Below the pieces are notes generated by a model. That model was not told where the DNA came from. It ran no database searches and was given only the letters and a program-made list of their open reading frames with translations. A program made the translations under genes and the position numbers. A stretch of DNA of 38,018 bases from an uncultured Eubacteriales bacterium (lineage in GTDB: Bacteria > Bacillota > Clostridia > Christensenellales > Aristaeellaceae), in contig CADCHI010000022.1 in NCBI GenBank assembly GCA_902801165.1, forward strand, positions 1-38,018. The letters are read 5' to 3'. Shown in pieces: positions 1 through 38,018 of this stretch. Positions within the stretch are counted from its first letter, which is position 1, and each line of letters starts with the position of its first letter.

Positions 1-263
1 TCATCAACGAGTGCGGCGGCAAGATGCCCGACGCCGTCGGCATCCCCGAGGAGCAGCTGCGTCAGGCTGCCCGCGGCGCGGTCTGCAAGATCAACATCGA
101 CTCTGACCTGCGCCTGGCCATGACCGCCTGCATCCGCAAGCACTTCACCGAGCATCCGGATCACTTCGATCCCCGCCAGTACCTCAAGCCCGCCCGCATC
201 GCCATCAAGGAAATGGTCGAGCACAAGCTGGTCGACGTCCTGGGCTGCGACGGCAAGGCCTGA
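1..263 (+). CDS. Class II fructose-bisphosphate aldolase, C-terminal part (5' end outside window)
   Basis: The open frame enters from the left edge (first whole codon at 3) and ends with TGA at 261-263, giving about 86 residues. The segment INIDSDLRLAMTACIRKHF matches the C-terminal part of class II (zinc) fructose-1,6-bisphosphate aldolases, where the NIDSD stretch helps bind the substrate phosphate. The following region ending in KPARIAIKEMVEHKL is the usual C-terminal helix of the long clostridial form. The enzyme cleaves fructose-1,6-bisphosphate to dihydroxyacetone phosphate and glyceraldehyde-3-phosphate in glycolysis. The catalytic and zinc-binding N-terminal part lies outside the window, so completeness cannot be judged. 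A strong hairpin follows within 45 bases, so this looks like the end of a transcription unit. Confidence 0.85.
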   Translation, partial: INECGGKMPDAVGIPEEQLRQAARGAVCKINIDSDLRLAMTACIRKHFTEHPDHFDPRQYLKPARIAIKEMVEHKLVDVLGCDGKA

Positions 264-304
264 TCGGACCTGTCAGCGCCGTGAAGTAAAGCGCGGCAAT
301 CGTT

Positions 305-347
305 CGGACGTGTTGCGCCCGCTGTGCGCAGCACGTCCGTTGTTTGT
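305..347 (+). terminator. Intrinsic terminator after aldolase gene
   Basis: A 14-bp stem (305-318 paired with 326-339, one G-U pair) has a 7-base loop and is followed by a T-rich tail (TTGTTTGT). It lies 42 bases after the aldolase stop. Confidence 0.75.
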
Positions 348-360
348 ATGATGAGAGTGG

Positions 361-522
361 AGTGTGGAGTTTGGAGTGTGGAGTTGCGGTACAAATCCTT
401 ACGGATTTGTTCTGATTTAACGGTGATAGTATTGTTATTACGATGATTCGTGGCCTTATATCAAAAGAAATCCGTCAGGATTTCTTCCTGAACTCCAAAC
501 TCCACACTCCAAACTCCACACT
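361..522. repeat. Long inverted repeat of GGAGTGTGG-type low-complexity sequence
   Basis: A perfect 25-bp inverted repeat (361-385 and 498-522) is built from the units GGAGTGTGG and GGAGTTTGG and flanks 112 bases. The inner part holds two short hairpins, ACAAATCC/GGATTTGT (391-410) and GAAATCC/GGATTTC (467-484). The whole lies between the aldolase terminator and the first CotH-type gene. No gene is seen in 264-537. Confidence 0.8.
432..461 (+). promoter_or_regulatory. Possible promoter of the first LTD-CotH gene
   Basis: TTGTTA (432-437) and TTATAT (456-461) are 18 bases apart in an AT-rich pocket about 75 bases before the ATG at 538. This is a weak match read by eye. It lies inside the inverted-repeat element, so the repeat may supply or modulate the promoter. 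Confidence 0.35.
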
Positions 523-537
523 GAACAAGGGATCACC

Positions 538-3432
538 ATGAGCAAGAAGAGCAGTAAAACCAATTGGAAATGCATGACCCCGTCCATTTCGGCGGGGGAA
601 TGGCTGAAGGCGCTGGGCATCGCGGCGGTCATGGGGCTGCTGGCGTGCGCGGCGGTGTTTTTGCTGCCCTCCGGGACGGACGATGCCCAGCTGCCCGTGG
701 TGATCAACCGGGTGATGACCTCGAATCCCTCCACCTGCTTCAGCGTCGGCGGGCGCTACTACGACTGGATCGAGCTGGTGAACCTGGAGGACACCGCGGT
801 GAGCCTGGAGGGCTGGCGGCTGTCCGACGACCCGGACCTGCGGGGCGGCTTCGTGTTCGGCGACGTGACCCTGCCCGGCCGGGGCAGCCTGATCGTCTAC
901 TGCGACGAGGACCCGAACGGCGAGGCGGGCGGCGAGGTGTTCTGCGGCTTCAAGCTGGACTCCAACGGCGAGCTGCTGCTGCTGGCGGACAAGAGCCAGC
1001 GGCGGGTGCAGGCGCTCGACGTGCCGGCCATGGCCGCCTCCGACGTCTACCAGCGGGACGCCTCCGGCGAGTACAACGTGCGCACCTTCGAGCAGATGCT
1101 GGCCTCCGGCGCGGTGAACCTGCGGCCGGACTACGATCCCTCCGGCGTGACCATCAGCGAGCTGATGGCCGCCAACCGCACCGTGCTCCAGGACGGGGAT
1201 GGCGACTACAGCGACTGGCTGGAGCTGTACAACGGCGGCTCCGCACCGGTGAACCTGGCGGGCTGCGCCCTCTCCGACGACGACGCCAACCAGCGCAAGT
1301 GGATGCTGCCGGACATCGCGCTGCAGCCCGGGGAGTACCGGCTGGTGTTCGCCTCCGGGAAGGACCGGCGCGACGCCGAGGGCGAGCTGCACGCCAACTT
1401 CAAGCTGTCCGCCTCCGGGGAGGCCGTGCGCCTCTACGACCCGGCGGGGGAGGTGCTGACCTATGTGGAGTACGACGGCATCGAGGCCGACGCCTCCCTG
1501 TCCCGGCAGTCGGACGGCACCATGACCGCCGAATTGAAGCCCACCCCCGGCTTTGAGAACACGGAACTGGGCGCGCGGCGGGCGCTGAGCGTGGCGGGGC
1601 GGAACAGCCAGGGGCTGTACATCAACGAGATCATGGCCAGCGGCAGCGGCTACGACTGGATCGAGCTGTACAACGCCGGGGACAGGTCCGCCGACCTGTC
1701 CGGCATGGGCCTGTCTGACAGCACCACCCATCCTCGCCGCTGGCAGTTCCCCGAGGGGACGATCCTCCCGGCGGGCGGCTACATGGCGGTGGCGCTCGCC
1801 GGTTCGGAGGGCCCCAGCGGCTTGCAGGACGGCTATTTCAGCGCAGACTTCGCCCTGTCGGCGGGGGAGACCGCCTGTCTGTCCCTGCCGGACGGCACCC
1901 TGCTGGACAAGGTGATGCTGTTCGACCAGTTCCGGGACATGAGCTATGGCCGGGCGGAGGGACAGTCGAACTTCCGCTGGTTCCTGGAGACCACGCCCGG
2001 GGCGAAGAACGCCGATGAGTCCTACGAGCGCAAGGCCGCCCAGGTGCAGTTCTCAGAGCCCGGCGGCTGCCGGGAGGACGACAGTGTGACCGTGGAGCTG
2101 ACCTCCGATGCCGACGCGACGATCTACTACACCACCGACGGCACGGAGCCCACGAACAAGTCCAACGTCTACAGCGGCCCCCTGCGGCTGACGTCCTCCA
2201 CGGTGCTCAAGGCCGTGGCCTGGCGGCAGGACCTGGTGCCCTCGGACATGGAGGCCCGGACCTACGTGCTGGGCGTGAACCACACCCTGCGGCTGGTCAG
2301 CGTGTCCGGCAAGAAGAGCCGGCTGAACGGCTCCACCGGCATGCTCAAGACCGGCATCAAGGGCACCGGCAGCGACGCCTTCGTGGAGATCTACGAGCCG
2401 GACGGCACCCGGCTGATCGCCCAGGACTGCCTGATGAAGTTGGCGGGCCACAACAGCCGCGTGGGCCAGGCTCAGAAGGGCTTCTCGCTGCGGGCCAACA
2501 AGAAGTACGGCATCGCCTGGTTCAACGCTCCGCTGTTCTCCAACCGCGACTACACCCGATACAAGTCCATCGTGATGCGCGCCTCCGGCCAGGACAGCAT
2601 GAAGACCCTGATGCGGGACTCCATACTGACCTCCCTGGCGGCGGACACCTCGGTGATGTACCAGGAGACCGAGGTCTCTGTGCTGTACGTCAACGGCCAG
2701 TACTGGGGCGTGTACAACATGCGCGAGCGCGTATCGAAGCACTCCATCGCCCAGTTCGAGGGCTGGGACAACCCCGACGACGTGGAGCTGAGGGAGGGCA
2801 AGGGCACCTCCTCGGCGGACTTCCAGAAGATGCTCAGCTGGGTGCGTAACCACGATTTGAGCAGCGACGCCAACGTGGAGACGCTGCGCCAGTGGATGGA
2901 TATCGAAAACTACCTGGAATACGTGATGCTGGAGATGTACACCAACAACCAGGACATGAACAACGTGCGCTTCTACCGCAATCCCGGCGCGGACAACAAG
3001 TGGCGGTGGGTGCTGTTCGACCTGGATTTGAGCTATATCATCGACGGCAACAGCGCCGACGATTGGCTGCACGGCGACACCGTGGGCAGCATCACTCCCC
3101 AGAGCAACCTGCTGTTCAAGCACCTGATGAAGAATGCCAAGTTGAAGGATTGGTTCCTGACCCGCTTCGGCGAGCTGCTGGCCACCACCTTCAGCGTGGA
3201 GAACGTGACCGGCAAGATCCAGGAGCGCTACGAGCTGCTGCTGCCGGAGATGGCGGCGGAGTGCAAGCGCTGGAAGTGGAGCCTGGCCACCTGGAAGCGC
3301 TACGGCAAGGCCATGGTGCGCTACGCCCAGCAGCGGCCGTCGAAGCTGGTGGGCTACCTCACGGATTCCTTCCACCTCTCCGACGCCCAGGCCCAGACCT
3401 ACTTTGGCGACGCCATTGCCAAAAACGGTTAG
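538..3432 (+). CDS. Membrane-anchored lamin-tail-domain / CotH kinase family protein
   Basis: The product has 964 residues. A cytoplasmic basic start is followed by one membrane segment (about residues 24-44, ALGIAAVMGLLACAAVFLL), so most of the protein should be outside the cell. Three lamin-tail (LTD) beta-sandwich domains follow at about 52-165, 202-335 and 360-470, each with the motif (Y/S)DW(I/L)EL(Y/V)N and a PxGxY/L edge strand. A chitobiase/hexosaminidase C-terminal-type domain lies at about 505-580 (IYYTTDGTEPT). The CotH domain occupies about 600-955. Its expected metal and catalytic acidic residues are present: D806 in NNQDMNN and D828/D830 in FDLDLSY. CotH of Bacillus is an atypical protein kinase of spore coat proteins; here the LTD modules suggest a surface target. 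The ATG has AAGGGA upstream. It is a paralogue of the gene at 15673-18729 and stands alone. Confidence 0.88.
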   Translation: MSKKSSKTNWKCMTPSISAGEWLKALGIAAVMGLLACAAVFLLPSGTDDAQLPVVINRVMTSNPSTCFSVGGRYYDWIELVNLEDTAVSLEGWRLSDDPDLRGGFVFGDVTLPGRGSLIVYCDEDPNGEAGGEVFCGFKLDSNGELLLLADKSQRRVQALDVPAMAASDVYQRDASGEYNVRTFEQMLASGAVNLRPDYDPSGVTISELMAANRTVLQDGDGDYSDWLELYNGGSAPVNLAGCALSDDDANQRKWMLPDIALQPGEYRLVFASGKDRRDAEGELHANFKLSASGEAVRLYDPAGEVLTYVEYDGIEADASLSRQSDGTMTAELKPTPGFENTELGARRALSVAGRNSQGLYINEIMASGSGYDWIELYNAGDRSADLSGMGLSDSTTHPRRWQFPEGTILPAGGYMAVALAGSEGPSGLQDGYFSADFALSAGETACLSLPDGTLLDKVMLFDQFRDMSYGRAEGQSNFRWFLETTPGAKNADESYERKAAQVQFSEPGGCREDDSVTVELTSDADATIYYTTDGTEPTNKSNVYSGPLRLTSSTVLKAVAWRQDLVPSDMEARTYVLGVNHTLRLVSVSGKKSRLNGSTGMLKTGIKGTGSDAFVEIYEPDGTRLIAQDCLMKLAGHNSRVGQAQKGFSLRANKKYGIAWFNAPLFSNRDYTRYKSIVMRASGQDSMKTLMRDSILTSLAADTSVMYQETEVSVLYVNGQYWGVYNMRERVSKHSIAQFEGWDNPDDVELREGKGTSSADFQKMLSWVRNHDLSSDANVETLRQWMDIENYLEYVMLEMYTNNQDMNNVRFYRNPGADNKWRWVLFDLDLSYIIDGNSADDWLHGDTVGSITPQSNLLFKHLMKNAKLKDWFLTRFGELLATTFSVENVTGKIQERYELLLPEMAAECKRWKWSLATWKRYGKAMVRYAQQRPSKLVGYLTDSFHLSDAQAQTYFGDAIAKNG

Positions 3433-3473
3433 CCGGGCGGCGCGAACCCGCCCACGGCGGGGCTCATTGAACG

Positions 3474-3524
3474 AAACGCAATAGTCTATCGCAATTATTT
3501 TGCAAAGGACTATTGCGTTTTATT
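3474..3524 (+). terminator. Terminator-like 13-bp inverted repeat after CotH gene, overlapping the LysR promoter region
   Basis: AAACGCAATAGTC (3474-3486) is perfectly inverted as GACTATTGCGTTT (3508-3520), with an inner GCAA/TTGC pair, and is followed by TATTATAG. It can end the CotH transcript. Because it overlaps a possible promoter of the LysR gene, it may also be a regulator binding site. Confidence 0.6.
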
Positions 3525-3529
3525 ATAGT
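3500..3529 (+). promoter_or_regulatory. Possible promoter of the LysR gene
   Basis: TTGCAA (3500-3505) and TATAGT (3524-3529) are 18 bases apart, about 80 bases before the LysR start. The -35 lies in the loop of the inverted repeat 3474-3520, an arrangement compatible with autoregulation. Read by eye only. Confidence 0.4.
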
Positions 3530-3610
3530 ATGTGTTATCATAAGGGCAGGAGAGATAAGTGAACCTTATTGTTTGTTTGGTACTGATAAAATAATGTAAT
3601 GGAGGCTGCT

Positions 3611-4519
3611 ATGATAGACGTTAAGCTGTTGACGCTGCTGAAGGTGTACGAGACCGGCAACTATACGCGGGCGGCAGAGCAGCTCTCCCTGACCCAGCCC
3701 GCGGTGAGCCAGCACATCAAGCAGATCGAGCGGGAGATGAACATCAGCCTGTTCGTGCGCAGCGGGGGCAAGATCCGCCCCACGCCCGACGGCAAGCTGG
3801 TGATCGAGTATGCCGAGCGGGTGGTTTCACTGTACGAGAACCTGCAGCAGGCGCTGCGGGACCAGCAGAGGCGGATCGACCGCCTGCGGGTGGGCATCAC
3901 CCACACGTCGGAGAGCAACGTGGTCACCGAGGTGCTGGCGAAGTATGCGGATGAGAACGAGAACGTGAGCATCACCATACAGACCGACACCATCAAGAAC
4001 CTCTACGAGATGCTGAAGAACTACAAGATCGACATCGCCATCGTGGAGGGCGCGGTGCAGGACCCCAGCATCAATTCCATCATGCTGGACACGGACTTCC
4101 TGGTCTGCGCGGTGTCCAACGAGAACCCGCTGGCCCGCAAGAGCATCGTGACGCTGGACGAGTTGAAGAAGGAGCGGCTGATCCTGCGCCTGCCCAATTC
4201 CGGCACGCGCAACCTGTTCGCCGCGCACCTGGAGAGCCGCAACATCTCCATCAACGAGTTCAATGTGACGCTGGAGGTGGACAACATCGCCACCATCAAG
4301 GATCTGATCCGCCGGAACTACGGCGTGTCGATCCTGCCCCGAAGCGCCTGCATGGACGAGCTGAAGAAGGGCAAGATGACCGTGCTGCCCATCGAAAACC
4401 TCAGCATGATCCGCGAGATGAACATCCTGTACCACAAGAGCTTCCGGCATGCGGACATCCTGCAGGACATCGTGAAGATCTACAACGACTCCGTGCGCTT
4501 CTACAAGAACGCGGACTGA
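3611..4519 (+). CDS. LysR-family transcriptional regulator
   Basis: The product has 302 residues. The N-terminal winged helix-turn-helix is clear (NYTRAAEQLSLTQPAVSQHI, about residues 17-36). The rest is a periplasmic-binding-fold effector domain (about 90-295) typical of the family, including the LPNSGTRNLF and YGVSILPRS stretches. I chose ATG 3611 over the in-frame ATG at 3599 because GGAGG at 3601-3605 is ideally spaced for 3611 and lies inside the longer version. The family usually binds DNA as a tetramer and responds to a small metabolite; the ligand cannot be deduced. surE starts 16 bases downstream on the same strand, so the two are probably co-transcribed. LysR genes more often control a divergent neighbour, and none is present here. 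Confidence 0.9.
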   Translation: MIDVKLLTLLKVYETGNYTRAAEQLSLTQPAVSQHIKQIEREMNISLFVRSGGKIRPTPDGKLVIEYAERVVSLYENLQQALRDQQRRIDRLRVGITHTSESNVVTEVLAKYADENENVSITIQTDTIKNLYEMLKNYKIDIAIVEGAVQDPSINSIMLDTDFLVCAVSNENPLARKSIVTLDELKKERLILRLPNSGTRNLFAAHLESRNISINEFNVTLEVDNIATIKDLIRRNYGVSILPRSACMDELKKGKMTVLPIENLSMIREMNILYHKSFRHADILQDIVKIYNDSVRFYKNAD

Positions 4520-4535
4520 TTCGGGGAGGACGGGC

Positions 4536-5297
4536 ATGCGCATACTGCTGACCAATGACGACGGCGTTTTCGCGCCGGGCATCCGGGCCCTGGCGGAGAC
4601 CTTCTCCGGCGCGGGGCACGAGGTGTTCGTGTGCGCGCCGGATCGGGAGCGCTCCGCGGCGAGCCACAGCGCCACCTTCGGAAAGCCCCTGCGCGCTGAG
4701 ATCGTGGATTTCCCTTGCGCGTCGCTGGCCTGGGCCGTGGACGGCACGCCCTCCGACTGCGCCTCCCTGGGGCTGTTCCTGGTCCGGGAGGCCGGCCCCG
4801 ACGTGGACATGGTGGTCTCCGGCATCAACCGGGGCATGAACCTGGGCGGCGCATGCATCTATTCCGGCACGGTGGCCGCCGCGATGGAGGCGTCCATGTG
4901 CGGCGTGCCGGGGCTGGCGGTGTCGCTGTTCATCGACCCAAAGCGGCCGGAGGACGAGGAATACGGCCCCGCGGCCCGGGCGGCGCTGCGGGTGGCGGAG
5001 TGGATGCCCGGGCATCCGCTGCCGCTGGGAGCGATGTACAACCTGAACGTGCCCGCCATGCTCTACGAAAAGCTGAGGGGCATCGTGCCGGCGCGGCTGG
5101 CGCCGGTGTTCCTGGATGTGCCCCGCTATGCCCGGACCGGGGACGGCGGCTGGCAGTATTGCGCCGAGCCCGGGGAGTTTGACGACCCGGAGTACGACCT
5201 GGTGAAGATCGGCAGGGGCTGGTGCACGCTGACCAAGCTGACCTGGGACTTCCGGCTGAACGCCGACGACCGGGAGCTGGGAGAGATCGAACTGTGA
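4536..5297 (+). CDS. surE: 5'/3'-nucleotidase SurE
   Basis: The product has 253 residues, the usual SurE length. It starts MRILLTNDDG, the family signature carrying the metal ligands D8 and D9. S40 (DRERSAAS) and N98 (SGINRGMN) complete the known metal and catalytic site. SurE removes phosphate from nucleoside 5'- and 3'-monophosphates, and family members also cleave short polyphosphate, which is notable given the VTC polymerase elsewhere in the window. A GGGGAGG site lies 6 bases before the ATG. Gene order (LysR, SurE) suggests co-transcription. A dispersed repeat capable of forming a hairpin follows 34 bases after the stop. Confidence 0.93.
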   Translation: MRILLTNDDGVFAPGIRALAETFSGAGHEVFVCAPDRERSAASHSATFGKPLRAEIVDFPCASLAWAVDGTPSDCASLGLFLVREAGPDVDMVVSGINRGMNLGGACIYSGTVAAAMEASMCGVPGLAVSLFIDPKRPEDEEYGPAARAALRVAEWMPGHPLPLGAMYNLNVPAMLYEKLRGIVPARLAPVFLDVPRYARTGDGGWQYCAEPGEFDDPEYDLVKIGRGWCTLTKLTWDFRLNADDRELGEIEL

Positions 5298-5331
5298 CGG
5301 GCGCGCCGGGAATCCGGCAGCGCATGAGACC

Positions 5332-5398
5332 AGAGTGTGTTTCTAAATGCAGTCTACTACGCCGAAAACGCGCTTCAGGCATTATAGAAACAGACTCT
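5332..5398. repeat. Dispersed MITE-like repeat, copy A
   Basis: Ends are near-perfect inverted repeats (AGAGTGTGTTTCTA at 5332-5345; the complement of 5385-5398 is AGAGTCTGTTTCTA, 13 of 14). The inner part AATGCAGTCT...AGGCATT is shared with copies at 11868-11943 and, inverted, 15394-15469. Over 53 bases, 48 match the second copy by hand alignment. It sits between surE and the CYTH gene and codes for nothing. Confidence 0.75.
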
Positions 5399-5430
5399 AA
5401 TAAGACCGAGAACGGACGGGAGGGGTGGAC

Positions 5431-5946
5431 ATGACCGAGGGAAAGCACTATGAGATCGAGAGGAAATACCTGATTCGCTATCCGGACATCGCGCTCCTGC
5501 AGGCCCAGAAGGGCGTGGAGCAGTGGGAAATCACCCAGATCTATCTGACGGTTTCGGGGCCGGGGGAGACCCGCCGCATCCGCCAGGTGGTGTCCGGCGG
5601 GGAGATCAAATACTACAAGACCTTCAAGCGCAGGCTTTCCGATCTGAGCTGCGAGGAGGATGAGGGCGAGATCGACCAGCTGGAGTACATACGCCTCTCC
5701 AAGGAGGTCCAGCCAGGCTGCAAGCCCCTGGGCAAGACCCGCTACCGCATCCCCTACGAGGGACATGTGCTGGAGTTCGACATCTATCCCTTCTGGAACG
5801 ACCGCGCGATCCTGGAGATCGAACTGCAGCACGAGGACGAGGGCGCCGCGATCCCCGGCTATGCCCGGATCATCCGCGATGTCAGCGACGACTTCCACTA
5901 CAAGAACCGTCAGCTGGCGGAGAACGTGATATACGAGGAGATTTGA
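5431..5946 (+). CDS. CYTH-domain protein (triphosphate tunnel metalloenzyme family)
   Basis: The product has 171 residues. The family hallmark ExExK is present as E8, E10 and K12 (YEIERKYLIR). The basic strands expected to line the tunnel follow (RRIRQ, YYKTFKRR, KTRYRIPY), then acidic metal ligands in LEFDIYPF and LEIELQ. Bacterial members of this small type hydrolyse inorganic tripolyphosphate or related triphosphates, or act as adenylate cyclases. The exact substrate is not visible. I chose ATG 5431 over the in-frame GTG at 5425 because the GGGAGGGG box is better spaced for 5431. It shares a fold superfamily with the VTC protein at 18798-19505. A tandem repeat begins 20 bases after the stop. 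Confidence 0.85.
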   Translation: MTEGKHYEIERKYLIRYPDIALLQAQKGVEQWEITQIYLTVSGPGETRRIRQVVSGGEIKYYKTFKRRLSDLSCEEDEGEIDQLEYIRLSKEVQPGCKPLGKTRYRIPYEGHVLEFDIYPFWNDRAILEIELQHEDEGAAIPGYARIIRDVSDDFHYKNRQLAENVIYEEI

Positions 5947-5966
5947 GGAGTCAGGCAACAGGGGAA

Positions 5967-6190
5967 ATCAGGCAACAGGCATTAGGCAACAGGCAGTAGT
6001 CAGAATGTCTGGGAGCGGATGAGATCAGGCAACAGGCAATAGGCAACAGGCAGTAGTCAGAATGTCTGGGAACGGATGAGATCAGGCAACAGGCATCAGG
6101 CAGCAGGCAGTAGTCAGAATGTCTGGGAACGGATGAGATCAGGCAACAGGCAATAGGCAGCAGGCAGTAGTCAGAGTGCTTTGGGAGGGG
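5967..6190. repeat. 57-bp tandem repeat array, about four copies
   Basis: Three full 57-bp units (5967-6023, 6024-6080, 6081-6137) and a fourth that decays (6138 to about 6190) are nearly identical. Each is built from short GGCAACA/GGCAATA/GGCAGTA pieces plus AGAATGTCTGGGA. Because 57 is divisible by three, both strands stay open by chance over long stretches; I see no ribosome binding site or gene-like composition. A related block occurs inverted at 9721-9761. Confidence 0.9.
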
Positions 6191-6204
6191 GAAAGACAGA
6201 GCAA

Positions 6205-6246
6205 CGGCCATTCCGCATTGTCGGAATGGCCGCGTTTATTGTTTTG
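6205..6246. terminator. Terminator between convergent CYTH and TRAP genes
   Basis: CGGCCATTCCG (6205-6215) and CGGAATGGCCG (6222-6232) form a perfect 11-bp stem with a 6-base loop, followed on the plus strand by CGTTTATTGTTTT. It lies between convergent genes and may work in both directions. Confidence 0.75.
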
Positions 6247-6259
6247 GGCAGAGCCGGCG

Positions 6260-8272
6260 TCAGGCGGCGCGGCGCTTGCGAAGCAGCTGCATCACCACGC
6301 CCAGGGCGATGACGCCCAGGCCGATGAAGTCGGTCAGCGTGCCGGGGACGATCAGGGCCAGACCGCCACCGATCAGCAGGATGCGCTCCAGCACGTTCAT
6401 GTTGGTCAGCAGGTAGCCGGAGAGGCCCGCGGCCACGCCCACCATGCCGATGGTGGCGGTGAGGGTGATCAGGATGACCTCGTACCACACGGTGTCGATG
6501 AACAGCAGCGCGGGGCTGGCGGCGAACACGAAGGGGATGATGAACGCGCCGATGGCCAGCCGCGTGGCCGTCACGCCCGTCTTCATTGGCTTGCCCTTGG
6601 CGATGGCCGCGCCGGCGTAGGCCGCCAGGGCCACCGGCGGGGTGATGTCCGCCACGATGCCGTAGTAGAACACGAAGAAGTGAGCCGCGATGGCCGGGAC
6701 GCCCATCTGGATCAGGATCGGGGCGCAGGTGGAGGCCATGATGCAGTAGGTGGCCGTGGTGGGCACGCCCATGCCCAGCACGATGCAGCAGATCATCGTC
6801 AGGAACAGGCCCAGCAGCATGGAGTTGCCGGAGACGCCCACGATGGCGCTGATCAGCTTGTTGGCCAGGCCTGTGACGGTGATGCAGCCGCAGATGACGC
6901 CCGCGATGCCGCAGGCCACGGCCACGGTGACGCAGCTGCGCCCGCCGGCCTCCAGGGCGTCGAAGATGGTCCGCAGGGTGAAGGACTCGGGGATCTCGCC
7001 CGCCGCGCCGGACTGGTTGTTGGCGGCGGCGCGCTTGTAGTAGCCGGTCAGGTTGTTGATGAAGCCCACGACGATGGCCGTGACGATGGCCACCGCGGCG
7101 GAGAACTGCATCGTGCGGGTGTTGGAGCACACCAGGTAGATCAGCACGATCAGCGGCAACAGCAGGTAGGTGTCCTTCAGCAGGGACTTGAATCGGGGCA
7201 GCATCTGCGGGTCGATGCCCTTCAGGCCCAGCTTCTTGGCCTCCAGGTGCACGGCGATGAAGATGCCCAGGAAGTACAGCACCGCGGGCACGATGGCGCG
7301 CACGATGATGTTGGAATAGGGGATGCCCAGGTAGTCCGCCATCAGGAAGGCCGCCGCGCCCATGATGGGGGGCATGATCTGCCCGCCGGTGGAGGCGGCC
7401 GCCTCCACAGCGCCGGCGAACTCGGACTTGTAGCCGGTCTTCTTCATCATCGGGATGGTGACCGAGCCGGTGGTGACGGTGTTGCCCACGGAGGAGCCGG
7501 ACACCATGCCGCACAGCGCGGAGGAGATGACCGCCACCTTCGCCGGGCCGCCGGCGAAGCGGCCGGTCAGGCTGTTGGCCAGGTTGATGAAGAAGCTGGA
7601 GACGCCCGTCTTCTCCAGGAACGCGCCGAAGATGATGAACACGACGATGTACTTCGAGCACACGCTGACGGGCGTGCCCAGGATGCCGTTGTCGCCGTAG
7701 AACATCTCATAGGCAGTGCGGGAGAGGGTCTTGCCGTTGAAGAAGGTGTAGCCGATGAAGAAGATGGCCACGCACAGAATCGGCACGCCCACGCTGCGGC
7801 GGCACAGCTCGGCCAGCACCACTATGCCCACGATGGCCACCGTGGTGTACAGCGGGTTGGTGAGCAGCTCCTTCAGGCGCATGTTCAGGATGGCGTGGGC
7901 GTTGAAAGCATAGAACAGGAACGCGCCGGCGCCCAGCACCATCAGTATCACGTCGTACCAGGGCAGGCTGTTGGGCTTGACGTGCCCCTTCTTGGCGGGG
8001 TAGGTCAAAAAGCCCATGATGATCACCAGCCCCATGAAGGAGGTCATGCGCACCTGCTCCAGGAAGTTGGCGAACAGCGTGACGTAGATGCAGAACAGGG
8101 AGAACGCCGCCAGGATGATGCCGACGACGAGCTTGGGCTTTCCCGTCCAGATGCGGGTGTTCGACTCGCGGTCATACTTGCGCATGACGGCCTCGACGTC
8201 TGCCGCGGAGCCGGTGGAGGTGTCGATTTCCGGTGCGTTCAGGTTTGGGTCGCGCAGGTTGGGATCGGCCAT
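6260..8272 (-). CDS. TRAP transporter fused permease (TAXI type, DctQ-DctM fusion)
   Basis: The product has 670 residues and many membrane segments. Its length and layout fit the fused small-plus-large permease of TAXI-type TRAP transporters: a short soluble N-terminus, about four segments matching the Q part, then the long M part. Conserved-looking stretches include GMVSGSSVGNTVTTGSVTIP, AAASTGGQIMPPIMGAAAF and GMGVPTTATYC, typical of the DctM channel. Such systems import organic acids or amino acids with a sodium or proton gradient. I chose the start MADPNL at 8272 because GGAGG lies 8 bases upstream; the 26 extra upstream codons would run into the inverted repeat at 8309-8375. It lies downstream of the binding-protein gene. 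Confidence 0.92.
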   Translation of the reverse strand: MADPNLRDPNLNAPEIDTSTGSAADVEAVMRKYDRESNTRIWTGKPKLVVGIILAAFSLFCIYVTLFANFLEQVRMTSFMGLVIIMGFLTYPAKKGHVKPNSLPWYDVILMVLGAGAFLFYAFNAHAILNMRLKELLTNPLYTTVAIVGIVVLAELCRRSVGVPILCVAIFFIGYTFFNGKTLSRTAYEMFYGDNGILGTPVSVCSKYIVVFIIFGAFLEKTGVSSFFINLANSLTGRFAGGPAKVAVISSALCGMVSGSSVGNTVTTGSVTIPMMKKTGYKSEFAGAVEAAASTGGQIMPPIMGAAAFLMADYLGIPYSNIIVRAIVPAVLYFLGIFIAVHLEAKKLGLKGIDPQMLPRFKSLLKDTYLLLPLIVLIYLVCSNTRTMQFSAAVAIVTAIVVGFINNLTGYYKRAAANNQSGAAGEIPESFTLRTIFDALEAGGRSCVTVAVACGIAGVICGCITVTGLANKLISAIVGVSGNSMLLGLFLTMICCIVLGMGVPTTATYCIMASTCAPILIQMGVPAIAAHFFVFYYGIVADITPPVALAAYAGAAIAKGKPMKTGVTATRLAIGAFIIPFVFAASPALLFIDTVWYEVILITLTATIGMVGVAAGLSGYLLTNMNVLERILLIGGGLALIVPGTLTDFIGLGVIALGVVMQLLRKRRAA

Positions 8273-8308
8273 GGGATGGCCTCCTTTCGGGTGGAATGCT
8301 GGGTCACT

Positions 8309-8375
8309 GTAGGGACGGCATACATGCCGCGCTCTTCCGAAAACGGGCAATGGACGCCATGTATGGCGTCCCTAC
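8309..8375. repeat. GTAGGGACGCC-type inverted repeat element
   Basis: GTAGGGACGGCATACATG (8309-8326) faces CATGTATGGCGTCCCTAC (8358-8375), matching 17 of 18 positions as an inverted repeat around a 31-base centre. A related element is at 11789-11866. It lies in the spacer between the two TRAP genes. Confidence 0.8.
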
Positions 8376-8387
8376 GGTGCAGGTTTG

Positions 8388-8424
8388 AAACGGGGCTGCG
8401 GCTTACTCGACCGCAGCCCCGTTT
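8388..8424 (-). terminator. Hairpin between TRAP binding-protein and permease genes
   Basis: AAACGGGGCTGCGG (8388-8401) pairs perfectly with CCGCAGCCCCGTTT (8411-8424), a 14-bp stem with a 9-base loop, 28 bases past the binding-protein stop on the minus strand. It lacks a long T run, so partial termination or 3'-end protection of the upstream message is likely. Either would give more binding protein than permease. Confidence 0.6.
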
Positions 8425-8452
8425 GATTCAGATTGCTTTGGGGCGGGGAGGC

Positions 8453-9397
8453 TTAGTCAGCCGCCTCGACCTCGATGCCCTTCTCGGCGAAGTACTTCGC
8501 GGCGCCGGCGTGGTAGGGCAGGCCGCAGCTGGAGGCGTACTCCAGGTTCAGCTCGGCGCCCTTGGCGTGGGCCTCGGTGATGGCGTCCACGTTCTCGAAG
8601 ATGGTGGACACGATGGTGTAGGCCTCGTCCTCGGTCACGTCCTCATTGGCGATGATGGTGGCCTTGACGCCCACGGTCACGACGTCCTCGTCGATGCCCT
8701 CATAGGTGCCGGCGGGGATCAGGGTCTTGGAGTAGGCGGAGGAGATCTCGATCAGCTTGTCGACGTGCTCGTCGTCCAGGGAGACCAGGTAGGCGCCCTT
8801 GGTGGTGCACAGGTCGACCACGGCGGGGGTGGGCGCGCCGGCCACGACGAACGCGGCGTCGATCTTGCCGTCCTTCAGGCTCTCAGCGGAGTCGCCGAAG
8901 CTCTGGTACTGGGGGTTGATGTCGTCCAGGGTCAGGCCATAGGCCTCGAGGAAGTCCAGGGCGTTGAAGTACACGCCGGAGCCCTGGGAGCCGATGGACA
9001 CGTTCTTGCCCTTCAGGTCCGCGACGCTGGTGATGGACGGATCGCAGGTGATCAGCTGCACGGTCTCGTCATACAGGGCGGCGATGGCGGTGAAGGAGTC
9101 GATGGGCGCGCCGTCGTAGATGCGGATGCCGTTCAGCGCGTAGTTCGCCACGTCGTTCTGCACGAAGCCCAGCTGCGCGTCGCCGATGTCCAGCAGGTCG
9201 ATGTTGGCGGCGGAGCCGTTGCCGGCCACGGCGGTGACGGCAACGTCGGAGTTGTTAGTGATGAACTGGGCCAGTACGTTGCCGAAGGCGTAGTAGGTGC
9301 CGGAGGTGCCGCCGGTGGTGAAGGTCAGCTCGGCCAGAGCGGCGGTGCAGGAGAACGCCAGAACCAGCGCGATGATCAGCGATACGATCTTCTTCAT
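8453..9397 (-). CDS. TAXI-family TRAP transporter solute-binding protein
   Basis: The product has 314 residues. The N-terminus MKKIVSLIIALVLAFSC is a signal peptide with a likely signal peptidase I site after ALA; a cysteine is present but the lipobox is poor. The mature start LTFTTGGTSGTYYAFGNVLA is the TAXI-family hallmark, and VQNDVANYAL and SIGSQGSGVYFNA are further family stretches. It captures the substrate outside the membrane for the fused permease encoded next. Known TAXI ligands include glutamate and other carboxylates; this one is not identifiable. The start at 9397 has GGAGG 8 bases upstream; longer in-frame versions reach into the promoter. Confidence 0.93.
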   Translation of the reverse strand: MKKIVSLIIALVLAFSCTAALAELTFTTGGTSGTYYAFGNVLAQFITNNSDVAVTAVAGNGSAANIDLLDIGDAQLGFVQNDVANYALNGIRIYDGAPIDSFTAIAALYDETVQLITCDPSITSVADLKGKNVSIGSQGSGVYFNALDFLEAYGLTLDDINPQYQSFGDSAESLKDGKIDAAFVVAGAPTPAVVDLCTTKGAYLVSLDDEHVDKLIEISSAYSKTLIPAGTYEGIDEDVVTVGVKATIIANEDVTEDEAYTIVSTIFENVDAITEAHAKGAELNLEYASSCGLPYHAGAAKYFAEKGIEVEAAD

Positions 9398-9445
9398 TGT
9401 GTTTTCCTCCATTTCGCAGCCGGACTTCCGGCCGGTAATGACTGT

Positions 9446-9474
9446 ATTATACAATAAAGCCATTGGAAACGCAA
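9446..9474 (-). promoter_or_regulatory. Promoter of the TRAP operon
   Basis: On the minus strand TTGCGT (9474-9469) and TATAAT (9451-9446) are separated by 17 bases, about 50 bases before the binding-protein start. The -10 is a perfect consensus. Confidence 0.7.
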
Positions 9475-9650
9475 CAGAAAACTGCCAACTCGAATGTTAA
9501 GAATTGCAATTTTATGCGAAAACCGGGGCGCACACACTGTTTTTGCATTTATTTGAAAAATGAAATGCTGAAAAAACCATGCTGTGGCTGCATATATATA
9601 CAAAGAAATATGTATAAAAACGCTTGCTTGCTAAGATGGCACACAGCCAT

Positions 9651-9761
9651 TAATTCTCAATTCCCAATTACCAATTCTCAATTCTCGATTTCCAAGGCTT
9701 GTTCCTTTCCCGGCATTCTGGCTGTTGCCTGTTGCCTCATGCCTGTTGCCTGTTGCCTGAT
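9651..9761. repeat. Low-complexity repeat blocks (AATTCTCAATT and TTGCCTGTTGCC types)
   Basis: The region 9475-9790 between the divergent TRAP and lepA units holds no convincing gene. It contains a block of AATTCTC/AATTCCC units (9651-9692), whose complement resembles 23376-23416. A second block of GCCTGTT units (9721-9761) is, inverted, the same motif as the 57-bp tandem array at 5967-6190. Confidence 0.75.
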
Positions 9762-9792
9762 TGCCGCTTGATTAATTAACACGAACAGGCTA

Positions 9793-9801
9793 TGATATAA
9801 T
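9793..9801 (+). promoter_or_regulatory. lepA: Extended -10 promoter of lepA
   Basis: TGATATAAT is an extended -10 (TGnTATAAT), 33 bases before the lepA start. A weak -35, TTAATT (9772-9777), lies 18 bases upstream. The same extended -10 occurs before the ECF S-component gene. Confidence 0.65.
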
Positions 9802-9834
9802 GTAGACATTTCACGCGACGGAGGCGTTTGCAAT

Positions 9835-11640
9835 TTGAAGTACGATCAGAGCCGAATCCGCAATTTCTGCATCATCGCCCACATCGACCACGGCAAGTCC
9901 ACGCTGGCGGACCGCATCCTCGAGAAGACGGGCGTGATGAAGCTGCGGGACATGACCGATCAGGTGCTGGACAGCATGGAGCTGGAGCGGGAGCGTGGCA
10001 TCACCATCAAGTCGAAGGCGGTGCGGATGCCCTACACCGCGAAGGACGGCACCGAGTATGTGCTGAACCTGATCGACACCCCCGGCCACGTGGACTTTAC
10101 CTACGAGGTGTCCCGGGCGCTGGCGGCCTGCGAAGGCGCGGTGCTGGTGGTGGACGCCAGCCAGGGCATCGAGGCCCAGACGCTGGCCAACGTGTACATG
10201 GCGCTGGAGCACGACCTGGAGATCCGCCCGGTGATCAACAAGATCGACCTGCCCTCGGCCCGGCCGGAGGTGGTCAAGGGCGAGATCGAGGACGAGATCG
10301 GCATCGACTGCGAGGGCTGCCCGCTGGTGTCGGCCAAGCAGGGCATCGGCATCGAGGACGTGCTGGAGGACATCGTGGCGAACGTGCCCGCCCCCCAGGA
10401 TGATGTGGACGCCCCGCTGCAGGCGCTGATCTTCGATTCCTACTACGACAATTACCGCGGGGCCATCTCCTCCGTGCGGCTCAAGGCCGGGCGGGTGAAG
10501 GTGGGGGACCGCATCCGCATGATGGCGGGCAAGTGCGAGTTCGACGTCACCGAGGTGGGCACCTACCTGCCCCTGGGCTACAGCCCCAAGGACGAGCTGT
10601 GCGCCGGCGAGGTGGGCTACATCGCCGCCTCCATCAAGGACATCGCGGACATCCACGTGGGCGACACCATCACCCTGGCGACCAATCCCGCCGCCGTGCC
10701 GCTGCCGGGCTACAAGCCGGTGCTGCCGATGGTGTACTGCGGCATCTATCCCGCCGACGGAGCGGACTATGAGAGCCTCAAGGACGCGCTGGAGAAGCTG
10801 CGCCTCAACGACGCGGCGCTGTCCTATGAGCCGGAGACCTCCGTGGCGCTGGGCTACGGCTTCCGGTGCGGTTTCCTGGGCCTTCTGCACATGGAGATCA
10901 TCCAGGAGCGCCTGGAGCGCGAGTTCGACCTGGACCTGGTAACCACCGCGCCCAGCGTGGTGTACAGGGTCGTCAAGACCGACGGCACGGAGCTGATGAT
11001 CGACAACCCCACCAACCTGCCGCCGGTGCAGGAGATCGACTGGATGGAGGAGCCCATGGTGGACGCCCAGGTGATCACGCCCCAGGACTACGTCGGCGCG
11101 ATCATGGAGCTGTGCCAGGACAAGCGCGGCACCTTCCGGGACATGAAGTACATCGAGGGCGGCCGCGTGCTGCTGAAGTACGACCTGCCCCTGAACGAGG
11201 TCATCTACGACTTCTTCGACCAGCTGAAGTCCCGCACCCGGGGCTACGCCTCCTTCGACTATGAACTCAAGGGCTACGAGCGCAGCGACCTGGTGAAGCT
11301 GGACATGCTCCTGAACGGCGAGCAGTGCGACGCGCTGTCCATCATCGTGCACCGCGACCGGGCCTATCCCCGAGGCCGCTCCATCGCCGAGAAGCTCAAG
11401 GACGCCATTCCGCGCCAGCTGTTCGAGATCCCGATCCAGGCCGCCATCGGTGGCAAGGTGATCGCCCGAGAGACCGTCAAGGCCCTGCGCAAGGACGTGC
11501 TGGCCAAGTGCTACGGCGGCGACATCTCCCGCAAGAAGAAGCTGCTGGAAAAGCAGAAGGAGGGCAAGAAGCGCATGCGCCAGGTGGGCAGCGTGGCCGT
11601 GCCGTCCGAGGCGTTCATGGCGGTACTCAAGATGGACTGA
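9835..11640 (+). CDS. lepA: Elongation factor 4 (LepA GTPase)
   Basis: The product has 601 residues, the standard LepA length. GTPase motifs are intact: AHIDHGKST (P-loop), DTPGHVDF and NKIDLP. The C-terminal unique domain is present, including [20 protein letters not shown]. LepA acts on the ribosome, where it back-translocates stalled complexes or aids 30S assembly and initiation. Translation probably starts at TTG 9835: no earlier ATG fits, GGAGG lies 10 bases upstream, and the sequence then runs straight into the conserved N-terminus. It lies upstream of hemW, a common neighbour in Firmicutes, although here about 900 bases of repeats and a YcxB-like gene intervene. Confidence 0.97.
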
Positions 11641-11702
11641 GGGGGACGCCGTCCCCCTCAGGACCCCCTGCTCAAGGGATTCGTCCCTTGAGAATCCCTT
11701 TT
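11641..11702 (+). terminator. Double hairpin terminator after lepA
   Basis: A hairpin GGGGGAC/GTCCCCC (11641-11657) begins directly after the stop. It is followed by CTCAAGGGA-TTCG-TCCCTTGAG (11671-11692) and a CCCTTTT tail. Beyond this, 11703-12061 holds only repeat elements and no gene. Confidence 0.7.
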
Positions 11703-11788
11703 GCTGCCGCGCTGGTTTATGGGAATGAAGGGGATTTATAAAGGCTGTTATTCAGAAGCAAAGTCAGCGGCGCAATCCGATAGCCCTT

Positions 11789-11866
11789 CGTAGGGACGCC
11801 ATAATTGGCGTCCGGACTGATGATTCAGAATACCGTCGCAGGGATGCTCGAATTGGCTCCTACGGC
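11789..11866. repeat. GTAGGGACGCC-type repeat, diverged second copy
   Basis: It begins TAGGGACGCCATAATTGGCGTCC, with an inner palindrome GACGCC/GGCGTC, and ends GAATTGGCTCCTACGG, the degenerate inverse of its start. It resembles the better-preserved element at 8309-8375 and directly abuts the MITE-like copy B. Confidence 0.65.
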
Positions 11867-11867
11867 T

Positions 11868-11943
11868 AAGTCAAGGGAAATCAACGCAGAAATGCAGTCT
11901 AATACGCCGAAAATGTGCTCCAGGCATTTTAGAAACAGACTCT
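11868..11943. repeat. Dispersed MITE-like repeat, copy B
   Basis: Seventy-six bases align without gaps to the inverse of 15394-15469, with 65 identities by hand count. The right half also matches copy A at 5332-5398. It lacks coding capacity. Confidence 0.8.
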
Positions 11944-12061
11944 AAAGACGCATTTTTATCATTGCGGATGGATTGCGCAATGTTGACTGTTCTTAGAACG
12001 TCCCTGTCACCGCAGGTGGCTGAGGGAGTTCGCCCCGGCGTGACATATGAGGTGTACAGAT

Positions 12062-12559
12062 TTGGACGATAGATTTGTAGTCAAGGCGACGTTCGACCTG
12101 GAGGCGGCGAAGGCCATCGACCGCGCCACCAACCGCGCCTTTCACATCCTCCTGTGGGTGGTGCTGGCGCTGGCGATTGTCCTTGCGGCGGTGATGATAT
12201 TCGTCTTCGAGGACGCGGACATAGTTTTCTGGGGATTGATCTGCGGCTGGCTCGCGGTGCTGACCCTGGGTTACAAGCTGCTGAACCCGCGCATCATCCT
12301 GCGGAGCTACAACAAGAAGGTGGGCGAGGTCACATACGGCTTCGGCGAGGACGCCCTGCGCATCGATTGCGCGGTGGAGCACTCCGTGGTGCAGTACGCC
12401 GCGCTGGTGAAGCTGGTGGAGGCAAAGGACTACTTCCTGCTCTATCCCCAGAAGCGCGCGGCCTTCGCGCTGCCGAAGGCGCGCTTCGTGCAGGGGAGCG
12501 CGGTGGAGTTCTTGCCCTTCATCGAGCAGAAGACGGGCCTGACCGCGAAGCGCGGTTGA
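12062..12559 (+). CDS. YcxB-like membrane protein
   Basis: The product has 165 residues. An N-terminal strand (VVKATFDLEAAKAI) is followed by two membrane segments (about residues 27-50 and 55-75) and a soluble C-terminal domain. That domain (NKKVGEVTYGFGEDALRI, then VVQYAALVKLVEAKDYFLLYP) resembles the C-terminal domain of Bacillus YcxB-type proteins, whose function is unknown. I favour TTG 12062 because GAGGTG lies 7 bases upstream; an in-frame ATG at 12047 would have no site of its own. hemW follows 10 bases after the stop, so the two are likely co-transcribed. The family call is tentative. Confidence 0.65.
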   Translation: MDDRFVVKATFDLEAAKAIDRATNRAFHILLWVVLALAIVLAAVMIFVFEDADIVFWGLICGWLAVLTLGYKLLNPRIILRSYNKKVGEVTYGFGEDALRIDCAVEHSVVQYAALVKLVEAKDYFLLYPQKRAAFALPKARFVQGSAVEFLPFIEQKTGLTAKRG

Positions 12560-12569
12560 GGTGTGACGG

Positions 12570-13697
12570 ATGAAGCCCCTTTCGCTGTATATTCACGTGC
12601 CCTTCTGCGCAAGCAAGTGCGCCTACTGCGACTTCGCCTCCTGGCCGAACCGGGACGGGGCATGGCGGCGGTACTTCGAGGCGCTGTGGCGCGAGCTGGA
12701 GCGCTGGCGGGAACGGCTGCGCGGCCATGAGGCCGCGACGGTGTTCTTCGGCGGCGGCACGCCCACGCTGGTGGACACGCCTTACATCGCGGAGACGCTG
12801 GAGCGGGCGCGGGCCGTCGTTCCCTTTGCCCAAAATGTCGAAATCACCCTGGAGGGCAATCCCGGCACGCTGACGCCGGAGAAGCTGGCGGCCTACCGGA
12901 AAGTGGGCGTGAACCGGCTGTCCCTCGGGGCCCAGAGCTTCGACGATGGATTGTTGAAATCCCTGGGCCGCATCCACACCGCGGCGCAGGTCGGGGAGGC
13001 CGTGGCGATGGCCCGGGAGGCGGGCTTTAAAAACCTGAATCTCGATTTGATGTACGGACTGCCGGGGCAGGCGATGGACCAGTGGCAAAGGACGCTGGAC
13101 GCCGCCGCGGCGCTGGGGGTGGAGCATATCTCCGCCTACAGCCTGATCGTGGAGGACGGCACGCCCATGGCGGCGCGGGTGGCCTCAGGCGAGGCGGTCA
13201 TTCCCGACGACGACGCCGTGAACGCCATGCAGCGCGCGGCGGTGGACCGGCTGGCCCGGGCGGGCTACGGCCGGTACGAGATATCCAACTACGCCAGGCC
13301 CGGCCGCGAGTGCCGGCACAACCTGGTCTACTGGCTCCGGGGCGACTACCTGGGGCTGGGCTGCGCGGCCCACTCGCTGTTCGAGGGGCGGCGCTTTCAC
13401 AGCCCCGTCGGGCTGGAGGACTACCTGGCCGGCGGCGGGGCGGAGGAGGTCCAGGAGTTGACCGAGGCCGACGCCCGGGAGGAGACGGTGATGCTGGCCA
13501 CCCGCACGGCGCGGGGGCTGGACCTTGCGGACTGGCAGGCGCGCTTCGGCGTCCCCTTTGAGCGGGGGCGCGAGGCGGCGCTGGCGCGTCTGGAGGCCGG
13601 CGGCCTGGTCGAGCGGCGGGACGGCTTTTTGCAGCTGACCCTGCGGGGCCTGGAGCTGCACAACGCCGTGGTGCTGGAGCTGCTCGGGGACGAATGA
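12570..13697 (+). CDS. hemW: Radical SAM heme chaperone HemW
   Basis: The product has 375 residues. The radical SAM iron-sulfur ligands are C13, C17 and C20 (CASKCAYC). GGGTP (FFGGGTPTLVD) and the EGNPGTLT stretch are the usual SAM-binding elements. RHNLVYW matches the HNxxYW motif linked to heme binding in HemW, and the sequence lacks the HemN-specific N-terminal extension. HemW proteins insert heme into respiratory enzymes; they were long annotated as oxygen-independent coproporphyrinogen oxidases. The ATG lies 10 bases after the previous stop, and the lepA-hemW association is common in Firmicutes. The exported PIG-L gene follows at 49 bases and may be in the same transcript. Confidence 0.92.
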   Translation: MKPLSLYIHVPFCASKCAYCDFASWPNRDGAWRRYFEALWRELERWRERLRGHEAATVFFGGGTPTLVDTPYIAETLERARAVVPFAQNVEITLEGNPGTLTPEKLAAYRKVGVNRLSLGAQSFDDGLLKSLGRIHTAAQVGEAVAMAREAGFKNLNLDLMYGLPGQAMDQWQRTLDAAAALGVEHISAYSLIVEDGTPMAARVASGEAVIPDDDAVNAMQRAAVDRLARAGYGRYEISNYARPGRECRHNLVYWLRGDYLGLGCAAHSLFEGRRFHSPVGLEDYLAGGGAEEVQELTEADAREETVMLATRTARGLDLADWQARFGVPFERGREAALARLEAGGLVERRDGFLQLTLRGLELHNAVVLELLGDE

Positions 13698-13745
13698 GAG
13701 ATGTGTTTGCCCGCGCGGGGCGGGCGGAAACCTGGAGGCGAAAGA

Positions 13746-15383
13746 ATGAAGAGGATGATCGTGCGGCTGGTCGTCGCGCTGTGCCTGTGCGCCGCGTTTG
13801 CGGCGGGGTGCGCGCTGGCGGAGGAGGCCGCGGACATCACGTCGAAGTGCAAGTTCAAGGTGTCCGAGGGCGACCGGGGCAACCTGTACGACAAGAACAT
13901 CCGGTCCATGTGGAAATACAGCCGGGCCGACGCCTATGTGGGCATCCACCTGCCCAAGGACGCCCGGGCGGGATGGCTGCGCATCGAGTGGCTCTACGAC
14001 CCGAAGGGCTTCGAGCTGATCGAGTACGACGCCGACCTGAACGAGCTGCGCACCCGGGACCAGACCTGCACCTTCCCCAACATCTATACCATGCTGGAGC
14101 TGCTGCCGGAGACCTCCTATCTCCAGCTGAAGATGACGGCGAAGAACCAGCAGATCGGCAACCTGCGGGTGTACTCCGCGGGGGACCTGCCCAAGGAGGT
14201 CCAGGTGTGGGAGCGGCCCGTGGAGAAGGCCGACCTGATGGTGGTCTCCACCCACCAGGACGACGAGCTGATCTTCCTGGGCGGCACGATCCCCTACTAC
14301 GCCACGGCGCTGAAGAAGCCCACCATCGTAGTCTACATGACCAACTGCTCCCGCTATCGCCGCAACGAGGCGCTGAACGCGCTGTGGGTGATGGGCGTGA
14401 GGACCTATCCCGAGTTCATCAACTTCACCGACAAGAAGGTGGAGAGCATCAACAAGGGCATCGCCCTGTGGGGCGGCAAGGACAACATCCTGTCCGCGCT
14501 GGTGGAGCGCATCCGCCGCTACAAGCCGGAGGTCATCGTCACCCAGGACCTGAACGGCGAATACGGCCACATCCAGCACCAGATCACCGCCCGAGCCATG
14601 ATGTACGCCATCGAGGCGGCGGCGGACCCGACGCAGTATCCCGAGTCCCAGCAGAAGTACGGCGAGTGGCAGGTGAAGAAGCTCTACCACCACCTGTACA
14701 AGGAGAACCAAATCCAGATGGACTGGGAGACCAAGCTGGACAGCCTGAACGGCTACAGCCCGCTGAAGGTGGCCCAGATCGGCATGAACGAGCACGCCTC
14801 CCAGCTGAAATACTACGCGGTGAAGAGCCACGGCAAGTACGACAACTCCAAGTTCGGCCTGTACTTCACCACCGTGGGCGAGGACGTGGCCAAGAACGAC
14901 TTCCTGGAGAACATCGATCCCAACGCCTCCGCGGACTACCTGGCGGAGCACGGCGTGCGGGAGCTCGCGGAGCTCTGGGAGGATGTGCCCGAGGTTCCCG
15001 AGGACGAGGACGAGGACGCCGGCCAGGGCGACGCGCCGGAGGATGAGGAAGCGGCCGCGCCTGAGGAGGAAGAAGCGGACGTGTTCGCCGCCTCCGATGG
15101 CGGCGCCGAGCAGGACGTCGGGGGAGAGACGGGCGCGGAATCCGCCGAAGGGGAGCCCGCCGCACAGGAGCCCGTGGCGGAGGCCCCGGCGGAGGAACCC
15201 GCCCCGGCCATGGAGACGCCCCAGCCGGCGGTCACCGTCGCGCCACGTCCGGCCAACGAGTCCTCGGGCGGCAGCGCCGCGCTGGCGGTGGGCATGATCG
15301 TCGCGGGCGTGGCCGCGGTGGGCGCGGGCGGCTGGTACGCCTACAGGACGCTGGGCCATCGCCGCCGCCGTCGCCGCAGGTGA
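13746..15383 (+). CDS. Exported, membrane-anchored PIG-L (LmbE) family deacetylase
   Basis: The product has 545 residues. A signal peptide (about residues 1-24) may end at ALA or at a weak lipobox AAGC. After about 140 residues of beta-rich sequence comes the LmbE zinc motif H170-Q-D-D-E174 (STHQDDELIFLGG), with the second site H275 and H278 (GHIQH). Family enzymes remove acetyl groups from N-acetylglucosaminyl compounds. Residues about 413-505 are a low-complexity linker rich in Glu, Ala and Pro. The protein ends with a hydrophobic helix (AALAVGMIVAGVAAVGAGGW) and a seven-arginine tail, an arrangement that leaves the catalytic domain outside and the tail inside. GGAGG precedes ATG 13746. The substrate is unknown; a surface glycan is likely. 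Confidence 0.85.
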   Translation: MKRMIVRLVVALCLCAAFAAGCALAEEAADITSKCKFKVSEGDRGNLYDKNIRSMWKYSRADAYVGIHLPKDARAGWLRIEWLYDPKGFELIEYDADLNELRTRDQTCTFPNIYTMLELLPETSYLQLKMTAKNQQIGNLRVYSAGDLPKEVQVWERPVEKADLMVVSTHQDDELIFLGGTIPYYATALKKPTIVVYMTNCSRYRRNEALNALWVMGVRTYPEFINFTDKKVESINKGIALWGGKDNILSALVERIRRYKPEVIVTQDLNGEYGHIQHQITARAMMYAIEAAADPTQYPESQQKYGEWQVKKLYHHLYKENQIQMDWETKLDSLNGYSPLKVAQIGMNEHASQLKYYAVKSHGKYDNSKFGLYFTTVGEDVAKNDFLENIDPNASADYLAEHGVRELAELWEDVPEVPEDEDEDAGQGDAPEDEEAAAPEEEEADVFAASDGGAEQDVGGETGAESAEGEPAAQEPVAEAPAEEPAPAMETPQPAVTVAPRPANESSGGSAALAVGMIVAGVAAVGAGGWYAYRTLGHRRRRRRR

Positions 15384-15393
15384 CGGAGACATT

Positions 15394-15555
15394 GGAGTGT
15401 GATTCTAAAATGCCTGAAGCGCATTTTCGGCATCTGAGGCTGCATTTCTGCGTTGCTTTTCCTTGACTTGCAACCAGTAAGCCTTCGGAAAAGCGCCTTG
15501 AAACGCAACCTGATCTGCTCGACAATGCATCTACCGGCACTTTGAAGCACACTCC
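15394..15555. repeat. Dispersed MITE-like repeat, copy C (inverted, probably full length)
   Basis: The 76 bases 15394-15469 are the inverse of copy B. The element appears to extend to 15555, since GGAGTGTG (15394-15401) is perfectly inverted as CACACTCC (15548-15555). An inner GCTTTTCC/GGAAAAGC pair strengthens the fold. At 162 bases with terminal inverted repeats and no gene, it resembles a miniature inverted-repeat transposable element. Confidence 0.7.
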
Positions 15556-15569
15556 AAATTTTTACGCGG

Positions 15570-15618
15570 TTGTTGGAATGTCGCCATCATATTATAATAT
15601 ATAAAGTGTATTATAATA
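15570..15618 (+). promoter_or_regulatory. Promoter and tandem palindromes before the second CotH gene
   Basis: TTGTTG (15570-15575) and TATAAT (15593-15598) are 17 bases apart. The -10 lies within a perfect palindrome ATATTATAATAT (15589-15600), and a second palindrome TATTATAATA (15609-15618) is centred 19 bases downstream. The paired palindromes could be an operator; they could also simply reflect AT-rich promoter DNA. Confidence 0.55.
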
Positions 15619-15672
15619 TGGATAAGGTATTGGCACAACAGAACCCCGAAGAGCATGTACGGAGGCAGCCGA

Positions 15673-18600
15673 GTGGCAAAGCAATCCTCAAATAAGAATA
15701 AGAAGATCGTCTGGCGTCGGCCCAGGCCCCTGGGCCCGGCCCCCGCGCTCATCGCGCTGGTGGGCGCCGTCGCCATACTGGTCACCTATCTCGCGCAGAA
15801 CAGCCCCCTATCCGGCAGCGCCACCCGCGCCGCCGCCCAGGAGGCCTCCGGGCTGCGCATCAGCGAGGTCATGACCGCGAACGCCTCCACCCGCGTGGGC
15901 AACGCGGGGGGGATCGTGGACTGGATCGAGCTGCAGAACACCTCCTCGAAGCCGGTGGACCTGACGGGCTACGCCCTGATGCGGGAGACCAAGCCCGCCC
16001 AGGCCTTCGCCTTCCCCAGCGGCGTGCTCCAGCCCGGCGAGTACGTGGTGGTCTACGCCGACGGCAGCGGGCAGGAGATCCAGGAGGACGGCTATCACGC
16101 GTCCTTCGCACTGCCCGCCTCCGGCGAGAACCTGGCCCTGCTGGACAAGCGGGGCGACGGGGTGGACCTGGTGGAGATCCCGTCCCTGGCCAGGGACCAG
16201 GTCTACTGCCGGGATGCCACCGGCGCGTGGCAGATCAGCGACTATCCCACCCCGGGCCAGGCGAACCGCGTGGAGCGCTTCAGCGGCACTGAGGGCGAGG
16301 ATCGCCCCATCGTCCTGCAGCAGGGACCTGTGGAGATCAGCGAGGTGATGGCGGACAACGCCACCTTCTTCCCGGATGAGACCGGGGCCTGCCCGGACTA
16401 CGTGGAGATCCACAACACCTCCGCCTCCAGCGTGAACCTGGAGGGCTGGTACCTGTCCGACCGCTCGGACAAGCTGATGCGGTGGCGCTTCCCCTCGGTC
16501 ACGCTGCCCGCGGGCGGCTACCTGGCCGTGCACTGCTCCGGCAGGAGCGGCTCGGTGGAGGGCCACCTGCACGCCAATTTCAAGATTTCCAACAAGGGCG
16601 ACAACGTGTTCCTGACCGACCCGGACGGGGCCACGGTCAGCCACGTGAAGACCCCGGTGATGGAGCCGGACCAGGCCTATTCGCTGCTGGAGACCGGCTG
16701 GACCAAGCAGTTCTCGCCCTCCCCGAACTACCCCAACACTCCTGAGGGGGCGGATGCCGCCGCGAGCAGCATCGACAGCGCGAACACGAAGGGCGTCACC
16801 ATCACCGAGGTGCTGGCCTCCTCCTCCAAGTCCGACGACTGGATCGAGCTGTACAACAACTCCAGCGAGGCGGTGGACCTGTCCGGCTACGGCCTGTCCG
16901 ACAACGCAGACCGGCCCCGGAAGTGGCAGTTCCCCTCCGGCACGGTTATCCAGCCGGGCCAGTACCTGGGCGTGTTCGCCAACGGGCTGAACACCTCCGC
17001 GGCGGACCGCATCCAGACCAACTACAACCTGTCCGCCGACGGCGGCTATTCCGTGGTGCTCTCCGAGCCCAACGGGCACATCATCGACCGGCTGTTCGTG
17101 CCCATGCAGTATGAGGACATCTCCTTCGGCCGCATGGAGACCCAGAACGCGGTGCGCTACTTCACTACGGTGACGCCCGGCGCGCCCAACGACAGCTCCA
17201 GCTACTACGGCCGCGCGCCGAAGCCCATCTATTCGGTGATGGGCGGCCTGTACAAGACCGGCGACACGCTGTCTGTGGAGCTGTCCGTACCCTCCGGCTG
17301 CCGGGCCTACTACACGCTGGACTATACCGACCCCACCGAGAGCTCCACGCTCTATACCGGGCCGATCACCGTCACGGGGACGACGATCCTGCGCACGCGG
17401 GTCTACGGCGAGGGCTACCTGGAGTCCTTTATGGACACCCAGAGCTACCTGTACGACGTGAACAACGGGGGAGGGACCGTGTTCGTGGTCTCCCTGGTGA
17501 GCGATCCCTACAACCTCACCAGCGACGAGGCGGGCATCATGGTCAAGGGCCCCAACGCCCTGCCGAACTACCCCTACGGCTCCATGAACAAGGGTGCCAA
17601 CTTCTGGATGGATTGGGAGCGCGAGGCCCACGTCGAGGTGTTCAACCCCGACGGCAGCACGATGATCTCTCAGGAGTGCGGCATCAAGCTGCACGGCCAG
17701 TACAGCCGCGCCGAGAAGCAGAAGGCCTTCAAGGTGATCGCCCGCAGCAAGTACGGCGCGAACCGCTTCCAGGCGGCCATCTTCTCCCACCGGCCCTATA
17801 CGGACTACCAGTCCTTCCTGCTGCGCTCGTCCAGCGAGGACGGCTACAAGACCCGCTTCCGCGACGCGCTGCTGCAGCGGCTGGCGGAGGGCGGCGACGT
17901 GGACTACCAGGAGACCGAGATCGGCGTGCTGTACATCGACGGCCAGTACTGGGGCCACTACAACCTGCGCGAGCGCATCAACACCGCCAACATCTGCCAG
18001 TTCGAGGGCTGGGAGGGCGACGAGGACGACCTGGACCTGATCAAGGCCAACACCAACGTGATGCAGGGCTCCAACGACACCATGGTCCAGCTGCTGGATT
18101 GGGTCAAGAGCCACGACATGAAGACCGAAGAGGCCTGGAATGTCATCGACAGCGCCATCGACGTGCAGAACTACATCGAATACATGGCGGTGGAGATGTA
18201 CACAGGCAACACGGACACGCTGAACGTGAAGCGCTACCGGAACCCCAAGACGGACGGCAAGTGGCGCTGGGTGCTGTTCGACCTGGACTGGGCCTTCTAC
18301 ACCGACACCAATTCCCCCAAGCGCTGGCTGACGCCGGGCGGCATGGGCAACAAGAACCGCACCGACAACACGCTGTTCATCGCCTGCATGAAGAACCCGA
18401 CCTTCTGCGATCGGTTCCTCACCTTCCTGGGCGAGAAGATGGCGACCACCTACAGCGCCGACAACATCACGAAGATGGCCGAGGAGTTCTACAACGCCAT
18501 CGAGCCGCTGATGCCGGACCACTACGCGCGGTGGGACTTCACCGAATCCGAGCACAAGTCGGAGGTGCGCAGGTTTATCCGCTACGCGCAGTCGCGCCCG

Positions 18601-18729
18601 GGACGCATGCTGCAGTTCATCAAGTACAACGACTATCTGCCGCTGAGCAAGGCGCAGATGGAGCAGTATTTCGGCACGGTGATGACGCAGCTGGGCGTGA
18701 GCTACGAGGACATCAAGAAGCCGACGTGA
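15673..18729 (+). CDS. Membrane-anchored lamin-tail-domain / CotH kinase family protein (second copy)
   Basis: The product has 1018 residues. The start chosen is GTG 15673, 7 bases after GGAGG (15661-15665); the ATG at 15655 lies upstream of that site. A basic N-terminus precedes one membrane segment (about residues 25-42). Three LTD domains follow (about 55-175, 215-345, 370-490), each with a D(W/Y)(I/V)E(L/I) signature, then a chitobiase C-terminal-type domain (YYTLDYTDPTESSTLYTG). The CotH domain at about 600-1000 has D848 in GNTDTLN and D870/D872 in FDLDWAF, matching the metal-binding acids of CotH kinases. Domain order is the same as at 538-3432. It is first in a run of same-strand genes with a VTC polymerase and DUF4956 protein. 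CotH is a known protein kinase; activity here is inferred. Confidence 0.88.
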   Translation: MAKQSSNKNKKIVWRRPRPLGPAPALIALVGAVAILVTYLAQNSPLSGSATRAAAQEASGLRISEVMTANASTRVGNAGGIVDWIELQNTSSKPVDLTGYALMRETKPAQAFAFPSGVLQPGEYVVVYADGSGQEIQEDGYHASFALPASGENLALLDKRGDGVDLVEIPSLARDQVYCRDATGAWQISDYPTPGQANRVERFSGTEGEDRPIVLQQGPVEISEVMADNATFFPDETGACPDYVEIHNTSASSVNLEGWYLSDRSDKLMRWRFPSVTLPAGGYLAVHCSGRSGSVEGHLHANFKISNKGDNVFLTDPDGATVSHVKTPVMEPDQAYSLLETGWTKQFSPSPNYPNTPEGADAAASSIDSANTKGVTITEVLASSSKSDDWIELYNNSSEAVDLSGYGLSDNADRPRKWQFPSGTVIQPGQYLGVFANGLNTSAADRIQTNYNLSADGGYSVVLSEPNGHIIDRLFVPMQYEDISFGRMETQNAVRYFTTVTPGAPNDSSSYYGRAPKPIYSVMGGLYKTGDTLSVELSVPSGCRAYYTLDYTDPTESSTLYTGPITVTGTTILRTRVYGEGYLESFMDTQSYLYDVNNGGGTVFVVSLVSDPYNLTSDEAGIMVKGPNALPNYPYGSMNKGANFWMDWEREAHVEVFNPDGSTMISQECGIKLHGQYSRAEKQKAFKVIARSKYGANRFQAAIFSHRPYTDYQSFLLRSSSEDGYKTRFRDALLQRLAEGGDVDYQETEIGVLYIDGQYWGHYNLRERINTANICQFEGWEGDEDDLDLIKANTNVMQGSNDTMVQLLDWVKSHDMKTEEAWNVIDSAIDVQNYIEYMAVEMYTGNTDTLNVKRYRNPKTDGKWRWVLFDLDWAFYTDTNSPKRWLTPGGMGNKNRTDNTLFIACMKNPTFCDRFLTFLGEKMATTYSADNITKMAEEFYNAIEPLMPDHYARWDFTESEHKSEVRRFIRYAQSRPGRMLQFIKYNDYLPLSKAQMEQYFGTVMTQLGVSYEDIKKPT

Positions 18730-18742
18730 TCCCGCTTCGCCG

Positions 18743-18760
18743 CCCGGGCTTCGGCCCGGG
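18743..18760 (+). terminator. UUCG hairpin between CotH and VTC genes
   Basis: CCCGGGC-TTCG-GCCCGGG has no T tail. It is more likely a message-stabilising or processing hairpin inside the operon than a full terminator. Confidence 0.5.
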
Positions 18761-18797
18761 ACGGCACGGACATCGGCAATTATGGAGAGGGTTGAGT

Positions 18798-19505
18798 ATG
18801 CAGCAGAAGAGAAACGGCCTGCCCGCCCGGCATGAATTGAAGTACTTCATCAATCCGGCGGAGCTGGAGGCCCTGCGGGCGCGGCTTCGCGGCGCGCTGA
18901 CCCTGGACAGCCACTGCGTGGGCGGCAAGCCCTACGTCATACGGTCGCTGTACTTTGACGACATAGAGGATTCCGCCTTCTACGACAAGCAGTCGGGCGT
19001 GATGCACCGCGACAAGTACCGCATCCGCATCTATCGCTACTCGGACAAGGAGATCTTCCTGGAGCGCAAGCGCAAGCTCGGCGACTTGATCCAGAAGTCC
19101 TCCGTGCAGATCACCCGGCGGCTGTGCGACCAGCTGATCGAGGGCAACCCGGCGGGGTTGCACAAGTCCTCCAACGCGCTGCTGCAGGACGTGTACGTGC
19201 AGATGCGCACGCGGCTGCTGCGGCCCAGGGTGATCGTGGACTACGCCCGGGAGGCCTACCTGCACCCGGCGGAGGACGTGCGGATCACCTTCGACCTGAG
19301 CCTGCGCTCCGGGCTGTTCAGCCGGGACCTGTTCAACCCGAACCTGCCCACCGTCTGCCCCCACGACCGCAACGTGGAGATCCTGGAGGTCAAGTTCAAC
19401 AACTACCTGCCGGACTACATCGCCGCCCTGCTTAGCGGCACCGAGGCGGAGCGCAGCGCCGTGTCCAAGTACATACTCTGCCGGCGCTACGAGCCCCTGG
19501 CATAA
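18798..19505 (+). CDS. VTC-domain polyphosphate polymerase family protein
   Basis: The product has 235 residues, a complete bacterial VTC domain with no SPX domain. Tunnel residues expected in the family are visible: RHELKY (R11, E13, K15), IRSLYFDD, KYRIRIYR (K73 to R80), ERKRK (89-93), RPRVIVDY, the acidic-basic pair E197/K199 in LEVKFNNYLPDYI, and SKYILC at the end. In yeast, Vtc4 makes polyphosphate from ATP and passes it across the vacuole membrane. The bacterial protein has no membrane segment, so it would act at the inner face with a partner, most likely the DUF4956 protein encoded next. GGAGAG lies upstream of the ATG. It shares the triphosphate-tunnel fold with the CYTH protein at 5431. 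Confidence 0.88.
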   Translation: MQQKRNGLPARHELKYFINPAELEALRARLRGALTLDSHCVGGKPYVIRSLYFDDIEDSAFYDKQSGVMHRDKYRIRIYRYSDKEIFLERKRKLGDLIQKSSVQITRRLCDQLIEGNPAGLHKSSNALLQDVYVQMRTRLLRPRVIVDYAREAYLHPAEDVRITFDLSLRSGLFSRDLFNPNLPTVCPHDRNVEILEVKFNNYLPDYIAALLSGTEAERSAVSKYILCRRYEPLA

Positions 19506-19521
19506 GCGCACATCGTGACCT

Positions 19522-19550
19522 TTGGATAGAGACTATCCCTGATATACATT
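19522..19550 (+). promoter_or_regulatory. Possible internal promoter/palindrome before DUF4956 gene
   Basis: TTGGAT (19522-19527) and TACATT (19545-19550) are 17 bases apart, and GGATAG/CTATCC (19524-19538) is a small palindrome. It is weak and read by eye. Confidence 0.25.
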
Positions 19551-19575
19551 CAGATCAACAGGAGGAAGAAAGCCC

Positions 19576-20235
19576 ATGAACAGCATCTTTGCCAATCTCT
19601 TCAGCTCCCAAACCATCACCCCCGCGTCCTTTCCCACGATCCTGCTCTCCCTGGTGCTCGCGCTGGCGGCGGGCCTGTTCATCGCGTGGATCTACCGGCG
19701 CAACTATCGCGGCGTGATGTACTCCAACAACTTCACGCTGACCCTGGTGATGATGACGCTGATCACCTGCCCGGTGGTCATGTGCATTCGCGAGTCCATC
19801 CAGCTCTCCATGGGCATGGTCGGCGCGCTGTCCATCGTCCGCTTCCGCACCGCTGTCAAGGACCCGCTGGACACCGCCTACATGTTCTGGGCGCTGACCA
19901 TGGGCATCCTGCTGGGTGCGGGCCAGTTCTTCCTGACCGCCTGCGCGGTGGTGGGCATCGGCCTGCTGCTGACCCTGCTGGTGCACATCCAGTCCAAGGG
20001 CATCAACAGCTATCTGCTGGTCATCCGCATGGGCGAGGAGGCCGAGCGCCAGGCCAACCAGCTGGTCAACGGCCTGAAGGTGCAGCAGCTGAAGAGCAAG
20101 ACCGTCACCGGCAACGGCATTGAAGCCACCTATGAGGTGCGCGTGGAGAAGCCCGACGCCCTGCTGAACAAGCTGCGCGGCGTGCCCGGCGTCTACGACG
20201 CGACCCTGGTCTCCTATCAGGGCGAGGCCGTCTGA
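19576..20235 (+). CDS. DUF4956 membrane protein
   Basis: The product has 219 residues. About four hydrophobic segments lie at 20-40, 50-70, 78-90 and 105-138. The conserved-looking stretch ESIQLSMGMVGALSIVRFRTAVKDPLDTAYMFWA is characteristic of DUF4956 proteins. The soluble C-terminus (about 150-219) has a ferredoxin-like pattern ending GVPGVYDATLVSYQGE. Its function is unknown. DUF4956 genes are repeatedly found beside VTC-domain genes, which suggests a membrane partner or polyphosphate channel analogous to the membrane part of yeast VTC. It lies 70 bases after the VTC gene with AGGAGG 8 bases before the ATG, and 37 bases before the LTD protein gene. Confidence 0.85.
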   Translation: MNSIFANLFSSQTITPASFPTILLSLVLALAAGLFIAWIYRRNYRGVMYSNNFTLTLVMMTLITCPVVMCIRESIQLSMGMVGALSIVRFRTAVKDPLDTAYMFWALTMGILLGAGQFFLTACAVVGIGLLLTLLVHIQSKGINSYLLVIRMGEEAERQANQLVNGLKVQQLKSKTVTGNGIEATYEVRVEKPDALLNKLRGVPGVYDATLVSYQGEAV

Positions 20236-20272
20236 TCCAACCGGCGACATCTGATAATTGGGAGTGATCCTC

Positions 20273-21541
20273 TTGACCGATAACAACAGGCCGGTGCGCC
20301 CGCAGTCGAGCGGGCAGCCCAGCCGGTTCGGAGACCTGAACGACAGCCGCCCGGCGCAGCGCGGCGCGGCGCCCGCGGGGAACAGGGCCTATGCCAGCCA
20401 GCGCCCCGCGGCAAGCCCGCGTCCCGCGCAGAGGCCGGCGGCCCAGGCTCCGCGTCCGGCGGCGAATCCGCGCCCGAAGGCCGCGCCCCAGGGCGTCAGC
20501 GGCGGCAGGCTGCCCCGGGGCTTTGTGCCCCTGCTGGGCGTGTGCGTGGCGATCATCGCGCTGGGACTGGTGCTCCAGGGCCTGATGCCCGGCGGCTTCA
20601 GCCTCGGCGGGACCCAGGACAAGGCTGAGCGGCCCGTGGCCGCCCAGGTTTCCGAGATCCACGGCGAGGGCCCGGTGCGCCTCAACGAGATCATGAGCGC
20701 CAACGGCGGCGTGCTGGTGGATGCCAACGGCGCCACGCCCGACTGGATCGAGGTGGCCAACATCGGCAACCGTCCCGTCAACCTCCAGGGCTACATACTG
20801 GCCAAGAGCGCCAAGGCGGGCAACGTGTTCGTGTTCCCGGACGTGATTCTCCAGGCCGGCGAGTGCGCCATCGTCTACGCCGACAGCACCCTCCAGGCGG
20901 AGCTTGGGGAGGAGCTGCACGCGCCCTTCCGCCTGTCCTCCGGCGGCGACGTGTTGATGCTGTTCAATACGGCGGACGTGGCCGTGGACACGGTGAACAT
21001 CCCCGCGCTGGCGGAGAACGAAGCCTACGTGCGCCGGGACCGCAACAGCTGGGCCAAGGACACGCGGACCACGCCGGGCCTTCTGAACACCGATGAGAAC
21101 TACCAGGCCATGACCAGTGTGGTGCAGTCCGCCAACGTGCAGCTGGGCGAGATCGTGGCCTCCAACACCCAGTACGGGCTGGACGAGAACGGCGTGGCCC
21201 AGGACTACGTGCTGCTGCGCAACACCTCCGGCGCCGACGTGGACATCAGCGGCTGGTATCTGTCGGACAACCCGCAGCTGCCTCGCCTGTGGAAGTTCCC
21301 CAGCGGCGTGGTGGTGCCCGCGGGCGGCACCCTGCTGGTGCACTGCTCCGGCATGAACCGCCTGGACAACCCGGCCCACCTGCACACCGGCTTCCGGCTG
21401 AGCAGCGAGGGCGAGACCATTACGCTGAGCAACGCCAATGGCCAGCCGGTGGACACCGCGACCTACGACCTGCTGAGGACCGACACCGCCTACATTCGCG
21501 GCTCGGACGGCAGCTGGAGCGTCGGAACGCCCACCGCCTGA
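20273..21541 (+). CDS. Membrane-anchored protein with two lamin-tail domains
   Basis: The product has 422 residues. I chose TTG 20273 with GGGAG 8 bases upstream; an in-frame TTG at 20258 would begin within that site. An N-terminal tail rich in Pro, Arg and Ala (about 85 residues) is followed by one membrane segment (FVPLLGVCVAIIALGLVLQG). Two extracytoplasmic LTD domains follow, at about 135-255 and 285-420, with LNEIMSANGG, PDWIEVAN and ISGWYLSDN signatures. The CotH and chitobiase-type modules of the two larger LTD proteins are absent. The long basic cytoplasmic tail could contact polyphosphate or the neighbouring VTC protein; that is speculation. LTD domains in bacteria are thought to mediate surface or membrane association. 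Confidence 0.8.
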   Translation: MTDNNRPVRPQSSGQPSRFGDLNDSRPAQRGAAPAGNRAYASQRPAASPRPAQRPAAQAPRPAANPRPKAAPQGVSGGRLPRGFVPLLGVCVAIIALGLVLQGLMPGGFSLGGTQDKAERPVAAQVSEIHGEGPVRLNEIMSANGGVLVDANGATPDWIEVANIGNRPVNLQGYILAKSAKAGNVFVFPDVILQAGECAIVYADSTLQAELGEELHAPFRLSSGGDVLMLFNTADVAVDTVNIPALAENEAYVRRDRNSWAKDTRTTPGLLNTDENYQAMTSVVQSANVQLGEIVASNTQYGLDENGVAQDYVLLRNTSGADVDISGWYLSDNPQLPRLWKFPSGVVVPAGGTLLVHCSGMNRLDNPAHLHTGFRLSSEGETITLSNANGQPVDTATYDLLRTDTAYIRGSDGSWSVGTPTA

Positions 21542-21550
21542 CGGATGATG

Positions 21551-21600
21551 AAGGGGCTGCCCCCAAATGACCAATCGCGGTCACGAAGGGGCGGCCCCTT
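21551..21600 (+). terminator. Terminator-like hairpin between LTD and SH3-like genes
   Basis: AAGGGGCTGCCCC (21551-21563) pairs with GGGGCGGCCCCTT (21588-21600), with an inner TGACC/GGTCA stem, followed by TTGGGTT. The spacer to 21711 contains no gene and looks like a decayed dispersed repeat. Confidence 0.5.
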
Positions 21601-21711
21601 TGGGTTATCAAAAAAACCAAAGATTTTCTCCAAAGCTGCAACCCACGGCGGGACTGCGCCGTCCAAGAAATGGAAAGAGGGGGCGAAGCTCCCGCGCGAG
21701 GAGGAATCGGC

Positions 21712-22788
21712 ATGAAGAGGAAGATGTTGACCTGGGTGTGCGCGCTGCTGCTGGCGCTGTCCGCCGTCGGCGCGATGGCGGGCGTGAGCGCCTCGCCCAA
21801 GCAGGACCTGGCCCTCAGGACGGGGCCGAACACCCGCTATGTGTGGCTGGACATGATGCCCCAGTCCACCCGGATCATCGCCTATGAGTACGAGGAGGGC
21901 AACGATGTCACCTGGGTGCTGGTGGAGTATGAGAGCGGCGGCAAGCTCTACCGCGGCTACACCGGCCTCAAGCGCATGACGGTGAACGGCAACATTCCCT
22001 GGGCGGACCACCTGTGGCAGAGCGCGTCTTTGACGGAGGACTGCCCGGTGTACGCCGCGCCTTCGGAGCGGGGCGCGTGGAGGGCCAAGCTGTCCGAGGA
22101 CGACGCGGTGACGCTGCTGGGCTACGAGAACGGCTACGCCTACATCGAGTTCTACGATCAGGCCAACGGCGCGGACAGCCGGGGCTACATATACGATTGG
22201 GAGCTGGACGACGGCCTTTACGGCGAGAGCGGCATGCTGGGCGGCTTCGGCGGGGAGTACGACGACGATGACGGCGGGCAGAACGGTGAGAGCGGCATGC
22301 TCGGCGGTGGCGTCGGCTTCTGGCTGGACGACGGCGCGGGGCACGACGCCATCGAGGGCGTCCCGGCCACGCCGAACCAGCGGCTGGCGCTGCGGGGCTG
22401 CCCGGACCGGCACAGCGTGTGGCTGGGCCACATGCCCCAGTCGACCCAGATCACCGCGCTGGAGTATGAAAAGGGCAACGGCGTCACCTGGGTGCTGATC
22501 GAGTACTGGAAGGACGGCAAGCTGTGCCGGGGCTACACCGGCCTGAAGCGCATGACGGTGCATGGCGACATTCCCTGGGCGGACCACCTGGGGACCCGCG
22601 TCCGGGCGAACTGGTCCGGCACCATCTACGCCGCGCCGGACTGGGCCGCTGCCGAGCGGGATTGGCTGAACGCCGGCGAGTCCGTCACGCTGCTGGAGTA
22701 CGACGGGGAGTTCGCGTTCGTCGAGTTCTACGATGACAGCGAGCAGTTCAACAGTCGGGGCTACGTGCCTGCGGACATGATCGACTGA
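21712..22788 (+). CDS. Secreted protein with tandem SH3-like repeats
   Basis: The product has 358 residues. A signal peptide (about 1-24, cleavage after AMA) leads to two homologous halves. Each starts LALR(T)G(P)...VWL(D/G)(M/H)MPQSTxI and continues TWVLxEY, LxRGYTGLKRMTV(N/H)G and IPWADHL. Each then has a second unit ending (Y)AYIEFYD or FAFVEFYD with SRGY. These are bacterial SH3-like (SH3b) folds, often used to bind peptidoglycan or peptides. A Gly/Asp linker (about 160-215) separates the halves, with GESGMLGG repeated. AGGAGG lies 8 bases before ATG 21712. It is last in the CotH/VTC run and lacks any catalytic domain. Confidence 0.75.
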   Translation: MKRKMLTWVCALLLALSAVGAMAGVSASPKQDLALRTGPNTRYVWLDMMPQSTRIIAYEYEEGNDVTWVLVEYESGGKLYRGYTGLKRMTVNGNIPWADHLWQSASLTEDCPVYAAPSERGAWRAKLSEDDAVTLLGYENGYAYIEFYDQANGADSRGYIYDWELDDGLYGESGMLGGFGGEYDDDDGGQNGESGMLGGGVGFWLDDGAGHDAIEGVPATPNQRLALRGCPDRHSVWLGHMPQSTQITALEYEKGNGVTWVLIEYWKDGKLCRGYTGLKRMTVHGDIPWADHLGTRVRANWSGTIYAAPDWAAAERDWLNAGESVTLLEYDGEFAFVEFYDDSEQFNSRGYVPADMID

Positions 22789-22834
22789 GGCGGGAGGCCC
22801 CGCCGGACCTCGACACAGGGGAGAGATGAAGGAC

Positions 22835-23389
22835 ATGGAATACTTCGACGTTTGCGACGCGCAGGGCAACCCTACGGGCGAGATCGTGGCCCGGGACGTC
22901 GCCCACCGGGAGGGCATTCGCCACCGCACGGCCCACGTGTGGGTGGTGCGCCGGGTGGATGGGCGCTGGCAGGTGCTGCTGCAAAAGCGCAGCGCGAACA
23001 AGGATTCCTTCCCGGGCAAGTACGACACCTCCTCCGCCGGGCACATCCAGGCCGGGGACGCGCCGCTGGCCTCCGCCCTGCGGGAGCTGGCGGAGGAGCT
23101 GGGGATCCATGCCGCGCCGGAGCAGCTGCGTCCGGCGGGCACCTTCGACATCCGCTTCGAGAAGGAGTTCCATGGCAAGCTCTTCCGGGACAACGAGCTG
23201 GCCCACGTGTTCGTCTATATGGAGCCGGTGGACATCGAACAGCTGACGCTCCAGGCCGACGAGGTGGAGCGGGTGGACTGGTTCGACCTGGAGGCGACCT
23301 GGGCCGAGCTGCCGACCCGGCGGGACGTGTACTGCGTGCCGACGCCGGGGATGGAGGTGCTGAGGAAGTACCTGGGGAATGAGGAATGA
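22835..23389 (+). CDS. NUDIX hydrolase (isopentenyl-diphosphate isomerase-like subfamily)
   Basis: The product has 184 residues from ATG 22835, where homologues commonly begin with MEYFDV-like sequence; ATG 22826 is an alternative but crowds the GGGGAG site. The Nudix box spans residues 69-91 (GHIQAGDAPLASALRELAEE, then LGI). It has Asp75 where the consensus has Glu, while R83, E84, E87 and E88 are intact. The LLQKRSANKDSFPGKYDTS stretch is typical of the subgroup related to IPP isomerase and YfcD. Such enzymes hydrolyse nucleoside or other diphosphates linked to another moiety; the substrate is unknown. Low-complexity repeat sequence overlaps the last codons. Confidence 0.85.
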   Translation: MEYFDVCDAQGNPTGEIVARDVAHREGIRHRTAHVWVVRRVDGRWQVLLQKRSANKDSFPGKYDTSSAGHIQAGDAPLASALRELAEELGIHAAPEQLRPAGTFDIRFEKEFHGKLFRDNELAHVFVYMEPVDIEQLTLQADEVERVDWFDLEATWAELPTRRDVYCVPTPGMEVLRKYLGNEE

Positions 23390-23497
23390 GGAATTGGGAA
23401 TTAATTGAGAATTGAGACATCGAGCGCCTGGAAAACAGCCCGGTGGGCTGTTTTCAGCGAGATGGGGCCGGAAGGCCCGAAGAATTGAGAATTAAAG
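23376..23497. repeat. AATTGAGAATTG low-complexity repeats around a hairpin repeat
   Basis: GAATGAGGAATGAGGAATTG-type units start inside the NUDIX stop region and run to about 23416; a short one recurs at 23481-23497. They resemble the inverse of 9651-9692. Between them lies a 37-bp unit (23414-23450) found again at 37676-37712 with 34 identities. No gene is seen in 23390-23595. Confidence 0.75.
23431..23455 (+). terminator. Terminator-like hairpin after NUDIX gene
   Basis: GAAAACAGCCC and GGGCTGTTTTC form a perfect 11-bp stem with a 3-base loop ending in TTTTC. The descending arm supplies the T run. Confidence 0.7.
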
Positions 23498-23595
23498 GAT
23501 GCCTCGGCTGACATGACGTATTTGGAAATTGAGTTAGTGGAACGAGACGACTGACAATATACAACCAGAATTGGGGATTGAAGGCGGGTGAGCGC

Positions 23596-24147
23596 GTGAA
23601 CGCGCCGATTGACATAACGGGCGTCGTGCTGCGGACGGAGCGGCTGGTGCTGCGGCCCTGGCGGGAATCCGACCTCGGGGATCTCTACGAATACGCCCGG
23701 GTGGACGGCGTGGGCCAGATGGCCGGCTGGCTGCCCCACAGGAGCGTCGATGAGTCCCGGGAGATCCTCGACATGTTCATCCGCGAGAAGAAGACCTTCG
23801 CCCTGGAATATGAGGGGAAGGGGGTCGGATCACTGGGCATCGAGACCTACGAGGAGGAACGCTACCCGGAGCTGGACCTGGTCCGGAAGCGGGGCCGGGA
23901 GATCGGCTACGTGCTGTCCAGGGACTACTGGGGGCGCGGGCTGATGACGGAGGCCGTGCGGGCCGTTATCGACTGGTTGTTCGACGAGGTGAAGCTGGAC
24001 TTCATCCTCGTGGGCCACTTCGTTCGCAACGACCGCTCCCGCCGGGTGATCGAGAAGTGCGGTTTCCGCTATGTCAAGACCATCTCCTGGGAAACCCGCT
24101 ACGGCAGGACGGAATCGTCGATGGAGTACATACTGGAGCGAGGATAA
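23596..24147 (+). CDS. GNAT-family N-acetyltransferase (RimJ/RimL-like)
   Basis: The product has about 183 residues. LRTERLVLRPW is the usual start of ribosomal-protein-type acetyltransferases. The acetyl-CoA site is visible as IGYVLSRDYWGRGLMTEAV, followed by HFVRNDRSRRVIEKCGF, the standard GNAT C-terminal motif. It transfers acetyl from acetyl-CoA to an amine; the acceptor may be a protein N-terminus or a small molecule. The start is uncertain: GTG 23596 follows a GGCGGGTGA stretch, whereas TTG 23578 would add six residues. It ends before a strong terminator. Confidence 0.88.
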   Translation: MNAPIDITGVVLRTERLVLRPWRESDLGDLYEYARVDGVGQMAGWLPHRSVDESREILDMFIREKKTFALEYEGKGVGSLGIETYEEERYPELDLVRKRGREIGYVLSRDYWGRGLMTEAVRAVIDWLFDEVKLDFILVGHFVRNDRSRRVIEKCGFRYVKTISWETRYGRTESSMEYILERG

Positions 24148-24191
24148 AACAGGGAATAATTGGAAATGCCTGCGATCTTCTATAATTAACA

Positions 24192-24245
24192 GGGCTGTCT
24201 CAGAACGACCTGCAAGGGTCGTTCCGTGACAGCCCCGTTCTTTAC
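24192..24245. terminator. Bidirectional terminator between GNAT and cellobiose phosphorylase genes
   Basis: Nested stems GGGCTGTC/GACAGCCC (24192-24199 and 24228-24235) and GAACGACC/GGTCGTTC (24203-24210 and 24217-24224) are followed by CGTTCTTT. On the other strand TGTTAATTAT follows. It lies between convergent genes. Confidence 0.8.
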
Positions 24246-24300
24246 CGATGGCGGGTTCCCGTGGAACCCACCGAAAATCCTTTCGGGGGAAGGCTGCACC

Positions 24301-26733
24301 TTACGCCAGCACGGCCTCGACCTCGTGGGTCGCGGGGGCCGCGTCGGCGGGAATGACGCCGCCATCCACGGGCTTGCCGTCCACGGTCAGGGTCAGCTTG
24401 CCCTTCTCGTCGCCGGCTTTGTTGACGATGTGGATGTTGTAGGTGCTGCCGCGGAACTTGCGCACCAAATGCAGGTCCGTCAGCTCCTTGGGCAGGCACG
24501 GGTCGATTCTCAGGCCGTCATAGTCCGGCTTGACGCCCAGTATGCCCTGGCTGATGGTGTAGAAGCTCCAGGCCGCGGTGCCGGTCAGCCAGCTGTTCTT
24601 GGCCTGGCCGAAGTGGGGCGCGTAGGGGCCGGCCACCATCTGGCTGTACACATAGGGCTCGGTGAAGTGCAGCTCCTGGTCCTCAATCCAGGCGGGGCAG
24701 GTGCGACGGTAGATGTCGAAGGCCGCGCCGCCGTGGCCCAGGCGCGCCTGCGCCAGCGCGATCCACGGGTTGTTGTGGCAGAAGATGCCGCCGTTCTCCT
24801 TGTATCCCGGCGGATAGGAGCTGATCTCGCCCAGCTCCAGGTGGTAGCGGGTGTAGGGCGGGGTGAGGATGGCCACGCCGTGCTCGCTGAGCAGGTGCTT
24901 GTTGACAGAATCGAGCGCCTTCTGGGCGTAGCCCTCCTTCACGCCGACGCCGCCCATGACGATGAAGCCCTGGGGCTCGATGTAGATCTTGCCCTCCTCG
25001 CACTCATGGCTGCCCACCTTGTCGCCGTGGGCGTCGTAGGCGCGCAGGAACCACTCGCCGTCCCAGCCGTGGGTCAGGATGGCCTTCTCCATCTCGTCGT
25101 GCCAGCCGGGAACCTGCTCGGCCTCCTCCGTCCAGCCGTACAGGCGGCACAGGACCTCGTAGTCCGGGCAGACGCCGGTGAACATGCCGGCGATGAAGGT
25201 GGACTCCGCCGCGCCGGACTCGTTGTTCTCGGTGGTCTGGAAGCTCTCGCCGGGGGTGCTGGAGAAGCAGTTCAGGTTCAGGCAGTCGTTCCAGTCGGCG
25301 CGGCCGATCAGCGGCAGGCCGTGGGGGCCGCGGTGCTCCAGCGTGTAGTGGAAGCTGCGGCGCAGGTGCTCCATCAGCGGCTGGGCCTGCTTCTCGTCGT
25401 TGTCGAAGGGCACCATTTCCTTCAGGATGGAGGTGTCGCCGGTCTCCTTGATGTAGGCGGCCACGCCGAAGATCAGCCACAGCGGGTCGTCGTTGAAGCC
25501 GGAGCCGATGTCGTTGTTGCCCCGCTTGGTCAGCGGCTGGTACTGGTGGTAGGCGCTGCCGTCCGGGAACTGGGTGGCGGCGATGTCCAGGATGCGCTCG
25601 CGGGCGCGGGCGGGGATCAGGTGCACGAAGCCCAGCAGGTCCTGGGTGGAGTCGCGGAAGCCCATGCCGCGGCCGATGCCGGACTCATAGTAGCTGGCGG
25701 AGCGGCTCATGTTGAAGGTGACCATGCACTGGTACTGGTTCCACAGGCCGGCCATGCGATCCACGCGGGCGTCGCCGCTGTCCACCTGGAAGGAAGAGAG
25801 CAGCTCGGCCCAGTAGGCGTTCAGCTCCGCGAAGGCGGCGTCGAACTGGGCGTCGGTCTTGAACCGGTCCAGCACGGCGTAGGCGGGGGCCTTGTTGATC
25901 ACGCCGGGGGCGATGAACTTCTGGTCCTCGGGGTTCTCGCAGTAGGCCAGCACGAAGATCAGGCTGACGGTCTCGCCGGCCTTCAGACTGCGCTTGATCC
26001 AGTGGCTGGCGATGGGGGAGAAGCCGCTGGCGACGCTGTTGTTGCTCTTGTTGGCCAGGGGCACCTGGGGCTCGCCGAAGCCGTTGTAGTAGCCGATGAA
26101 GGAGGCGCGGTCGGTGTCGAAGCCGTCGATGTCGGCGTTCACGGCGTACACCGCGAAGTGGTTGCGGCGCTCGCGGTACTCGGTCTTGTGGTAGATGGCG
26201 CTGCCCTCAATCTCCACCTCGCCGGTGGAGAAGTTGCGCTGGAAGTTGGTGGAGTCGTCCTGAGCATTCCACAGGCAGAATTCCACGTAGCTGAACAGGG
26301 AGATGTCCTTCGCGGCGTCGGATTCGTTGGTCAGGCGCACGCGGGTCACCAGGGCGTTCACGCCCCGGGGCACGAAGGAGAGCTGCTCGGCCTTCAGGCC
26401 GTCCTTCACGCCGGTGATGCGGGTGTAGCCCAGGCCGTGGCGGCACTCATAGCTGTCCAGCTTCGCCTTCACGGGCATCCAGCCGGGGGTCCAGACGCTG
26501 CCGTTGTCGTTGATGTAGAAGTACTGTCCGCCGGCGTCGGTGGGCACGTTGTTGTAGCGGTAGCGGGTGAGGCGCAGCATGCGGGCGTCCTTGTAGAAGC
26601 TGTAGCCGCCGCTGGTGTTGCTCATCAGGGTGAAAAAGGCCTCGCTACCCAGGTAGTTGATCCAGGGCGAGGGGGTGTCGGGCCGGGTGATGACGTACTC
26701 GCGGGCGAGATCGTCGAAGTGTCCGTATTCCAT
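24301..26733 (-). CDS. Cellobiose phosphorylase (GH94)
   Basis: The product has 810 residues, close to the known clostridial cellobiose phosphorylases, and matches them along its whole length (FDDLAREYVITRPDTPSPWI, NFQRNFSTGEVEIEGS, SRSASYYESGIGRGMGFRDS, GRADWNDCLNLNCFS, SWLTGTAAW). The enzyme splits cellobiose with phosphate into glucose-1-phosphate and glucose in the cytoplasm, saving ATP. D483 in RADWNDC is the general-acid position of the family. No signal peptide is present, as expected. GGAGGAGG lies before the ATG. It stands alone on the minus strand, behind a LacI-type operator, so it is likely induced by a disaccharide. No cellobiose transporter or LacI gene is in the window. Confidence 0.95.
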   Translation of the reverse strand: MEYGHFDDLAREYVITRPDTPSPWINYLGSEAFFTLMSNTSGGYSFYKDARMLRLTRYRYNNVPTDAGGQYFYINDNGSVWTPGWMPVKAKLDSYECRHGLGYTRITGVKDGLKAEQLSFVPRGVNALVTRVRLTNESDAAKDISLFSYVEFCLWNAQDDSTNFQRNFSTGEVEIEGSAIYHKTEYRERRNHFAVYAVNADIDGFDTDRASFIGYYNGFGEPQVPLANKSNNSVASGFSPIASHWIKRSLKAGETVSLIFVLAYCENPEDQKFIAPGVINKAPAYAVLDRFKTDAQFDAAFAELNAYWAELLSSFQVDSGDARVDRMAGLWNQYQCMVTFNMSRSASYYESGIGRGMGFRDSTQDLLGFVHLIPARARERILDIAATQFPDGSAYHQYQPLTKRGNNDIGSGFNDDPLWLIFGVAAYIKETGDTSILKEMVPFDNDEKQAQPLMEHLRRSFHYTLEHRGPHGLPLIGRADWNDCLNLNCFSSTPGESFQTTENNESGAAESTFIAGMFTGVCPDYEVLCRLYGWTEEAEQVPGWHDEMEKAILTHGWDGEWFLRAYDAHGDKVGSHECEEGKIYIEPQGFIVMGGVGVKEGYAQKALDSVNKHLLSEHGVAILTPPYTRYHLELGEISSYPPGYKENGGIFCHNNPWIALAQARLGHGGAAFDIYRRTCPAWIEDQELHFTEPYVYSQMVAGPYAPHFGQAKNSWLTGTAAWSFYTISQGILGVKPDYDGLRIDPCLPKELTDLHLVRKFRGSTYNIHIVNKAGDEKGKLTLTVDGKPVDGGVIPADAAPATHEVEAVLA

Positions 26734-26763
26734 GGAGACTTCCTCCTCCCATTCAATGGCGCC

Positions 26764-26781
26764 GACTAAAACGGTTTAGTC
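26764..26781 (-). promoter_or_regulatory. LacI-family operator of cellobiose phosphorylase gene
   Basis: GACTAAAACGGTTTAGTC is palindromic at 16 of 18 positions with the central CG typical of LacI-family operators. It sits 31 bases before the start codon, downstream of the likely -10, where a bound repressor would block transcription. Confidence 0.7.
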
Positions 26782-26810
26782 GCGGCGCAAAAAAATAAAA
26801 GACCATAATT

Positions 26811-26839
26811 ATAATATATGCTTTCATCAAAAAAATCAA
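26811..26839 (-). promoter_or_regulatory. Probable promoter of cellobiose phosphorylase gene
   Basis: On the minus strand TTGATT (26839-26834) and TATTAT (26816-26811) are 17 bases apart. An overlapping TATAAT (26813-26808) is an alternative -10. No gene is seen in the divergent spacer 26734-27070. Confidence 0.45.
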
Positions 26840-27070
26840 GGGGTCAGGGCCCTGTTTTTGGATGTTTGTGAAAGTTTTATGCAACCTTTCAGGGCTGAGA
26901 GCGGTCAAACAGTGGCGGGCGCGGGTCAAAAGGAAGCACTTTTCCATAAACCAGGCCATCAAAGCAGGATTTTACCCACAAACCGCGAATATTATATAGG
27001 TTAACGAAGTGTCATCACGCGCTTGTCGCGAGGAACGCCGCAAGGCAGGAGGCTTATACAGGAGGCTAAT

Positions 27071-30000
27071 ATGAACAGAAAACACCGCATCCCGTGGATT
27101 GGACTGGCGCTGGCGATGTGCGCGGCGCTGCTGGTGACCGCGCTGCCGGCCCTTGCCGAGGGCGGCCAGAAGGTGCTGGTCTGCGGCAAGGAGGAGCACA
27201 CCCACACCGAGGCCTGCTATACCAAGACGCTGACCTGCGGCCAGGAAGCGGTCGAGGCTCACCACCACACCGAGGCCTGCTACACCAAAACGCTGATCTG
27301 CAACCAGGAGGCGGTGGAGGCCCATCACCACACCGATGCTTGCCGCGAAAAGGTTTTAAGCTGTGGCAAGACGGAGAGCCCCGGGCACCAGCACACCGAG
27401 GCCTGCTATTCCCGGCAGCTGACCTGCAACAAGAATGAGGGCGATGGGGGCCACGTCCATACCGATGCCTGCTATACTCTGACGGACAACTACATCTGTG
27501 GGCAGGCGGAGAGTGACGAGCATCACCACACCGACGCCTGCCGCGAGAAGGTCTTGAGCTGCGGCAAGGCTGAGGGCGAAGGAGGCCACGTCCACACCGA
27601 TGCCTGCTATGGGGACGTGCTGAGCTGCGGCATGGCCGAGGGCGAGGGAGGCCACACCCACACCGACGCCTGCTACACCCTGACGGACAACATCGTCTGC
27701 GGCAAGGAGGAGACGGAGGGCCACGCCCACACCGACGCCTGCTATGAGGACGTGCTGAGCTGCGGCAAGGCGGAGACGGAGGGTCATACCCACACCGACG
27801 CCTGCTACGCGGTCGAGCTCACCTGCACCAAGGAGGAGCACACCCACACCGAGGCCTGCTACAAGACCCTGTACACCATCACCTTCGACACCGACGGTGG
27901 CAGCGCCGTCGCCGCCATCTCCGCGGAGGCGGGCGCGGCGGTCACCGCCCCGGCGAACCCCACAAAGGCGAACTGCGCCTTCAAGGGCTGGAGCCCGGAG
28001 CTGCCCAAGACCATGCCTGCCGGCGACCTGACGGTGAAGGCCCAGTGGGTGAACCTGTACACGATCACCTGGAAGAACGAGGACGGCACCGTCATCGACA
28101 CCACCGCCGTGGAGCAAGGCGCGACGCCCGTCCACGACGCCCCGGTGAAGGAAGCGACGCCCGACATGGAGTATGCCTTCGCGGGTTGGACGCCCGCCAT
28201 CGTGCCGGCGACGGCCAACGCCGAGTATACCGCCGTGTTCACCGGCACGGTGCGCCAGTACACCAGCGGCGACTATACCTACACCCTGAACGCCGCCGGC
28301 GAGGCCACCATCATCGCCTGGAAGGGCTCCGACGCGGAGCTGATCGTGCCCCAGCTGCTGGACAACCACGCGGTGGTGGGCATCGGCCCCGGGGCCTTCG
28401 CCAACAAGGGCAAGCTGACCCGGCTGGACCTGCCCGCCGGCCTGAGGACCATCGCCGACAACGCCTTCTCGGGCTGCCCGGCTTTGGAGACGCTGCTGGT
28501 GCCCGACTCTGTGGAGGCCATCGGCCTGGACACCCTGAAGGACGACGCGGGGCTGAAGAACTTCGTGCTGAAGGCCGGGCTGGACCGCAGCCTGGTGGCG
28601 GCGGACTCCGTGCAGCGCTTGGTGGCGATCGACGGCGTGACCACCCCGGTGTCGGTGCGCTTCCCGATGCCCTTCACGGACATCGAGGTCAACGCGCTGA
28701 ACCTGGCCTTCACCGTGGACTGTGACTTCACCGTGGCGGCGGAGCACCACCTGACCGTGGCCCAGGGCTCCACCCTCAACGTAGCGGGCCAGCGGACGCT
28801 GGTCAACCTGGGGGCCATCACCAACAGCGGCGCGCTGAACGTCGCCGGCACCCTGATCAACTGCGCGGGCACCTACGGCGGCAACGCGCCTCAGGGCAAT
28901 TACGTCACCGAACACAGCTTCCAGGACGGCGTTTGCACCGTCTGCGGCTTCGAGGACGGCGACTATGTGATCGAGCTGGGAGTTGAGTATACAGGTGGAA
29001 CGAGAAGCAAGGTATACGACAAGACGAGGAATGTAAAAAGCCCAACAGACGGATCGTGGTTGCTGGATAAGCCTATAAGGATTAAGGATTTCAACCTTAT
29101 CGGAGTAAAGGCCGGCGATTCAGTGGAAATTGGGAAATTAAACATTTCCAATTTCGAAAAGATGAATGTAGGGAACTACAATTTGAAGGTTTCTTTTACG
29201 CTTAAGGGCGACGACGCGAAGCACTACAAGGCGAAGGACCTGACCCTCTCCGCGAGGATCACCCCGAAGCCGCTGATCATCACCCCCACCGTGGGCCAGA
29301 AGAAGACCTATGGCTCCGCAGACCCGGCCTACATCACCGGCAAGGTGCGCGGCCTGCTCTCCGGCGACAAGATGACCGGCCGCCTGAGCCGCGAGACCGG
29401 CGAGAACGCCGGCCAATACCGCATCCTGGCGGGCACCATCAGCGCGGGCGACAACTATGAGATCGAGGTGTTGAAGGAATCCTTCACCATCGAGCGCAAG
29501 TCCATCAACAGCACGGACGTGGGCCTGGTGACCATCGGCAACCAGCGCTACACCGGGCAGGAGGTGACGCCCGACGTCACGCTGCGCTTCGGCAGCAACA
29601 CGCTGGTGGAGAACACCGACTATAAGGTGGCCTTCGAGAACAACATCCAGCCGGGCACCGCCACGGTGAAGCTGACCGGCATCGGCAACTACACCGGCAG
29701 CCGCGAATCGGCGTTCAGGATCCTGAACATCTCCTCCGGCGTCAACTTCAACAGCGACAGCGAGTCCGCCAACTACGGCTATTACGGCTTCGAGGACGGC
29801 GAGTACGAGGAGATGGAGGACTTCGACGGCGAGGGCGACGACGAGGACGACGAGGAGCCCGGCGAGACCGGCATGCTGTTCCTGGAGGGCAACGACTACG
29901 GCCTGGTGCTGTTCAACACCCTGGGCGAACCCTGGAACTTCTCCCAGTTCGAGGAGGAGGTCGCGGACGGCAGCAAGGTGCTGACGATCATCGCCGACCC

Positions 30001-30790
30001 GCTGCTGGACGATGAGACCGGCGAGGCGCTGTTCCTGGACGACGGCGAGCGCGAGCAGTACGACGAGCTGCATCTGCGGCTGACGCTGCCCACGATCCGC
30101 GGCCTGACGGAGCTGGGCTACACCGAGATCATCTACGAGCTGGAGAGCGCCGACCTGCGCATTCCCCTGCAGAACCTGCGCAGCGAGATCCCGCTGGACG
30201 CCGATCTGGGCGGCGCGGGAACCTCCCTGGACGTGGAGCAGGACGACACCGAGCTGGAGGGCGACGACGAGGAGCTGGAGATGGACATCGCGCCCGAGGC
30301 CGTGCAGGTGGCCGCCTACGACTTCTGCGTGGAGCAGTCCGAGGTGCTGCGCCTGACCGACCGGGAACTGGGCGCGCTGGAGAGCATCGAGCCGCTGACC
30401 TCCGCCTTCCGGCTGAGGGTGCGCCCGATGACCCAGCAGGACCTGGCCCGGGAGGACGCGCTGCGCCAGAGCGCCGCGGACAGCGGCATGGCCCTGCCCA
30501 TCGACAACGTGGAGTTTGACCCGATGCCGGAGAACTGCTATCCCGAGGGCCTGGCGCTGTACCTGATGCCCCTGGACGACTGGGACGAGCCGCCCGAGGA
30601 CGCCGGGATGCTGTACATCTCCACCATCGACGACGCGGCGGACCGCGACGAGGTGGTCGTGCTGCCCGCCCAGTTCGAGGACGTGGACGGCATGAACTAC
30701 GTGCGCTTCGATCCCACGGCCGACGGCCTGTACTGCGCGGGCTGGACGGGCCTGGACGGCGGAGAGGAAGAGGAAGCCGAAGACGAATAG
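27071..30790 (+). CDS. Large secreted protein with eleven His/Cys repeats, InlB-type, LRR and MBG-like domains
   Basis: The product has 1239 residues. A signal peptide (about 1-30, after ALA) leads into eleven copies of C-[GNT]-x(n)-HxHT(E/D)AC(Y/R) between C38 and C263, about 20 residues apart. Next come two InlB/Listeria-type repeats (about 264-330 and 335-395, FKGWSPELP and FAGWTPAIVP). A short leucine-rich stretch of BspA type follows (about 400-500), then a beta-rich part with VCTVCGFEDG, MBG-like Ig modules (about 640-900) and a very acidic C-terminal region ending EEEEAEDE. There is no LPXTG motif or C-terminal membrane helix, so attachment is unclear. Residues 637-711 are encoded by AT-rich DNA with different codons. 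GGAGG precedes ATG 27071, and an identical CAGGAGGCT lies 15 bases earlier. The function is unknown; a surface or matrix role is likely. Confidence 0.85.
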   Translation: MNRKHRIPWIGLALAMCAALLVTALPALAEGGQKVLVCGKEEHTHTEACYTKTLTCGQEAVEAHHHTEACYTKTLICNQEAVEAHHHTDACREKVLSCGKTESPGHQHTEACYSRQLTCNKNEGDGGHVHTDACYTLTDNYICGQAESDEHHHTDACREKVLSCGKAEGEGGHVHTDACYGDVLSCGMAEGEGGHTHTDACYTLTDNIVCGKEETEGHAHTDACYEDVLSCGKAETEGHTHTDACYAVELTCTKEEHTHTEACYKTLYTITFDTDGGSAVAAISAEAGAAVTAPANPTKANCAFKGWSPELPKTMPAGDLTVKAQWVNLYTITWKNEDGTVIDTTAVEQGATPVHDAPVKEATPDMEYAFAGWTPAIVPATANAEYTAVFTGTVRQYTSGDYTYTLNAAGEATIIAWKGSDAELIVPQLLDNHAVVGIGPGAFANKGKLTRLDLPAGLRTIADNAFSGCPALETLLVPDSVEAIGLDTLKDDAGLKNFVLKAGLDRSLVAADSVQRLVAIDGVTTPVSVRFPMPFTDIEVNALNLAFTVDCDFTVAAEHHLTVAQGSTLNVAGQRTLVNLGAITNSGALNVAGTLINCAGTYGGNAPQGNYVTEHSFQDGVCTVCGFEDGDYVIELGVEYTGGTRSKVYDKTRNVKSPTDGSWLLDKPIRIKDFNLIGVKAGDSVEIGKLNISNFEKMNVGNYNLKVSFTLKGDDAKHYKAKDLTLSARITPKPLIITPTVGQKKTYGSADPAYITGKVRGLLSGDKMTGRLSRETGENAGQYRILAGTISAGDNYEIEVLKESFTIERKSINSTDVGLVTIGNQRYTGQEVTPDVTLRFGSNTLVENTDYKVAFENNIQPGTATVKLTGIGNYTGSRESAFRILNISSGVNFNSDSESANYGYYGFEDGEYEEMEDFDGEGDDEDDEEPGETGMLFLEGNDYGLVLFNTLGEPWNFSQFEEEVADGSKVLTIIADPLLDDETGEALFLDDGEREQYDELHLRLTLPTIRGLTELGYTEIIYELESADLRIPLQNLRSEIPLDADLGGAGTSLDVEQDDTELEGDDEELEMDIAPEAVQVAAYDFCVEQSEVLRLTDRELGALESIEPLTSAFRLRVRPMTQQDLAREDALRQSAADSGMALPIDNVEFDPMPENCYPEGLALYLMPLDDWDEPPEDAGMLYISTIDDAADRDEVVVLPAQFEDVDGMNYVRFDPTADGLYCAGWTGLDGGEEEEAEDE
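28979..29205 (+). other. AT-rich, codon-atypical island inside the His/Cys-repeat protein gene
   Basis: By hand count 101 of 240 bases in 28981-29220 are G or C (about 42%), against well over 60% on either side. Codons such as AGA, ATA, TTA, GTA and ACA cluster here and are rare in the rest of the gene. The reading frame is kept. Confidence 0.8.
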
Positions 30791-30801
30791 CGCGGAAGCG
30801 C

Positions 30802-30841
30802 AAAGCGGGAGCCCGGGGCACGCGCCCCGGGCTCCCGCTTT
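30802..30841 (+). terminator. Terminator of the His/Cys-repeat protein gene
   Basis: AAAGCGGGAGCCCGGGGC (30802-30819) pairs perfectly over 18 bp with 30824-30841 around ACGC, ending CTTTGT. It begins 12 bases after the stop. Confidence 0.85.
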
Positions 30842-30891
30842 GTCGGTTTCAGGAGTCGTACTGTTCACGAGCAAGAAAGAATAAACAAGAC

Positions 30892-30946
30892 CCTTCGCTT
30901 CGTTCGGAATGGCGACTTTCAACCGCCGTTCAGAACGAAGCGAAGG
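30892..30946 (-). terminator. Terminator-like inverted repeat after the cupin gene
   Basis: CCTTCGCTTCGTTC (30892-30905) and GAACGAAGCGAAGG (30933-30946) are perfect 14-bp inverted arms. On the minus strand a T-rich tail (GTCTTGTTTATTCTTTC) follows, fitting the end of the cupin transcript. Similar CTTCGCTTCGTTC elements are common dispersed hairpins. Confidence 0.6.
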
Positions 30947-30979
30947 ATTTCGTCAATACTTTTTTATTTTGGAACGATA

Positions 30980-31321
30980 TCAGTCCTTCACGATGGCCGC
31001 GAGGATGACCAGGTCGTTGTCGCCGGTGTTTTCGACGCTGTGGCCGTGGCCGCTGAGGGTGGCCATGGAGTCGCCCGCGCTGACATCGACGAAGGTGTCG
31101 TCGTCCTGCACGCGGCCGTTGCCCTCCAGGAAGTAGAACAGCTCGCTCTCGCCCTCGTGTACGTGATAGCCGATGGAAGCGCCAGGAATGAGCCTGAGCA
31201 CGTTGAACATGCGCATTTTTTCGGGCAGGGCCTTGGACAGCTCGGTGAGCTCAACTTGCTTTTTGCCGCCGCGCATGAATTCGCGCAGGCTGTGGGACTG
31301 ATGCTCCTTGCGGGTGATCAT
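30980..31321 (-). CDS. Small cupin-domain protein
   Basis: The product has 113 residues, a single conserved-barrel cupin. Motif one is GYHVHEGESELFYFLEG, with two histidines and a glutamate as likely metal ligands. Motif two (SVENTGDNDLVILAAIV) gives the last histidine in GHGHSVEN. Small cupins bind metal and sugars or acids, or act as isomerases or regulators; none of these can be chosen here. AGGAGG precedes the ATG. It has its own promoter (31370-31398), divergent from the ECF S-component gene. Confidence 0.85.
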   Translation of the reverse strand: MITRKEHQSHSLREFMRGGKKQVELTELSKALPEKMRMFNVLRLIPGASIGYHVHEGESELFYFLEGNGRVQDDDTFVDVSAGDSMATLSGHGHSVENTGDNDLVILAAIVKD

Positions 31322-31369
31322 GAAAACGCCTCCTGTTCAGGATGCTCCAAGCACCTGTGATTTAACCTC

Positions 31370-31398
31370 ATTATAGTACGGTTTTGGCCCGCATACAA
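31370..31398 (-). promoter_or_regulatory. Promoter of the cupin gene
   Basis: On the minus strand TTGTAT (31398-31393) and TATAAT (31375-31370) are 17 bases apart, with a perfect -10. Confidence 0.7.
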
Positions 31399-31423
31399 GT
31401 AAATTCTTCTTAACACGAATGGG

Positions 31424-31452
31424 TTTGCGTTTGCCGGCAAATATGATATAAT
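31424..31452 (+). promoter_or_regulatory. Promoter of the ECF S component - coaX operon
   Basis: TTTGCG (31424-31429), a 17-base spacer and TATAAT (31447-31452) with an extended -10 TGA in front. About 85 bases of leader follow, containing CGGC-at-CCCC-ga-GGGG-ag-CCG (from about 31460), a bulged hairpin of unknown role. Confidence 0.7.
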
Positions 31453-31547
31453 ACCCCTGTCGGCATCCCCGAGGGGAGCCGAACATGGTGTCCCGGAAGG
31501 TATTTTCGTAGGGTATCTCTTGTGGAACTCGAACGGAGGAATGAAAA

Positions 31548-32156
31548 ATGAATAAGCTCTCTACCCGCAACTTTGTGCTGATCGCCATGCTGATCGCCGT
31601 ACTGGTGATCCTGGGGTACGTGAACATCCCCCAGCCGGCAGGCCTGTCCATCACCTTCAACATGATCCCCGTGGCCATCGCGGCCATGGCGATGGGCCCC
31701 GTGGGCGGCGCGGTCGTGGGCGGCGCCTTCGGCCTGATCAGCTTCATGCAGTGCTTCGGCATCTGCGGTTCTTCCGGCATGGGCGCGATCCTGGCGGGGA
31801 TCAACCCCTTCCTGGCCTTCGTCCAGCGCTTTGTGCCCCGCCTGCTGGACGGCTGGCTGCTGGGCTGGATATTCCGCCTGTTCAGGGACAAGCTGAAGGC
31901 GGGCATGCCCGTCAGCTGCGCCGTCACCGGCTTTATGGCGGCCTTCCTGAACACGCTGCTGTTCATGACCTCGCTGGTGTGGCTGTTCGGCAATACCGAC
32001 TACATGCGCACCTCCATGGCGGGTCGCGGCATGCTGACCTACATCGTGGCCGCAGTGGGCATCAACGGCGTCGTGGAGATGATCGTGTCCACCCTGCTGT
32101 CCTCGGCGGTGGGCCTGGCGCTGGTCAAGGCGGGTTACATTAGGAACGAGAAGTGA
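31548..32156 (+). CDS. ECF transporter S component, putative pantothenate importer
   Basis: The product has 202 residues with about six membrane segments. The N-terminus LIAMLIAVLVILGYVNIPQP and MAMGPVGGAVVGGAFGLISF, with a small-residue patch for coupling to the shared T component, are typical of energy-coupling-factor S components. It binds a vitamin and needs the ECF ATPases and T protein encoded elsewhere. The substrate call, pantothenate, comes from the next gene: coaX starts 19 bases after the stop and phosphorylates pantothenate. A GGAGG site precedes the ATG. If co-expression does not reflect substrate, other vitamins remain possible. Confidence 0.8.
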   Translation: MNKLSTRNFVLIAMLIAVLVILGYVNIPQPAGLSITFNMIPVAIAAMAMGPVGGAVVGGAFGLISFMQCFGICGSSGMGAILAGINPFLAFVQRFVPRLLDGWLLGWIFRLFRDKLKAGMPVSCAVTGFMAAFLNTLLFMTSLVWLFGNTDYMRTSMAGRGMLTYIVAAVGINGVVEMIVSTLLSSAVGLALVKAGYIRNEK

Positions 32157-32174
32157 TATAAAGGGCGTGTTCGA

Positions 32175-32951
32175 ATGATACTGACGCTGGACATCGGCAA
32201 CACCAACATGAAGTCCGCGCTGTTTGACGGCACGGAGATGAAGCAGTACTGGCGGCTGTCCACCAATCGCAACCGCACGTCTGACGAGTACGGCATGGCC
32301 ATGATGAACCTGCTGGACCACCACGGCATCGACCGGGCGGACGTGAAGGGCATCATGCTGTCCTCGGTGGTGCCGCAGATCAACTTCACCATCGAGCACA
32401 TGTGCCGGAACTACTTCGGCATGGAGCCGATGAAGATCGAGCCCGGCGTCAAGACGGGCATCAACATCAAGTATGAAAACCCCCGGGAGCTGGGCAGCGA
32501 CCGCATCGCCAACGCCGTGGCCGCCTACGAGCTCTACGGTGGGCCCTGCATCACCATCGACTTCGGCACGGCCACGTCCTTCGGCGCGATCTCGGCCAAG
32601 GGCGAGTTCCTGGGCGGCGCCATCTGCCCCGGCCTGAAGCTGGCCGCGGACGCGCTGACGGAGAACACCGCAAAGCTGCCCCGGTTCGAGCTGGTGAAGC
32701 CGGAGTTCGCCATCGGGCGCAATACCGTGACCAACATGCAGGCCGGCATCGTGTTCGGCTACATCGGCCAGATCAAGTATCTGGTGGAGCGCATGAAGCG
32801 GGAGATGGGCGTGCCGGGGATCAAGGTGATCGCCACCGGCGGCCTGGCCGTGCTGGTGGCCGGGGAGTCCAGCGTGATCGACGTGATGGACGGCCTGCTG
32901 ACCCTGAAGGGCCTGCGGCTGATCTATGAAAAGAACGCGGTGAACAGGTGA
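32175..32951 (+). CDS. coaX: Type III pantothenate kinase
   Basis: The product has 258 residues. The ASKHA-type phosphate loop is DIGNTNMK (D6, G8, N9). The pantothenate-site region is ELGSDRIAN (usually GADR), followed by TIDFGTATSFGAIS and GGAICPGL. It performs the first step of coenzyme A synthesis, pantothenate to 4'-phosphopantothenate, without feedback inhibition by CoA. It directly follows the ECF S component, so uptake and trapping are probably coupled. A large hairpin follows the stop. Confidence 0.95.
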   Translation: MILTLDIGNTNMKSALFDGTEMKQYWRLSTNRNRTSDEYGMAMMNLLDHHGIDRADVKGIMLSSVVPQINFTIEHMCRNYFGMEPMKIEPGVKTGINIKYENPRELGSDRIANAVAAYELYGGPCITIDFGTATSFGAISAKGEFLGGAICPGLKLAADALTENTAKLPRFELVKPEFAIGRNTVTNMQAGIVFGYIGQIKYLVERMKREMGVPGIKVIATGGLAVLVAGESSVIDVMDGLLTLKGLRLIYEKNAVNR

Positions 32952-32962
32952 TCCGCGCACAA

Positions 32963-33036
32963 CGGGGCGGCGCTGCCGTCGCCCGCCGGAACGGCACCGG
33001 GACGCCGTGCCTGCGGGCGGACGGCGGCGCCCTTTG
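32963..33036 (+). terminator. Large GC-rich terminator after coaX
   Basis: An extended, partly mismatched stem joins GGGCGGCG...TGCCGTCGCCCGC to GCGGGCGGACGGCGGCGCCC, with an inner ACGGCAC/GCCGTGCC hairpin, followed by TTTGT. The arms start about 12 bases past the stop. Confidence 0.65.
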
Positions 33037-33143
33037 TACATGGGGCGGCGATTTCCGGGCGGAAGCGCGGTTGCGCTGGCCCGGATGAAAAGGCTTATGC
33101 GGTCCGGTTCACTTACAATGCGTACAGGGGGAGGTGAGAGGGC

Positions 33144-35339
33144 ATGTCGAAGTTCGAGGGCACCGTGGAGGACATCGTATTCCGAAACGACCAGAACGGC
33201 TGGACCGTGGCGGCGATTCGCCTGGACGGCGACAAAAAGCGCATCTCGGCGGTGGGCGTCATGCCCTTTCTCTCCACCGGCGAGCATGCCATATTCGACG
33301 GGGACCTGACCGAGCACAAGGACTACGGCCAGCAGATCCGCGTGGCCTCCTATGAGGCGACCCGGCCCGAAACGCGCTCCGGCGTGGAGCGCTTCCTGGG
33401 CTCGGGGCTCATCAAGGGCGTGGGCCCCGCCACCGCCAAGCAGATCGTGGACTACTTCGGCGCCCGGGCGCTGGAGGTACTGGAGAGCGCGCCGGAGCGG
33501 CTGACGGAGGTGCCGGGCATCGGCCCCAAGCGGGCGGCGATGATCGCGGAGTCCTTCGAGGAGCACAACGGCATGCGCAACACGCTGATCTTCCTGCAGA
33601 ACTACGGCCTGACGCCTACGCTGTCCATGAAGATCTACCGGGCCTTCGGCGACATGACCGAGAGCGTGCTGCGCTCCAACCCCTATCGGCTGGTGGACGA
33701 GATCAACGGCGTGGGCTTCCGCACGGCGGACGAGATCGCCATGAGCCTGGGTTTTGGCCGGGAGTCGGAGTTCCGACTGCGCAGCGGTGTGAAGTACGTG
33801 CTGTCCGAGGCCGCCAACGGCGCGGGACACATGTACCTGCCCCGGGGCGTGCTGGTGGAGCAGGCAGCCCGGGTGCTCAGCGCCGAGGAGGACCTGGTGG
33901 AGAGCATCCTGAAGGGTCTGATCCTGGCGGACGAGCTGATCGCGGAGCAGATCGGCGAGGAGACAGCGGTGTACCTGCCCCGCTTCCACCGGGCGGAGTG
34001 CGACGCGGCGCGGCTGCTGCTGCGCCAGAAGCGGAGCATCCGCGCGCCCCGGCAGAGCGAGGCCGAGGCGCTGGCGGAGATCGCCCGGCAGGAGCAGGCG
34101 CTGGGCGTGAACCTGTGCGCTGAGCAGCGCCAGGCGGCGCTGGCCGCGATGCAGGAGGGCGTGTGCATCATCACCGGCGGCCCCGGCACCGGCAAGACCA
34201 CCTCCATCAACGTGATCATACGACTGATGCGTGCCCTGGGGGACGTGGAGCTCTGCGCGCCCACCGGGCGCGCCGCCAAGCGCATGAGCGAGGCCACCGG
34301 CTGCCCCGCCCGCACGATCCACCGGCTGCTGGAGTACAACGGCGAGAACCAGGGCTTCGCCCGGGACGAGGAGAACCCGCTGGACGCTGACGTGGTCATC
34401 GTGGACGAGATGAGCATGGTGGACATCTTCCTGATGCGCTCGCTGCTGTGCGCGCTGCGGCCGGGGGCCCGGCTGGTGATGGTGGGCGACGTGGACCAGC
34501 TGCCCAGCGTCGGCGCGGGCAACGTGCTGCGGGATGTGATCGAGGCGGACGTGGTGCGCGTGGTCCGGCTGACGGAGATCTTCCGCCAGGCGGGCGAGAG
34601 CCAGATCGTCATGAACGCCCACCGGATCAACCGGGGCGAGTATCCGGAGATCCGCACCCGGGGCACCGACTTCTTCCTGGAGCGCAAGCAGACGCCCGCC
34701 GAGGTGACGGCCTCGGTGGTGGCGCTGGTGCAAAAGCGGCTGCCGGCCTACATGGGGCTGGACGGCCTGCGGGACATCCAGGTCATGGCTCCGATGAAGC
34801 GGGGCGACGTGGGGGTCTATGCCCTGAACGCGCTGCTCCAGGCGGCGCTGAACCCGGCGGGGCAGGGCGCGCCGGAGCTGAACCACGGGGCGATCACCTT
34901 CCGCCGGGGCGACAAGGTGATGCAGGTGCGCAACAACTACGACCTCTCCTGGCGCCGCGAGGGCGAGGAGGGGGACGGCGTGTTCAACGGCGACATCGGC
35001 TACGTGCTGGCCGTGGACCGGAAGGAGCGGGCCCTGACCGTGGAGTTCGACGACGGCCGCGTGGCGGAGTACGACGAATCGCTGCTGGACGACTTGGAGC
35101 TGGCCTACTGCATGTCCGTGCACAAGAGCCAGGGCAGCGAGTTCGACGCGGTGGTGCTGCCGCTGGTCAGCGGGCCGCCGATGCTGATGACCCGCAACCT
35201 GCTCTACACCGCGGTGACCCGGGCCAAGCGCCTGGTGGTGATCGTGGGCCGGGAGGGCTGCGTGCGGGCCATGGTGGACAACAACCACATCGCCCGCCGC
35301 TACAGCGCCCTGGACCTGCGGCTGAGGGGCCAGCGATGA
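33144..35339 (+). CDS. recD2: RecD2-type 5'-3' DNA helicase
   Basis: The product has 731 residues. The RecD2-specific N-terminal region (FEGTVEDIVFRNDQNGWTV) and a helix-hairpin-helix part (VPGIGPKRAAMI) precede the motor. Walker A is GGPGTGKT (345-352) and Walker B is in VIVDEMSMVD; the C-terminal motif SVHKSQGSEFD is intact. RecD2 is the RecBC-independent form found in many Firmicutes; it unwinds DNA and helps replication restart and repair. GGGAGGTGA lies before the ATG. The last codons overlap comF (ATGA), so the two are translationally coupled. Confidence 0.95.
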   Translation: MSKFEGTVEDIVFRNDQNGWTVAAIRLDGDKKRISAVGVMPFLSTGEHAIFDGDLTEHKDYGQQIRVASYEATRPETRSGVERFLGSGLIKGVGPATAKQIVDYFGARALEVLESAPERLTEVPGIGPKRAAMIAESFEEHNGMRNTLIFLQNYGLTPTLSMKIYRAFGDMTESVLRSNPYRLVDEINGVGFRTADEIAMSLGFGRESEFRLRSGVKYVLSEAANGAGHMYLPRGVLVEQAARVLSAEEDLVESILKGLILADELIAEQIGEETAVYLPRFHRAECDAARLLLRQKRSIRAPRQSEAEALAEIARQEQALGVNLCAEQRQAALAAMQEGVCIITGGPGTGKTTSINVIIRLMRALGDVELCAPTGRAAKRMSEATGCPARTIHRLLEYNGENQGFARDEENPLDADVVIVDEMSMVDIFLMRSLLCALRPGARLVMVGDVDQLPSVGAGNVLRDVIEADVVRVVRLTEIFRQAGESQIVMNAHRINRGEYPEIRTRGTDFFLERKQTPAEVTASVVALVQKRLPAYMGLDGLRDIQVMAPMKRGDVGVYALNALLQAALNPAGQGAPELNHGAITFRRGDKVMQVRNNYDLSWRREGEEGDGVFNGDIGYVLAVDRKERALTVEFDDGRVAEYDESLLDDLELAYCMSVHKSQGSEFDAVVLPLVSGPPMLMTRNLLYTAVTRAKRLVVIVGREGCVRAMVDNNHIARRYSALDLRLRGQR

Positions 35340-36028
35340 AGGCGGCGTTGAAGCGGCTGGCCGAGGGGCTGGCGGAGCTGGTCTATCCCAGCCGCGCCGA
35401 GTGCATGGGCTGCGGCAGCCGGGTGGGCATGCCCCGCAGCTGGCTCTGCGAGGAGTGCCGCGTGGCGCTGGCGAGCCGCTGGGCCGGCCCAGGCCACGCG
35501 CCGGAGGGCGGGTTGTTCGACGGCGCGGCATACGGCTACAAATACGGCGGGCCCGCCGCCGGGATGGTGCGCAACCTGAAATACCGGGGCGTGCGGAAGC
35601 TGTCCGAGGGCATGGGCCGCGCCATGGCGCAGGCCTTCGAGGGCCTGGGGAACGTGGGCGCGGAGCTGCTCGTCCCCGTGCCGATGCACCCCAAGCGGCT
35701 GCGGCAGCGGGGCTTCAACCACGCCGCGGTCCTGGCCGAACGGACGGGGACCGGGCTGGGTCTGCCCGCCGCGGAGGCGCTGGCGCGGGTGCGCAACACC
35801 CGGCAGCAGGCGCGCTTGACCGGGGAGGAGCGCCGCCGGAACATGGACGGCGCGTTTGAGGTCGTCGGAGACGTGCGCGGCAGGCGGGTCGTGCTGGTGG
35901 ACGACGTGTGCACCACCGGCTCTACCGCCAACGCCTGCGCGAAGGCGCTGCGGGAGGGCGGCGCTGCGGCGGTGTACCTGCTGTGCTACGCGGTGGCGGA
36001 GCCGGATTCGCAGGAGCCCGACGCCTGA
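35336..36028 (+). CDS. comF: ComF-family phosphoribosyltransferase-like competence protein
   Basis: The product has 230 residues. An N-terminal zinc-finger-like motif (C23, C26, C38, C41) is followed by a phosphoribosyltransferase fold. It carries LVPVPMHPKRLRQRGFNHAA and the PRPP-binding loop VVLVDDVCTTGST. ComF is needed for DNA uptake during competence and interacts with helicases such as PriA. The start overlaps the recD2 stop by four bases. No other competence gene is in the window, so natural transformation is only suggested. Confidence 0.92.
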   Translation: MKAALKRLAEGLAELVYPSRAECMGCGSRVGMPRSWLCEECRVALASRWAGPGHAPEGGLFDGAAYGYKYGGPAAGMVRNLKYRGVRKLSEGMGRAMAQAFEGLGNVGAELLVPVPMHPKRLRQRGFNHAAVLAERTGTGLGLPAAEALARVRNTRQQARLTGEERRRNMDGAFEVVGDVRGRRVVLVDDVCTTGSTANACAKALREGGAAAVYLLCYAVAEPDSQEPDA

Positions 36029-36109
36029 GAATTCTAATCATTCCTGTTTGTGTTGCGCTTGGCATGGGTTTTGGCATGAGGATGCATTTTAGCGATTTCG
36101 GAGGCGGCT

Positions 36110-36910
36110 ATGGAGAGGATCACCAGCGCGAAGAATGAGCTGATCAAGGGATTGAAGGCGCTGCGGGAGCGCAAGGGCCGCCAGGAGGCGGGGCGCTTCC
36201 TGGTGGAGGGCGAGGTCATGATCCGCGAGGCGCTGAAGTGCGGCCTCGCCGTGCGGGAGGCCGTCGCCGAGGAGTCCCACGGGGCCTTGGCGGAGGAGCT
36301 CGCCGCCCTGGGCGCCCGGGCCTGCCTCGTGCCCCGAAGCCTGCTGGAATCGGTGAGCGATACCCGGACGCCCCAGGGCATCTGCGCCGCCTTCGACCTG
36401 CCCGTGCCGCTGCCGCTGGATCGGGCCCCGGCGCGGATCGTGGCGCTGGACGGCACCCAGGACCCGGGCAACGTGGGCACCATCTGGCGCACGGCGGATG
36501 CGGCGGGATTTTCCGGCCTGCTGTTCGGCAGCGGCTGTGCCGATCCCCTGTCCCCGAAGGTGCAGCGGGCGGCCATGGGCTCCGGGTTCCGCGTGCCCTT
36601 CATGGCGGCGGAGGATTTGCCGGAGACCCTCGCCGCGCTCAAGGCCCGGGGGTGGTCGGTGATCGCCTCCGATTTGAAGGGGCACGACTTCTACAGCCGT
36701 CCCGACCCCGGCGAGCGGTTCGTGCTGGTGATCGGCAACGAGGCCCGGGGCATCTCCCAGGCCGTGCGGGACCAGGCCAGCATGCTGGTGAAGCTGCCCA
36801 TGCGCGGCGGCGCGGAGTCGCTGAACGCCGCGGTGGCCGCGGGCATCATGATGTACGAGCTCTGTCGGGAGATTGGCCCGGCGGGCGAAGCGGGGGAGGC
36901 GGCGCTGTGA
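36110..36910 (+). CDS. TrmH/SpoU-family RNA 2'-O-methyltransferase (RlmB-like)
   Basis: The product has 266 residues. An N-terminal substrate-binding part (ITSAKNELIKGLKALRERKG) is followed by the knotted SPOUT domain. Its three motifs are DGTQDPGNVGTIWRTADAAG, VIGNEARGIS and LPMRGGAESLNAAVAAGIMM. It methylates a ribose 2'-OH in rRNA or tRNA using S-adenosylmethionine; the target nucleotide cannot be told from sequence. CGGAGG lies before the ATG. Its stop TGA shares one base with the next ATG (TGATG), so translation is coupled. Confidence 0.93.
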   Translation: MERITSAKNELIKGLKALRERKGRQEAGRFLVEGEVMIREALKCGLAVREAVAEESHGALAEELAALGARACLVPRSLLESVSDTRTPQGICAAFDLPVPLPLDRAPARIVALDGTQDPGNVGTIWRTADAAGFSGLLFGSGCADPLSPKVQRAAMGSGFRVPFMAAEDLPETLAALKARGWSVIASDLKGHDFYSRPDPGERFVLVIGNEARGISQAVRDQASMLVKLPMRGGAESLNAAVAAGIMMYELCREIGPAGEAGEAAL

Positions 36911-37677
36911 TGGACGAGCGGTTTTCCAGGACCCGGCTGCTGCTGGGGGACGCGGCGATGGACGCGCTGGCTGCCGCCCGGGTGGCGGTGTTTGGCGTCG
37001 GCGGCGTGGGCGGCTATGTCTGCGAGGCGCTGGCCCGCAGCGGCGTGGGTGCGCTGGAGCTGATCGACGACGACCGGGTGAGCCTGAGCAACCTGAACCG
37101 GCAGATCATCGCCACGGAGGACACCCTGGGCCAGTACAAGGTGGACGTGATGAAGGCGCGGATACTGTCCATCAATCCCGCTGCCGAGGTCATCGCCCAT
37201 CGGCGGTTCATACTGCCGGAGAACGCCGGGGACTTCCCGTTTGACACCTTCGACTACATCGTGGACGCGGTGGACACCGTGGCCGCCAAGCTGACGCTGG
37301 TCGAGCGGGCCGCGGCGGCGGGGGTGCCCATCATCAGCGCCATGGGCGCGGGAAACAAGTTGGACCCCGGCCGCTTTCGCGTGTCTGATATCTCCGAGAC
37401 GAGCGTGTGCCCGCTGGCCCGGGTGATGCGCCGGGAGTTGAAGAAGCGGGGCATCCGACACCTGAAGGTGGTGTGGTCCGACGAGCCGCCGCTGCCCCCT
37501 GCCGGCGCGCCGGTGGAGGAACCGATGCCGGCGAGTGAGCCCGCATCGGCACAGGAGCCCGGACAGCGGCCCGGAACGCCTGGGCGGCGCAGCACTCCCG
37601 GCAGCACGGCCTTCGTGCCCGCCGTGGCCGGTCTGATGATTGCCGGGGAAGTGGTGAGGGAACTGACGAAGAAATGA
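36910..37677 (+). CDS. tcdA: tRNA threonylcarbamoyladenosine dehydratase (TcdA-like E1 enzyme)
   Basis: The product has 255 residues. The E1/ThiF-type nucleotide fold is evident: VFGVGGVGGYVCEALARSGV, LIDDDRVSLSNLNRQI, DAVDTVAAKL and ISAMGAGNKLDP. The catalytic-type cysteine lies in ETSVCPLARVMR. TcdA closes the threonylcarbamoyl group of t6A37 in tRNA to its cyclic form using ATP. A Pro/Glu-rich insertion (about residues 197-232) precedes the usual C-terminal FVPAVAGLMIAGEVV, longer than the common loop. It is coupled to the methyltransferase gene. A 37-bp repeat begins within the stop codon. Confidence 0.9.
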   Translation: MDERFSRTRLLLGDAAMDALAAARVAVFGVGGVGGYVCEALARSGVGALELIDDDRVSLSNLNRQIIATEDTLGQYKVDVMKARILSINPAAEVIAHRRFILPENAGDFPFDTFDYIVDAVDTVAAKLTLVERAAAAGVPIISAMGAGNKLDPGRFRVSDISETSVCPLARVMRRELKKRGIRHLKVVWSDEPPLPPAGAPVEEPMPASEPASAQEPGQRPGTPGRRSTPGSTAFVPAVAGLMIAGEVVRELTKK

Positions 37678-37712
37678 GACACCGGGCGCCTGGAAAACAG
37701 CCCGATGGGCTG
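37676..37712 (+). repeat. 37-bp hairpin repeat, second copy
   Basis: The sequence GAGACACCGGGCGCCTGG followed by AAAACAGCCCGATGGGCTG matches 23414-23450 at 34 of 37 positions. It begins inside the tcdA stop codon. The TTTTC end of the hairpin is lost here. Confidence 0.75.
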
Positions 37713-38018
37713 GAGGCGGCAGGCTTGGCTTGCCCCGCCATGTCGGCCTCCACGAACCGGCGGGCGTGCTCCTCGGGATGCTCCTTGCGGATGCCGCAAT
37801 CCGCACCGAGGGTTCAGACGATTTTGCCGCCCGGCTCAATGAGCCGGGCGGCTCAGACCGCTGACAAAGCCCACAATCGCAAGAATCCCACCTGATGGAA
37901 GAAAAACAGGTGGGATTCCTGCTTGCTGCGTTGGCAGCGCCTGCAAAATGCGGTCATTTACGACTGGGTAAACTCCCTTTTTTGCAGGCTTGCCGCCTTG
38001 CCTTGCAGGCTTTTTCAA
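37713..38018. repeat. Intergenic hairpin/repeat region, no gene seen
   Basis: It contains a perfect 12-bp hairpin GCCGCCCGGCTC/GAGCCGGGCGGC (37826-37852) and a perfect 12-bp inverted repeat GAATCCCACCTG/CAGGTGGGATTC (37883-37918). A segment with repeated GCAGGC, TTGCAGG and GCCTTGC pieces runs to the edge. The open frames across it lack ribosome binding sites and look like repeat DNA. Confidence 0.6.

Follow-up and report, generated by a model that had tools for sequence, protein, structure and literature searches.

A conserved CotH-VTC-DUF4956 gene cassette outside Pel loci and its possible role in supplying polyphosphate to surface proteins

The conserved working unit within a run of six genes in a gut-type Clostridia genome from an uncultured bacterium is a cassette of three, encoding a CotH kinase-like protein, a VTC-domain protein, and the membrane protein DUF4956. 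This cassette mostly stands outside Pel loci, contrary to the 2025 paper whose accessible text describes a search for three-gene synteny outside Pel that found none (PMC12345266). As a working model, to which we assign a probability of roughly 0.4, VTC and DUF4956 may make, and perhaps export, polyphosphate for an exchangeable surface partner such as CotH.

The window, i.e., the whole stretch of 38,018 nucleotides that was analysed, had been described in a sequence-only reading as carrying six same-strand genes at 13746-22788 that form a single surface module. The gene content was borne out, with Pfam matches above cut-off for all six:

13746..15383, + strand: PIG-L-type deacetylase (PF02585, 2.1e-16) with an N-terminal signal-like segment and a C-terminal hydrophobic anchor; satellite gene
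15673..18729, + strand: protein with three LTD domains, CHB_HEX_C_1, and a CotH kinase-like domain (CotH, 1.1e-36), with an N-terminal membrane segment; core gene
18798..19505, + strand: VTC-domain protein of 235 aa (Pfam, 2.1e-39), predicted polyphosphate polymerase; core gene
19576..20235, + strand: DUF4956 membrane protein (Pfam, 2.5e-11) with a predicted MgtC-like membrane part and a C-terminal ACT-like domain; core gene
20258..21541, + strand: protein with two LTD domains (3.4e-30) and one membrane segment as anchor; satellite gene in close relatives
21712..22788, + strand: SH3_3-type exported protein (7.6e-10 on the longer frame); outside the conserved cassette

The LTD-CotH gene has an alternative start at 15655, the longest frame of the SH3_3 gene begins at 21670, and the VTC start codon at 18798 is preceded by GGAGAGGG. 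The PIG-L gene starts 48 bases downstream of HemW, gaps of 68, 70, and 22 bases separate CotH from VTC, VTC from DUF4956, and DUF4956 from the LTD-only gene, respectively, and the SH3 gene (start 21712) follows 170 bases past the latter. Judged from these gaps, the six genes may be transcribed as two or three units; a scan for promoters and terminators found a number of sites not above that in shuffled sequences. Hydrophobic segments were located at residues 4-22 and 511-529 of the PIG-L protein, 23-41 of the CotH protein, and 88-106 of the LTD-only protein.

The notion of one six-gene module did not survive comparison with 80 named loci, the best 80 of 588 confirmed relatives (a sample biased to close kin and with many short contigs), of which gene order was listed at 78. 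Among these best 80 of 588, PIG-L recurred at 5 loci, the LTD-only gene at 7, and SH3 at a single one, and we therefore rejected the module in that form. The PIG-L gene lies immediately upstream of CotH in L031 and L035 and downstream of VTC in L054, L064, and L082, where its domain was confirmed by Pfam. LTD-only genes following DUF4956 (L031-L035, L066, and L078) have no CotH domain, and the one locus with SH3 is L031, whose VTC is 99% identical to that of the window.

Conservation of the CotH-VTC-DUF4956 neighborhood, which the sequence-only reading had proposed as a check, is far over chance in 121 genomes of the order (49 with and 72 without VTC). DUF4956 lies within 1.5 kb of 75 out of 80 VTC places and CotH within 6 kb of 47, compared to uniform-placement expectations of 0.27 and 1.14, and no opposite-strand DUF4956 or CotH was found among the neighbors listed at these places. 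A sample of the phylum searched for VTC and CotH gave a similar picture (CotH within 6 kb of 16/25 VTC places), and the 80 named loci, being the best 80 of 588 relatives, contain VTC in all 80, DUF4956 in 79, and a CotH domain in 67, with some of the 13 loci without a CotH-domain frame being short contigs. Because the genome assemblies are fragmented, these linkage counts are lower bounds. No VTC-DUF4956 gene fusions were noticed, as judged by open-frame lengths only.

The VTC protein matches its family with 135.9 bits (PF09359; curated cut-off 23), its profile matches Vtc4 at 4.2e-20, and its structure model (pLDDT 92.6) has 3g3r_B as best Foldseek match (1.6e-14). An alignment of 29 VTC sequences contains 23 invariant columns including K15, R75, R77, K91, K100, R151, R162, E197, K199, and K224, which bears out the expectation that tunnel-type residues are present. 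The first seven of these lie in the Vtc4-aligned part (profile positions 2-168), where R75/R77 align with the RLR motif of Vtc4, and we take them to be conserved tunnel residues of Vtc4; E197, K224, and the likewise invariant S223 belong to the C-terminal part outside these positions. The triple exchange R264A/R266A/E426N impairs yeast VTC according to the accessible text of PMC9911596. From sequence and model, VTC is most likely a cytosolic triphosphate-tunnel enzyme that polymerises phosphate from ATP. Since the window's genome also encodes PPK1, bulk polyphosphate does not require VTC, and a role of VTC as PPK1 substitute was rejected since PPK1 (PF02503) is commoner in genomes with VTC than in those without (23/49 versus 12/72; Fisher p 4.6e-4, uncorrected for kinship).

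DUF4956 aligns with MgtC by hhalign over 190 columns spanning both the membrane and the ACT-like parts (Prob 97.5, E 7.4e-12; control of MgtC against VTC, Prob 0.1), and its 15.5 bits against the Pfam MgtC family PF02308 fall under the cut-off of 31.4. We therefore consider DUF4956, by sequence comparison, a distant MgtC homologue and not a member of PF02308. It has a conserved stretch with R89, R91, and K95. MgtC proteins are known for regulation and not as channels, which speaks against an export role. Foldseek with the DUF4956 model (pLDDT 84.7) ranked another ACT domain first and the C-terminal domain of MgtC second (2lqj, E 4.7e-3); since nothing matched below E 0.001 and the membrane part was unmatched among the listed hits, the MgtC assignment rests on hhalign. 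A likeness to MgtC had already been noted for SIR_1592 in the accessible text of PMC12345266.

For the CotH domain (PF08757, 127.4 bits; cut-off 23.8), a 22-sequence profile matches the solved spore coat protein H structure 5jd9 at 2.3e-19, unlike a phmmer search with the single domain against solved structures, which gave no match. The protein of 5jd9 is a CotH kinase from Bacillus. Seven residues are invariant in the 22 sequences, including the acidic E129, D192, D210, and D232 (A3 numbering) as candidate catalytic residues. Hydropathy, counted as a plain window average rather than with a trained predictor, detected a hydrophobic segment in 0/78 VTC frames, at least three in 78/79 DUF4956 frames, and one in the N-terminal region of 47/50 LTD/CotH-cluster frames of at least 850 aa. 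The sidedness predicted earlier, with VTC free of membrane segments, DUF4956 in the membrane, and CotH outside, thus extends to the relatives.

CotH is apparently exchangeable. Within the order, Cthe_2159 lies within 6 kb of 11/33 CotH-less VTC places versus 1/47 CotH-linked ones, and the remaining 22 of the 33 have neither family at that distance. A tree of 29 VTC sequences separates a group of 15, of which 13 are CotH-linked, from a group of 13 with no CotH linkage at all (both 100/98), and sequence comparison indicates that in this sister clade VTC-DUF4956 is often accompanied by the surface protein Cthe_2159 and not by CotH, which points to a two-gene engine that takes exchangeable surface partners. 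The Cthe_2159 label did not cluster on the same tree (6 changes, with 500/500 shuffles as low), so Cthe_2159 is a frequent partner and not a clade-defining one.

In the mechanism that we infer, VTC would polymerise phosphate from ATP in the cytosol and DUF4956 would act as its membrane partner, drawing the chain from VTC toward or across the membrane, much as yeast VTC does with its transmembrane subunits. CotH, anchored outside with its LTD and Fn3-like modules, would then be the surface output and might depend on this product, presumably as an atypical kinase-fold protein modifying or organising envelope material, a place often taken in the sister VTC clade by a carbohydrate-binding Cthe_2159 protein. 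A more specific version, which we consider rather unlikely, is a bacterial two-part VTC complex in which polyphosphate made inside is threaded by the MgtC-like DUF4956 to CotH or Cthe_2159, outside the cell either acting structurally as a polyanion or supplying phosphate to a kinase that lacks ATP.

In the accessible text of the literature that we found, this gene set figures as a Pel-locus accessory or, in Clostridium perfringens, within a strain-associated cluster. Specifically, cotH - PPP - DUF4956 - DUF4832 were described in 2020 and 2025 as accessory genes of Gram-positive Pel loci in streptococci, clostridia, and bifidobacteria (PMC7112168, PMC12345266; accessible parts), and Pel loci account for 8 of the 80 named ones, themselves the best 80 of 588 relatives. 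That the cassette is a Pel accessory only, and the window a relic of a Pel locus, is nevertheless very improbable: PelG has no match anywhere in the window's genome (88.6% complete), is absent over cut-off from 47/49 VTC genomes of the order (weak sub-cut-off matches in G015, G017, and G086 were scored as absent, and G004 has PelG pieces on two contigs separate from VTC), and lies on the same contig within 15 kb of none of the order's VTC places and of 1/25 in the phylum sample, so we rejected the relic. In Streptococcus intermedius, all cassette mutants still produce Pel, which was raised by loss of the DUF4956 gene and lowered by loss of the CotH gene, and the accessible text reports no change in the polymerase mutant (PMC12345266). 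These effects fit poorly with a linear path from polymerase via exporter to kinase and do not require the proteins to act in series. The opposite Pel shifts are in line with a regulatory role, in which DUF4956 would be an MgtC-type regulator sensing or altering ATP or phosphate status with VTC as its effector, the pair tuning a surface polymer or protein, with CotH separate and nothing exported. Homology to MgtC across both the membrane and ACT parts agrees with this role, as do two-component genes adjoining VTC in L118 and similar-sized gene pairs in L113, L114, L117, and L121, but it would leave unexplained both why the pair is linked to two unrelated families of exported proteins and the invariant polymerase-type residues of VTC, and we regard it as somewhat unlikely.

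Another possibility is that VTC is a tunnel-fold triphosphatase or short-chain maker and that the cassette recycles triphosphates from membrane-proximal phosphorylation. The VTC model indeed also resembles the triphosphate tunnel enzymes 5a60 and 7ns9, but less well than Vtc4, and with this polymerase as nearest match in sequence and structure and VTC frames without membrane segment that suggest a cytosolic enzyme, we judge it improbable. In the boldest form of the sequence-only hypothesis, exported polyphosphate might also feed CotH directly, giving it the phosphate or energy to phosphorylate glycans or proteins of the surface, a place poor in ATP, in line with the predicted position of CotH outside and its strong linkage to VTC-DUF4956. 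A single open frame runs from the exporter PelG into CotH at four Paenibacillus loci, which would be consistent with CotH acting beside an exporter. Known CotH enzymes use ATP, however, CotH is often independent, since for 73 of its 124 matches in the order no VTC place lies within 6 kb, and the other partner, Cthe_2159, is not a kinase family, all of which makes direct feeding quite improbable. If VTC-DUF4956 exports polyphosphate, this would account for the service of a polymerase in the cytosol to proteins on the surface and would amount to a dedicated bacterial polyphosphate exporter with a transport-coupled role for the widespread MgtC fold. With a mostly Pel-independent cassette, its function can be considered apart from Pel and in simpler models, and the exchange of CotH and Cthe_2159 provides a comparative handle. 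Two control genomes, those of Corynebacterium glutamicum and Methanosarcina acetivorans, have matches to each of VTC, CotH, and DUF4956, and on family presence alone these species are tractable hosts.

Among known systems, the Pel accessory cassette has the same three families as the window, where cotH, PPP, and DUF4956 are contiguous, but the window has no Pel genes, is not contiguous with pelDEADAFG, carries three LTD domains on its CotH protein, and has an LTD-only gene after DUF4956. The C. perfringens locus NELoc-2 (VTC-'tubulin'-resolvase-VTC-'tubulin'-CotH; PMC2879425) likewise clusters VTC and CotH with a small membrane-located protein that, from its size of 222-226 aa and its position, is probably DUF4956; unlike in the window, the VTC pair is duplicated and part of a strain-associated locus, and the accessible account proposes no joint VTC-CotH function. 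Cassette CotH matches spore coat CotH (5jd9) by profile and has acidic residues that are invariant in the cassette set, but differs by its predicted membrane anchor, LTD and Fn3-like modules, and non-spore-coat setting. With the eukaryotic VTC complex (Vtc4 with Vtc1 and Vtc3; PMC9911596, accessible parts), the bacterial pair has in common a tunnel polymerase fold, conserved basic tunnel residues, and a membrane partner, though bacterial VTC has no SPX domain and is encoded separately from this partner, which is MgtC-like and not a VTC transmembrane domain. DUF4956 in turn aligns with the MgtC family across the membrane and ACT-like parts but is set apart from it by its own conserved motif, GALSIVRFRTAVKDPxD, and by its genetic tie to VTC.

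The six genes at 13746-22788, which the sequence-only reading had joined on the + strand into one surface module, were borne out in position and strand, and Pfam matches, all above cut-off, agreed with its gene calls (PIG-L; three LTD domains, CHB_HEX_C and CotH; VTC; DUF4956; two LTD domains; SH3_3). The three central genes and further genes of the window are as follows:

538-3432, second gene with three LTD domains, CHB_HEX_C and CotH
3599-4519, LysR regulator, after the second CotH gene
4536-5297, SurE phosphatase, after the LysR gene
15673-18729, + strand, CotH (kinase-like surface protein)
18798-19505, + strand, VTC (predicted polyphosphate polymerase)
19576-20235, + strand, DUF4956 (MgtC-like membrane protein)
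24301-26733, - strand, GH94-family gene
27023-30790, + strand, large protein matching MBG_2, Flg_new and LRR_5

SurE proteins have been reported to cleave polyphosphate. The window's genome (3,547,365 bases, 98 contigs) yielded one profile match each for VTC, DUF4956 and PPK1 and three for CotH. Among the best 80 of 588 relatives, analyzed as named loci, the closest VTC was that of L031, a Clostridia MAG (99% identity), and other named kin included Christensenella and Candidatus Faecaligallichristensenella.

Across 121 genomes of the order, VTC matched at 80 places in 49 genomes, CotH at 124 places in 64, and DUF4956 at 79 places in 50. DUF4956 lay within 1.5 kb of VTC at 75 of the 80 VTC places and CotH within 6 kb at 47, where uniform placement would give around 0.3 and 1.1, respectively, so that the neighborhood first noticed in the window is conserved in other genomes far above uniform expectation. 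The commonest gene orders were CotH-VTC-DUF4956 (33 places), VTC-DUF4956 (25), and VTC-DUF4956-CotH (11); 5 of the 80 places were without either neighbor, including 2 no more than 170 bases from a contig end (G006:C165 and G051:C397, as genome and contig). A phylum sample of 149 genomes, searched for VTC, CotH, and PelG, contained 25 VTC places in 20 genomes, 16 of them with CotH within 6 kb. CotH matches in genomes G017, G049, G090, G181, G226, G233, G260, and G262 came in two pieces with a break near profile position 110-138, which looks like an insertion in the kinase fold. One VTC copy, at locus L008, is a decayed gene with two in-frame stops.

Profile searches of the frames in the best 80 of 588 relatives recovered VTC in all 80 loci, DUF4956 in 79, and a CotH domain in 67 vs PIG-L in 5 and SH3 in 1 (both by tblastn) and an LTD-only gene after DUF4956 in 7 (gene order listed for 78 of the 80). 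Because of these counts, CotH, VTC, and DUF4956 are the core of the cassette, PIG-L, LTD-only, and SH3 genes are its satellites, and the six-gene unit proposed earlier was too wide. Six loci without a CotH-domain frame (L057, L063, L069, L075, L083, and L088) carry DUF4956-VTC beside a methyltransferase gene, with a MATE gene there as well in five of them and both families Pfam-confirmed on L083 only. At L044, L046, L048, and L055, two further proteins follow DUF4956-VTC, one that matches zinc-ribbon families weakly and below cut-off and one that carries a TPM_phosphatase domain; these families were looked up on L046 only and assigned to the other three by clustering.

An apparently new observation here is an exchange of the surface partner between CotH and Cthe_2159 (PF14262), which was located no more than 6 kb from VTC at 11 of the 33 CotH-less places vs 1 of the 47 CotH-linked ones and was Pfam-confirmed adjoining VTC-DUF4956 in five loci (L113, L115, L116, L118, and L122). 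The VTC tree of 29 rows contains two separate groups, both at 100/98: one has 15 rows, 13 of them CotH-linked, and the other has 13 rows, none with CotH and 6 with Cthe_2159. On this tree, the CotH label needed 3 changes vs a shuffled mean of 9.9, matched in 0 of 500 shuffles, and the Cthe_2159 label alone did not cluster by the shuffle test. The sister VTC-DUF4956 pair next to this carbohydrate-binding protein occurs at L113-L118, L121, and L122. A response regulator and a histidine kinase adjoin it at L118 (Pfam-confirmed), and gene pairs of similar size occur at L113, L114, L117, and L121.

The VTC alignment of 29 sequences, in which the others are 21-53% identical to that of the window, has 23 invariant columns, including K73, R75, R77, E89, K91, K100, R151, R162, E197, K199, S223, and K224. 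Vtc4 was the top solved-structure match of the profile (4.2e-20) and, as 3g3r_B, the first match of the predicted structure (pLDDT 92.6; 1.6e-14; TM 0.72 by query length). R75/R77 align with the Vtc4 RLR motif and would correspond to R264 and R266, and E197 would be the counterpart of E426; the yeast R264A/R266A/E426N variant is described as impaired in catalysis (PMC9911596). The DUF4956 model (pLDDT 84.7) combines five long helices (16-140) with a C-terminal beta-alpha-beta-beta-alpha-beta domain, and a report of 2025 already describes the DUF4956 protein of Streptococcus intermedius as MgtC-plus-ACT (PMC12345266). The alignment of the DUF4956 profile to MgtC spans 190 columns (Prob 97.5, E 7.4e-12; control MgtC vs VTC, Prob 0.1), and Foldseek ranked the MgtC C-terminal domain second, with an E of only 4.7e-3, behind another ACT domain. 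The CotH profile (22 sequences, seven invariant residues) matched the solved structure of spore coat protein H (5jd9, 2.3e-19). As a gauge of membrane sidedness, hydrophobic segments were predicted in none of 78 VTC frames, at least three in 78 of 79 DUF4956 frames, and one near the N-terminus in 47 of 50 LTD/CotH-cluster frames of at least 850 aa.

Of the 121 genomes of the order, 2 had PelG above cut-off and 4 others matched it weakly; it was not found above cut-off in 47 of the 49 VTC genomes, nor within 15 kb on the same contig at any of the 80 VTC places. The phylum sample had PelG above cut-off in 4 of 149 genomes, within 15 kb at 1 of 25 VTC places, and anywhere in 2 of 14 genomes with CotH-linked VTC. 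Among the best 80 of 588 relatives, 8 loci contain pelD, E, ADA, F, and G. Four of these, from Paenibacillus (L097, L102, L104, and L106), have a single frame of 1035-1036 aa near 6877-9989, immediately before VTC-DUF4956, that runs from PelG over a hydrophobic lipobox-like stretch into CotH; profiles found the CotH domain in all four, and Pfam confirmed both parts on L104. These frames, new here, may stem from a single common event; PelG and CotH are separate frames in the remaining four Pel loci.

The cassette is real and well conserved, and its function is putative. Most likely, VTC would synthesize polyphosphate in the cytosol with DUF4956 as its membrane partner, as suggested by homology, by the conserved residues, and by the almost invariable pairing of VTC with DUF4956, and CotH, or Cthe_2159 instead, would be the surface output. 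General polyphosphate supply is not the point of the cassette because the window's genome has PPK1, which is also commoner in VTC genomes than in others. We infer export because the pair is linked to exported partners belonging to two families and because yeast VTC offers an analogy; that CotH uses polyphosphate is speculative, since 73 of the 124 CotH matches in the order lie away from VTC and Cthe_2159 is no kinase. DUF4956 as an MgtC-type regulator fits at least as well with the opposite knockout effects in Streptococcus intermedius, where Pel is described as rising in the DUF4956 mutant and falling in the CotH mutant (PMC12345266). That report also states that Pel is made without each of these accessory genes and that both mutants aggregated to less than half the usual extent in one medium, and it gives no change for the polymerase mutant. 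Polyphosphate export by VTC-DUF4956 is a live hypothesis that Pel-independent carriers make testable apart from Pel.

Related gene groups have been described before: pelDEADAFG of streptococci and clostridia is adjoined by cotH, a polyphosphate polymerase, DUF4956, and DUF4832, with a variant of the Pel-adjoining group in bifidobacteria (PMC7112168, 2020), and NELoc-2 of Clostridium perfringens is described as holding VTC and CotH genes (PMC2879425). The Pel independence of the gene set in the sampled genomes is new here and, at least outside the genome set of the 2025 report, at odds with that report's statement that its own analyses failed to find three-gene synteny beyond the Pel locus (PMC12345266). 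The conserved gene set itself is a variant of an already described gene group.
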